A stretch of 64,000 bases of DNA from Diadema setosum. Its lineage: Eukaryota; Echinodermata; Echinoidea; Diadematoida; Diadematidae. The position numbers were made by a program, and so were the translations under genes. Below the pieces are notes generated by a model that worked only from the letters and a program-made list of their open reading frames with translations, was not told the origin of the DNA and did no database searches. The stretch lies in the NCBI RefSeq assembly GCF_964275005.1, contig NC_092704.1, forward strand, positions 11,906,871 to 11,970,870, read 5' to 3'. Below, one piece after another: positions 1-64,000 of the stretch (within the stretch, counting starts at the first letter, position 1; every line of letters begins with the position of its first letter).

Positions 1-680
1 AAACAAGAAAGAAGTAAATATCTATGTAAGTATAATTATATTTATATTCGTAATACTGATACAGTTACATGTGAAAAGTTTGACACAAATACAACTTTTC
101 CAGTTATACCACCTTACATAACAATGCTTGGATATTCTCGAAGTTATGATTAAGAATATCCATATTTCCTTATAATTCTCTTTCTTTTAGCACCTTCAAT
201 AGCAAATATCTCAATTTAAAGGGATCGTACAGTTTTGGTTGAGGCTTAACTTCAGGTTTTTATCACTTTTGGTGAGATAGTAAGAAACCTCTTATGAAAT
301 ATGAAAGAGCATGTAATTCTATGAGGATTTCAACGTTTATTTGATGAAAATTGATTTTGAAATGGCTGAGATATCCAAAACAGAGCGATCCTAATAAAGT
401 GTGGGACCCACATTTTATTATGATCGTTTTGTTTTACTTTGTTTTTGGATGTTTCAGCTATTCCAAACCCGATTTTCATCAAATAAACTTTGAATTCCTC
501 TTAGAATGGTATGCTCTGTACTATTTCATAAGTGTTTTCTTGGTATCTCGCAAAAAAGTTAAAGCCCAATTTTCATCTTCACCAATACTGTACCATCCCT
601 TTAACAATAACGTAGATGAGTTCAAATTCTTCATATGCATGACGTATTATATATATTTTTCCTTCTTCGTTTATTCTTAC
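1..680. other. Intron of the EMI/EGF gene, nothing else recognised
   Basis: AT-rich sequence downstream (minus strand) of the EGF exon. A 155-codon open frame on the plus strand at 351-818 has no recognisable domain and overlaps the real exon antisense. I do not call it. Confidence 0.5.
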
Positions 681-767
681 CGCATGCTACACCGGAGAAC
701 CCGTAGTTGCACTTGCACAAGTTGGGAGATTCGCAATTCCCGTTCTGGCAAGGTGGGTCACACTCCG
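681..767 (-). CDS. EGF-like repeat exon
   Basis: This 87-bp phase 1-1 exon has a weak acceptor (AATGCAG) and a GTAAGA donor. It encodes ECDPPCQNGNCESPNLCKCN then YGFSGVACG. Six cysteines in C-x3-C-x4-C-x5-C-x-C-x8-C spacing form a complete short EGF-like repeat of the MEGF/tenascin type. It follows the EMI end without a linker. Confidence 0.8.
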
Positions 768-895
768 CTGCATTCGTACATTAAAATAGGGTGCAGAAAT
801 GAACAAAAATGCCGGTAACGATTCAAAATGTATGGGAACTATGCCTATGATCATGTGAAAAAAGTCACCCCAAGGTGTATATATATCTATCTATA

Positions 896-932
<37 letters not shown>

Positions 933-3900
933 TAGATTTATTTGTACATCTAAGGTTCATATCGCCAAAGAGAGTGACATACACATCATCATTGCTGAAG
1001 AATGAATAGTAATTTGAGGAGGACGGGCCAGCATTGCCCAGTTTATTTTTTTTTTTTTTCAGATTGTGTCGTACTGACTTCCATATCATGTGCTGGACGT
1101 ATTGGGAATATTGGATTGACTTAATCGTAATAAGCTAATGACGGAACTTGAACAGAATTATGTTCCATTTGTTTCTTTGGTCTTCTCAATAATCACATGG
1201 ATCGGACAAATAAAAAATATCAAATATATATTATGTTGACTGCCTCCCTATGATTTGACATGCACAGGGACATAAACAGATAAGGTCTGGACATCAATTT
1301 AGTGGCAAGTGTGTCATAAAAGGATATAGGATATAGGAACAGTCAGATATACACGAAAAACAGTGCGGTGAGAGCATTCTGTCTTATACTTACGTTCGCA
1401 GCTTGGCCCAGAGTAACCGTCACAGCAAACATCAATTATTTGCGTGCTGCCTTCAGTCGTCACTTCCCTGAAAAAAATGTACAGAATATAGTAATAGTGA
1501 TAATGATAGTAGTAATAGTAATAGTAATAGTAATAGTAATAGTAATAGTAATACTAATACTAATACTAATACTAATACTAATACTAATACTAACACTAAT
1601 ACTAATACTAACACTAATACTAATACTAATACTTTGAATGCAGAAATAAATCAAATCAAAATTTAAAAAAGAATTAAAATGAAAAAAATACTAATACTAA
1701 TACTAATACTAATACTAATACTAATACTAATCTAATACTAATACTAATACTAATACTAATGCTTATACTAGTACACGGTAATAGTAATAAGTATGATTAC
1801 ATTGTTATTATTACCACTATTACCATGTATATTATTACGATTACTTTTTATTATCATTACTATTATTATTTTTGTTGTTTTTTTGTTGTTGTTTTGTTAT
1901 TGTTACCATGACAATAATTAAACCCATTTCTATTTCGCAATCTGTTTGGTAAAACTATTCAAATGCGCATGTGAATTAGGAGAAGGAGAAAAGTACAATA
2001 TGCTACGGACAATCACAAGCTTGTGTTCCTGGGCTATATAAGAGGTCTACTGTATGCTTTTGTGAAAAGAACTGTTTTCAGGCAGCGCTAGCTTTGGTCT
2101 CAATGTTTGCAAAGAACGGATATGAACGGGTAACTGATTCCATGGTTCAGCAGCCGAAAATGCTCGGTCCCAAAGCGATGAGTTTATTCTCGGAATTACA
2201 ATAAACATTTCATAACGAGCGTCCTTCATATCGTGAATGTAACAAGGTAAAAAAAAAACCAAACAAACTTGCAATGCTACTGCCGCTGACAACTGCAATG
2301 ATGCCAATCCGAACGGTACTATAAGTAACATGATGTTATATATAATGAAAAAAAAAAATGATGACTCCTTCTTGTAAGTAGTATTTCATAACCTATTAAG
2401 TATCAATGTAAATCACAACAAATTATACACACTACATTTTGTTTTGAAATATCATTTTTTAAACTTCTCATTCTCTACCGAAGTAAACTCACTCCTGCTT
2501 AGTAATTTGCAGGAAAAAAACAACAACAAAACCTATAAATATCATGGTGAATTGTCACCAGTAACATACCAAAAATTACTACCGTTTATAACAACATGAA
2601 TCATTTTGTAGTCCACGTTTAAAATTCTTATCATCTCGTTTGTGTGTGTTTTTTTTCGGAATCATTCTTTTAACCCAAGTTTGTTTTATGGCTACTAACA
2701 TTACACGGAGGCAAATGTGTACAATGTATATCAAGCAAAACTGAATGTCGTATTTCAATTAGGCAATGTACGATAGTACAGTTGTTGATGGTTTCTTCAA
2801 ATGGCCACGAGCCCGCAAGTTCACGTGCTATTGATTTAGCCCTCCAAAAGAGAACTGGATCTTGTAAACGACCCATTCCCTGTACGTGTTAAATGACCTC
2901 CGATTGACGACTATTCAAGCAGATGTTGAAGCTAGAAATCGAACAAGGACAATGTCGGGTATGACGCAAGAGAAAATTTATTTTCATGTCCAGGAATCGG
3001 GGGGGGGGGGGGGGTCTGTCGTATATCAGCAACAAATACATAGGTTTACACGATAAAAAAAGTTTGATAATTCTTATTATTCCACATCATCCGTTATGTA
3101 TTTCTTTGAAGAAGAAGAAGAAGAAGAAGAAGAAAGCAAGCCCTTGAATTATGTATACAACTTAGGTAGTATACAAATCCGAAAAGGCTCGAATATTGTC
3201 AAGCTTTCTTGATCTCTCAGAAGGCGGGCAAGCGATCGAACATTATGAACTATGCTGAAATTAATCCAATCGCGTCTTTTTTTTTTTGTACAGGTCATTC
3301 CCCCTCCACCAAGAGCGGGGGGGGGGGGGGCATCCCCCCCCCCCCCCCCCGATTTACGCCCATGTATAGAGTGTACCTCATAACTTCACACGTATCGCCG
3401 TATTCTTTCTCCGGTATCTCGCCAGGTTGGAGGTCCGAGCACCGTATTATCAGTAACCGCATTTCTGTGCTCGGCTCAGTTTCCACCGTTTGCGTGCACC
3501 ACGCGTCTGGGTCCTTGTACAGAAGTCCGCTGCGTTAAAAAAAAACAAAAACAAAAAACATGATATACAATTATTCAATAAAATAGTCATAATAGTATCG
3601 TGATATAATGATAACACTGAAGAAAACGATCATGCAAAGTACCCAACAACAGCAACAGCATTATCTCACTATCGACATTTCATAATCATTTTGACACAGC
3701 ACACATTTTCGCTGTGATGGAAAATCGCTTTCGACTTGACTATTTCAAGGAAATAGGTAGAATACGAAGTTGGGGTTCTTTGTATTTGAAGTATGTTTGA
3801 AGACGGCAACTTAGATTGAAGATTCTAACTTCTGTGAAATCAAAACATGGAATTAAGACTGATACCATCATAATACGTGAATCTACACTCTCAAGACTGT

Positions 3901-4407
3901 ACTGGGAGATATCGATGCATGGATAAGTCGCCATCAAGATAACATTTCACATTAATGGTGGTAAGAAGAACACTTCCAACCATCCACATCCAGTTTCGAC
4001 TTGGTCTTCTGATTCGACTTTGATATTTGTTATACAACGTGTTGCTGGTTGAGTGAATTATGTATTGATAACTTCACTAAACTTCTTGAAAAATCTGAAT
4101 GTTTTTACGGCAAAGAAAAAAGGCAGAAAGTCTATACTGATGCTATTGACTTCATCCCTTTACCACAACTTATATTTTTCCCCTCAAAATGTGAGGACAT
4201 TCTTCCAATCATTGAATCATCTCTTCTGCAAAACATCTTATTTACAGAACAATTTACGAAAATACGCGTATAGGTATCTTCAGGTTCTACTCATGTGATG
4301 TATGGAGAAATGAGTCTTTTTTCGAAAGCAGATACTGTGACAGTGATGCACACATACCGTAATGTTGTTTACATGTGCAATGACAATGAAGACGCAAAAC
4401 GATGTTT

Positions 4408-4449
<42 letters not shown>

Positions 4450-4969
4450 CTCTGTGTGTGTATGTGAAATTGAAAATGATTAAATAATTTAAATGGTTGG
4501 AATCACTTAAGTCAGTAATGAATAGTGTGTTAGCAATGTGTGTTTGCACGAATACTGGCACAACAACGAATATGGTTTGGTGTGCTAAATGTGTGCATCC
4601 TACCTCTTTAGTGATTGTGTCTATTTGCTAAAAAAAAAAATGCACTCAGCTACAATCATTTCAGCACATAAATTGTACGTAAAAAGACAAAGCTTATCCT
4701 GTTTTTACTCCTCCGCTTACTTTCCAAGACTACAACTGGCTTGTCCCCCAGTTGTGATGATACAGTGAATCTTCCGTCAAGATCATAAATATTCATATAT
4801 ATATCATATATTATACATATCTGCCATTGCCTTGACAAAGCCCTATGGGGGAAAATTCGTCAAAACTACGTCTCTCGCGGAGTTTTCATATTAAACTACT
4901 GTTGTGAATCAATACTTTTTTTTTTTTAACTCCGAGCAGAAACCTATTGCTGTTATTCATTTATATATG

Positions 4970-5010
<41 letters not shown>

Positions 5011-5752
5011 GCGTGTGTGTGTGTTTGTATCAAAATAAAGAGTTTGGATAAAAAAATAGATAAATGCAATTTCGAGTTTTAGGTAGGTCATCATCAAAGA
5101 AGGAAAAAGTAAATCTTTTCAACGACACTGCACCTCTAATATGAAATAAACTGTTTTGCAGATATCATCAAGATTGCCACTTGTTTCTTCATTATTAGAT
5201 TCTTTTTTTTTTCCCATCAGCTTTCATCTCACATTTTTCAATTTCTCAAAGTCATTTTGCCTCTGACGAAGATTATGGTAGGATCGAAAGCTCATGCCCC
5301 TTTTGGCTCCAATTTACTTCATTGGCTCGCCACTATTGGATAAGCTGCTTTTAGCAGTCATTTTTGCTACGTTTCTAAATTTTGAAGAAATTAGTACATC
5401 TATTATGCATTTAAACCCTTCAAAACATGATTTCATTCTGGTACGAGAGGGGTTATCCCAGGAACATTAAAGACACACAATATAATTACACCTGCCGCAC
5501 TAACACTATAGTGAATGATAGTAAATAGCAATGACACACAAACCTGATGCTTGATACTTGTTCTTGGGATGTTTTTACTTGTTATCATGGTTAATTATAT
5601 TTAAAACTAAAAAAACCCAAACAACCAAGAGGTATACAAAGTACTACAACTTTTTTTATGCTGAAAATTTGTTATTACCTGCAGTGGTGGGTCGTTGAGA
5701 GGAAAATAACCAAGGCAATGAAGATATGCGGCGAAGGCGTCTGGCGCGCCAT
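681..5752 (-). CDS. EMI/EGF-like secreted or membrane protein, 5' part of gene (continues past low edge)
   Basis: Four exons (5752-5679, 3529-3377, 1467-1394, 767-681) join in phase (2, 2, 1, 1) to give a signal peptide, one EMI domain and one EGF-like repeat. This is the N-terminal layout of MEGF10/11, PEAR1 and Draper-type receptors and of some secreted EMI-EGF proteins. In the receptors, EMI plus EGF repeats form the extracellular ligand-binding part used in engulfment and adhesion. The last visible exon ends in phase 1 at a GTAAGA donor, so more EGF repeats probably follow outside the window. Whether a membrane segment exists cannot be seen. The gene lies tail-to-head downstream of the mucin gene, about 12.6 kb away, with no sign of shared exons. 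Family membership rests on Cys spacing and order, so the exact orthologue is not claimed. Confidence 0.8.
768..1393. other. Intron with (TA)n microsatellite
   Basis: Between the EGF and EMI exons. It holds a (TA)n tract at about 896-930 and otherwise no coding or repeat signal I can name. Confidence 0.5.
1394..1467 (-). CDS. EMI domain exon, second part
   Basis: A CAG acceptor and a GTAAGT donor flank 74 bp (phase 2 to 1). The exon encodes EVTTEGSTQIIDVCCDGYSG followed by PSCE. The CC-x-G-Y-x-G-x-x-C ending is the diagnostic C-terminus of EMI domains. It sits directly beside a TAATAC-type microsatellite in the upstream intron. Confidence 0.8.
1493..1762. repeat. TAATAG/TAATAC hexanucleotide microsatellite
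   Basis: Long runs of TAATAG passing into TAATAC, with one interruption at about 1634-1687. They begin some 25 bp upstream of the EMI exon acceptor on the minus strand. The high-scoring open frames here are translations of the repeat. Confidence 0.9.
1763..3376. other. Intron of the EMI/EGF gene with simple repeats
   Basis: Contains a poly-G run at about 3000-3014, (GAA)n at about 3108-3134, and a G run facing a C run at 3318-3350 just beyond the EMI exon donor. No coding exon is recognised. Confidence 0.5.
3377..3529 (-). CDS. EMI domain exon, first part
   Basis: The acceptor TTTTAACGCAG is followed by a 153-bp exon (phase 2 to 2). It encodes GLLYKDPDAWCTQTVETEP and onward through IIRCSDLQPGE and EYGDTCEVMR, with Cys spacing like an EMI domain N-half. 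In MEGF proteins a D-P-x-x-C motif likewise follows the signal peptide. The donor taken is AG/GTACAC at 3376-3375, the only one that keeps frame with the next exon. A second donor (GTAAAT, 3357-3352) lies 19 bp further on and would shift the frame. Confidence 0.75.
3530..5678. other. First intron of the EMI/EGF gene
   Basis: Holds (GT)n at 4409-4449 and (TA)n at about 4960-5010. No exon, conserved motif or transposon terminus is recognised. Confidence 0.5.
5679..5752 (-). CDS. EMI/EGF gene exon 1: start codon and signal peptide
   Basis: The ATG at 5752-5750 sits in a strong Kozak context (ACCATGG). It opens MARQTPSPHIFIALVIFLST, a short polar start followed by a hydrophobic core, as in a cleaved signal peptide. 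The exon ends HHC + 2 nt at a GTAATA donor (phase 2), matching the phase-2 start of the next exon to make Ser. The frame is also open upstream to about 6088 with other ATGs. I chose this ATG for its context and because it puts the hydrophobic core at the N-terminus. Confidence 0.75.
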
Positions 5753-6110
5753 GGTTCGCCCGAATTTTCGCTGTCGTCGTCTGCAGATAGAAGTCCTTAT
5801 CGATGTAGATAACATGCACGCTTTGAAAAATCCTCTCTGGCTTTCAAAATCGCGATGGACCCTTCGCGCTGGGATCGCGATATATTTTGCTCTAGCTCTT
5901 AGCGAGGCCAGAAGTCTTACTGGTGCGCTTGCGAAACGATCAGGCCTCTTCTCTGTTCTTTTATTGCTGACGCCTCGCTGTTGATTGTATCGATTTTTCA
6001 CGAGTAAGCAAAGCAGATCAAGCCAATCAGAGAAGACCAAAGGAATTCTACATGCACCGGAAGCTTTAACCAAAATGTCATTCTTCATACCTAGACTTAT
6101 TTCGGGACTT
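5753..6110 (-). promoter_or_regulatory. Presumed 5' UTR/promoter region of the EMI/EGF gene
   Basis: About 300 bp that are visibly more CG-rich than the surroundings lie immediately upstream of the signal-peptide ATG. No TATA box is assigned. The promoter role is inferred only from position and composition. Confidence 0.35.
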
Positions 6111-6475
6111 TTAAAGGGGATGGCTAGTAACTGATCAGTGGGAATCAGTGGGAAATGCTAGGGGATGATAGTTCCAATCCTTGTGGGATTCATTTAAGAG
6201 TACATTATTTATCTATTTTGTGTGAAAGTTATTTGCTTCAGAATGGTCTCATATTCAAGTAATGTGCAGTTTAATGTTTCCAGGTTAGCATGCCTGTACA
6301 GTGACGGGGCATTTAACTGCACATTACTTGAATATGAGACCATTCTGAAGCAAATAATTTTCACATAACAGTATATATATAATGTACTCTTAAATGAATC
6401 CCACAAGGATTGGAACAATCATCCCCCAGCATCCCTACTGATTCCCACTGATCAGTTGCTAGCCATCCCCTTTAA
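6111..6475. mobile_element. Long-palindrome (foldback) MITE with TTAA ends
   Basis: Both ends read TTAAAGGGGATGGCTAG inward. The two arms (about 6111-6280 and 6305-6475) are near-perfect inverted copies, including GTGGGATTCATTTAAGAGTA and GAATGGTCTCATATTCAAGT. A short loop contains GCATGCCTGTACAGTGACGGG. No coding capacity. A partial relative is at 24480-24679. Confidence 0.85.
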
Positions 6476-7293
6476 TGAAAAAAAAAAAAAAAACAGCAAT
6501 CGTGTCCGGTACATTAATTATGTAAACACACATATAGAAGGTAAAAAGAAAGAAAGAAAATAGAACAAAGTTAATACAGTAATGCATTCTTGTAAATGAT
6601 ATTATATGCTTATACCTTTTGGAAATAAGAAATGATTAAATGTAAACATATCAATTTTATAAGTCTGAGATATTCGAGATTCAATGTGCTAAAAAAAGAA
6701 AAAACCAAGCAAATATTACCCCAAAAATATGCCATGATATTTAGAATATCTTAGAAAATATGTCTTGTTAAGAAGCGAGTGCAATATCATTGAAAAACAT
6801 TTATTTTTTGTTTGTTTATTTGATGATAAACTTGCTTTACAAATTTGAAAATACCGTGTTTCTCTTCATTCAGCTTACATACAGCGTATATCAGAAAATT
6901 CATACTACGTTCCCACTTAGCAATTTCCAGAGTAGTTAGAAAAATGAGGAGAAAATCCATGCGTTTATATCATTCATTACTTATAAAAGTCGAATATTGT
7001 TGGCTAAGTTATCGAGACATGTGAATAAACACAACCAAAGATCTTTTTTATGATATTCTTCATTCGAATTTCGTTCGATATCACGAATTCACAATCAAAC
7101 GAATACACACAGGAATCTTATGTAGATTCATACAAACTAACAAAAAACCTACAACCATGATAACAATACAAAACAGAAGACATATGTTTTACAATACAAA
7201 ATTTACAACGCTATGAGAGTGCATATATATGTATATATAATATATATAATATATATATAATATATATATATATATACATACATACATATATAT

Positions 7294-7330
<37 letters not shown>

Positions 7331-7973
7331 GAAATATACATATGTATGTACATATACATATATTTGTATACACAAACAGGAAGTTTGAATATTTCATCGT
7401 AGTTCATAAAATGTTTAAACATTTCAATATTTCTACCAGATTGAAATAACGTGATACTTTGAATGCAGTTATATTTTCTTTCAAAGAAATTGGCATGATT
7501 TTCATCAATAGTATGAATTTAAGTTGCTTAAATTTCACTCGAAACGAGAGAGCTAAAGGAACTTTGTGCTATACCTAATTTTTGACATTTTTTTATTTGT
7601 ATAGTCGTTGAAAGCGTATGATATCAAACGAATAGCGCATCATAATCACTGTACATGTAATTTGTATCTCTTTCTACCTGTACCACTGGTTTTTTCTCAG
7701 TTGGTTTCTTAAGTGTGTTTTTACTGAAAGATTGAAAAGAGAACACATGAGGGGCTTCCACATAATTTAAGTGAAACGACTGTTTTCTAGTCTAAGGAAA
7801 CAGAGGGAGAGATTCCATAAAAAAAAAACACACAAAAAAAACAAACTCTACGAGGGTCATGTAAATAGCATCACGAATATGATCCGTGACAGTCTATAAT
7901 CAATGCCTTCATTTAAAGTGGACTTAAACCCAGCACATATTTTTGAAGTGCACATCGACGTCATTTTTGCATT
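6476..7973. other. Intergenic, with (TA)n tract
   Basis: AT-rich sequence with a compound (TA)n/(TAAT)n microsatellite at about 7219-7330. No gene or terminal repeat seen. Confidence 0.5.
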
Positions 7974-8057
7974 AACCCGTTGAGGACGGTTTAGTTTTGC
8001 TACAACACGCATTTCTCATAGACGCTTGCCCGAGTATACTCGGGACTCGTCCTCAAC
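7974..8057 (+). mobile_element. Short inverted-repeat element, copy 1
   Basis: About 84 bp, opening AACCCGTTGAGGACG and closing CGTCCTCAAC, with an internal palindrome CCCGAGTATACTCGGG. An opposite-orientation copy is at 42564-42650. Confidence 0.7.
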
Positions 8058-8198
8058 TTTACTCATTCTTTCAAAGAACGAGTAAAAACAGATTTTTTTT
8101 TCTTAAATCAACATTTGATAGAAAATACAAAAGAATTAGATGCTTTACCTCTCCAGTGTATGTTGTGATTTTGCATTATGTAATATTGATATTGATAT

Positions 8199-8206
8199 TG
8201 ATATTG

Positions 8207-8251
<45 letters not shown>

Positions 8252-8355
8252 GGAAACAATAATGTTATTCATCATATTCTTCCAAAGATGACAGAGGCGT
8301 ACGGTACGAGTATCAGCATCACCCCACTATATATATATATATATATATATATATG
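8199..8355. repeat. (TA)n microsatellites
   Basis: Two (TA)n blocks at about 8209-8249 and 8329-8354, separated by unique sequence. The second abuts the MITE at 8358. Confidence 0.85.
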
Positions 8356-8357
8356 AA

Positions 8358-8595
8358 GTGTTTGTTCGCAAAAACCGATAAGTCCATATTTGCCAAATGG
8401 AGATATTTGCTATTAAAGGTAAAGAAAAATAAAGAAAATAATAAGAAATTTTTTGCTTCTTTTGACCACAACTTCAAAAATGTACCTTTATATGTAGTGA
8501 CCAATATATCATTTAAAAGGTATTATTTTGTACTTTATGACAGAGACTGTACTTCAAAATCTTCAAAAATGGACATCGGTTTTTGCGAACAAACT
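8358..8595 (+). mobile_element. MITE with GTTTGTTCGCAAAAACCGAT ends, copy 1
   Basis: About 237 bp with terminal inverted repeats GTTTGTTCGCAAAAACCGAT. It is flanked on both sides by (TA)n, consistent with insertion into a TA-rich target. The 137-codon open frame here is only the MITE read through. An inverse-oriented copy lies at 12244-12482. Confidence 0.8.
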
Positions 8596-8596
8596 C

Positions 8597-8652
<56 letters not shown>

Positions 8653-11600
8653 ATGCAAAATCACAACATACAATTTTTCTTGCTGTTATTATCATTATCT
8701 ACAGTAATAATAGTAATAGCTTCAACATTGCCATCATCATCAAAGCTATCATTACCGCTGTTTTAACATCAGTCATTTTATAAGAAGTGATGAAAAAGCA
8801 GGTGGTACGTTGTTTTTTCTTTATAAGTCTACTTTGAAGGTTTTACAACACTACACAAAAATTGATGCAAAGGATACATTAGCAAGCTTTATTTGTAATT
8901 ATGATTACAATGAAAAATCAGGCCCATATCTGTATCGTCTCACTTTCAAGATTACATGTAACATTTTTTAATCATGTGCATAATCATTATGTCATTACAT
9001 TGACGGGGTTAAAAATTGAAGCATGTCATGAATGGGGAAATACGTGGACTAGAATACTTTGATTTCTTTTGTTTTGCTGTTTTCCTTATTTTTTTTCTCA
9101 AAATACTTTATTTATGCAGCGCACATTGCTTTACCTGTATATTTGTTGTTTCTTAATTTTGTAATTAGTATAAGATGATTGCACAAAGGCAAACAAACAC
9201 ACACACGTTTTGGACAGTGTATCCTAGCCTTTTACAAAATATATTTTCCTGTTTTTGTTAATAAAATACTTTAGTTAACTGCAAATAAACATGTTGCAAT
9301 GCAACGAGTTTTGGAATCTGTTAAGCCATTTGATTTTAATACTGAGCTCTTGACCGTCGTACACATCAAGAAAGTACTACTTTAAAGCCACAAAAGAAAG
9401 GACTATAAAAACGGAAAGTCATACGTTGTTGGCATGCCTTGTGTATTTGATTGTGACATATTTGCTCCGCCGCTGCAGTTGGCTGTATTTGCCATCATTG
9501 ATTTTTAGAAATCAATTATTGAGAAATAAATTTAGAGCCCTCGGAAAAAAGGTAAGATCCATCACGCAATAACGTTGACAGGGGATAATTTATTTGTTAA
9601 AGCAAAAGTTCTTGTATTTACCAAAGAACAGAAGTACAAGTAATTCCAGAAAGGTAAAAAAAAAAAAGTTTATATCAATGCGCTGTTTGAAGGATAACAA
9701 CCTTGGGAAGGATGTACGTAGAAGGCACCAGGTCATATCATTTCTGACATCACGAAAAAACTTGACAGTGAATTCCCTTAGTACATGATCTGTCCTCTCC
9801 TTTGCCTAAATGAAGCGAAAAAAAAAAGACATGGGTGCGTGCGTTCAGTCTGATAGAGGACAAAACATCAGCATTTTGAAAAAAAAAAAAAAAAAAACGC
9901 TTGGCATTTCAAGGTTGCAACCAAAATTAGTGTTGTGACCCAATTTCGACGTAATTTGCATCCTTGCTTATTCAACAATATGGCGTAAGAACGTTATCAA
10001 ATCAGCAGCATTCGTCCTTATTTCGCAACAGTGTGAAACAACGGGTTCGATATGGACACCAGGCTTACTATGGCTATGATGGCTCACGAGGGGAAAATCA
10101 CTTTCCGTATTGAATGACTACTAGTAAGATAAAACGTTATTTTCCAGTAAAAGAAAACTAACCTTCTCCAACACTGCGATGCACGGAGTTTACTTGCCGA
10201 ATGCAGGAGAGCAGTATAATTGTTCTTTAGAAACGAAAAGACTTATTCTGAAACGCCGGTCCACCACAGTTGTTGTAGGCCCAACTGTGTTTGGCGTTAT
10301 TTTCCTTACACTGTATTTCACTTAAGGTTTATGGACTTTGCATTATATACTTTTCAAATTCCCAAACGTTTACGAACCTCATTTTAGGCACGTCTCACAT
10401 ACTCGCCTATATGACTTGCGATACATTGTGCTTATGACTGAATAGGGATGGTCCATCAAAGAAGTAGGTATCTTTGCAAATTATAGAATCTACAAAATTC
10501 CTGTTGATTCGCCCATTTATGGAAGGGATTTACACTTTGCTGGCTCCATGCACTCAAAGTATGATGAAAACATGAAATATTTAGTGATGGTTACACGTCA
10601 CGAAAGAAAGGGAGGGGAGGGACGGAGATTTGGATGCTATATGCTTAGAATGTTCTTGATATCGAAGAAGCATTTACTACTTTTGTCCAGCAATATTAGA
10701 TTAACGTTTAAAATTGTGTATTTGTAGTTTATACGTTTGTGGTAATTGTTATGAAGAGTCTGTTAAATGACGGAAATACTGGTTTTACACAGCTCGTGTA
10801 CAATGTGGTACTAAATACCACCACTTCAGAATTTATAGGGCCTTACACTTGCTTATGATAATGATTTCATGAATTTGAATACTTGCTTATAATTTACCAC
10901 ATGGAAATAATCTATCCTTAACCCTAATTTTTGGCATTTGCGTTTAACATCAAAGACAAACATTAGTAACTGCAATTTGAAAAATTCCGATGTTGATTCG
11001 TGTGAATAAAGCACCTGCTGACCCCACCCCTCCTACCAATGATGTCCAGTATTGATCTTGGGAAGTGCTTTGATTTGTACGTATTTGAACAGTGAACGCA
11101 TGGTATTAGCTTAGTAAAGAACGTTTATGTCAGCTGTCACTGGACTGTGAAATGCACAATCAGAACTTGATTGTCTATTGATCTTCAAAGATAAACTTAA
11201 ATGGAGAAAAAAAATTTCCATATGTTTCCCTTGTATGTTTAACTTTCCAAAAATAAAGTCAACATTGGCACCATTACGCACACTTCACTGATTTCAAAGG
11301 AGTAACAAGAAAAAATTTCCAGTAATTGCTTTGTTTTTCTTTTCTGTGCTACCATTTATAAACGCATATTGGAACAAAACATAATTTCACAAAGCCTTGA
11401 TTGTTAAAATTATTCAAACCCAAACAAAAAGGCCATTTAATTTGATGCTCTAAGACAAAATGTAGGCTTCGACTCCCCCACAAAAAAGAAAAAAAAAAAT
11501 AGTCCTGAAACCTCCAAAACGTGAACTTGCTTCATTAAGGTCTATGTTTAACTTGTTACACTCTTTTTGTTCTTTAATTCATTTTTTAAAATAAAAATTA

Positions 11601-11940
11601 TGGATATTTCCTTACACATTACTTTCCCTCATATCGTAATTATACTGTTGCTGGAAATGAAATGAATGAAATGACATGAAATGGTCTACTTTTCAGAATT
11701 AATAGATTAGTTATCAATATCATATAATCTTCTTAGACTTTCATATGAAGATGCGGAATACCAATGGCTGCTCCAGTAGATATGTGGGCTTCCATCTCTT
11801 TCTCCTTATCTCTCTCCACATATACCTACAAATATAGACTCTCGTGGAGGAGTCTGCACCTTTGAATGTGTCTACAACAGATATATGGCGCTATACAAAT
11901 GCTATGGATCATCTCCACAACCATGTACAACCATAATGTA
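8596..11940. other. Intergenic, no gene recognised
   Basis: Apart from (TA)n at about 8599-8650 and poly-A runs, I see no exon-like splice/frame combination, RNA gene or inverted-repeat element in this stretch. Confidence 0.45.

Positions 11941-11942
<2 letters not shown>

Positions 11943-12008
<66 letters not shown>
11943..12008. repeat. (TC)n/(TA)n compound microsatellite
   Basis: A (CT)n run passes directly into (AT)n. Confidence 0.9.
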
Positions 12009-12014
<6 letters not shown>

Positions 12015-12243
12015 TACATATAATATTGCTTCACAATTTTGTACACACATAGATGCATGATGAGTAAATATGCTATCTTGAATGTCTTGATTATTCACCT
12101 TCAAGATCATGACGATATCGCTAATTGAGGAAATTCCTTGCTTTACTCTTTCTCCGTATACAGTCGTGTATTGTTCTCTTTTACACCCCTCTTTTTTAAT
12201 ATGTATGTATGCACGTATGTATGTATATGATATGTATTTGAAG

Positions 12244-12482
12244 AATTTGTTCGCAAAAACCGATAAGTCCATTTTTGAAGATTTTGAAGTACGGTCTCTG
12301 TCATAAAGTACAAAATAATACCTTTTAAATGATATATTGGTCACTACATATAAAGGGACATTTTTGAAGCTATGGTCAAAAGAAGCAAACATTTTCTTAC
12401 TATTCTTTTTATTTTTCTTGACCTTTAATCGCAAATATCTCCATTTGGCAAATATGGACTTATCGGTTTTTGCGAACAAACT
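12244..12482 (-). mobile_element. MITE with GTTTGTTCGCAAAAACCGAT ends, copy 2
   Basis: Reverse-oriented copy of the 8358-8595 element, with the same terminal inverted repeats and a high level of identity throughout. The 170-codon minus-strand open frame is the MITE plus flank and not a gene. Confidence 0.8.
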
Positions 12483-13022
12483 CTTCATATATTATTATTA
12501 CATTAGATTAGATTAAATTAAATTACATGAATATAATATGCATACAGACATAAAATATGTACTACGCACACATACATAAATATATTGAGTGACAGAGAGA
12601 GAGAGAGAGAGAGGGAGACAGACAATACAAACATGCACTTTGTTAACGTAAGTTTCTATATTATCTGTTCTTCGGAGTTTGTGTGTATTATATGTTTAGA
12701 GTATGTGTATATGGGTTTTCCTGCACTATCATAGCAATAAATAACAATTAATCTCTGTGTTTGGCGCACACAGGCTATATAAAAAATGCTGAAGTCTTTA
12801 TAGTCTTTATAGAACAGCTCACTCATTTCACCTCACATCCTTTGGGCTAATCTTTAATGTGTATGTGGTGTGTGTGTGTGTGTGTGTGTTGTGAACAAAT
12901 AACTTACAAACAACACAAAGTTCACTGAAATAAACAAACCTTCCATGTTGTTAACATGCACTTTTGACAAATGCATGTTATTGTTCTTTTCTGTCTGTAT
13001 ATTTCTCAATAATACTGAGTAA

Positions 13023-13213
13023 TATTCTGATATCACACAGATTGCACAGGTATGCAGTATTCTTATCCTTCCGTTTTATGCAATCTCACTTGTCATATAA
13101 TATAAGTGAAATTGCATAAACGGAAGGCTAAGATTATGAATACTAAGTGAAATTGCGTAAAACGAAAGGCTAAGAATACTGCATACTCGTGCAGTCTGTG
13201 TGATATCAGAATA
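13023..13213. mobile_element. Palindromic inverted-repeat element
   Basis: The left arm reads inward from ATTCTGATATCACACAGATTG through GTATGCAGTATTCTTA. The right arm is its near-perfect inverse, ending CTGTGTGATATCAGAAT. An inner repeat of AAGTGAAATTGC.TAAA.CG is present twice. About 190 bp, non-coding. Confidence 0.7.
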
Positions 13214-14129
13214 GACTCCCGTATTTACCAGCTATCATGAACACAGCTGGAAGCATAATTGGATCAATACGATCGATACTATTTATACTGCTAATTTGTG
13301 CCACTCCCTGATAAAAACATTTTACAGAGCAGAAAAACAATGAAGTGTAGGACGAGAATATCAACAGGTGTTTTGGATGGCACGTAACTTCACTTCCGAA
13401 CCGGTCTAAACTGAAAAAGAAAAAAAAAGAAAAAGAAAAACAGGTAACGGGAGTTATGTAAATGTTCTTTCACAACTATTTTCTGACTGTTGCTGATAAT
13501 GGGAGAGGAGTAGGATACTGAGTGCAAGTTCATGACTTCGGAAATGACAAGCGATTTACATGTGCGTTAGTAGCTATTTTTTTCCATAATATTCACTGGA
13601 ATATAACTATCAAAATAGTCTCTTGCATTTGATTTTTTTTTCCTATTTCTGCCCCTTTTTTTCCCGAAGAACAGTAAGAGATGATATTGGCTACAGAAAC
13701 ATAACTTTTCAAGCATCTCTTAATTCACTTAGAAATTATGGCATGCTTGGTATAAACATGATAAAGAAATCAAATATAGATGAGGGAGTATGAGACGACG
13801 AGAAAGCCATTGTACATGACGAGCTTGAAGAAGAAAGGAACTGAAGATCATGCGTTACATCTTATCACAAGACGCATATTATAGGCTTATCAAACTTATA
13901 TATCTATCATTTTTTACTTTTCTCTCTTTTGTCATTTTCTTGATCAATGTTGATGTGTGCGATGGGAGGGGCAGATTGTAAATGAAATGCAATCTCATGT
14001 CGTGATTATTGGTATTGATTCTAATATGCATTTTGAGTAGCAGGCTTTTAGCTACTTGATGGAAATGAAAAACTGTAAGTCTCTTTTTGTTGTCACCCTT
14101 CGAGGAGCGCTACTCTCTCATATGAACGA

Positions 14130-14333
14130 TGAATAGATGGATTGATACATAGATAGATAGAAATACAAGAAAATGAAAATAAATAAATGAATAAATAAGT
14201 AAAGAATTAAATGAATGAGTGAATGAATGAATAAACAAATAGATAATGAATAAATGAATGAACAAATGAATAAATGATAAACAAATAAATAAATAAATAC
14301 ATAAATAAATACACACATAAATAAATACATGCA
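14130..14333. repeat. ATAAATGA-type minisatellite
   Basis: Degenerate tandem repeats of 4-8 bp (AAATGAATAAATGAATG...). The open frames translated from it (IYLFIHSF...) are artefacts. Confidence 0.85.
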
Positions 14334-14574
14334 TCCACTAGTACCTTAATAGATTTCGCGAAGATTGTTTTTCTTATAGAAATGTATAGTGGGAAAAGTG
14401 AGTACGAACGTTTTGGTGTACATTGAAAGAGTTAGAAGAGCTTGGTAGCTTGCATGATAGAGCTAAATATCAGCATGTTGAATCATGTGTACATATACAG
14501 CACAGAAATCGATTCTCCAAAGGAGACGCATAACCCCGCCTGCAGTGGTCTCTTGGCCAAAACCCTCCGTAAAA

Positions 14575-14805
14575 GTTGAAAATGATGACACGACATTTGC
14601 TCCTGCGACAATGGCTCCTGTCTTATTTTTCGAGGACTTAGGGTTAAGGTTAGGTTTGTGATAGGGCTTTGGGCTTAGTTTCATGTGAGGATTAGGACTA
14701 GGGTTAGGGATACGTTTGTGCGCAGAAATTATGTTTGGCTTTATAGCGTGCAGATATTTTTGGGGAACAATTGCCTCAGGGGCAAATGTCATGGACCGTT
14801 GAAAG
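14575..14805. mobile_element. Degenerate inverted-repeat element with GGTTAGGGTTA-like core
   Basis: GACATTTGCTCCTGCGACAAT at the left is matched in inverse by ATTGCCTCAGGGGCAAATGTC at the right, with a core of TTAGGGTTAAGGTTAGG-type sequence. The end points are approximate. Confidence 0.5.
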
Positions 14806-17800
14806 TACCTGTAGGTTGGTCTTTATTGTCCAAAAATAAAATGCAAAACTGCTCAATGGAGGTCATTGGTCGGTGTTTTCCTTGTCATCTTCAAACTAAA
14901 GGGCTTAACGTGTTTCTTACTGCCATTACCGTAGGGAAAGAGAGATTAATACACAAGAAATCAACCGTAAAATCAAAAGCAGCAAAGTGCAAAAGTCACC
15001 AGTCGAAAGAACAATATGTGTCATGTATATTCCATTCCAGTAGAAAAGCTCTTTCCGGATTCTCATTTCACTAAATTAATCTTTCTCTCATTGGTAATTC
15101 TATAATGTCATCAATACAGTGTATCTACGTTGTAATTTGCATTTTTTTCTAAGTTTTGATACCCGTGTCACTTCGATATTATTGTGATTCTTAGGGTTAG
15201 AAAATAAGTAAATGACAAGAAAAAATATGTACATGACATGATCTTTGACAGCATGAAACCCATGGATTAATTTCGTGTCAATAATTTGAGTCGAGTTCTC
15301 AGAACAATCTTAAAGATGTGAATGCACCGTCATACACCATAGTCTCTTGCATACCACGAGAGCTGGGGTAATGTTTACTTTCAAAGAGCTTATTGTAAGT
15401 GTTCGGATAAAGGGAAGATGTTGTACTTATGACTGAAAAATAGATTTCTGCTTCGCAGGGCGGCTGGAGTTCTGCTTCTACACCTGGCGGTGAGGGCCTA
15501 AAAACAGGCGCAGGTCATGTTAGTTATCGGTTGAATATGATTATTCTCTTTGGCATGTAAACGAATTCAAGTAATTGTAGGGTATAAGCTGTAAAAATGT
15601 GTACTGGCGAAATATACCAATCCTGAACTTAAATTTTGACCACAGGAAGCGATTGTAATAAGCTTCATTTGATGATATTTCATTTTAAGGATGTACAATT
15701 GTTTGAGTGATTTCATGAATCTAGGCAAAGAACAAAAATACGAACAAGGCTTCGTGTTTTCATCTTGTTGTCCAATAGTACAGCGCAACGAGTATCTATT
15801 TAGGTAGAATGAGCGTGTTATAAGAGTCTCTGTTAGCACTAGGATTTTGTTCCTTTTTTTAATAGCGTATAGAAAAGGTAGGCGCATGGAGAGAGTACAG
15901 TATCATTGGAGCAAAGAGCAGGTAATATTGTTCTCTTCTTTGTGGAAATTATCATTGAATCATATGTGGATAATTAAAGAACTGCCATTTGGAAAAAAAA
16001 AAAAGACACAGCTAAACTTGAACATGATGATTCAAACATTTCCCCCAAGTAGTTTATTATATGCGGTCATGGTTTATACCTTAGGTGTTTGAATTCTTTG
16101 TGGAGTTTTGTGACTCACTAACATTGATTACGGTATAGACACACCATTACGCTTGAATGCATGTTTCCAAGGTGGTCTAAGGTGAAAGCATGTACTAAGT
16201 CGAACTCAGCGAAATAAAAAAGCAAAATGAAAACACAAAACATTGATGCTTGAACAGAAAAAAAAAGTTTTATTTCAAACCCGAAAAATCACAAAGTGTA
16301 CAGTACTAAAAGGGCTGGCCTTTTAAAGCAAAAGTTTCCATCACGAGTTATACCGAGTTACATCAAGGAACCAGCGTTACATGAGAGTCTTATGACATGA
16401 AAAACCATCTCAAATTGTTTGATTTGAGCAATACCAACAATAAACTCAATACAAAAGACTATAGGCTTACTAATATTAAACAGACGAAAGCAATGAAACG
16501 TATTACGTACTGCAGCAAATGTAAATGAAGCCCACACAATGTTACAGGCATTGGGCCAAAGTCTTACAACCATTATGTCATGTATGTCAAAGAGAATAGG
16601 CACTTACGTGTAAAAACATCGCAAATAAAAGGTAGGCTTTATAACAAAAGTGAATTTGACAAACAAATTAGGAAACAAATTGAAAAAATAGACACTATAG
16701 ACGCACGTGTAAACACGAAGCAATAACGTTAAAACTGCTTATTACTAATTATCAAAACCTAACAGTACACCTTGTATGGCAAAGCGAGGTACAGACTACG
16801 CGAAGAAGCGGTTCAAGCATGTTACCATATTAAAAAAAAAGCATGAATTAAATACTAAATTTGCGAGTTCCCCGCTTGAGAAAGTTTTAAATCTGTAAGT
16901 AAGGAATATACGATATTAAGAAAGTGATGTGTCGGGCCTCCATTTTTATGTTTCGGTGACCCGATTTGGCCACCAAAAATCTGTGAGTGCGTAGATTGTT
17001 TTCATGTTTTTCTCACTCAGAAAATGGGAAATTAAATCGTGGCTCAGTGCTTCACAACTGTATCCATTTCAGCAGATAGTATGTACGGCAGAACTCAACT
17101 GAATTGAAATGTCTGTCAACCGAACTGAAATGTCTATTCCACGGCCAAACTATTCATGACCATCTTTAAATATTGTATCTTACGTTTATATTTCCAACAA
17201 TGATACTGTAAGTATATCCCTTGATGATGATATCAAAGTTCCATGAATATAATATATTATGTTATCATTGAAATAGTTTATTTCTTTTTAATGGCTAAAT
17301 TCAATACACTGTACTACAGGATGTCAAACTTTAAATAATTTCGGGTGACATTTGACTTCCTCAGTCATAATTATACCTGCAAACAATCAAGGTTTATGAT
17401 AATTATCAGAGTTTATAATCACTGAAATGTGTAACAGAATGATTCAATTTAGTTCGTAGTCACAGTACAGTAAGTGGTATTTGACGCACTTTGTCATACT
17501 ATCCATAGCTTCTTATTGTATTGTTCTAGCACTTCTAATGTTGTTCAAATCATTTTTTTTTTTTAGTATTTTCCATTTTGATTTCTGGGGGAAAACGTGG
17601 GAATTTGATGAAGAAAAGTTACTATCGAGCCATGATATGTGTGTGTGAGAGAGAGAGAGAGAGTGTGTGTGTACCTCACAGAAACTAAGAGTCAGTAAGA
17701 AACAAATAAGATAAGACATGATCGAAAGAGAAACTGTGCATGATGATCTCTGGAAAGCACTAAATCTTGTAGGGAAGCTAGGACACATACACGGCAACGC

Positions 17801-17979
17801 ACTTATTTCCAAAGGACAACGAGACATCTTTCCTATTTGATTCTCTTCTTCTTCTTACGATGCCTCCATGAAAGTGTTACGGTACAAGGTATACCAAGGT
17901 ATTTAGTCAGACTTGAGAATTACTGTTAAAAGCACTTTATCAAAGGGTGACTGCGGCCAATATACGTTTACTTCTATAG
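14806..17979. other. Intergenic, no gene recognised
   Basis: AT-rich sequence with small repeats ((GA)n/(GT)n at about 17639-17672). Open frames of 80-130 codons here lack domains, signal peptides or consistent splice context. Confidence 0.45.
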
Positions 17980-17985
17980 TTTATT
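17980..17985 (-). promoter_or_regulatory. Possible polyadenylation signal of the mucin gene
   Basis: AATAAA on the minus strand about 400 nt past the stop codon. It is the only canonical hexamer noted at a reasonable distance. Such motifs are common in AT-rich DNA. Confidence 0.25.
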
Positions 17986-18388
17986 ATAGATGTACAAGAT
18001 TATTAATACTTTACTTAAATGAAAAGGGTTGTATTTAGAGAATACAATAATGAAACCTTATACAGTGAGACATCGCAACAAACACTGAAATGATTAAAAT
18101 GTATAAACACACCGAAAACCAATTGATGCAAGTCTACAAGTGACCAAGATAAACCTTGAATATATAATTTGCTTCTGTAATTGTTTAGCCGGCTATGAGT
18201 TGAGATTATTCTCAAGTAATAAGTCTAAATCGAAAAAAAAAATAGACATACACATATATAAACACATGGGAAAGTAAAACATGACATACCAGAAGCAAAG
18301 CAGATAGTATGAATTGATGAGTGTAAGGGCATGCAGGTCGGAGGGAAATCTTGTCAACCACGTCAAAAGACGATCGGTAATTTAATTT

Positions 18389-18696
18389 TTACGCAATGCG
18401 ACCATTTTCGCATTCCATGCACATGCACTGCGTTACGAATTCGACGGACTGCCGACCGCTTGGTGTATAAGCCCCCCCGAAGCTGGCGCACTCCATTTCA
18501 ACGGCTTGGAAGGTTGTCTGCAAGACTTGGCAGCACCGACAGTCTACGACGCGATTCTCGTCCTCCGATGATTCGCACGTCCCCGAGCAGGTCCCGACGC
18601 GAACAGGTTGGGTGGAACGACATCGGCCCTTCATTATGATTTTCTCCGTGTAGGAGACTTCACACGAAGTCGTTGGCTGCGGTTCTGGTAGGGCCT
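18389..18696 (-). CDS. Mucin terminal exon: CTCK (cystine-knot) domain and stop
   Basis: 308 bp after a TTTTACAG acceptor (phase 1 in), closing ENGRIA-TAA. The linker EALPEPQPTT is followed by SCEVSYTEKIIMKGRC, VGTCSGTCESS, VVDCRCCQV, VEMECAS and TQCMCMEC. The C-x-G-x-C and paired C-x-CC cysteines match the C-terminal cystine knot of mucins, VWF and norrin, which in those proteins forms intermolecular disulfide dimers. Confidence 0.92.
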
Positions 18697-18791
18697 CTGT
18701 AAAACGTAAAATGAAAAGAGTTAATGGCGGGGCCACCTTTATCAAGTGCTCATTTACCAAAAACAAAAAACAAAAACAGAAACAAACAAAC

Positions 18792-18833
<42 letters not shown>

Positions 18834-21335
18834 AAAACCACATATTATACAAAGACAAAAGTGTTTAACCCGGTGAAGTGGTCCCACCTCACATCCAACT
18901 GGACCCCATGGAAGACCAGCTTAACGTAGCCGAATATGGGCTACTGCGTATCCAGCCATCTTCTCAGATGGAAATGAACAAACAAACAAAATGAGAACAT
19001 GGACGAAAGGCGGAGAAATGATACCGCTTTGACAGGGTCTTTATATTTGCTGTAATGTATGATAGAAGAGCTCTTTATATTCATATAAATAATTGGGTGA
19101 CTACAATTATACTACTCTCTCTGCAAAAAGTACATCGCAGCAAACGTTTTTCTCAAAACATGACTATTAAGTCCTACAATTCAGAGCTGTCACAAGAAAA
19201 ACAACATAACAAAACGATTACAATGATACATTAAAACTGGAATGAAAAAAAATATAGTAAATGGGTCTAACAGTTATACGTACATTCCCATCTGAGGCAT
19301 ACTGTTCTTTTCATTGCTCTCAAAATGAAACAGACAAACAAAAACAAGTAAACAAGACGATGCCCTATGACGTCATATCCCTGCAGACACTTTGGTGAAC
19401 AATATGCTGCTGTCGTTTCCGCCTAGATGGCCCCAAATCTATGATTTACACTGTTCTCTTGTGAAACAATACAAACATAATGTTATTTTCCGGGTACCAA
19501 ACTATTCACGATATCCTGTGATTATGAGCATAATAAGGGTTCGTATATTGTAAGTAATTCTACTGCTATTGGTACCGATAGCAGTCACTATTTTGATTAT
19601 TCCATTGAAACGTTACTTGTTGTTTTATCGTATAAGTTGACGAATACGTGTGCAGAGATACTAATATAATTGTAGTCACCCATTTATTTCTAACGCACTG
19701 AGCTGTAGTATCGATTCATTGTTCATGATTCTTTTTTATATGTTGTATTGTTTCCATATTTCTGCGTCAGAGACACAGCGGGATGTTCTTACCACATCGG
19801 GGGCAACACTGGTCCTCAACGTAGATCAGGTTACCCTGTATGATAAACATACGATCCGTGGTTAATGTTTCTTTGTTTGTTTGTTTTTTTGAAAAAAAGT
19901 GTTATTCTATATTCTTTGTTAACATAATTCTTGCACTGAAATTAAAGTAAAGCACATTGTATGAAAGCACACATTTAAAGTTTATCATCTCGTAGTAGTT
20001 CAAAGCATTATTGTTTTTTATTTGTTTATCAACAGACTAATTGATGCGCTCGAGTTATAAAGACAGTCAAGTTAATGCATAATAATTATACATTATTTTT
20101 TTTCCTTAATTTTTCCAAGACAAAGGCCCTTTAATAGTAAACAAAAAACGTGTTGTAATCGCGTGAAAAATCACTCACGTTACAGGTGGTATTGCAACGG
20201 ACTGGTTGAACCCGGAAACCATCGTCTGCGGAACACGTCATCTCAACGCAACCCCTGCCGTCAGGGCTCGGTATCTGCTCATCAAACTAAGAATAAATAA
20301 TCAGAAACCATTTGCTATTGTTCTTTCCATTTCCTCATGATAATGTTGGTGATGTTGCACGCTGGTACACAGAATATCAGAAGTAAAATTAAAGGGAAAT
20401 TGACCGAGGATCGGATCCACCCACGTTTTTCCTACCTGCCATGCTCCACACTCAGGAATAAAACAGATTCGTACAAGTACACTTGTTCATCGAAATTTTT
20501 GAAATAATGTCAATCGCAGTTTGTCATTGGATTCGGACATTGTCCCTGGCCAATTCCGCCTAATACATACACTTTACGCTGTATAACTTCCCTGTAATGA
20601 AGTGGTCTGCCTTGACTGAAACTTAACTACCTTTACAACATCCATCTTCGTAATAATGATGGCGGCCTCCGTCACACCATCAAACACCGCCATCCAACAG
20701 CGCCTTCCTCAATCTGTGGTCCCTCTACCTTTGACCATTTGTTTTTAATTTTTGTTTAGCATTCCATACAGCTTAATAAACAGATATTCATCCCAAATAA
20801 TTGCTATTTTTACGTCTTGAATAAATCATCATTTAAAAGGAAAGAAAACTGTATGTTGTACAAATTGAAGTCTCTGCAGAAAACATACAATACACAATCA
20901 ATTACAAAACTCAAAATGATCAATCAATACAATAACACACACAAAAAAACCCCCTAAACACTGGATGCACCTGACAGGGCTGCAAGGCATTGGGCAAAAT
21001 TAACTAAATAACTGTAGTCCGCTCACCGCCCTAACCTATATCCATTCCAGGCGCATCCTGTGTTACAGATTTATGTGCCACTGATTATCATAATAAAATA
21101 TTCATACCTATGCCTTTTAAAATGTCTTGCATGAAAATATAAACTATGTAAAAATCCTTGTATATTTCACAAAGACAGAGGAAAAAAAAAACAGTATCTC
21201 ACCAAGTAGAAGTTCCCGTTCACCTTACAACCTGGTCAGGAAGAAGTGAGGGGAAAAATAACATCGGCATTGGCTTTTGCAGAATATGAACATAATAACA
21301 TAACAGAACGTACAACATGAACATAATAATATATC

Positions 21336-21383
<48 letters not shown>

Positions 21384-24300
21384 CATAATTATATGTATAA
21401 AGATATGAACACATAATGGCTATTTTTCATCAAAATGAAAAGAAAAAAACAACAATCCATACAAACCTCATGAAACGCAACAATTAGCTACATGCAAAGA
21501 GAAAACTTCGTTTATCTTAACAAAAAATGTAATCACTTTATACTCAGATACAAATATACGTCACATTATGATACATAAAGAGAAATAATACCATTTGACA
21601 GGCAGCTACAAACAGTCTAAATAATATGAATACAGTTCTAGCTAATATTGGATACAAAACCTTTTGTTGTTGTTTTTTCGGCATATATTCATATACTTTC
21701 TTCGCTTGATTTAAAGATTGACAAAATTGGCGAAAAATCTAATGATTTCTTTTTATTTTTGTCAGAAGTATTTTGCATACAAATAAACCACATTGTAACA
21801 CTTTACGTTAGAACCAAGTTTAAAAGTACTTCTCGTAAGTTGAGTTTGAATCTGTAAGATAATTTCCTGTATTTGAGAAATTCGTTTATCAACCGTTTCA
21901 CCGAAATGTTATTAGAAATTATGTTATTATTGTGTCTTTTCTATTGTTTCTGCCTTCCCCAATGACTCCATCTTTTAACAGCAACATACCCCTTTGCCTT
22001 GGAAGACACTGATCTGTAGTTGAATAAAAGGGAAAAAAGGAAATGATTTGAGCATAAGTAGGAGATATGGGCAGTCTTGATTACAAAATTACACGTATTC
22101 ATGTGAATGGTGGAGCAATCATATAAAGCTTACAAGCTTGTACGTTCACAGACCTGTATAGGTTACAGATTTGTAAGCTCGAAGGCTGATTGGAAATGAC
22201 TCTTTAGACAGCCTCCTTAAAAATGTCCAAATGTATCTAAAAAAAACAAAAAACAAACAAAAACGTTGATGACATGAAGGACAGGAATATACAGGAGAGG
22301 GAATGAAGATAATGTAAAGATCAACTGCCTTAATGAGGACTTATTGGTCATGATAATAATTATATCAACTTGTTAACAACAAATCCTTCTACAAGCGGTT
22401 TTGTGATTACGATATACAGAGTAGAGGGCATAAAGACATAATATCTTATACAGTGACTTGAACAAACCAGTTTTTCCGTAACCAAACAACTAAGACTTTG
22501 GTTGCACCCTTAATCATAGTTATTCAGATTTAAAAATTATTCAGGTGTAGAACATGTATATGAATATGCTCATAAGACCTTGTAAAACAAATGAAGAGTT
22601 TTATCACAAAACGAGCTAACTTCATTCTTGTTAAGTTGAGATGTTATTTTGTGATTAAAGCTGCTAAAAACAAAGAAAATGATAAGACAATATGGGATAT
22701 TTTTATTCATAATTTCTAGAATAATATTCCTTGTTATATTACAAGTGAGGTATCACCGGAAAGGTTTTATTTTGCTCTGTCTGACGATGGACTTACTTTA
22801 AAATGTGTAAAAATGGCGCCTAGCCCATTTTGCAATGAAGCTCTTCAAATGTAGGCCTATGCTCTATCTTTAATATTCAAAACATTAAATTCTATTTAAT
22901 TCATTGCCATTATTATTTTGCTCTAACAAGACAAGTCATATGCTTAGAAAGGTACCTCAGTAGCTGAAAGATAAATCTGACTCGATGAATCTCCACATGA
23001 ATATTTTTATGTCACCTGACTGATTTGCCACAGAACCTTCCAACAATATGTCGTTAATTTTGAGAACCGATGAAGCTCTGAAATCTACACAGTACGTAGT
23101 TCAGTGCACATGAAACATCAACCATGTGTCTTGGGCTGCTGTAGTTGAGATCTCCATTGACAACTGATGAATCTGCCACCGTGCGGAACTTACCGATTGT
23201 AACGCAGTACTCAAACGTTGGCTCGAACGTGAAGTCGCCGAACTGACCGGACCTGGTAAACTGTATCTTGACATCCGTTACATCTGGTGGCAGCAGATTT
23301 GATACATTGAACTCCAGAGTATCTCCCGCCATGGTATCCGGAGGTATCAGAAACTCTGTCACCTTTGAAAAGAAAAAAAAAAGAAAGAAGAAATGATACG
23401 TGGTAATGATCCAAAACAAAATGCACTGACAGATGTGCCTCGAAAGGTACGACGATGTTGATATTTGGGAAATCTGCACAAAAGCTAATTACGAACTGGT
23501 TTACCTAATCCACTATTTTTCTCTACCAAAAAAAAAAAAAATATATATATATATCATGATGTCCATTTAACAACATAGGTCTTTACTCCTTAGTGCATTG
23601 ATTCAGCTCGATACTTACCGTGTCTGTACCGGCATCCGTTACTAGTTGCCAGCTTCCACCCTCACGTTTATAGTGCAACTCGAATCCGACAGGCTCTTGC
23701 GCTTGGAGATCTTGCAAGACCTCGATCCGCAGAGCAGCCAGGACCACCGTGGTGCTGAACTCTGAGGTGAAGGCGCCGGCGGGCTGCGCTACCCCTACAC
23801 CGTCTGTGCTGGAGGCGACATTTCCATCTGGCATCGTGTTAGCGCTGTAAACATCCACTCCGACGATGTCGGTCCCGCAAATAAGCTCTCCAACAAAGTA
23901 ACATATCGGAGCTATATATGGAATAAGTATAGTAACAATGCAACGGTTCATTATTGTTTGCAAGTGTAGTGTACACATGCACGTTAATTACACGTAGTTA
24001 GATTTGTATATAGGCCTACATTTTGAGCAAATGCGAGTGCTTTTCGGTTTCTGTTTTGTTGTTGCTGTGGTGGTGGTTGTTGTTGTTGTATCAACCTTCG
24101 GTATTAACGGTGCGTTACCACTCTCCACCATTACTGTTGGTGTTTTTAAAAAAAATCTTCTCCCCCCCCTCCAAACAGCGCACCTAATCTCAACCTCCTC
24201 GTCAGGTTCATGGGCATGATCTCATATATTTATAAGTCTAATATCTACGTACCTGTCGTGCCGGGAACTGGAGTAGTTGCGGCAGTCGGTGCAGGAGAAG

Positions 24301-27300
24301 CTGTAATTTTGTGCATGACATCAAATTTGTTTACGGTAAGATGAAACATTAGAAGACAAACATAATACAAAAACAAAACAAATAAAAGCACACCTTCACT
24401 TGTCCTGCATGTATTGAAACTGAACAAAAATCACTTGACAGTACAAGAAACATGTTGTTTTATTTTCAATAGGCTGATCGCCCCGTCACTGTACAGGCAT
24501 GCTAACCTGGAAACATTAAACTGCACATTACTTGAATATGAGACCATTCTGAAGCAAATAATTTTCACACAACAATAGATATACAATGTACTCTTAAAGG
24601 AATCCCACAAGGATTGGAACAATCATCCCCAAGCATTCCCACTGATTCCCACTGATCAGTTACTAGCCATCCCCTTTAAGAATGGAATTTACTGCAGTCC
24701 TTTTTATGTGTGAAAACCATTACAACTCGTTTTTTCCTCATAGTACAGAAATAACATGGTTTTGTTTTCATTCAGTTACTTGCCTAACATTTATAAGACA
24801 TTTTCGTCAATTGTGGTTACCCTCAATATCAATAGCATCAAGTGGATATGCAGTTTAACTATTAGTTATGTTAGACAATTATTGTAAACTTTCGTATCAG
24901 AAAGTCCAGTATTAACAAACCTGTGCCTGTAACTGGCGTAGTTGCAGCAGTTTCTGGTGTTGGCCAAGCAGTGACTGTCTACAACAATCATTAATTCTTT
25001 TTATGGAAAGTGTATCATCAAAACAGACGAGATTGCAAAGTGGTTCATTAAAGGAGAGAAAACACACAATATTCGCCATTTTGTAAGCAAATGAATGTTT
25101 GCTGCGTAGACTGGAAATAGTGCAGTCCTTTTTGAAGGTACAAATGTCAGATAACATTCCCGTTTTAAAGATCCAATTTTTTCGCCTGTCTGCATAGCCG
25201 CAAACTGTGCTGTACCGGAGCATTTCGATACCAGTACCACATGTTGTTGAGCGTTCAGACAGACATTTGTACATTCTTGTCTTATATTCAAAAGCTAAAC
25301 ATCAGTTTTGTCCGTGTACAAGCAATGATTAAACGAAGTTTCATTACTTCCCTTTTCCTGAAATAGAGATTTCCCTCATTTCTACAACATAATCATGATT
25401 TGCTCAAGTTGTCCTTGTTTGGACTGGAATATTTACGTACCTGTGGTGCTGGGAGCTGGACTAGTTGCAGGTGTCGGTGCTGGCGAAGCTGTGCCTGTGT
25501 ACAAAACAACAATCATTGCATTATGAGAGAATTCGTTGAGAGCAAAATTGCTAGTTTGTCAGCAATTTCTGTGGAACGGTAAATATGTTTGCTTGCATTC
25601 CTTTTTCCAGGTATAAAATAACGAAAACATCAAAACCATTTTTTTTTTCATATTAATGGTACAGGAATCACAATGATTTAGTCCTTTCAATGACGCCTAT
25701 TTCCAATATTATAAAATTAAGTTAGTTTTGGTAACCCACTATATCAGAAAGTACAAATTTCCCCAAAACAAACAAACAAAAACGTGGGTCTTGAAACTAC
25801 AATAGTTCGTGCTGTTGTTGTTGGTGGTGGACAGTGCCTGTATAAAAAAAGAAAAGAGAGTCATATTGTAGAAAGATTCGTCATTGATGTTAATTCAAAT
25901 ATCAATTTCGTCAATGTGCAAATAACATTTGTAAAAAAGGTCGTTTATTCATCTTGTCATGCAAAATAATCTTTACCTCTTTTTCAGTGTTTTAATCAAT
26001 ATTTGGTATGTCGTCATATTTAGAAGTACAGCATTTACGAACCTGTGGTGCTGGGAGCTGGAGTAGTTGCAGCAGTTGTTGGTGCTGGCGAAGCTGTGCC
26101 TGTATATAGCAATCATTTTATAGAAAGATGCGTCAACGATGTTAATCTAAATATCAATTTTGTCAATGTGCCAATAACACTTGTAAGAAGTTCGTTTATT
26201 CATCTTGCCATGCAAAGTAATCTTTATCTCTATTTCATGTCCTAATCAGGACAACAACCATTGCATACAAACAAAGGTTTAACTGATTGAAAGAAATACC
26301 ATCTTCTCACTAAATACTTTGGTATTAAAGGACAAGTTCACCTTCATAAACGTAAGGATTGAGAGAATGCAGCAATATTAGTAGAACACATCAGTGACAG
26401 TTTGAAGAAAATTAGACAATCGACGCAAAAGTTATGAATTTTTTAAATTTTTGTATTGGAACTGCTGGTTGAGGAGACTACTACAGCTTGTGATGTCATA
26501 TGCGTACAACAGTATAAAGAAATTATAAAGAAAATTCAACATATTTTCACGTTTTTTTTTGCATAATAAAAGAGCACTTGACTTGCCTCTTTCTAAAGAC
26601 AGGGGGAATAATATTACCCATAACATATGTCAGTAACAAGTCAAGGGAATGTGAACTTTTTTCAAAAGATGAAATTTTGTGAAATTCTCTTTATATTTTC
26701 CTTATATTGTTGTACTCATGTGACATCATACGCTGCAGTAGTCTTCTCATCCAGCGGTGACTGCACAAAAACTTCAAAAATTCATAATTTTTGAACGGAT
26801 TGTCTGACTTCCCTCAAACTTTCAATGATGTGTTGTACTAATATTGCTACATTCTCTAAATCCTTATGTTTATGAAGGTGAACTTGTCCTTTAAGAATGG
26901 AATTAACTGCAGTCCGTTTTATGTGTAAAAACCATTACAACTCGTTTTTTCCCCATGGTACAGAAATAACATGGTTTTGTTCTCAATCAGTATACTCGCC
27001 TATATAATGATATTCATAAGCCATTTTCGTCAATTGTGGTTACCCTCAATATCAATAACATCACGTGGATATGTTTTTTTCACTATTAGTTATGTTAGAC
27101 AATTATTTTAATCTTTCGTATCAGAAAGTCAAATATCAACGAACCTGTGCCTGTAACTTACGTAGTTGCAGCTGTTTCTGATGTTAGCCAAGCAGTGGCT
27201 GTGTACAACAATCATTGATTCTTTTTATGGAAAGTGTATCATCAAAACAGATGAGATTGTAAGGTGGTTCATTAAAGGAGAGAAAACACACAATATTCGC

Positions 27301-30300
27301 CATTTTGTAAGCAAATGAACGCGCAGACTGAAAATAGTACAGTCCTTTTTGAATGTACAAATGTCAGATAACATTCCCGTTTTAAAGATTACATTTCTTC
27401 GCCTGTCTGCATAGCCGCAAACTGTGCTATACCGGAGTATTTCGATACCATTACCACATGTTGTTGAGCGTTCAGACAGACCTTTTGTGCATTCGTGTCT
27501 TATATTCAAAAGCTAAACATCATTTTAGTCCGTGTACATTGTACAAGCAATGATTAAAAAAAGTTTCATTATTTACCTTTTCCTGAAATAGAGATTTTCC
27601 TCATTTCTGCATTCTAGTCATGATTTGCTTAAGTTGTCCTTGTTTGGACTGCAACATTTATATACCTTTGGTGCTAGGAGCTGGACTAGTTGCAGGAGTC
27701 GTTGGCGCTGGCGAAGCTGTGCCTGTGCACATAACAACGGTCATTGCATTATGAGAAAATTCGTTGATTGCAAAATTGCTAGTTTGTCAGCAATTTCTGT
27801 GGAACGGTATTGTTTGCTTGCATTCTTTTTCCCAGGTGTAAAATAACAAAAACATCAAAACTACTTTACTTTTTCATATTAATGGTACAGGAATCACAAT
27901 GATTTAGTCCTTTTAAGAACGCCTATTTCCAATATTAGAAAATTAAGTTAGTTTTGGTAACCCACTATGACTATATCAGAAAGTACAAATTCCCCCCAAA
28001 CAAACACACAAACAAAAACGCAGGTCCTGAAACTACAATAGTTAATGTGGACAGTGCCTGGACATAAAGAAAAGAAAATCATACTGTGGAAAGATTGTCA
28101 TTGATGTTAATTTAAACATCAATTTTGTCAATGTGCAAATAAAATTTGTAAAAAGAACATTGTTTATTCATCTTTTCATGCAAAGTAATCTTTATCTCTA
28201 TTTCAATGTCATAATCAGGTTTGGTTTGTCGTCATATTTAGAAGTGCAATATTTACTTACCTGTGGTGCTTGGGCCTGGAGTTGCAGAAGTTGTTGGTGG
28301 CGGGAAAGCTGTGTACAACAATTTTATTTCATTTAAAAAAAGATGCATCATCGACATAAATATCCATGTCAAATTTGTCATTATACAAGTTATATTAAAC
28401 GAAGTTTCTTTATTTCTCTTGTCTTGCACAACAATCTTTTCTTCATTTCTACATAAATAATGTAAACGGGATTGGGTAAGATGTCAAGTGCAATATTCAT
28501 ATACCTTTGGTGCTGGGAGCTGGAGTAGTTGCAGGAGTTGTCGGTGCTGGCGAAGCTGTGCCTGTATACATAAGTGATTACGGCGTAAAAAAAAAAGAAA
28601 GAAAGAAAAATAAACCATAAATCGTTGATAGCAAAATATGCCACTGGCAGCAATTGCTATAAAATAGTCCATGCATTTCCAGTGCAGTCCTTTAATTCTC
28701 CAGGTCGTTGTAAGAAATTCCCAAATGATATTTCCTTATAAATGGTTCAGGAGTCATATGGACTTGTTCTTTTCGAATGATTAGTAGGTACATCCTACTT
28801 GAAACATTTAGTATTTTAGTAAGTTGTGGAAACTTTTCATATCAAAAGGTTCACTGTCAACGTTCCTGTTGGAATAGTCCCAGCAGTTGTTGGTGCTGGT
28901 GAACCAGTGCCTGTGTACAACAATCATTTTATAGAAAAATGCGTCATCAATGTTAATCTGAATATCAGTTATGTCATGTGAAAGTAACACTTGGACGAAG
29001 TTTGTTAATTTTCTCTTGTCATGCAAATTAATCTTTATCTCTATTTCAATATCTTAATCACGATTTGGTTTGTCGTCATATCTAGAAGTGCAATATTTAC
29101 GTACCTGTTGTGCTTGGGCCTGGAGTTGCAGAAGTTGTTAATGGCGGGAAAGCAGTTGCTGTGTACAACAATTTTATTTCATTAAAAAAAAAGATGCATC
29201 ATCGATGTAGATATCCATGTCAAATTTGTCATTATACAAGTTATATCAAACGAAGTTTCTTTTTTTCTCTTGTCTTGCACAACATTCTTTTCTTCATTTC
29301 TACATAAATAATGTAAACGGGATTGGATAAGATGTCAAGTGCAATATTTATATACCTTTGGTGCTGGGAGCTGGAGTAGCTGCAGGAGTTGTCGGTGCTG
29401 GCGAAGCTGTACCTGGAAACATAAGTGATTACGGCGTAAAAAAGAAAAATAAACCATAAATCGTTGATAGCAAAATATGCCGCTTGCAGCAATTGCTGTA
29501 AAATTGTCCATGCATTTCCAGTGCAGTCCTTTAATTTTCCAGGTCGTTGTAAGAAATACCGAAATAATATTTCCTTATAAATGGTTCAGGAGTCACATGG
29601 ATTTGTTCTTTTTGAATTATTAGTAGGTACATCCTACTTGAAATATTTAGTTTTTTTAGTAAGTTGTGGAAACATTTCATATCACAAGGTTCACCATCAA
29701 CGTCAACGTACCTGTTGGAGTAGTCCCAGCAGTTGTTGGTGCTGGCGAACCAGTGCCTGTGTATAACAATCATTTGATAGAAAGATGCGTCAATGATGTT
29801 AATCGAAATATCAATTATGTCATTTTGAAAGGAACACTCGTCCGAAGTTCGTTTATTCCTCTTGGTATGCAAATTAATCTTTATCTCTACAGTGTGTATT
29901 TCAATGTCCTAATCAATATTTGGTATGTCGTCATATTTAGAAGTGCAATACTTTCGTACCTCTGGTACTGGGAGCTGGAGTAGTTGCAGGAGTTGTTGGT
30001 GCTTTCGAAGCTGTGCCTGTGTACGTAACAACAACCAATGCGAAGAACGAGGAATCCTTGATATCGAACCAAATAATCGCTAGATTGCCAGAACTAAAAG
30101 GTCATGACAAGATGTACAGAAACATGATCCATTCAAAATTCAGGTGGTTGATGCACTTGTTGGCGCAGGTGAAAATGAACATGAAACACTTTTCGGCAAG
30201 AGGTCTTGATAGGAACATAATAATATATTTCTTTTCTTGTCATCAAACATGATTACATAACTGATGATCTTGTCATCACATTTCATTACGTAGTTGATGA

Positions 30301-33300
30301 CCTTGGTGAACATGACTTTCTTGAACATTTTATACATTTACGTTTACATTTAAGGTCAATTTCTACATAATTGTTATACCTATCGTGCTTGGAACTGGCG
30401 TAGTCGCGGCTGTCGTCGGTGGTTTGGGAGCTGTAATTGTGTAAACATGAGATATGATCAATTCAACGTCTAAACAATAAGGATCATTTTTTTTTCTCTC
30501 TCTAGGAAGTATTGTACACATATTGAATGTCTCTTACTACACCATTCCCCGTAGATTTTACCGTATGCTTGATTTAGATGATTCAATTCTTTATTAAGTT
30601 ATATACTCCAATATGAACGTAATTATTATTTCATTCGATTCATTTTTCTTTTGTTTTATCTTTAATATAAGTTTCAAATTCAACCACTTAATATTATGGT
30701 ACGTTTTCAGGTGTAGAAATTGCGATATATACGTACCAGTTGTGCTGGGCGCTGGAGTAGTTGCAGCAGTTGTTGGCGCCGGAGACCCTGCGTGTTTAAG
30801 TCACAAGAATCATACGATATTCGTCAGCAAAATGGTTGGGCATTGAATTGAGTTAGGTAGCAAGTATTTCCCACAAGGAGAGATAGATTGTTTGTTATCA
30901 GCAGATGTCGTGAATTATTTGTATCATTTTGGTTGTGTAGTCAGTGATAGTAAAAATTCGTAAATATTCATGCCTGACCTATAATGTTATTGTCCGCCAA
31001 AAAGATAGAAAACTAATGAGAAAAATGCTTAATATTTTGTTTCAACAAGTAATGCACCTGTCTTTGCCCGCGTTAGAAACTGCTTATTTTTAAAATTTTG
31101 AGAAATGTGATGTTTCATGGGAAACTCATGAATGTGTATGAGTCTCTCCCTTGCACAGTGCGAACTTTGCACATTGTGTTATTACATTACTTCAGAATCT
31201 TTTGGTTGTTCGCTGCAACCCAATTAGCGCGTCTACCCGTATCAATGCATATCGGAGCAACAAACAAACAATAAAAGAAAATAGTTCATTATTTCTTTTT
31301 TTCATATGGGGCCTACTTTACTCCGGTTAGGCATCGTCATATTTGATCATTTAATCATTATATTTTGATGCCTCTTAACCCTATAAAGCCCAAGCTATTT
31401 TGACCCCTTCCAGGCCCAAGGAGGGGGGGGGGGGGGGGCACATTGTGCCCCCTATATAACTTTTTTTTTTTTAATATATGATATATCAACGTCATATTTG
31501 GCACATGAATAGAGCAACTCATACTGTACATGACCCAACATTTGAAATTTCTCAAGGTCACCAATTGAGGGCGCTATTTACCAAAATATAAAGAAAAACA
31601 TAGGAAATATGTTAAAATCATATTTTTTTCTTTATATTCCTTTATCCCCAGTATATATGCTTTTATTTTGTATCAATCAATTTGATATTTGCGAGAAAGG
31701 AAGAGCAAGTAAACCTTCACTATTTGTCATGGTTGAAATTTCTCAAGGTCAGCATATGGGGCGCTATTCATTACAATATATAGAAATATATTAAACCTCT
31801 GATGTATTGCTTGGGATAGGTACATATATTGGTATCACATTTAATATTTCCATAATATTGGAAATTTGATATTACAGGCACAGCTTGTGTGAAAATAAGA
31901 CAAAATAAATGGGTAGTCTTTGGAAAATGCTGTATTTTAATTATTTCTATTACGTCATATAAAAATAAAGGAAATGATAAGAAAACCATTTCAGGGTAAT
32001 TCACAGCCATAATTACTTCACATTTTGGTTCTTCAGCAAATTACAGCCAAGAAAACCCACATTTCACCCATTATTATATTGTTGATTGAAATTGGAACAG
32101 AAAAACATGCAAAATCTGATGAGCATGGTTGTCAGTTTACGGTTGCCATGGCAACCAGCAATACCAAACATAGCTAAATTATATACCAAAACGTTTGCAA
32201 TAAGATTTTAGGAAAAGTCACCAAATTTGGTTGAAATCGGGTAAAGGGCATGAAGGGTGTAGGAGTGGCAAACGAAAATACGGTAGGGGGCACAATGTGC
32301 CCCCTCCCCTTGGGCTTTATAGGGTTAAAGTTAAATGGAAGCTATTTCCCTTGCACTTTCTGCTTTACGAACCGAATTTAGTAGGAATGCGGCTTGACAG
32401 TGATGTTGAGGAAGTATGTTAATCACATTGAGAAGAATGCATTAGACAGAAAAGGCAACAAAATCAAGAGGAAAGGGCAAAACTTGGTCATATCTGCACT
32501 CACCTACTCGGAGGCAACCTCTCACGTAAATGTTAGCTCTGGTGGCATTCAGAACATCAAAGTTAATCACCACCGATACGATTGGCAATGTATTGTACGG
32601 TTCATCGATCACAAATGAGCTGGGGGAGCTTGCTGGAACGATGATAGAGTCGGGAGCTTTGCTACCATCCATAGCTGTGATATCGGTGAGCTCAATTTGT
32701 CGAAGACGGGCCGGCTGTTTGTTGGTGAACACCGTAATAGCGTAAATTTCGGCTGCGATCGGACGGGAGGTGTCATTAGAGGTGAAAGACATCCGGATCC
32801 TGTTCAGAGATCCTTGTAAAACAGGGACAGTCTCAGCCTGCGTTGGTGAGCCGCCATTTGGCGTCAGGGTAACGATGGGTTCAACGGCTTCACTCTCAGC
32901 GAGGGGTTTGTCACACTCATCTTTACCATGGCAACAGGAAGAAGACAGAATGAGATAGAGGGAGAAAGTGATAAATGTGATCAGGAATAGCGACAAAGAG
33001 GGAGAATGAAAAAAAAATAATAAAAAAGACAAGATAACAAACATCGGAATCCTAAAGTTAATTTAAAAAAAAAAATGTTTGAGCTTTTGAAATAAATCTA
33101 AAGCAAACAAACTGTTGTTGTTTTTTTTTTGTAATCAATGGTTCATGGAAATGCCCCTCGAGAGTAGCTGTCCGTAAACCTCTAATTCATAATGATTGCC
33201 TCGTGAAAATTGTGATCAAATCTGCTCCGTGCGCACACATTGGTATTTACATTGGCTGAACCACTCAAGTGTATCATTGTGCATTGTAAAGTCAACATTA

Positions 33301-36300
33301 AGTCTATATTATGCGAGCAAACAATACTTACAATATACCGGAGTAGTCGTTGGAACGGTCACTGAATAAAAGCAGAGACAAACAAATAAGATAGTAAGTA
33401 ATCAATGATTGTTTTGCCATGTCGTTATCTTTGAAAACAAAAAGTGTGGAGAAACACAGGAAGTACTGAATAGATAACAAGTTTAAAACTGTGCATGTGC
33501 TCACTTCTGGATCCGTTACATGCAAAAGGGATGAAGGGTCATCAGGAAATAAAATAACTACATCTTAAGTCATTGCTGCGTTTAAATAAATCTCACTACA
33601 ATCCTTCTGAATGTCTAAGGAGCAAGAACTAGAAAAGTCTAATATTTACGTACCTACGGTACTTTGAACTGGAGTCGTTGCTACAGTTCTTGGTGCTGGC
33701 GAAGCTGTGCCTGTGTAAACAACAATAATCACGGCGTAAAGAGAGAAATCGTTGATAGCAAAGTATGTAGTTTGTCAGCAATTGCTGTAGAATAGTAAAT
33801 ACAAAATGTTTCCTGTTGTTCTTCTCCAGGTATAAGAAGCGTTAAAACATGGATTTCCTATTAACAGTACAGGAATCACATGGAATTGTTGTTGTTGTTT
33901 TTTCAACAATGACAAGCAGGCTTTGCCTCTTTGCAATACTATGTAATTTACTTAGTTGTCGTACCCCTCTATCATGTCTATTTAGAGAAAGTCCAACGAT
34001 AACGTACCTGTGGTGCTTGGAGCTGGAGTAGTTGCAGCAGTTGTTGGTGATGGCGAAGCTGTGCCTGTGTACAACAATCGTAATATAGAGAGCTTTATCA
34101 TCAATGCTAACTTAAATCAGAATCAATCGCACGGCAAGATTTACCACTGCAAATAACCATTTCTCAAAATATAATGTCCTTGCTAATATATATATATAAT
34201 ATATATATATGTAACTGGAGTAGCAGTTGTTGGTCCTGGTGAACCAGTGCCTGTGTACAACAATCCTTTTCTAGAATATTGCACCATTGATTAAAAAAAA
34301 AAAAAACCCGCCAGTTTCTTAGAGTGCAATCACATGGCACTGCAAGGTGAATCGATCATTAAGAAAAGAAACCCAATTATTGAATTGTCATTTTGTGAAC
34401 AGATGTTATGGACCGCGCAGAATATAATACAGTCCTTTTAAATGTACACATGACATATAACAGATCCTTTTTCGGCACTTGTTTTAATGGACACTAAAAT
34501 CGTTGGGGGGGGGGGGGGGTTTGGGGGTGATGGATACAGTTACATCAGACCTTTGCTCAATTCTTTCAATTCGTACAAAAGTTATAACTATCTATCTTAT
34601 CACTCCGCAAGTTACAATTATACGGAGTTTTTATACTTTTTTTCGATTTCTACATTCTATTCAAAATTTGGCCACTTGTCATATTTAGAAATACAATATA
34701 TATGTACCTGCGGTGCTGGGAGCAGGAGAAGTTGCAGGAGTTGTTGGTGCCGGCGAAGCTGTGCCTGTGAACAACAATCATTTTATAAAAGATGCATCGA
34801 CGATGTAAATCTTAATATCAATTTTGTCATTGTACAAGTAACATTGAACGAAGCAATCACTTATTGAATAATTATGAATAATTATGTTAATGAAAACATA
34901 TTTTGTGTGCACGACGGAGTTGGGCTGGTCATAATCAGCTGCTTTCGTTGGTCCCTGGCAAATCACTTTTGCTTGGGTGCAGCCATTTGTCTGCATTATT
35001 GTGTACCCTTGCACGCATGATAGAAATAAAGATATAAATAGTCTTTGGCATGATATCCATCGGATAATAATATAGCATTCATAATGAGTATATGTTTTGT
35101 GCATTGATGGTAGAAAACATTATGATTATAGCATATCCATTCATCGTATCTTGCTAGTCAGCAGTTTCTTGAATATTTGAAAAAAAAAAATGTTTGTTTC
35201 AATTGTCTGTACGAAAGAAATGGCTTAATATTGTGTTGAAGTAATAATTATGTATTTCATCCATTCTCTGTATAATTATGTTGCCGTGAGAAATGTTCAG
35301 TAAATTTTATCATTTGCAAAAAAAAAAAAAAAATAAATAAAAATGAACGAATCTACTTTATTTCTCTTGTCTTGCACAATAATCTATTCTTAATTTTTAC
35401 ATTATAATTTGGCTTTGGCGAGATTTCAAACGCAATATTTACGAACCTGTGGTGGTAGGAGCTGGAGAAGTTGCAGGAGTTGTTGGTGCTGGCGAAGCTG
35501 TGCCTGTTTACATAACAATTACGAAATATAGAGAGACATCGTTGATAGCAAAATATCTAATTTTTGTTAGTACAGTATACAAATGATGCACAGGACAGAG
35601 TGAATCGGTGAGAATTGGATGCGCGAGTTTAACTTTGGAACTGTTTAAATTTACGAGCACAGCAAGTCGGTTTCATGAAATACAACCATTTCCCCCATAA
35701 TACGTCCGGAACACCAACAGCACTGTACAAGACTTGAGCCATGCGTCCGGATTTTACCGGACGCATGGCCATAAGTTCAGGTTTTACCGGACCCATTGGC
35801 CATGCGTTCGGATTTTACTGGGCGCATGGCTCAGTGTGGATCAGTAAAAATCAATGCATGACAATTGACCAATCAGATTGCAGAGATTCTAAAGCCCATT
35901 TTTATAATTATTGCTGTAGACATGTAAGTGGGTCAGTCCATGGGGTTGGGTCATCTTATGTGACTTACTAGGTTTCAAAAACCAAGCCTCAGTAAAACCA
36001 AGTAAATGTCTGCCAGTTATGACTTCAGAAAGGAAACGGTATCCCAAGCATCATGAGTATTATGATTTTAGACTGGATAATTTGTTATTAATGCAATAAA
36101 TAAATGTGATATCTATGCAATTAACGGAATTAAGCAAATTAACTTGTAGCGCAGTAAATCCACGAAAGATTTCTGATTTAAAAATGCATCACAATAATTT
36201 ATGTAGCAAGGGGCAAAATCAAAATTCATAATTTACCCAGCAAAACTTAACCACCTTTGAAATGATCTTCATTGTGAAGTGAAAAAAGTTCATGACTCTG

Positions 36301-39300
36301 TCATATCGACCTTATGCAATTTGTTAATCCAACCCGATGGACTGACCGAAATGCATTTTACTGCAGTCCTCAGGCTTCTCCAGGTATAAGAAATACTGAA
36401 ACAAGACTTTCCTATTGATGATACATGAATCACATTGATTTGCCCTCTTAACTTGCTGTAAATACTTCGATTGAATCGTTTAAGATCACTACAAAAGTGG
36501 TTAACATTTCAATGACTAGTTGGCGCAGCCTGTTTTCAATATTAGGTATTAACTTCAATAACTGTGATGTAATCCTTTAAAAAAAAAACTTTATATTTGA
36601 ATAATTCTTAATATCTTGACATCATAATAATGCAATATTTTTATAATCCTTTATATAAAAAAAGACTATAAACGAACCTGTGGTGCCCGTAACTGGAGAG
36701 GTTGCAGCAGTTGTTGGTGCAGGCGAGGCAGTGCCTGCGAACAACAATCATTTTGCAGAAGTTCTTTCATCAATGCTTGCTTAAATGTCAATTATAATCA
36801 ATTGCACGGTGAGATTTACCACTGCAAATAATCTCAAAACAATAATCATTTCTCAAAATGTAATGCAATTGTTTTAACCAAAAAAAAAAAAGAATCTCAA
36901 GATCTGCGCAAAGCAAGCGAAGAAAATGGATGAAAATAATATGTCGCAAAATGAACGATCCTGAATGTTTATGATGGGAATAAAATTTCTCTGTGAAAAA
37001 AAAAAAAAAAAATAAGTCTCTGCGCTTAGAAAGTCCAATATTTACGCACCTGTGGTTTTTGGATAGGGAGTGGTTGCTGCAGTTGTTGGTGGTTTAATAA
37101 TGAACGACATTATTTCAATATGTGGTAAGAGCTATGAGTAGACATAAAGCAGCAAAATTAGATTATCGTCTTCAGCAACTGGGAATACTTTGTAAAATAG
37201 GCGATCTTTTTTGACAAAATATTAGAAGATGATTTTGTGTGTGTATGGTTGTGTATGTGCGTCTTCTTTCGAAATTGCCTGGGTCATACTTGATATCTAC
37301 AAAATTTAAAATGCATGAGCCGCAGGTTTTCTTGTCAATATATTGATGACGTTTGCTGTTGAAGACCCAAAGGCAATAATATCAACTTTTTTTTTAACAT
37401 CAAACATTGAAATCTGAACAAATTTTAATCGAGACAGCCACTGCAATTGGAACTTTCCATACAATACGCGGCCTCTCGCCACTATTAAATTCTCCGTGTC
37501 TCTGTCACCTTTCCCCCGTTTCTTCTTCTAAAAAGTTAATATAAGTTCTACGCACGTACTGTCTAGGGCACCGCAAACTCTTTGGAGCTGTCGATAACGT
37601 GCATTAGAGCTGGGAAATAGTAAATGCCGTATTATCTCATCCAAGTGGTCGTGTACCAGTAGAGAACGAATGATAACCAGCAGAAAAAAGGGAAAGGAAA
37701 TAGTTCATGAATATTATCATGCCTACCTATTTTAATACAGCCTTTGACGTAAATAGAAGCATTGGTGGCGTCCAGTACGTCGAAGATAATCACGACTGAA
37801 GTCATTGGTATCTTATTGTACCGCTCTTCAAGGACAAACGAAGTTGGCTCGTTCGCTGGAACAATGATAGAATCTGGCAACTCCCTGCCATCCAGAGCTG
37901 TGATATTTGTGAGCTTAATCTGGGTGAGAGCGGCCGGTTGACGGTCAGTGACGATCGTGATAGCGTAGATTTCTGCTGCGATCGGACGTGAGGTGTTCCC
38001 AGAGGTGAAAGTCATCTGGATTCTGTTCTGAGATCCTGGTAAGACGGGGACAGCCTCACCCGTCGTTGGTGAGCCGAAATTTGGCGTCAGCGTAATGATG
38101 GGCTCAATGGCTTCACCCTCAGCGAGGGGCTTGTCACACTCATCTTCACCATGGCAACAGTACGAGGGCAGATTGAGACAGAGGGAGAAAGTGATAACGA
38201 GATAAAATTTTTAATGTGATCATTGATAATGAGAAAGTGGAAGAATAGGAATACTCCCCTACACAATGAGATAACAAACAACGGAGTCCTAAAGTTGAAA
38301 AGGGGCTTTTGATAATAACATGATACGGAAATGAAAACCATGCAGGGTATCTATTTATTTTTTTTTCTCAACAGTGCTACTTTAAAATGCCTGTTGAGAT
38401 TGTGTAATCCATTTCAGGATGGCTGTCTCCTGAAATTTGTGATCGACTCTGCTGTATGTACCCGCATTGGTATTCAAGACAGATTGGCCAAACCACTTAG
38501 ATGTATATCATCATGATCATTGTGCATTGTTAAGTCAATAAACAAATTATTACGCCTATCCGAGAAAACAATACTTACAATATATCGGAGTCGTTGTTGG
38601 AGTGGTAACTGGATGAAAATAAAGGAAAATGGGATATTTAGTAATGAAAGATTCTTTGATTTATGCCTTTGTTTTTGAAAATAAACACTAAGGAGTAAAC
38701 TACGCTGCAAGTGATGTATGAAATAATGACAACTGAGTTGTGCGTGCGTTTATTACTGGATTCGTTGCACACAAGAGGGGTGAAGGGTCATCAGAAAATA
38801 AAGTAACTACATTTCTTGTCAGCGAAGATTGCTGCCTTAAAATGAATCTTTGTACAATCCTTCCAAATGACTCAGAAGCAAGAATTCATTAAGAGAGTTC
38901 AATATTATGTACCTTTTATGATCTTTGGCACTGTAGTCGTTGCTGCAGTTGTTGGTGCTGGCAAAGCTGTTCCTGTGTGCACAGCAACATTGATGGCGTA
39001 AAGAGAGAAAACGTTGATAGCAAAATATCTAGTTTGTCAACAATTGCTCAAGAATAGTAAATGCATCATGGCTGCGGCGGTCCTTATCCAAGTATGTGAA
39101 ATATTAAAACAAAGCTTTGCCTAAGCTTTGCTTTCCTATTGATGTTACAGGAATCCCATGGATTACAGCAATGACTAGTAGGCGTTGTCTGTTGGCAATA
39201 TTAGGTACTTTCCTTAGTTGTGGTCCCCCTTTATTTCTTTTTTTTTTTAAAGTCTAATTTCACCGTACCTGTGGTGCTAGGAGCTGGAGTACTTGCAGCA

Positions 39301-42300
39301 GCTGTTGGTGATGGCGAAGCGGTGCCTGTTGACAACAATCAATAAAGAAAGATGGATCATCGATGATATCGTAACGGAATCAATTGCACGATCAGATTGA
39401 CCGCTGCAAACAATAATTTCTCAAAATATAAGGCACTTGCGTGAAAATAAAAATTACTATTTTATTGTTCATTTCGTCATTTCGCAAGGCAAGCAAAGAA
39501 AATAGATGGACATGCTAATGTTAGAAAAACAATGAACCTTAATGTTCATATGAGAATAAAATTTCTTTGTGAAAAAAATGTCACTGCGCTTAGAATGTCC
39601 AATATTTAGGCACCTGTGGTTCTTGGAAAGAGAGTGGTTGCTACAGTTGTTGGGGCTGGCGAACCTGTGTTTTATAACGAAGGACATTATTAGGTGATCC
39701 GAGTATCCTCTCGGATCACCTTCTGTATCTGTACGGATTCTTTGTTCTTCTACTTTCTTTCTGGACAAAAGTTGTGCATCTACTTACTCAGAAAGTTCTC
39801 AGAGTATCAATTTCAAACTTATAGCATATATGTATCATGTCCCAAAGACGACAAATCTAATGTATCATTGTGATCAGTCGACCGTGACGTCACTATGACG
39901 TCATTATATGAAAACACATTTTCATTCATATCTCATTAATGGAATAGAATTTTTCAATGAAATTTACGTCACATATATTTCAAGTCAAGCGCATTCTACT
40001 CATATTATCAAAATTCACATTTTCTCTTAAAACGTGAGAGTACGTGCGCGTTGAAATTTTTGTATGCTCAAATCGAGCTCAAAATTTTTTTGCACACGTT
40101 TCAGACCATTTGGAGCATTTTTTGAAAAATTGAACAAATTGGACGGACGCGTACGCGCGCGCACATATACGCACGCACAGCTCATATGCAATAGAAATTT
40201 CCCGTTTTTTCACATTAATCGGATGCCTGAAATGTCAAGGAATATTTCTACCAAGTGTCAAGTCAATCTGACTCAAAATGACGTCATACGGGCCCGTCAA
40301 AGTTGAAATTCCGCGCGCGCGTCAATGGCGATATACAGTGCAACAATGCAAAAAAAACCCGCCAATTTTGAATCCGATTTTACTCGTCAGGATGGACGGT
40401 GACCCCCCATTTTCTTTACATATTCTGAAAGCTGATGAGTTGTACATGTCATTTCATGGGTTGGCGATGCTGAAAAAATGATTAAAAGATATCAAATTTC
40501 TTAATAAATTAAAAAAAAAGTAAATTTTCAAAAATGACGTCATCAAAATTCAAGTTCACTCGAGCGTATCTCACTTATCCTTTGCCGATTTTGACACAAA
40601 TTTTAGTATGTTGTAGCTTATTAAATGCTCTTTCATCAATATAATAACAACATTTTGATTGGATGACGGCATCACCTCGTAAAAATGGATTGAAGGTAAT
40701 CTTGTCAAATTTGACCAGTTTACGTGTTATCTCTATGGGAGTGCAGTTTTTTTGGAAGTGAAAATTGACATGACTATCTTTCTCGAGCACTAGCTCACTT
40801 ATGCTTCGGTGAATTTCTCCCAAATTTTAGTATGTTGTAGCTGAGACTTTGGGCTATCGTGAATGTGCCCTTCATTTTTTCATACGACGTCGGCATCACG
40901 TCAAAAAATTTGGTTGAAATTAAAGCTTATCTTCGATGTATTGAGATATTTCTTTCTTTCTGCAACTTTCTTTGCAATAGCTCAAGAAATACAGCCCCTA
41001 TCACCCCCATATTTTGCACATGTTTAGTTCATGTCACGTACATTATTTCATAAAATAAAAACTACTTGATCGGACACCATCTTGGGTATGTAAATTAGGG
41101 TCAAAGGTCATAAATATTTCATCCTGTATCTTAGTAAATACATGTTCTATCTTTCCCATATTTTGCACACGTAATGACCATGTTACAAGAATCATTTCAC
41201 AAAATAACCACTTTTTGCTCAGATGCCATCTTGTCTGTGCAAAGTGGGGTCAAAGGTCATATGTACTTTTTTCTGTACCTTCGTTATGACGTGTTATCTC
41301 TATGGGAGGGAATTTTTCTAGATATGAAAGTTGACATGATTGTCTTTATCGAGCACTAGCTCACTTACCCTTCGGTGAATTTCTCCCAGATTTTAGTATG
41401 TTGTAGCTGAGACTTTGCGCTATCGTTAATGTGCATTTTGTTTTTTCATACGATGTCGGGATCATGCTAAAAAACGTGGTTGAAATTAAAGCTTATCTTC
41501 GATGTATTGAGATATTTCTTTGTTTTTCCAACTTTCTTTGCAATAACTCAAGAAAAACAGCCTCTATCATCCCCATATTTTGCACATGTTTAGTTCATGT
41601 CACGTACATTATTTCATAATGTAACAACTACTTGATCGGACACCATCTTGGGTATGTAAATTAGGGTCAAAGGTCATAAATGTTTCATCCTGTATCTTGG
41701 TGAATACTTGTCCTATCTTTCCCATATTTTGCACACGCAAAGACCATGTTACAAGAATCATTTCACGAAATAACCACTTTTTGCTGAGATTCCATCTTTG
41801 GTGTGCAAAATTGGGTCAAAGGTCAAATATACTTCATTCTGTATCTTCGTTAGTGCATACGGAATTCGGTACCAAAGATGGCAGGTCTGACTCCCTTTTC
41901 TATGAGACTCCAAACATCACATGGACAATGTCCCCTCAACACAGATGAAACCTGTATGGTCATGCCTATTGGGATCAGGACTCAAATCATTGATTTCCCA
42001 ATAGATAGGATCACCTAATTTGTCAGTGTTGACAAATTCCGAGTCTAGTTATGTTTAATTCCGTGACAAGAGCTATCACGAGAAATAAAACAGCGAAATT
42101 ACATTATCATCTTAGTATTTTAGGGTACTTTACAAAATAGATGATTTTGTTTTCATAGTGCAATAAGATGATTTTCTATTTTTCGGTGTCTATTATTCTT
42201 TTAACATTGCCTGGGCTATACTTAATATTTACAAAAATGATAATACGTAAGCTGCACGTGGTCATAAGTTGGGTGAAGGTTTTCTTGTTAATATTTTGAT

Positions 42301-45300
42301 GACATTTGCTGTTGAAGATTCAAAGGCAATAATATCCTCTACAAACGGCAAACGCAGAGACACACATATGCTGACATACATAGGCCTACTAATGTCAAGC
42401 CTATACAGTACATTATCATTAGGAACTTTAACCATCCAATACGGTGTCTAATAGATAAAGAAACGAAAAAAATAGAGAAGAGTACGGTGGTTGAAATAAG
42501 AATTACACAAAGACATAATGCACAGACATGCACTCCCCTCTCCAAACTGCCTATCATGACTTAAACCCGTTGAGGACGAGTCCCGAGTATACTCGGGCAA
42601 GCGTCAATGGGAAATGCGTGTTGTAGCAAAATCAAACCGTCCTCACTGAGTTGAGACTGCGTCCTGTAATATCGATTGTAGAGCTCGCTTGTAAAGATAA
42701 ACACGGATATGTTGTACGAGTTGGAACATTGATCATTTTCGTTGCTTTTCAAGATGATTAAAGAAAAACAGCAAAAAATTGTTTATAGAAACATTTGGTT
42801 GTTCGATTTGATATCAAAGGAATTTGTGTTGCTCTCTTCTTGTTGAAAAACAAAATGCTCGAATGGCGTGTAGACTCAATCTGCCAGAATGAACGTGCTG
42901 TCTTTTTTTAAAATTCCATTATGTCATTCAGTACAAAAGCCGCATTCGAGCTCAAAAGCGAACTAAAGCAAACCAAAACATACTCTACTGTACCAAAACA
43001 TGCCAAATTTGGAGCGTTCGAGCACTCTGTGGAGAAAGTGTACCCCATGGGTTATTTTTGGAATCGAATTAGGCCGAATACCCACTGTGTGATCTGAGCC
43101 AGCGACTTAGTGCAAATTAACAGCGACCTATGGATCTTTGTGAATCGCATCAGATCGCCGCAAGGCCGATTTTAGTGCATATGCGATCTCCTGGAAAATG
43201 CCTCCCCCTCCCCCCCCCCCCCCCTTCCCACCTATGCGTAGTTGCCGAGAAATACCGGCAGGAATTTGTTAGCTTTGTCTTTTTAGGTGATCCGAGTATC
43301 CTCTCGGATCACCTTCTGTATCTGTACTGACTCTTTGTTCTTCTTTTTCTTCTTCTTTATTTCTGGACAAAATTTGTGCATCTATTAACTCAGAAAGTTC
43401 TCAGAGCATCAATTTCAAACTTATAGCATATATGTATCATGTCTCAAAGACGGCAAATCTAATGTATCATTGTGATTGGTCAACCGTGACGTCACTAGAC
43501 GTCATTATATGAAAACACATTTTCATTCATATCTCATTAATAGAAAGGAATATTTCAATGAAATTTACGTCACATATATTTCAAGTCAAGTGAATTCTAC
43601 CCATGTAATCAAAATTCATATTTTCTCTTCAGACGTGCGCGTACACGCGCGTTGAAATATTTGTATGTTCAAATCGAGCTCAATTTTTTTTTTGCGCACG
43701 TTTCAGACCATTTGGAGCATTTTTTGAAAAATTGAAAAAATGGACGGACGCGTACGCGCGCGCGCATATACGCACGCACAGCTCATATGCAATAGAAATT
43801 TCCCGTTTTTTCACTGTGATCGGATGCCTGAAAAAACAAGGAATATTTCTACCAAGTTTCAAGTCAATTCGACTCAATATGACGTCATACGGGCCCGTCA
43901 AAGTTGAAATTCCGCGCGCGCGTCAATGGCGATATATAGTGCAACTATGCCAAAAAACCGCCAATTTTAAATCCGATTTTACTCGTCAGGATGGACGGTG
44001 ACCCCCCCCCCCCCCATTTTCTTTACATATTCTGAAAGCTGATGAGTTGTACATGTCATTTCATGGGTTGGCGATACTGAAAAAATGATTAAAAGATATC
44101 AAATTTCATAATAAAGTAAAAAAAGTAAATTTTCAAGATGACGTCATCAAATTTCAAGTTCAATCGAGCGTATCTCACTTATCCTTTGCCGATTTTCACC
44201 CAAATTTCATTATGTTGTAGCTTATGAAATGTTCTTTCATGAATATAATAACAAAATTTTGATTGGATGATGGTATCACCTCTTAAAAATGGATTGAAGG
44301 TAACCTTTTCAAATTTGACCAGTTTACGTGTTATCTCTATGGGAGTGCAGTTTTTCTGGAAATGAAAATTGACATGACTATCTTTATCGAGCACTAGCTC
44401 ACTTATGCTTCGGTGAATTTCTCCCAAATTTTAATATGTTGTAGCTGAGACTTTGGGCTATCGTGAATGTGCCCTTCATTTTTTCATACGATGTCGGCAT
44501 CACGTCAAAAAATTTGGTTGATATTAAAGCTTATCTTCGATGTATTGAGATATTTCTTCCTTTCTGCAACTTTCTTTGCAATAACTCAAGAAAGACAGCC
44601 CCTATCACCCCATATTTTGTACATGTTTAGTTCATGTTACGTACATTATTTCATAAAATAACAACTACTTGATCGGACACCATCTTGGGTATGTAAATTA
44701 CGGTCAAAGGTCATAAATATTTCATCCTGTATCTTAGTAAATACATGTTCTATCTTTCCCATATTTTGCACACGTAAAGACCATGTTACAAGGATCATTT
44801 CACAAAATAACCACTTCTTGCTCAGATGCCATCTTGTCTGTGCAAAGTGGGGTCAAAGGTCATATGTACTTTTTTTTCTGTGTCTTCGTTATGACGTGTT
44901 ATCTCTATGGGAGGGAATTTTCCTAGATGTGAAAATTGACATGATTGTCTTTATCGAGCACTAGCTCACTTACCCTTCGGTGAATGTCTCCCAGATTTTG
45001 ATATGTTGTAGTTGAGACTTTGCGCTATGTTGTTGTGCCTTTTGTTTTTCCATACAATGTCGGAATCACGTTAAAAGTCTTGGTTGAACTTAAAGCTTAT
45101 CTTCGATGTATTCAGAAATTTCTTTCTTTTTGCATTTTTCTTTGCAATAACTCAAGAAAAACAGCCCCTATCACCCCATATTTCGCACATGCTTAGATCA
45201 TGTCACGTACATTATTTCATTAAATAACAACTACTTGATTGGACACCATCTTGGGTATGTAAATTAGGGTCAAAGGTCATAAATGTTTCATCCTGTATCC

Positions 45301-48300
45301 TGGTGAATACTTGTCCTATATTTCCCATATTTTGCACACGCAAAGACCATGTTACAAGAATCATTTCACAAAATAACCACTTTTTGCTCAGATGCCATCT
45401 TTGGTGTGCAAAATGGGGTCAAAGGTCAAATATACTACATTATGTATCTTCGTTGGTGCATACGGAATTCGGTACCAAATATGGCAGGTCTGACTCCCTT
45501 TTCTAAATGAGACTCCAAACATCACATGGCCAATGTCCCCTCAACACAGATGAAACCTGTATGGTCATGCCTATTGGGATCATGACTCAAATCATTGATT
45601 TCCCAATCGATCGGATCACCTAATTTGTCAGTGTTGACAAATTCCGAGTCTAGTCTTTGTCTTTTTTTTTTTTTTTTTTTTTTTTTTTACATCATGTGCT
45701 ATTGATTTTTTGTTGTTCGAAGGGTGGCGGTTTTCAGCGACGCAGGTCAACCAATTTGACGTTTTTGTCTTCTTTTTCCCTATACTCTCCCTTTATTTTC
45801 TGATACCCCAATTGTATAGGTTTATAAATGTCTCAATCGCACTGATAGGAACACTTCTGTCAACATTGCTATCACAGCATGTGGTTTATTTGTTCTCCTA
45901 TATACAATGATATATTTTAGAAGACTTTGCTATCCCCCCAGTACTGATGTATTTTTTGTCCTTAGTTCGGTCCTAATTAGTTGCATTCGTGCTTCTTAAC
46001 TATCTTGTTCTTTCCACCTTTACACACGGTTTTTTATTGGAACCGATGCTTAGGTTCCATTGAATTTATCTCGCATTTTTACATAGATGAAAACTTTCAT
46101 AGAACATTGCGCCTCCAAGCTGGATACCATACATCATTCTATTTTGTTATACCTGTGCGGGTTTGTTTGTTGTTGTTTTTTAATTGAGAAGTGTGAAAAT
46201 AAACTGAACTGAAACGAAGCTTTATTTACCATCAATGTCGGCATTCCTTACAAAGAATTTGTTTTTGTCGATCAATTAATGTGGCATTGTACAACAATAA
46301 TGGTTGTCTTTAACATCATTGTATAGGCTTATCCCCTGTAACAAGGTTTTTGATCCCTTTATCCAACACTTCCTAATCGTGATATTGTCTACTACGCAGA
46401 TAACATTAACAACACACCTGAGCGATCCAGCCCGACCTGCGATCACTATGCAATCTACCTGCGAGTTTGCCCGACCAGTGCCGGAGGTCGCAGCAATATT
46501 TGAACATGTCCAAAACCTTGCAACCGCCAGCGACCGTCAGCAACCACCAGCGACCTAAACACAACTACAAAACTAATGAAAATTTATACGTTCCGCCAAG
46601 AATTGTACATTATAGTCACGCAAAGTCCATGGAACAAATAATGACACTTTCTAGCGCAATCCCTGGAGTTCATCGTTGCAGAATTAACTAGAAATGTCGC
46701 TATGGCGACTGGTATGCCTCCGTCATAATGCATGATTTTCTTAATAGGTCTAAGTACAATGTCTTGACAATATGTGATGACAGTTTCACATAATTGGCAA
46801 AATATTAAAATGACAGGTTTGTCATAAATGTGTTGAATGTTCACTCTCATTTAGCTAGGTTTGATTGGATGAATGGCTATACTGTCTAAGAGTGCAGGTA
46901 TTTGGGGATTTGAGGATTTTTTTTTTACCTGACTTATAAGTGTAAGAAAGAAGTGAAATTTAGCACCTTCACTTGATCTTTGACCTTTTGGCAAGAAACT
47001 TCCAAGAGAATCTCTGTTGGGTAATTCATGCATACTTTAAAGTTTCAAGAAAAATCCTGCAGGAATTGCAAAGATAAGAGGGAAATAGTAACATTTTGAT
47101 GAGTTGACCTTGACCGTTGACCCCTGACCTTTGACCCATGACCCCTAAAATTCCCTAGATGATCACTGCCAGTTAGTACATGCATATAAGTTCCATGAAG
47201 ATACCTTGAAATATTTGTGATATGGAAAAAAGCGAAATTTAAACATTTCTACTTGACCTTTGACCTTTGACCTCATGACCCAAAACTCTCTCTGGTGAAT
47301 CTTTATTAGGTAGTTTATGTATACACCACGTTTCAAGGAAATACCTTCAAGCATTGCATAGATATGAGGGAAAAAGTGAGATTTTTAGCATTTGACCTTG
47401 ACCTTTTGACGTTTGACCTTGAGCATGTGAACCCAAACGTTGATGCACAATTTCGCCCACTCACACATGCCAAGTTTCGTTAGGATATCTTAAACTACTT
47501 TTTAGTTACGCTGTCCGCAAAAATTGATTACAGACGGAAGGACGGACGGACGGACGTACGGACAACCCGAAAACATAATGCCTCCGGCGACACTTCGTGG
47601 CGGAGGCATGAAAATACATGTACCAGATTTGAAGGATGCAAGTTGTGCGCCAGTCTGGCTTTAAGACCCTCCGCTCGTATAATTTTGCAATGGTCTCCGC
47701 GGAGGGCGCATTTTGTAAAAGGAGGGCAGTTGGCAAAGCGTTTGGAAACTAGACTAGTTGTGCGCAAATACGTGACCAAAATCTGTGCGTGCGCCCCATA
47801 GAGTTCTGTGGCGTGCGCCGCTAGTGTCGCAGCACGGTCGACAGCGTGACCTTTGAAAATGCAGCTCCGATCGCGTTCCCGATTGCATGGCCGTGCGAAA
47901 GACTGATTTTCCGCTCGCACAAAAATCTTCGTTTTCGGTATAAAGTAGTAAATTGTGTATGTATGTCAATATCGATAACAAAAACATGAAGTCTAATTAA
48001 TGAAGATTGTCCTTAATGAGCATGGTCTGAGGTGATAAAAATGATGTCAAGAATCAAAACTCAACGCGATCGACATGTTCGCTTTGTTTTTTGAACCTCA
48101 CTGGTACAGCCCTGTCGCGTTTTTACAGCGACTGGGCTGTGTATAGTTACCCTCTGGTAGTGAAGTGCCAACACTGAAGAGGCTATCATGAATAAAGAAG
48201 ACCTTTTTATTTTTACTCTGTTGTAACCTGAACATCACGTGAAAGAAGACACAACAAAATGAATTAGTCTACCTGTTGTGCCTGGAGCTGCTGATGTTGT

Positions 48301-50698
48301 CTGAAGCTTTACAGACGGAGTTGTGATGGTTGTAAAGAGAGTGGCTGTGGAATACGGCGTAGTAGTTTTAATTACTCTAGGAAAGGTAGGTTGCGTAGGT
48401 GGCGTTAGTGTGTGAAAGGATGGCAGTGTAACTTTGGGGGTTGTCTCAAAGGTAGTCTGAACAGATGTTGCTGCCGTTGTAGGGAACTGGGAAGTCGGAG
48501 GTAAAGTTGTAAACACCGGCGGAAGTGTCTTTCTGGTTGGAGGGGGAGCAGTTGTAGCAGGTCGCTCGGTCGTGCCTGTTGTCGCGGGTTGAGTAGTCTT
48601 CACGAAAGTCGTGCCTACAGGCTGCGATGTGGCTGTTGCCGGTGGCATTGTTTCGGTCGGAGCTTGACTCGAGAGAGACGGGGAAGAGGTGGGAAGGGTA
48701 GTTCGAGGAGGTCCCGTCGTAGTTGCAGGCGAAGTTGTGGTTTCTGGCCCTAAAGATATCGACACCACCGGAGTTGTTGTCGCAGTTGTTGCAGGTCGCT
48801 CGCTCGTGCCTGTTGTCGCGGGTTGAGTAGTCTTGACGAAAGTCGTGCCTACAGGCTGCGATGTGGCTGTTGCCGGTGGCATTGTTTCGGTCGGAGCTTG
48901 ACTCGAGAGAGACGGGGAAGTGGTGGGAAGGGTAGTTCGAGGAGGTCCCGTCGTAGTTGCAGGCGAAGTTGTGGTTTCTGGCCCTAAAGATATCGACACC
49001 ACCGGAGTTGTTGTCGCAGTTGTTGCAGGTCGCTCGCTCGTGCCTGTTGTCGCGGGTTGAGTAGTCTTGACGAAAGTCGTGCCTACAGGCTGCGATGTGG
49101 CTGTTGCCGGTGGCAGTGTTTCGGTCGGAGCTTGACTCGAGAGAGACGGGGAAGTGATGGGAAGGGTAGTTCGAGGAGGTCCCATTGTAGTGGCGGGTGA
49201 AGTTGTGGTTTCTGGCCCTAAAGATATCAATCACGTACAGAGAAGATTCATACATTGCTTCAAGCAAAGAGAAAAATATCTTTAGAGCAGGAATTCCTGA
49301 CGAAGGTAATCTTGCATCGTTGTCAACTGAAAGCCGGGGAAGGCGAAAACCTGCCACACAGGGTAATTTGCGTTAACCAAAAAAAAAAAAATAAAAAAAT
49401 AAATAAATAAATAGCATGATTGCCGAAAGTCAAAATTGCCTTTGAAATATTATTCAAGTCAGAAATAATTTCGAAGTTTAGCGTTTTGAAGATAAAATAT
49501 ACTGTTTGGATGATTACGTGATATCCAGTCGTGATATCAGCTATACAGCGTGTCCCAGAAAAAACGAAACCGAGTTTCATTGCAATTTTTTGGGATCATA
49601 ATCATATATTTGTTTTATGAGATATGCATGAATGGAAAGATTTATTTCTCTTCTTTCATTTGATGCACAACTCATTGTTCATAATTCATGCATGGCTGAG
49701 TTAGAACAATAGAAAGTAATACTACTAAATTTTCATTTGCACGAGCAAATGGCGACTTTGGATGAGTTTTTTGGGCTTTTTCTGCTATCCTTTGTAAAAA
49801 ATGAAATCATGACCTTAATATCCATTCTTTTACCTTTCAAATGACATCTCATGCGTAAAAAATGATCTACGCCTACTCGAGGAAACCTAATTTGAAAATA
49901 TGCTTCCATTTTACTCAGAAAGATGGATAGTAAGTAAGGAGTCAGTTAGCTTTCCCGACGCCTGCCCGACTTGGCAAATAACAATGGTCTTCATGCTTCA
50001 ATGAATTTACACAAACGTGAAGAGAGGGGTTAAAAGGGAGTGTTAGAGACGGTTCGGAATGGGGTCGTAAATTAGTCTTTAATTATTGGTTATGTCTCAT
50101 AGCTTATTCTTAATGAATGACAACAAAGGGTTGTTCGTCTCATACAGTGTCCTCTGTAAATATCCCCCAAACAACATTCACTGTAGCACTTCGGTTATTT
50201 TGTGTGAATTAAATGGTGCAGATGAGCCCATTGTCTAATGCTATGTCGGGAGAGCTGAATGCTTGCTTTTTTTCGACTATCCGTAGAATTGGCAGAAATG
50301 AAGCATGCTTTCATACAGATTTTTCTCAAGCATGCGTTATTCATATTTGACTCGTAAGGTCTCATATGAAAGAAGAAAATATGAATATTTGGGTTAAGAA
50401 CTTTGTTTTTCGAAACCGTAACGTTAAAAGTCTGAAAAATTCACCTAAAGTCACCATTTGCGCGTGCAAATGAAAATTTGGTAGCACCACTTTTCATTGT
50501 TCTAACTCAGTCATGCACGAACAATGAACATTAAGTTGTACATCAAATGAAAGAGGAAGAGTTTATCTTTCCATTGATGTATAGCTCGTAAAGAAAATGT
50601 ATGATTTCGATAGTAAAAAGTTGCATCGAAACCCGTTTTTTTCTGGGACTACTACTACTACTACTACTATTACTACTACTACTACTATACTACTACTA

Positions 50699-50730
<32 letters not shown>

Positions 50731-53700
50731 TACTACTACTATACTACTACTACTACTAATAATAATAATAGTAATAATAATAGTAATAATAATAATAATA
50801 ATAATGATAATAATAACAATAATAATAATAATACTTTTGTACAATTGTAACTCAATTGAGAAGGCAGTAACCTGCCACACAGGGTAATTTGAGTTATACA
50901 AGAAGCACAACCGCTCCGTATGAAGACTAATGAATAATAGCAGAGAGAAGGCCCATCTCCCTGGTTATATAGGGGTACTGCAACTTATACAGTAATTGCC
51001 AAAATATGGAAGCACACTCACTGGGCTAACAAATTATTCAGTACGGAATTCTTGATACTGTTCACTTTTGACAACATCCGTAGGCTCGATGCAGTTACTT
51101 TTTTCATATTATTTTCAACATTAGTACGATCAGCCTACTTTTTTAGATCAGTCTCAGTTGAAGAACAATGGGGTGCTTGATAATTATTTCGAACCTGGGC
51201 TGGAACCTACTCGTTGATGGGAACCATGTGAGGATGGTGGTTCCAGGGGACGTTGGTTGTGTTGGTACTGGAGTGCAAGTTCCGTTTCGCTCCACCGTGC
51301 CGGGCTCGCAGAAGCACCCTTCCACCTCCGGTGTGATGCACTCACCCTGATTGGCGCACCCCCTGCAGGCTGTCGGGCAGCTGTTGTGGCACGGGTAGTA
51401 GATCATGTGGTCGTCACATGGGCAAGGTACAGCTGTTAAACAAAAAAGGTAATAAAAAGAAGAATCAATTCACATGATTATATGTGACAGTTAAATTCAT
51501 TACAGGCCCCAGATAACTGTCGCAAGTGCCAATTACCAGTTGACCTGGAAAAAAAAAAAAGCCTTCGGGGTAAACAATGTTGGTTTCCAGTAATATTTTA
51601 TTTGTGTTATAACTGTTATATGTATAATGTGTTTCCTTGGCCTTTTGCAATTAAGTTTGTTTGTTTGCTTGTTTATTTGTTTGGGCTTTTATAAGAGAGA
51701 GGACTACGTCCATGCTTACTTCATCGACTACATATCTCCCACACTGCACTATCCAATGCTAAGAAAGAAATGACCATCTTTCCTATACTGCGGATTTCCT
51801 TTTCAGTATTCCCAGCTATAACGAATTATCCAAGCGGAAGCTGATTCACATTTAATATATACATAATAGTATAACTGAATGAATGCGAGAATAGTGAACG
51901 AAAAAAAGGAAATATTGGTAAAATGCAAAAAAAAACAAAAACAAAACAAAAACAGACTGCTTCCTTACGACACAAATCTTCGGTCCGCCAATTGACGCAG
52001 ACACCTTTCTCAATGCACTTTTGCGCGTAGGCTGCCAAGGCATCACACAAGCACTCGCAGTCGCTTCCTCGGTAACACTTGATGCTGTCGCTGACACAGT
52101 GCTCGTAATATCGACTTGGGTTTACCTAATCAACAAAAAAACAAACAAACAAACAAAAACCCCCAAAACCAACCGTAAATATATTTAAAAAAAAAACTTT
52201 CGATTAAAAAATACAACAAAATTAGAAACATACACACCACAAGATTTTGCACCCAGAAAAATTGAGGGAGAGAGAGAGAGAGAACCTTAGCAATATATTT
52301 TTGGTTTTAGTTCTTGTGTTTTATGTGAGGTAAGTGGTTACAATGACGCCCTTAATTTTGTGGTGTCCCTCATGTGGATTGTTACTGACGTTTCGTAATT
52401 GTTGGGATTTTTTTTTTCCTTTTGGTGCGCACGTGTGTGGGTTTTCATTCATTTCTTGGTCAATACTGTCAGTATGTCTGTCTGTCTGTCTATCAGTCCG
52501 TCTGATTCTATCTCTCTCCTCTCTCCCTTCTCTGTCCTTCTTTCCCTTCCTCTTTCTCACTCCGACCTTTCTTCCTTTTTTTTTCTTCAATTCAATAGTT
52601 TATTTATTTCCATCAAAAATACATGATACAAAGTGGTACATGTGTCAATTTGACTTTCATCCTGCTGGAAAGGACAGTTCATTGGGCACAATATGAAATA
52701 ATATGCACGAATGGTATTATAACACACAGAAAAGGAACAATGCACACTTTGCAACTGATTGACAAAATTGCCCAATATCGACTCAGATAAGCACAATTTA
52801 AATAACAAGCAGTACCCGCTGCATGCTATAAGGATTAGAACCAACACCTGCTGTCCGGCGAAAGCTCGGTGGTCTAGTGGAGATGACGCCTGTCCGGTGA
52901 CCAGGAGGTCGTAGGTTCGAATCCTGCTCGAGTATGTACGCCCATGATTTTTTATCATGGCTACTTCTAAAAAACTGATCAATTCAGTGCTTATTTACGT
53001 CGATGTAGGGCAATTTCTAAATCAGTTGCAATGAAAACATCGCGACGGAAGAATTTCATGAATTTAATGCACACTTTGTCATGGTAAGACCTTGAGAGGT
53101 AGTCATAACGATGGAAAAAAGTGTTCCACTAAAAAGCCAAGTTCTTAGGACGTGGAACACTGCAATGAAAACAACAGCAACACCAATATTCCAATAAGAT
53201 GTATTCATGTTAAAGCCATCAATGTACCAATGTACTTTTGGTCATTGTTATGATGCTGATGTTAAGAGCATACTTTCAACAATACTTGTTATAGAATGGA
53301 AATAAAACATATTGTCACATACAGCAATATCATGGCAGGAACAATGCACATTTTGTCAAGGTAAGAAAAAGGAAGAAGTAATCAAAGCCATGTATACCAG
53401 GAAAATGTGACCAAAAGAGAAGACATACAAGCGGTCACGCAAACAAAAATAAAAACAACAACACATATGAATTACAGAAATGAAGAGGAATGCGCATACG
53501 CAGTTACTTGAAAACAAAGAACGAGGAAAGAGGAGCGGGAAAGAATGGAGAAAGAAATAAAGCTCTCTGCTGAGATTCTGAAACTGGTGCACCAAAGGGC
53601 TTTTTACACTTGTAAATTTTTGCTTAGTCCCGTACCAACGGTGGGCTAAGGGGGGGGGGGGGGAGGGGCTTTTTGCCAAAGTGAGTGTAAACAGAACGAA

Positions 53701-56700
53701 AAAATAATCCTGGGCTAAGCGACGGAGACAAAGTCCGACCCTCACTGACCAATCAGAAACGAGGTAATCAAGTGCTGCCGGTGCGTGCGTATACGTGTAC
53801 AGTACACAGCGTAATTATGAATATTCATGTGGTTTGGAAAGTCCGGGGCTAAGAAATACGAGTGTAAAAAGGTCAGTTTTCTCCTTAGCCCCGGACAAGA
53901 GATAGTACGGGACTAATTGGCGAGTGTAAAGAGCTGAAAAAATTGGTACGGGACTAACGATAGTCCTGGGTCAGAGAAAGTCCGGGGTTAAGAAACACAA
54001 GTGTAAAAAGCCCTTTTCTGTTTACACTCGTTTTTGCCAAAGTGGGCTAGCCCCACCGATAGTCCGGTACTATCTGGCCCTGCAAAATAGCAATTGCGGT
54101 GCCAACCAAGCGAGTGTAAACAGAACGACAAAATAATCCGAGGCTAAGCGACGGAGACGAAGTCCGACGCCCACTGACCAATCAGAAACGAGGTAATCAA
54201 GTGCTGCCGGTGCGTGCATGTACGTGTACAGTGCACAGCGTAATCATGAATATTCATGTGGTTTGGAAAGTACCGGACTAAGAAATACGAGTGTAAAAAG
54301 GTCAATTTTCTCCTTAGCCCCGGACAAAAAGTAAAAAAAAAAAAAGGGTAAAAAGCTGAAAAAAATGGTACGGGACTAACGATAGTCCTGGGTCAGAGAA
54401 AGTACGGGGTTAAGAAACACAAGTGTAAAAAGGGCTCAAGAGGTGAGATGTGGACATGCAGCCATGAAGGTACAGAAGCTATGCTTTCTACCCCCCTCCC
54501 CCTCCCCATGCAATCATTATGCACTCACGAACTGATGGCACTCGACGAAGGGACCTTCGAGAATGGTTTTACACATGACCTCCGCCCACGGCCTCCGTTT
54601 CTCTTCCACCTCGCTCACGCAGGCCGGCGTCATGTCGCTGGAGGGAAGACATTCTCGCGTTGCCCAGCTCTCGACGAACTCGTTCACGTCTGGTATGCGT
54701 ATGCGTATGTGTATGCGTTTGTGTTGAAGGAAATTTGCAATAACACCCCCCCCCCCAAGTAAACAGTATGTATAACATAACAACATACGCACGCGGCCAC
54801 CATTGCAATTGATTGTTACATAATGAATGTTACAGATTGTTACTATCCAGATAATGAGTAAGAACAGCATAAAAAATTAAAACATTGCATTTTATGGTTG
54901 CGAAAACAATAATGGCGGCACGTAAGAATACACACAGAAGGGGTCAAAGAGTTAGATAAGGTATTATTATTGTGACCCTGCATCACAAAACCAACAAAAA
55001 GTTGCCAGACATGGATTTTCACTTCAGAACAAATTCTGAAAGAGCAGACTATAAGCTTTAAAATGTATAACTCAACTCAAATGGACTCTGCTAAACTATC
55101 CTAATAATTATTGGAAAGAAAGCACCCACGCTGGAAAGTGTGAAGTGAGAAAAGAGACTCTAAAGTACTGGCTCTATCCAAGCGCTTAATCTTTACCAAG
55201 CCGTGCTAGCTGTGCAATGAATGGAACACACACACACAAAAAAAAAAAAAAAAAACCCAGGACGTATTGAACACCAGGGCAACAACAATGAAATGATTAT
55301 CAGATTAAGCTGAAGATAAGCATGCATTATTACCACACTTCATGCATAATTAATGTCAACCTTCAATGCAGTAGCATCTTCCTTTCTAAAAGTTATTAAA
55401 CAAGTTGAAAGTATGGACAGGGTCTTTAAAAATGAAAAAGACTCATCTAATCACACCATTTAATCAAAAAGTGTTCAAGAAAAGCTGCTAAAAGCACAAT
55501 CCATTTCCTGTTCGTTTTATGATCCAAAACTTTGGTATTTAGAAGAATACTTGCTTTTTCAGAAATTATGAAAAACTACGCATTTGCTGGGTTGGCCTAT
55601 TTCACTCATTTTCAGTCCTAACACAGAATCAGTGAATGCGACTTTTTGTTGGTTTCGTGGAATCAGTGAATGCGACTCTTTGTTGGTTTTGTGATGCACG
55701 GTCCCGGTCACATTTAGCTTTTAAAGCTCTTGTGACTGGCATGTTAATTGATATGTGCAAAATTAGAATTTAGCGATACCAGAGATGTAAAAATAGACAT
55801 ATAAAACTAAAATAATACACGAAATGTAATATAGCGATGCAAGAATAATTATTATTCGAGTTTATTTCTTTTTTGTTCATTAATATTTTTTTCTTTAGTC
55901 ATTCATTTATTTTTTGATAATCAAACTCTTCAAGATTTAAAAAAAAAATCAAATATTGCGTTATTTCTACCTCGAGTGGAATCGCCTTGTTGCTTGGTGA
56001 AATCGTCATCGGACCTGCCGTCGAAGTCGCCGCACAAGCCACACACTCGTCCCATGTACTCGTCTTTGAGAGTGACGATGACCATGTTTCTGCCGTCCCA
56101 TTGGACCGCCACACCTGCGAGTAAACGTCAGACACACTTGTAACATCCACAACAATCTTCGAAATATATAAAAAACAATGCCGCTGTCTGGATATCACTG
56201 ATTTCATCATGTTTACGTGTACTATACATGAAATTCCTTCCTGAAAATTTCGCCGCACCTTATAATCTATTACATAATCATGTAACCGACCATGTACACT
56301 TGTACCTCGGTTTGAAAATATTTTGTCGTGCCTTGCTGCTCAGTGATCAAAGTGATCTAACTTTGTGTAAGCCTTTTGTGACATACCTATCCTTATGTTT
56401 ATGTATTATGTAAGGCACCAACAATATATGTATACATGTACACTTACGTACATGAACAATGATCAAATCGAATCAAATCAGAGTCAAATAATCTTATACT
56501 CTGCGTATAAGTCAAATTCACTTCTAGCCATTTTACAAATAAACACATCGAGACAGCAAACTGGAATGTGTTGTTAATCTGATTTATTGATATATTTATT
56601 CATTCATTCTTCATTCTAACCTGTATATTCGTTTCTTTGTACTCATCTGTTTCGATTACCTATTGTTTTAAACTAGTGGTGTATTTTTATTTTATTGTAT

Positions 56701-59700
56701 TCTATTTATCTATTTATCTTTTCATTCATTTATTTATTTACTTATTTATCTATTAATTTATTAAGTAATTTATTTATCTATTTATTTATTGGTATATGAA
56801 AAGACTGATCAGCAGTAGCCAGTGAAGGACTGAAAGGATCAGTATACAAATGAGAATATGAACAATAATCAAATACAATCAGGTACAGGGAGTATCTCAC
56901 TGAGCGGCGAACGTTTGCGAACGTAGCGAATTTGAGATTAGCCAACTTTTCTGACGAATGTTTGCGAAAAGTCAAGGTTCGCTTCAACCATTAGCGACAG
57001 TTAGCTACTTTTAGCGATGTTTACCGACAATTAGCAACACCTCAGCGAATGTTTGCGAAAGTGTTTGCGAATCACAGGTGGCGACTATTAGCGAATGTTA
57101 GCAAATGTTAGGGACAATTTTGCAAATGTTAGCGACAATTTTGCAAATGTTAGCGACAGTTTTGCAAATATTAGCAACTGTTTGCAAATCCTTTGCGACA
57201 ATTTGGAATGTTCTTGGACCTAGAAAAGTACCAGGCGATTATGTATAGTCAGACCCATAAAACGAACGTTAAAACCTTCCAATGAATTCAGATCTCTTGT
57301 GACCAACCGTTCAAAATGGATTTCCAGTATATGGAAATAAATTTCTACCAAGAAGAGGCTCAACGTGTTGCTATCCTTGAAGAGCTGCTTAGTCAGGCTG
57401 CTGCTACAGCTATTGTGCAGCATAAGAGAAAGAAAATAAAGAAAAAACAAGAAAGGAAGAAGAAAAGAAAGACTGTTTGGGTCAGAGTCTTACTCTGGTT
57501 GTTGCAGAGGACAGACTTTGGTCAATATGAAAAGCTTTTGAAGCAATTATATGATGGAGATGTCAAGAACATCAAGAACTTTCTTAGAGTGATTGTCTGT
57601 TTCAGAAGCTTTTACATAGGAACCATAATAGTTATTTGTTCGCTAGCAGTGGTGAATCAAATAAAAATGTTAGCGACACCGTATTACGACCGTTTGCGAA
57701 TTCTTACGAGTGTTTTGCGAATGTTTGCAACTGTTAGCGAAAATACAAATTCGCAAAGCTGCCCCCCCACGGAAAAACGCAGTAACTGACATTTTTATGA
57801 ATGTGTACTTTTTTGCAAAAATGAATAGTTTACCCAATGCTCTCCAATGTTAACAGGTCAGTTTTGCACAAAAAAAAAATGAAAGTGACCAAAAATGCAA
57901 TTTTTCACTTTTGCAAAAAGCAGTAACTGCATCCAGTTGATTCAACTTTGCAAGTTTCCCCACGGAAGAAAACAGTAACTAACAAAGCCCACGGAAGAAA
58001 GCAGTAACTAACAATTTAGTCTAATCATTCAGACTCTGTATAGTAGTCCTTCCTGTATATTTTTTCCCTAATACCATTTATTTTTTCTACTATTTTTTTT
58101 TAACAATGTAAACAGCAGTTTCTTCCATAATTTAGGGGAGTAGATATAAAAAAGATTGTTTCACCAGTAACTTGACTCTGCCCGCAGGGAATCATATGAC
58201 AAGTTGTAGAAAAAGCTTCTTTCTGGAGACTAGCAAACCTGGCAGACTCAGCGCGCTCAGAGTGTAGAATACGCGTGCAGCACTAGCTGCATGCGCGTAA
58301 ATTCTGCAGCATACTGCACAGTAACTAGCTAAACACTGCATCACATCACATAGTCATCACTTGCACAGTATTGCAGGTCTGGTACAGTCTGAGTGATCAT
58401 GCCCAGTGCTAACCATGCTGTCACACAGTTTCTGCGGTCCAGGCATGCCTGTAAATCTATCATGAATTGCAGAGGAAAAGTCATGGTAGCCATGGCTTTG
58501 GCCAGAACCAGAAAATCTAGGTGAGCTGAAAATATATTGAAGGAAGATGAGCACTAGTATTAATGCACTAACGTTAGTCTAACGTTTGATGTAGGCCCTA
58601 TACCGTAGGTTTACCGCGTACCAGATCTAACGTTACAGAGTAGATCTATTGTTAACTGTTTAGTGTTAGACAAAATGTCAGTAGGCCTAATCTAACGTAG
58701 GCCCTAATAGATCTAGGTCTAGCACTAACATTGGGCATAGATCTGTAGTCTAGTTTAAGTGTAATGTCAGAGTTCGACTAGGATCTAAGACGAAGAGACT
58801 TGATATTTTATTGTCTAGTCCAGGGTCATGTGTCAGGGGCAAGGCCGGGCACTTCAAAGTTCAATTAGGGTAGGTTCCTAGGCCTACGTGTACCTTATTT
58901 TTACACAGAATGCCATTCAATCGACAAGACCTAGCCTAGGTCTAGCGTTAGGTCCTAGATCTTATAGATCTAGACTAACCAGAAAGTAGAAGAACTTTAC
59001 AACCTGGTGGTGGTAACAATTCTCCTCCTATGGTCATGTGACATGTGCAGTTACTGCTTTTTTCCATGGGGAAAACAGCAGACTCCTGGCCGTCTGCAGT
59101 TACTGCTTTTTTCCGTGGGGAAACTACCCAGAAACAAGGGTGAGCCACCGCAGTAACTGCATTTTCCTAAATAACATTTAAAAAATAATGGAAACATATT
59201 TTTTTCCTAGGTAGTGTTAGACAACTAGGTATGGTGCATAATCATACCACAAAATTATTTTTGAATGTTTCTGTGTTTTTAAAGAATCTGCAAAAAACAC
59301 AAAATCGCATTTATCTCAGCTCAGCAGTTATGCAGTTACTGCTTTCTTCCGTGGGGGGGCAGAAAGGTTCGCAAAGAAATTTTGAACATGTTCAAAATTC
59401 CTTTGCGACAAGAAAAACTGCGAACTTTCTTGCGACTGTTAACGAACCTTTTGCAACCCTTTTACGAACCCTGGCGAAATCCCAAATTCGCTACGTTCGC
59501 AAACGTTCGCCGCTCAGTGAGATACCCTCTACGGTGTACTCTCAAGCAAATATAAAATATGAACAAAATATGAAATGGAAACTCTACATACACACAAATA
59601 CAAATTAAATACAATTAATAATCAATGACGATTGCCTCGCGATACATACAATTTTCAAACCTATTGCAGGCCGGTAACAGTTAGGTGGGCTCATGGTGGG

Positions 59701-61571
59701 TTCAGGGGATTTCGCGGAACGTCTCCCCCTGTATCCCCCTTCCTTTGACTTTGGGGTCGAGGATGGCATTCCTCTACATCTAATTTTGTGAATTTTGCTG
59801 AGAAAACGGGATTGTTAAGATGGATCTTTGCTGCATCTGCCTGTCTGAAAATAGCAGCTGGTTATCAAAAACAAAACAGCATTTTTCATTGCCTCATCCC
59901 TACTGGAAATAACACAGTGTCCCACAGTGTGTTCACAGTGTGTTCATAGTCGGCTATGTGAAAACGCTCGAATTTAACAGTGTTAAGATGATTTCACACT
60001 GTGGTGCAGTTTTCACAGAGTATTCACATAGCAATGTTTTGTTTCACACTGAAAATTGACGACTCGGATTGTGTTCATACTGTTAAAACGCTAGAATTTA
60101 ACAGTGTGAACAGATTTCACACTGTGTTCACACTGTGGTTCTAACACGGTGGGGCATTATGTTCTTTCCAGCAGGGATATCATGAAACACATACTGCGGC
60201 GCGCCGCCGCGGCGGCACGAACTGACGCTTTGTTCCTGTCATGCAATGCGACCTCTTTCCACTAGACATGCTTGATGAGCATACTGTCCGTCTTGAAATT
60301 AGGGACAACGGGTTCGGAGATCTTTTCACTTCGGTCAGACCAAGTTATACGTAGTATACAGTTCTATAATGGAATGGACTTGTGACCAACATAGCAGAGA
60401 CGGATCAAGGAATTACGTAAAGGGGAGGCGCCATTACAAGATAAAAGGAAGGCGCAACGCCACCCCCCCCCCAATTTTTTTTATTTTTATTTCCTTTGTT
60501 TTGACAAAAAAAAATAAAGAGGGGGCGCCCCCCCCCCTCTGGATCCGCCATTACATAGGCATGTCTTCATCTTTACTGGTTAAGTTTCATTTAAAGCAGT
60601 AGCAGTAGCAGCAGCAACAACAACAACAACAACACCAACAACGGAAATTGCAGCAACAACAATTACAAGAACAAGAACAAAAACATCAACTACACAGCCA
60701 GCAACAACAACATAACATATCCCGGTAACATGGGTAAGGGAAAAAAAAAGATGTCGTTACGATCGCGATAATCTTGGCGTACCTTCGTGTTGCACTAATG
60801 TGTATCTTCCGCCGATATCTTGTACGCAAGCACAGGCCTCCGGGGGTCGAACCTTGGGGTCGGCGCCGCGGATGAGGTCGATGGTTATGTCGACGAATTC
60901 GATGTGGACGGACTTGGTGCAGAAGGCCCCGCCCTCGGCGCAGTCGATACTCTCGATCATGACGCTGAAAGTCCTGTTGGTGTTTGGCGAACAGCCGTCC
61001 GTGGCCATCATGTATGAACAGGAACCTGTGCAAGAATGGTAATAAGAGGAAGGGGGGGGGGGGGGGGGAGAGAAAGAAGGGGGTGGGGGGGGGGGGGTTG
61101 AGGGAAGTGAGAACATAAACGATAATCGAATATTGAAGTCTTTGCGTAACCATTTTTGTTTACACTCATGTGCATGCATTTATATACATGTGTGAGAAAG
61201 GACAGAGAAATCGATGCGTAGCTTTCACATCATTATTCCTCTCACCGTTCCTCCTTTTCGGAAAAGTGCAAGAGTTGAAAAATTGGTCTCCGCCGGGAAT
61301 CGGACCTGGGTCTTTGGCATGGAACGCCAACGCCTTAAACAGCTCGGCCACGGAGACGTCATAGCGGTTCAGGCAGACCCAAGCGTGATTCCCCGACGGA
61401 CCAACCTTTCAACCCTTTATGTGTATGTTCCTTTTTGGGGCAGGGAGTTTTGAATAACAACCAGCCGCGTGCCTCAGCTGGATCTTTTAATGAGATTCAC
61501 GCACCGGTGAATTGGGATAATGTTTTTGCGGAAGAAATCACCGCTACAACAGCGTTTTGGTTATATACATG

Positions 61572-61646
<75 letters not shown>

Positions 61647-63201
61647 ATATATATAATATATATAATATATATAATATATATAATATATATAATATATATA
61701 TATAATTTTGACTACAGCCACTGCAAGACAATCACACATTTGCCAGGCAATGTTACCTCGAATAAAATTGCAACATCTATAACTACAAGTATTTTTTTTA
61801 CACTTCTGAAACTCTTGTCTCTCGTATTATTTCTCTTTCTTGTTTCTCCTTTTCTAATCTGTCATTTTCTTTTTACAGCTTTAGGAAAAATTGGTGTAAA
61901 ATGAATGTGAAATTAACAAATAAACAGTACGCAAATTAAAAAAAAAAAAAATCAGTTCACACCATTACAGACATGAATCCCTACGAAATCGATTATCCCA
62001 ACTCTCTAACAAACTGAAACAAGCCTGCAAGTACATTAGCAGCAACTGCTTCCCATACATTACTCGTTGCCAGATACGTTTTCAATTTCATTTGCTCAAT
62101 TAGGAATATGAAACGTGAAAGATTTATCATGTGAAACAAGGGATGGGCCACGTCAAGTGCACTTGCGAACTCGCACATACATTGTAAACACATACACATA
62201 CACACAAAGAATTTACAACAATATTTGCCCCGGAATGCAGATAAAGGGGAAAAAATATCTTGCCAATACTTTACCATCGTAGTTGAAGACATTGTTGTCA
62301 AAGGTGATGAAGGAGGAAATGCCATAGGCCCAGCACGATCCTGTTGAAAACAGTCGGGAAAAAGAAAATGTTGGAAAAAAAAATTACAGCAAGTTCTAAG
62401 AACATCTATAAAACGAAGGTCGCAATGATATTTAAAAGTGTAGGCTGCTTCAGACGTGTCTTCATTATTTGAAATTGACTTTTTCGTCGAATCATTATAA
62501 AATAAGGGACTCTTCGATCGTGTGGACATTCTAGCTTATTAGAGCGGTTCTAAATGGCTGCAGTCCACTCGTGATTTCCGCGGTGTTATTAACAATTTCG
62601 ATTTGTTATGACGTCATGGCCCCGTCCTCTCCAGCGGGCCGGCTGTGGGGGGGGGGGGGGGGGATGGCCCGGGACGCTCGGGCTCCCGCTTGTTTTTGTT
62701 TTTTGTTTTCGTTTGTTTTTTGTTTGTTTGTTTGTTTGTTTGTTTGTTTTTTATAATACGTAGTAATAAGGCCTACATTAGTCTGGTTTCCAGACCCTTT
62801 GCGAACTGGACTCCGACTTCGTCCAACTGGACGAAGTCGCCGCCCCGGTGATAAACCTACTCCAGTTTTCGACGCTGAGGGCATCACTATCTAGTATAGC
62901 AGAATAATACGAGCAGAGGGTCTGGAAGCCAGACTAGGCCTATATAGGGTCTCACCACTAGGGGCCCTCCGCTATATATTTTTTTTTATTTTTTTTTTTG
63001 TCGGAAGTGGCACCAGAAATATAAACTTGGTCCCATACTCTTAAGAACACAGCCCAGACCCCGCTACCTACTTGATTGCTGATGAAATTTCCAGCTACAC
63101 CGGGACGAATTAATTAATTGAAAGCCGAAATTGAAGGGGAGGGGGCCTTACCTTCATCAACAGTGGAGGCGCATTCCCACGAGGACCCAGCGCGGCAAAT
63201 G
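18389..63201 (-). CDS. Gel-forming-mucin-like gene, 3' part (D3-type VWD-C8-TIL, PTS array, VWC, CTCK); 5' end outside window
   Basis: A secreted mucin-like glycoprotein rebuilt from 39 minus-strand exons totalling 4963 nt, every junction phase-consistent, ending in TAA at 18391-18389. Domains in order: end of a VWC/E-like module, VWD (CGLCG motif), C8, TIL, a 315-codon Pro/Thr/Ser exon, two runs of 15-20-residue PTS microexons around two 139-residue Cys-flanked domains, a third related domain, VWC and CTCK. In MUC2/MUC5-type mucins and VWF, D-type VWD-C8-TIL assemblies multimerise, CTCK dimerises through disulfides and PTS regions carry O-glycans. The C8 ending (CLCDALAAYAQKC, VCVNWRT) is closest to the D3 assembly of these proteins. 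Earlier D assemblies may lie beyond the high edge. The intercalated domains and the microexon organisation are unlike vertebrate mucins, where PTS repeats sit in one giant exon. No one-to-one orthologue is claimed. Splice variants are likely because PTS exons are all phase 1-1. Confidence 0.88.
18697..19792. other. Last mucin intron with (CAA)n and a MITE
   Basis: Holds (CAA)n at 18796-18832 and the inverted-repeat element at 19087-19689. Nothing else seen. Confidence 0.6.
19087..19689. mobile_element. MITE with AAATAAATGGGTGACTACAA ends
   Basis: Terminal inverted repeats of about 25 bp (AAATAATTGGGTGACTACAA inward from the left, the same with one mismatch from the right). About 600 bp, non-coding, within the last mucin intron. 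Confidence 0.75.
19793..19835 (-). CDS. Mucin VWC exon 3
   Basis: 43-bp exon (phase 0 to 1) between a CATACAG acceptor and a GTAAGA donor, encoding GNLIYVEDQCCPRC. The CC-P-x-C end is the signature of VWC domains and completes the domain begun at 21231. Confidence 0.85.
20179..20274 (-). CDS. Mucin VWC exon 2
   Basis: 96-bp exon (phase 0-0), acceptor GATGAGCAG, donor GTGAGT. It encodes IPSPDGRGCVEMTCSADDGF then RVQPVRCNTTCN. The V-x-C-N-x-x-C pattern matches the centre of a VWC domain. Confidence 0.88.
20275..21202. other. Mucin intron, nothing recognised
   Basis: AT-rich intron between the first two VWC exons. No exon or clear repeat identified. Confidence 0.5.
21203..21231 (-). CDS. Mucin VWC exon 1 (29 bp)
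   Basis: A 29-bp microexon, acceptor TGACCAG, donor GTGAGA, phase 1 to 0. It encodes (G)CKVNGNFYL, the G-C-x-x-x-G-x-x-Y start of VWC. It is needed to join 23194 (phase 1) to 20274 (phase 0). Confidence 0.75.
21232..23193. other. Mucin intron with (TA)n
   Basis: A (TA)n tract at about 21331-21385. No exon candidate with consistent frame and splice sites. Confidence 0.5.
23194..23362 (-). CDS. Mucin Cys-flanked domain 3, second exon
   Basis: 169 bp, acceptor TTTTCAAAG, donor GTAAGT, phase 0 to 1. It encodes VTEFLIPPDTMAGDTLEFNV onward to FTFEPTFEYCVTI. The hydrophobic alternation and closing Cys resemble the ends of domains 1 and 2 (YVKGCIKI, YVRGCLRV). It completes the domain begun at 23911. 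Confidence 0.8.
23619..23911 (-). CDS. Mucin Cys-flanked domain 3, first exon
   Basis: 293 bp, acceptor TATATAG, donor GTAAGT, phase 1 to 0. It opens APICYFVGELICGTDIVGVD and ends REGGSWQLVTDAGTDT. With the next exon it forms a roughly 150-residue domain, likely all-beta and possibly discoidin/galactose-binding-like. That is only a guess from its Cys-bounded, beta-rich pattern and from the use of F5/8C domains in hemocytin-type mucin relatives. Confidence 0.8.
24253..24300 (-). CDS. PTS microexon, 48 bp
   Basis: Phase 1-1, acceptor ATTACAG, donor GTACGT. Encodes ASPAPTAATTPVPGTT. It is the last PTS microexon before domain 3. Confidence 0.85.
24480..24679. mobile_element. Partial copy of the palindromic TTAA MITE
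   Basis: Matches the loop and one arm of the 6111-6475 element, ending GCCATCCCCTTTAA. The other arm is missing. Confidence 0.75.
24921..24974 (-). CDS. PTS microexon, 54 bp
   Basis: Phase 1-1, acceptor GTAGACAG, donor GTTTGT (weak). Encodes TAWPTPETAATTPVTGT. The paralogue at 27145-27198 carries a stop. Confidence 0.7.
25441..25494 (-). CDS. PTS microexon, 54 bp
   Basis: Phase 1-1, acceptor TACACAG, donor GTACGT. Encodes TASPAPTPATSPAPSTT. Paralogue at 27666-27722. Confidence 0.85.
25791..25837 (-). pseudogene. Decayed PTS microexon
   Basis: The acceptor TATACAG and a Pro/Thr stretch (PPPTTTART) remain, but the 3' half is eroded and no good donor follows. A further decayed paralogue is at 28021-28057. 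Confidence 0.55.
26043..26099 (-). CDS. PTS microexon, 57 bp
   Basis: Phase 1-1, acceptor TATACAG, donor GTTCGT. Encodes TASPAPTTAATTPAPSTT, the best match to the array consensus. Confidence 0.85.
26325..26894. mobile_element. MITE with long TTAAAGGACAAGTTCACCTT inverted ends
   Basis: 570 bp with about 65-bp terminal inverted repeats (TTAAAGGACAAGTTCACCTT ... AATATTAGTA). Non-coding. It is inserted in a mucin intron at the TTAA that, in the paralogous intron, is occupied by the MITE ending at 24679. Confidence 0.85.
27145..27198 (-). pseudogene. PTS microexon with in-frame stop (paralogue of 24921)
   Basis: Acceptor ACACAG and donor GTTCGT are intact, but the CCA codon of the paralogue reads TAA (27160-27158), inside a new consensus donor TAC/GTAAGT. 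Use of that donor would leave phase 2 and break the frame, so the exon is probably skipped. Confidence 0.7.
27666..27722 (-). CDS. PTS microexon, 57 bp
   Basis: Phase 1-1, acceptor GCACAG, donor GTATAT. Encodes TASPAPTTPATSPAPSTK. Paralogue of 25441. Confidence 0.85.
28021..28057 (-). pseudogene. Decayed PTS microexon remnant
   Basis: Shorter relic of the 25791 pseudo-exon. The acceptor is still CCAG/GCACTGT, but the PTS core has collapsed. Confidence 0.45.
28261..28308 (-). CDS. PTS microexon, 48 bp
   Basis: Phase 1-1, acceptor TACACAG, donor GTAAGT. Encodes AFPPPTTSATPGPSTT. Paralogue at 29105-29158. Confidence 0.85.
28505..28561 (-). CDS. PTS microexon, 57 bp
   Basis: Phase 1-1, acceptor TATACAG, donor GTATAT. 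Encodes TASPAPTTPATTPAPSTK. Paralogue at 29356-29412. Confidence 0.85.
28866..28910 (-). pseudogene. PTS microexon with destroyed 5' splice site
   Basis: The reading frame (TGSPAPTTAGTIPT) and acceptor ACACAG survive, but the donor GTACGT of the 29712 paralogue is GAACGT here. Not counted in the spliced model. Confidence 0.65.
29105..29158 (-). CDS. PTS microexon, 54 bp
   Basis: Phase 1-1, acceptor TACACAG, donor GTACGT. Encodes TAFPPLTTSATPGPSTT. It is 6 bp longer at the 5' end than its paralogue at 28261. Confidence 0.85.
29356..29412 (-). CDS. PTS microexon, 57 bp
   Basis: Phase 1-1, acceptor TTCCAG, donor GTATAT. Encodes TASPAPTTPAATPAPSTK. Confidence 0.85.
29712..29756 (-). CDS. PTS microexon, 45 bp
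   Basis: Phase 1-1, acceptor ACACAG, donor GTACGT. Encodes TGSPAPTTAGTTPT. The shortest intact PTS microexon of the main array. Confidence 0.8.
29960..30016 (-). CDS. PTS microexon, 57 bp
   Basis: Phase 1-1, acceptor TACACAG, donor GTACGA. Encodes TASKAPTTPATTPAPSTR. Confidence 0.85.
30143..30180 (-). pseudogene. PTS microexon remnant
   Basis: Encodes SPAPTSASTT but lacks both a credible acceptor AG and a donor. Confidence 0.45.
30380..30430 (-). CDS. PTS microexon, 51 bp
   Basis: Phase 1-1, acceptor ATTACAG, donor GTATAA. Encodes APKPPTTAATTPVPSTI. Divergent relative of the 24253 exon. Confidence 0.8.
   Translation of the reverse strand, partial: LPNHRRQPRLRQFQAR
30737..30787 (-). CDS. 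PTS microexon, 51 bp
   Basis: Phase 1-1, acceptor ACGCAG, donor GTACGT. Encodes GSPAPTTAATTPAPSTT. First PTS microexon after domain 2 in protein order. Confidence 0.85.
31379..32324. mobile_element. piggyBac-type MITE, TTAA-flanked
   Basis: 946 bp starting CCCTATAAAGCCCAAG and ending TTGGGCTTTATAGGG, with TTAA directly on both sides. A TTAA duplication plus CCC..GGG ends is typical of piggyBac. Inner inverted GGGGGCACA.TGTGCCCCC motifs extend the ends. No transposase. Confidence 0.8.
32504..32920 (-). CDS. Mucin Cys-flanked 139-residue domain, copy 2
   Basis: 417-bp phase 1-1 exon, acceptor GGTAAAG, donor GTGAGT. It opens (Y)ECDKPLAESEAVEPIVTL, continues with RIRMSFTSNDTSRPIAAEIY and ends with INFDV and YVRGCLRV. 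One Cys near each end suggests a closed domain, and predicted strands alternate throughout. Its paralogue is at 37727-38143, same length. I do not recognise the family. A discoidin-like fold is possible but unproven. Confidence 0.88.
33332..33361 (-). CDS. 30-bp linker microexon before domain copy 2
   Basis: Acceptor TTATTCAG, donor GTAAGT, phase 1-1. Encodes TVPTTTPVY and supplies the T that makes Tyr with the next exon. The same arrangement is conserved at 38579. Confidence 0.8.
33654..33710 (-). CDS. PTS microexon, 57 bp
   Basis: Phase 1-1, acceptor TACACAG, donor GTACGT. Encodes TASPAPRTVATTPVQSTV. Paralogue at 38913. Confidence 0.85.
34008..34064 (-). CDS. PTS microexon, 57 bp
   Basis: Phase 1-1, acceptor TACACAG, donor GTACGT. 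Encodes TASPSPTTAATTPAPSTT. Paralogue at 39269. Confidence 0.85.
34212..34250 (-). pseudogene. PTS microexon truncated by a (TA)n microsatellite
   Basis: Acceptor ACACAG and TGSPGPTTATPVT remain, then the sequence runs into (TA)n at 34184-34210 with no donor at the homologous place. Confidence 0.55.
34708..34764 (-). CDS. PTS microexon, 57 bp
   Basis: Phase 1-1, acceptor TCACAG, donor GTACAT. Encodes TASPAPTTPATSPAPSTA. Confidence 0.85.
35447..35503 (-). CDS. PTS microexon, 57 bp
   Basis: Phase 1-1, acceptor AAACAG, donor GTTCGT. Encodes TASPAPTTPATSPAPTTT. Confidence 0.83.
35504..36677. other. Mucin intron with a palindrome cluster
   Basis: Contains the three GCCATGCGTCCGG-type palindromes at 35736-35830. 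The rest is AT-rich with no exon recognised. Confidence 0.6.
35736..35830. repeat. Clustered GCCATGCGTCCGG palindromes
   Basis: GCCATGCGTCCGG-ATTTTA-CCGGACGCATGGC is a perfect 13-bp-arm hairpin (35738-35769), followed by two imperfect versions with the same GGTTTTAC/GATTTTAC centre. Confidence 0.8.
36678..36734 (-). CDS. PTS microexon, 57 bp
   Basis: Phase 1-1, acceptor TCGCAG, donor GTTCGT. Encodes TASPAPTTAATSPVTGTT. Confidence 0.83.
37050..37100 (-). pseudogene. PTS microexon with lost 3' splice site
   Basis: Homologous to 39614-39664. Encodes PPTTAATTPYPKTT and keeps a GTGCGT donor, but the 5' end has degenerated to TTATTAAACC with no AG. Confidence 0.6.
37101..37726. other. Mucin intron matching the Helentron-like insertion site
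   Basis: The start of this intron (GACATTATTTCAATATGTGG, then AAGAGCTAT) is the unoccupied counterpart of the sequence split by the element at 39691-42049. Confidence 0.6.
37727..38143 (-). CDS. Mucin Cys-flanked 139-residue domain, copy 1
   Basis: 417-bp phase 1-1 exon, acceptor GGTGAAG, donor GTAGGC. It opens (Y)ECDKPLAEGEAIEPIITL and ends with VIIFDV and YVKGCIKI. It aligns with copy 2 over its full length without gaps, with conserved TSRPIAAEIYAIT and PDSIIVPA. It carries several N-x-S/T sites. Function unknown. Confidence 0.88.
38579..38608 (-). CDS. 30-bp linker microexon before domain copy 1
   Basis: Acceptor CATCCAG, donor GTAAGT, phase 1-1. Encodes TTPTTTPIY. Same length and place as 33332-33361. 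Confidence 0.8.
38913..38972 (-). CDS. PTS microexon, 60 bp
   Basis: Phase 1-1, acceptor CACACAG, donor GTACAT. Encodes TALPAPTTAATTTVPKII. The longest intact unit of the microexon array. Confidence 0.8.
39269..39325 (-). CDS. PTS microexon, 57 bp
   Basis: Phase 1-1, acceptor TCAACAG, donor GTACGG. Encodes TASPSPTAAASTPAPSTT. Confidence 0.83.
39614..39664 (-). CDS. PTS microexon, 51 bp
   Basis: Phase 1-1, acceptor AACACAG, donor GTGCCT. Encodes SPAPTTVATTLFPRTT. First of the microexons after the large PTS exon; an 8.6-kb intron separates them. Confidence 0.78.
39691..42049 (+). mobile_element. Helentron-like non-autonomous element, copy 1
   Basis: The 5' end TTAGGTGATCCGAG forms a hairpin with CTCGGATCACC 6 nt later. 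Near the 3' end an inverse of the 5' terminus (GGATCACCTAA) is followed by a hairpin AATTTGTCAgtgtTGACAAATT and the terminus CCGAGTCTAGT. Asymmetric terminal inverted repeats plus a subterminal 3' hairpin are the hallmarks of Helentrons. An internal segment of about 0.5 kb (40850-41280) is repeated at about 41390-41850. No Rep/helicase frame. Class call is tentative. Confidence 0.6.
42050..43283. other. Mucin intron between the two Helentron-like copies
   Basis: Contains the short inverted-repeat element at 42564-42650 and a CCCTCCC/poly-C tract at about 43203-43224. No exon seen. Confidence 0.5.
42564..42650 (-). mobile_element. Short inverted-repeat element, copy 2
   Basis: Opposite-orientation copy of 7974-8057, with AACCCGTTGAGGACG, CCCGAGTATACTCGGG and TTGTAGCAAAA. 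Confidence 0.7.
43284..45654 (+). mobile_element. Helentron-like non-autonomous element, copy 2
   Basis: Close copy of 39691-42049 in the same orientation, with the same 5' hairpin, internal duplication and 3' hairpin plus CTAGT end. It is flanked by a 12-bp direct repeat CTTTGTCTTTTT, which is unexpected for rolling-circle elements and weakens the class call. Confidence 0.6.
45661..45688. repeat. Poly-T tract
   Basis: Long T run next to the Helentron-like copy. It could be a retroposon tail in inverse orientation. Confidence 0.6.
45689..46686. other. Mucin intron, unclassified
   Basis: AT-rich. An AATAAACTGAACTGAA motif near 46198 resembles a LINE 3' tail, but no reverse transcriptase frame is present. 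Confidence 0.35.
46687..47610. mobile_element. Element with ATGCCTCCG termini and GGACGGACGGAC motif
   Basis: Opens CTAGAAATGTCGCTATGGCGAC with GTATGCCTCCG and closes in a hairpin CCTCCGGCGACACTTCGTGGCGGAGG. Inside are TGACCTTTGACC repeats and a (GGAC)n run at about 47535-47562. The shape recalls widespread Helentron-like (HINE) elements of invertebrates. End points are approximate. Confidence 0.55.
47611..48272. other. Mucin intron next to the large PTS exon
   Basis: No recognised features. Overlapping open frames here lack domain signal. Confidence 0.4.
48273..49217 (-). CDS. Mucin large PTS exon with 78-residue tandem repeats
   Basis: 945-bp phase 1-1 exon, acceptor ATATCTTTAG, donor GTAGAC. 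Thr/Pro/Ser-rich throughout and suited to dense O-glycosylation. It holds two full 234-bp repeats (boundaries at about 48980 and 48746) and part of a third down to about 48550. Units contain GPETTTSPATT, SQAPTET, ATSQPVGTTF and RPATTATTTP. A non-repetitive PTS tail follows to APGTT. A TGA directly upstream of the acceptor in the same frame fixes the exon start. The 303-codon frame in the other register is a shadow. Confidence 0.9.
48510..49213. repeat. 234-bp tandem repeats inside the PTS exon
   Basis: GGCCCTAAAGATATC recurs at 48746, 48980 and 49214 (the last at the exon border), a period of exactly 234 bp. Adjacent units are nearly identical, so expansion or homogenisation is recent. Confidence 0.9.
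49552..50650. mobile_element. Inverted-repeat element with GTCCCAGAAAAAACGAAACC ends
   Basis: Left TIR TGTCCCAGAAAAAACGAAAC, right the inverse of GAAACCCGTTTTTTTCTGGGAC. Further inverse blocks include CATTTGCACGAGCAAATGG versus CCATTTGCGCGTGCAAATG. About 1.1 kb, no transposase frame. mariner-like MITE is a guess. Confidence 0.7.
50647..50835. repeat. (TAC)n/(TAA)n microsatellite
   Basis: ACT and AAT triplets in long runs directly beside the preceding element. Confidence 0.9.
51211..51432 (-). CDS. Mucin TIL domain exon plus first PTS residues
   Basis: 222 bp, acceptor TTTAACAG, donor GTAGGT, phase 1-1. It encodes PVPCPCDDHMIYYPCHNSCP, then TACRGCANQGECITPEVEGC and FCEPGTVERNGTCTPV. This is a trypsin-inhibitor-like cysteine-rich domain, which follows C8 in D assemblies. 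It ends in a Pro/Thr linker (PTQPTSPGTT) leading into the PTS region. Confidence 0.9.
51433..51968. other. Short mucin intron, nothing recognised
   Basis: AT-rich with small simple repeats. Confidence 0.5.
51969..52125 (-). CDS. Mucin C8 domain, second exon
   Basis: 157 bp, acceptor TTGATTAG, donor GTAAGG, phase 0 to 1. It encodes VNPSRYYEHCVSDSIKCYRG, then SDCECLCDALAAYAQKCIEK and GVCVNWRTEDLC. The Y-x-x-C, C-E-C-x-C and W-R-T motifs are those of C8 in D3-type assemblies of gel-forming mucins and VWF. Confidence 0.93.
52864..52933 (+). ncRNA. tRNA-like sequence (probably tRNA-derived SINE head)
   Basis: TGGTCTAGTGG fits box A and GGTTCGAATCC is a perfect box B. Acceptor-stem pairing is only partial, and the anticodon loop lacks T33. 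No T-run terminator lies directly after it. Better explained as a tRNA-derived SINE than as a functional tRNA. Confidence 0.5.
53597..54436. mobile_element. Two tandem copies of a GGGCTTTTTACAC-ended MITE
   Basis: Left end GGGCTTTTTACACTTGT, right end ACAAGTGTAAAAAGCCC. The body containing GCGACGGAGACAAAGTCCGA and CCAATCAGAAACGAGGTAAT occurs twice (about 53690-54012 and 54113-54435), about 423 bp apart. Confidence 0.75.
54529..54689 (-). CDS. Mucin C8 domain, first exon
   Basis: 161 bp, acceptor ATACCAG, donor GTGAGT, phase 1 to 0. It encodes DVNEFVESWATRECLPSSDM then AEVMCKTILEGPFVECHQF. F-x-x-S-W and G-P-F-x-x-C-H are C8 hallmarks. Confidence 0.92.
54690..55970. other. Mucin intron with a MITE
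   Basis: Holds poly-C at 54748-54757 and the inverted-repeat element at 54971-55712. Confidence 0.6.
54971..55712. mobile_element. MITE with TGTGACC...CATCACAAAACCAACAAA ends
   Basis: Left TGTGACCCTGCATCACAAAA, right the inverse of the same with CCAACAAAGAGTC. A 35-bp subterminal segment at the right is tandemly repeated (AATCAGTGAATGCGACT). About 740 bp, non-coding. Confidence 0.75.
55971..56114 (-). CDS. Mucin VWD domain, third exon
   Basis: 144 bp, acceptor ACTCGCAG, donor GTAGAA, phase 1-1. It encodes GVAVQWDGRNMVIVTLKDEY then MGRVCGLCGDFDGRSDDDFT. W-D-G, CGLCG-x-F/Y-D/N-G and D-D-F close a VWD domain. The CGLCG (CxxC-type) motif is conserved in multimerising D domains. Confidence 0.95.
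56115..56886. other. Mucin intron, (ATTT)n-rich
   Basis: A degenerate ATTTATTTAT run at about 56581-56790. Nothing else recognised before the Harbinger element. Confidence 0.5.
57316..57789 (+). pseudogene. Harbinger transposase (HARBI1-like) N-terminal fragment
   Basis: Encodes a basic segment (KRKKIKKKQERKKKRK), then WLLQRTDFGQYEKLLKQLYD and DVKNIKNFLRV. These match the conserved N-terminal region just before the DDE nuclease domain in HARBI1-type proteins. After about residue 115 the frame runs into the repeat-rich end of the element, with no DDE catalytic domain. It is a non-functional remnant lying inside the mucin intron on the opposite strand. Confidence 0.7.
57761..59360. mobile_element. 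Nested element with CCCCCCCACGGAA...GCAGTAACTG ends
   Basis: Left GCCCCCCCACGGAAAAACGC-AGTAACTG, right the inverse CAGTTACTGC-TTTCTTCCGTGGGGGGGC. Shorter internal CACGGAA/GCAGTAACT repeats at 57960-58015 and 59045-59120. Interrupts the Harbinger relic, so it inserted later. About 1.6 kb, no coding region. Confidence 0.7.
59530..60782. other. Mucin intron with a MITE
   Basis: Contains the element at 59898-60176 and an (AAC)n tract at about 60605-60712. Confidence 0.6.
59898..60176. mobile_element. MITE with CCCTGCTGGAAA ends and CACACTGT repeats
   Basis: Left CCCTACTGGAAATAACACAG, right the inverse of CCCTGCTGGAAAGAACATAA. The interior is built of TTCACACTGT and AACGCT.GAATTTAACAGTGT repeats in both orientations. 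Confidence 0.75.
60783..61025 (-). CDS. Mucin VWD domain, second exon
   Basis: 243 bp, acceptor TTGCACAG, donor GTACGC, phase 1-1. It encodes GSCSYMMATDGCSPNTNRTF then ESIDCAEGGAFCTKSVHIEF and PEACACVQDIGGRYTLVQHE. The C-S-Y-x-x-A, N-R-T-F-S-V and C-T-K-S-V pattern is the central part of VWD. Confidence 0.95.
61026..62274. other. Mucin intron with poly-G, tRNA-like sequence and (TA)n
   Basis: G-rich tract at 61052-61098, tRNA-like sequence at 61285-61357 and a long (TA)n/(TATAA)n block at about 61565-61704. Confidence 0.6.
61285..61357 (-). tRNA. tRNA-like gene or pseudogene, anticodon TCC by position
   Basis: 73 nt fold as a cloverleaf: acceptor GTCTCCG/CGGAGAC (7 perfect pairs), D stem GCC/GGC, anticodon stem TTGGC/GCCAA with loop GTTCCAT, T stem CCAGG/CCCGG (one mismatch). 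Box A TGGCCGAGCTG, box B GGTCCGATTCC, and a TTTTT run 3 nt downstream. The body resembles Leu/Ser tRNAs without a long variable arm, while the anticodon would be Gly. Likely a tRNA-derived repeat or pseudogene. Confidence 0.45.
62275..62340 (-). CDS. Mucin VWD domain, first exon
   Basis: 66 bp, acceptor TTCAACAG, donor GTAAAG, phase 1-1. It encodes GSCWAYGISSFITFDNNVFN then YDG. C-x-x-x-G-x-x-x-x-x-T-F-D is the VWD start. The usual D-P-H after G is I-S-S here. Confidence 0.92.
62646..62750. repeat. Poly-G and (GTTT)n tracts
   Basis: G run at 62646-62663 and (GTTT)n at about 62705-62750. Confidence 0.85.
62779..62936. mobile_element. Small inverted-repeat element TAGTCTGGTTTCCAGACCC
   Basis: About 158 bp. 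Left TAGTCTGGTTTCCAGACCCT, right the inverse of TAGTCTGGCTTCCAGACCCT. Interior GACGAAGTC-like repeats. Confidence 0.7.
63152..63201 (-). CDS. Mucin exon before the VWD domain
   Basis: 50 bp, acceptor TTCAAAG, donor GTAAGG, phase 2 to 1. It encodes ICRAGSSWECASTVDE, resembling the Cys-containing W-x-C segment that ends the module before each VWD in mucins and VWF. The phase-2 start means at least one more exon lies beyond the window. Confidence 0.7.
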
Positions 63202-64000
63202 CTTTGAATGAAAATTATCATAATACACAATTGGTGACAAACAACTGTTCTTTTTATTTACTTTTTATAACATTAATCCTCAATAGTAAGGACAGTACTT
63301 GAGGAGCTGATAAAATGCACGTTTTATTTCATCCATTTCATTATAATTATACAAAAATATTATTACAGTACAACATTTACATATACGTGTTCATACAAAT
63401 TCAACGCAACATTACGAGATAAAGGACAATACTACGAACACCTGACGAACGAAAATACAATTATAGACTGTGACTTTTATAACTGCACCAGTTGTTGGAA
63501 ATGGATCTTTATTAATCTCAGATGTAGCGAATGTGGCATCTCTAGCTATTCAAGGTTAAACCCTGTTACAGCGAATTGACATCCAAGGATTACTAAGAAA
63601 AAGACCCCACCAAATCCTTTATTTTTCACAATGATTTCATGCCCGCTTCCTATGCAAATATCAAAGGGTATCTTAGGACATCTATGTGGATTTTATAACT
63701 TAAAGTGTATCTTTGCCCCAAAAATTATTTTTGATATGTGAAAGAGACACATTTCAGTAGTCCATTGCACCAACTTTGAGAGAAAAGGGGTCATTAATTA
63801 GTGAAATAATGCATCTGAAAGTTTCTTAACACAATGGGTCTGGAAGGCAAGACTACAGCAAACCCTATTGTTTGTAGTGGGTTACGGAACCACAGCGGTT
63901 CCTGAATCTCCCAGACACAGTGTGTTTGGAAACTTTGAGATGCATTATTTCACTAATTAATGACCCATTTTCTCTGAAAGATGGCGCAATGGATTACTGA
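63202..64000. other. Mucin intron with terminal inverted repeat
   Basis: Arms at about 63749-63835 and 63918-64000 (CATTATTTCACTAATTAATGACCC) face each other around a short centre. The right arm reaches the window edge, so the element may continue. Confidence 0.55.

Follow-up and report, generated by a model that had tools for sequence, protein, structure and literature searches.

On the minus strand of the window (the whole stretch of 64,000 nucleotides of Diadema setosum DNA analysed here), we find a tandem array of 21 intact microexons of 45–60 bp, running from 39664 to 24253, all phase 1-1 and each encoding one TASPAPTTAATTPAPSTT-like repeat unit. The array probably lies in the PTS region of a gel-forming-type gene for a secreted mucin, in which a conventional 945-bp PTS exon would be followed by symmetric microexons, broken twice by a domain X and turned over by unequal crossing-over with the repeat exon as the seam.

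Results

The preliminary description of this DNA had proposed at least 21 phase 1-1 exons of 45–60 bp with one Thr/Pro/Ser repeat each, together with two 30-bp linker exons, and both proposals were borne out, as judged from the donor, acceptor and frame of each exon in the sequence itself (Table 1); positions 24253 and 39664 are the exact ends of the last and the first microexon. Beside the intact copies and the linkers, the array holds one truncated 27-bp exon, two 417-bp domain X exons and six decayed copies (E13d being doubtful), the latter absent from that description. A scan of 24000–39800 for phase 1-1, stop-free, Thr/Pro/Ser/Ala/Gly-rich AG...GT segments returned 22 loci on the minus strand versus 1 on the plus strand, while 200 dinucleotide shuffles passed through the same scan gave a mean of 0.07 loci and a maximum of 1. 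A DNA profile built from the 21 exons and their flanks, whose seed exons match by construction, found 26 minus-strand sites with E<1e-4 in the same interval, and on the plus strand of the window as a whole it reached no better than E 1.4. The array and the 945-bp PTS exon have the same S+T content, 43%, and contain 22.5% versus 17.5% Pro. At gathering thresholds, Rfam reported two tRNAs and nothing else.

All 27 internal exons, the 945-bp PTS exon included, are multiples of 3 in length, no stop arises at the junction in any of the 378 ordered forward joins, and the joined chain from the 945-bp PTS exon to the first domain Y exon (3302 nt) is stop-free. Since every unit is phase 1-1, any ordered subset keeps the frame, as had been claimed from the phases. 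Among the donors, 20 of 24 fit at least 7 of 9 consensus positions, and two of the other four were scored one base off.

Table 1 Features of the candidate mucin gene in the window
Feature	Position	Strand	Basis
VWD domain, N-terminal part, exon piece	60865..61041	-	Pfam PF00094 E=2.1e-6, above cut-off
VWD domain, C-terminal part, exon piece	55984..56115	-	Pfam PF00094 E=4.8e-13
C8 domain	51970..52125	-	Pfam PF08742 E=1.1e-14
TIL domain	51266..51418	-	Pfam PF01826 E=1.2e-6
Conventional PTS exon, 945 bp, phase 1-1, three 234-bp repeats	48273..49217	-	self-alignment, frame
Microexon E01, 51 bp	39614..39664	-	exon borders, frame
Microexon E02, 57 bp	39269..39325	-	exon borders, frame
Microexon E03, 60 bp	38913..38972	-	exon borders, frame
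Linker exon L1, 30 bp	38579..38608	-	exon borders, frame
Domain X1 exon, 417 bp	37727..38143	-	exon borders; X1/X2 comparison
E04t, truncated 27-bp copy, substitute acceptor	37050..37076	-	profile match, frame
Microexon E05, 57 bp	36678..36734	-	exon borders, frame
Microexon E06, 57 bp	35447..35503	-	exon borders, frame
Microexon E07, 57 bp	34708..34764	-	exon borders, frame
E08d, decayed copy, sole GT out of frame	34216..34250	-	profile E=1.2e-10
Microexon E09, 57 bp	34008..34064	-	exon borders, frame
Microexon E10, 57 bp	33654..33710	-	exon borders, frame
Linker exon L2, 30 bp	33332..33361	-	exon borders, frame
Domain X2 exon, 417 bp	32504..32920	-	exon borders; X1/X2 comparison
Microexon E11, 51 bp	30737..30787	-	exon borders, frame
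Microexon E12, 51 bp	30380..30430	-	exon borders, frame
E13d, doubtful decayed copy without acceptor, may be no copy	30144..30173	-	profile E=0.14 only
Microexon E14, 57 bp, class a	29960..30016	-	borders, frame, tree
Microexon E15, 45 bp, class b	29712..29756	-	borders, frame, tree
Microexon E16, 57 bp, class c	29356..29412	-	borders, frame, tree
Microexon E17, 54 bp, class a	29105..29158	-	borders, frame, tree
E18d, class b copy, donor GT to GA	28866..28910	-	profile, tree
Microexon E19, 57 bp, class c	28505..28561	-	borders, frame, tree
Microexon E20, 48 bp, class a	28261..28308	-	borders, frame, tree
E21d, short decayed class b remnant	28029..28057	-	reading, block, tree; missed by profile
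Microexon E22, 57 bp, class c	27666..27722	-	borders, frame, tree
E23d, class d copy, in-frame stop	27145..27198	-	profile, tree
Microexon E24, 57 bp, class a downstream, b-type upstream flank	26043..26099	-	borders, frame, flank comparison
E25d, decayed class b copy, in-frame stop; 3' limit approximate	25790..25837	-	profile, tree
Microexon E26, 54 bp, class c	25441..25494	-	borders, frame, tree
Microexon E27, 54 bp, class d	24921..24974	-	borders, frame, tree
Microexon E28, 48 bp, last of the array	24253..24300	-	exon borders, frame
Domain Y, first exon, phase 1 in, phase 0 out	23619..23911	-	frame
Domain Y, second exon (putative)	23194..23362	-	splice signs, frame
VWC-like exon 1 (putative)	21203..21231	-	frame, splice signs
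VWC-like exon 2 (putative)	20179..20277	-	frame, splice signs
VWC-like exon 3 (putative)	19793..19835	-	frame, splice signs
Cystine-knot-like last exon with stop codon	18389..18696	-	Pfam and PDB sequence matches, weak

The host looks like a gel-forming-type mucin gene. VWD, C8 and TIL domains, all above Pfam cut-offs, lie upstream of the PTS exon on the strand of the array, which together with the S+T content agrees with the mucin-type gene proposed earlier, and PDB sequence matches of the C-terminal VWD piece are FCGBP, VWF, MUC5B, MUC2 and MUC5AC. The gene appears to extend upstream beyond the window. Downstream of the array, the first domain Y exon had no Pfam match, the peptide joined from the VWC-like exons matched Pfam VWC below cut-off (E=0.023), and the cystine-knot-like exon gave sub-threshold matches to Sclerostin (E=0.031) and Cys_knot (E=0.22), with sclerostin and NBL1 as top PDB sequence matches (E 0.026–0.76); a search of the protein collection with this exon gave no candidate relative. 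Nepo_coat_C (E=0.013, also below cut-off) is implausible for it. SEA, EGF and transmembrane segments were not found in the 19 peptides run against Pfam.

Domain X, which interrupts the array twice, is 69% identical at the amino-acid level between X1 and X2, and the two copies are under purifying selection (dN 0.21, dS 0.65, Fisher P 7e-7). Such selection on exons embedded in the array makes it probable that part of the region, or more, is transcribed and translated. The search for relatives in the protein collection gave 24 candidates, none with E<=10. An AlphaFold model from two-sequence input had a mean pLDDT of 59, and the best 50 of 1506 Foldseek matches to it (E<=10) were unrelated beta structures with low TM scores (TMq <=0.47). 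Domain X is thus predicted to be beta-rich, and we assign no family name; Cupredoxin_1 (Pfam, E=0.08) was dropped as below cut-off.

Self-alignment and a tree of the 28 copies revealed recent amplification in blocks of 3–4 exons, copied in lengths of ~855 bp and 2.2 kb, with one further copied block including domain X; self-aligned pieces of the array are ~65–92% alike. The tree resolves class a (E14/E17/E20/E24, support 0.95), class b (E15/E18d/E21d/E25d, 0.85) and class d (E23d/E27, 0.99), and class c as two groups, E22/E26 (0.999) and E16/E19 with E06 (0.91), whose union reaches only 0.23; support for grouping E14 with E24 is only 0.34. Along the array, the class order is abc abc abc d abc d. 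At some copies the two flanks have different relatives. E24 resembles E15 upstream (84%, z 19) versus z 1.2 downstream, and E14 downstream (86%, z 16) versus z 1.4 upstream, while the upstream flanks of E03 and E10 match that of E26, and that of E05 matches E09 (z 13–15), with hardly any match downstream (z 0.6–2.9). Since flank type changes at the exon in these copies, the repeat exon is suggested as a crossover seam, and older events involving a single unit of exon plus intron are suggested as well. The b-type upstream flank of E24 also occurs, less closely, in E17 and E20 (z 8.2), so that its switch may be one older event and not private to E24, and nearby intron deletions could mimic it. 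The claim that an exon and its intron amplify together as one unit was too simple: it may hold for older events, whereas recent copies are blocks of several exons.

Retention of intact copies was compared with intron-calibrated neutrality in 8 independent sister pairs, using approximate rates; the E21d/E25d pair, whose decay is shared by both, and unpaired copies were left out. Both copies are intact in 5 of 8 pairs versus 1.8 expected (P=0.013). When the test is conditioned on one or both copies being intact, which gives the fair values, 2.4 such pairs are expected versus 5 observed (P=0.054), and 3.8 frameshifted copies are expected versus at most 1 observed (P=0.040). Of the 8 sister pairs, 7 differ in length by a multiple of 3, which follows in part from how intact was defined. 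Gaps in the exons of the three main blocks are 6,3,3 / 3,3,3,6 / 1,1,3,1,1, and 18 of 74 intron gaps there are multiples of 3. Constraint tests took the 11 full-length 57-bp exons among the 21 intact ones, leaving out shorter and longer ones, and gave no synonymous excess (18 synonymous versus 34 nonsynonymous, NG86, P=0.40), no enrichment of within-class amino-acid replacement (17/28, P=0.34) and no significant constraint by codon position (P 0.13). Exon/intron identities in five overlapping blocks are 0.882/0.890, 0.885/0.902, 0.797/0.791 (X included), 0.741/0.789 and 0.919/0.801. These data give modest support to selection for usable exons, and selection on the exact microexon sequence was not detected in the constraint tests on 11 exons or in four of the five block comparisons.

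Discussion

Unequal crossing-over, we infer, lengthens and shortens the microexon array; the repeat exon, whose sequence is common to the copies, would serve as homology seam, and the introns would keep the units apart. Because all units begin and end in phase 1 and bring their own splice sites, neither crossing-over nor exon skipping would break the frame. Selection would preserve the usability of a unit, i.e. its splice sites and frame, over its exact sequence, as expected of a glycan scaffold.

Several observations count against this model: exon identity does not clearly exceed intron identity in four of the five block comparisons, the microexons show no significant synonymous excess, six copies among 28 are decayed and one is truncated, and the VWC and cystine-knot matches stay below cut-off. 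The near-equality of exons and introns, the missing synonymous excess and the decayed and truncated copies would also fit a largely non-functional relic, decaying within large introns of a gene in which just the domains and the 945-bp PTS exon are used. However, AG, GT and open frame are kept in 21 copies, sister pairs differ by multiples of 3 more often than intron gaps do (partly by definition), both copies survive intact in most pairs (more weakly so when conditioned) and the embedded X exons are under purifying selection, which makes a relic improbable. Tandem repeats are error-prone regions of assemblies, and an assembly artefact or collapsed haplotypes might have inflated the copy number. 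Yet the three main block pairs are ~14–29% different, more than haplotypes or read errors would give, and carry private indels and decay states, so that we consider an artefact very improbable.

A further reading keeps the array functional and makes it a regulated generator of isoforms, with combinatorial alternative splicing producing many mucin lengths in one individual. The symmetric phase and the stop-free joins of all ordered pairs would permit this, and there is precedent in the splicing proposal by the chicken Muc13 authors (PMC1552070) and in SmPoMuc transcripts with 1–100 repeats (PMC2576457). However, the near-consensus donors fit constitutive inclusion as well, and symmetry is expected anyway if one phase 1-1 unit duplicates, which leaves regulated splicing a less likely reading. 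Array length may vary through skipping of exons or from one individual to another. Unlikely, in our view, is the wider proposal that one and the same repeat exon acts as a unit of coding and of splicing and as the seam of recombination, with crossing-over inside microexons yielding always-in-frame hybrid exons and multi-exon blocks, and combinatorial inclusion of ~21 microexons and two X domains yielding many isoforms per individual. We retain the mucin PTS region with turnover by unequal crossing-over as the best explanation.

Arrays of short repeat-encoding exons are known from titin PEVK and elastin. Along with spider silk and schistosome micro-exon genes, these share the short-exon repeat layout but are not mucins or do not encode PTS repeats; the exon–intron repeat units of spider silk genes are cited in PMC2576457. 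Closer parallels exist among mucins. In chicken Muc13, at least 12 PTS repeats of 20 aa occupy one exon each, as in the array here, and its authors proposed length control by splicing, mentioned an unpublished multi-exon zebrafish homologue and proposed the multi-exon layout as ancestral for Muc13 (Lang, Hansson, Samuelsson 2006, PMC1552070). Muc13, however, is a transmembrane SEA mucin with nearly identical repeats, whereas the array here has VWD, C8 and TIL neighbours, an extra long PTS exon, two interrupting X domains and more diverged repeats. In Schistosoma mansoni SmPoMuc (2008, PMC2576457), a tiny mucin-repeat exon (27 bp) is amplified together with introns, in tandem units of ~1 kb and up to 20 of them, and repeat number differs between genes and transcripts; these are one-exon units with introns >94% identical, unlike the multi-exon recent units and less similar pieces described above. 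Chicken MUC2 is a gel-forming mucin with PTS repeats across exons 32 to 44 or 45 and repeated flanking genomic elements, but has 69-aa repeats and mixed exon sizes, e.g. 29, 44, 198, 423 and 869 bp (PMC3549977). Human MUC2 and MUC6 are also gel-forming with a repetitive, length-variable PTS region, although the MUC2 repeats lie in a single 8,793-bp exon 30 (PMC6269512). A single giant exon for the PTS repeats, the layout assumed for vertebrate mucins at the outset, is thus found in human MUC2 but has published exceptions in the two chicken genes.

Among the titles and abstract openings in the literature covered, which takes in few subscription papers, none reports a VWD-type mucin of an invertebrate in which each exon holds a single repeat, and the word 'exon' is absent from a sea anemone mucin paper (PMC9080433). 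Given the resemblance to the chicken and flatworm precedents, we regard the layout, which is real, as an interesting variant and no new kind of gene. It suggests a multi-exon PTS layout for a VWD-type mucin, beyond the published cases found. One gene here combines a single exon that holds a 234-bp repeat with a set of microexons parted by introns, which allows a direct comparison of how the two mutate, decay and are spliced. The number of repeats in a mucin influences its barrier properties, and the frame-safe growth of repeat arrays is a general question.

Results

Reading the minus strand, we listed AG...GT segments that keep an open frame in phase 1-1 and have a high content of Thr, Pro, Ser, Ala and Gly, and obtained an exon series spanning 39664 to 24253. 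Between 24000 and 39800 the minus strand yielded 22 such loci and the plus strand 1, with 200 dinucleotide-preserving shuffles averaging 0.07 and never exceeding 1, which bears out the tandem array of phase 1-1 microexons proposed in the preliminary description. A DNA profile built from 21 exons with their flanks matched 26 minus-strand sites in the array region below E=1e-4, the top plus-strand match anywhere in the window reaching E=1.4. The array holds 21 intact microexons of 45-60 bp, one truncated exon (27 bp), two linkers (30 bp) and two 417-bp exons encoding a domain X. With a 945-bp exon of the Thr/Pro/Ser-rich (PTS) region (48273-49217), these form 27 internal exons, all 27 of a length divisible by three, which run on into the initial exon of the downstream domain Y in one stop-free frame; in all 378 forward joins the junction is likewise free of stop codons. 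Since the junction codon between array exons is mostly glycine, the repeat in the protein reads G-TASPAPTTAATTPAPSTT. Linkers counted, the array is 33% Thr, 10% Ser and 22.5% Pro, its S+T content of 43% equalling that of the PTS exon.

Upstream on the same strand, VWD, C8 and TIL domains each exceed the Pfam cut-off, and the one VWD piece compared with PDB sequences (55984-56115) matches FCGBP, VWF and MUC2/5B/5AC. Domain Y has no Pfam match, a downstream VWC-like set of three exons stays below the Pfam cut-off (VWC E=0.023), and the top PDB sequence matches of the last exon are cystine-knot proteins at E 0.026 or worse. This domain order is expected of a VWD-type mucin. Reading phases are consistent along the named exons; domain Y and the VWC-like exons may be separated by extra exons, and the N-terminus appears to fall outside the window. 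tRNA-Thr(GGT) (52862-52936, +) and tRNA-Gly(TCC) (61285-61357, -) genes or copies lie near or within introns of the mucin gene.

The PTS exon contains three 234-bp repeats, each opening with a duplicate of the 3' splice site of the exon itself (GATATCTTTAG precedes 49217, 48983 and 48749), which could provide in-frame alternative acceptors at 78-codon intervals. Its 3' end (48299-48263) matches the microexon profile at E=0.0016; as a hint, the array might derive from the end of this exon. The intron before the first microexon carries a 2.4-kb element twice (45654-43280 and 42049-39687, 93% identical), probably a mobile element, with a palindrome-like GATCCGAGAGGATACTCGGATC stretch at one end of either copy.

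Duplicated blocks and decayed microexon copies of the array
Feature	Position	Strand	Observation
1.6-kb pair	28449-26888 / 26236-24673		84% identity
1.1-kb pair	29997-28922 / 29139-28077		86% identity
1.7-kb pair containing X	39440-37738 / 34183-32515		71% identity
Decayed copy	34250	-	sole GT out of frame
Decayed copy	28910	-	donor lost
Decayed copy	27198	-	in-frame stop
Decayed copy	25837	-	in-frame stop
Decayed copy, short remnant	28057	-	missed by DNA profile
Doubtful decayed copy	30173	-	weak profile match E=0.14, no acceptor

Beyond the intact set we count six decayed copies, the doubtful one of which may not be a microexon copy at all. In a tree of all 28 copies with their flanks, four classes follow one another as abc abc abc d abc d, the three-exon unit measuring about 855 bp and the unit including d 2.2 kb. 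Support is 0.95 for class a, 0.85 for b and 0.99 for d; class c comprises two well-supported groups, one also holding E06, whose join is supported at 0.23 only. Only the first copy of class b is intact, the other three block copies having decayed (28866-28910, 28029-28057, 25790-25837), and each of classes a and c keeps all four copies intact. Self-aligned blocks and class order together indicate that several exons were copied together in recent growth. The suggestion that exon plus intron is the amplifying unit needs qualifying for this recent growth.

We compared 110 bp on either side of each of the 28 copies, scoring the sides separately. The best partner was identical for both flanks in 15 copies, and some of the others had strong yet differing partners. 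On its upstream side E24 is of b type (84% to E15, z 19), its downstream match to E15 dropping to z 1.2; on the downstream side it is of a type (86% to E14, z 16), the upstream match to E14 being z 1.4. With E17 and E20, E14 has its downstream flank in common (z 16-18) and hardly the upstream one (z 2.8); upstream flanks are alike, and downstream ones hardly, between E03 or E10 and E26 and between E05 and E09. These flank-type changes are most simply explained by crossovers in, or at, the exon that the copies share, an alternative being deletions in neighbouring intron sequence. Since the b-type upstream flank of E24 recurs, less closely (z 8.2), in E17 and E20, the E24 switch may represent one older event.

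The proteins of the two X copies align gap-free at 69% identity, and dN of 0.21 against dS of 0.65 (Fisher P 7e-7) marks domain X as protein-coding and constrained. It has no Pfam match above cut-off and no relative in the protein collection searched; its predicted structure is beta-rich at low confidence. Among 11 full-length microexons, a synonymous excess was absent (18 vs 34, P 0.40; dN/dS 0.64) and replacements showed no bias to the T/S/P/A/G class (17/28, P 0.34). Exon and intron identities, taken from overlapping blocks, were about equal in four of five comparisons (0.882/0.890, 0.885/0.902, 0.797/0.791, 0.741/0.789), exons being less diverged in the fifth (0.919/0.801). Both copies are intact in 5 of 8 independent sister pairs (expected 1.8, P 0.013); as pairs without any intact copy go uncounted, intactness is more fairly put at P 0.054, and the finding of no more than one frameshifted copy at P 0.040. 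This lends modest support to maintained usability of the microexons, in agreement with the view in PMC6269512 that a sufficient number of glycan sites broken by prolines may be more important than the precise PTS sequence.

Discussion

According to Lang et al. 2006 (PMC1552070), the PTS domain of chicken Muc13 contains 12 or more 20-aa repeats; each has an exon to itself, as in the sea urchin array, and an unpublished zebrafish homologue is likewise split. The authors regard this layout as possibly ancestral and suggest splicing as a way to vary PTS length. SmPoMuc genes of Schistosoma amplified a 27-bp exon together with its introns (PMC2576457), and chicken MUC2 distributes its PTS repeats across exons 32 to 44 or 45 (PMC3549977). 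One repeat per exon and exon-intron amplification are thus both already known from these accounts. CysD domains of vertebrate mucins likewise break up the PTS region, and their analogy with domain X is positional only.

What is distinct here is the combination: a VWD-type mucin with a conventional PTS exon and a microexon array, multi-exon blocks, X interruptions and flank-type changes at the exon. Among the papers listed by our open-access literature search we noticed none describing it; most subscription journals fell outside its scope, and absence is not implied. The preliminary interpretation survives in part, in its one repeat per exon and in-frame joins, and needs qualifying in its exon-plus-intron amplifying unit. 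Judged from genomic sequence, such an array could be a source of mucin isoform diversity.
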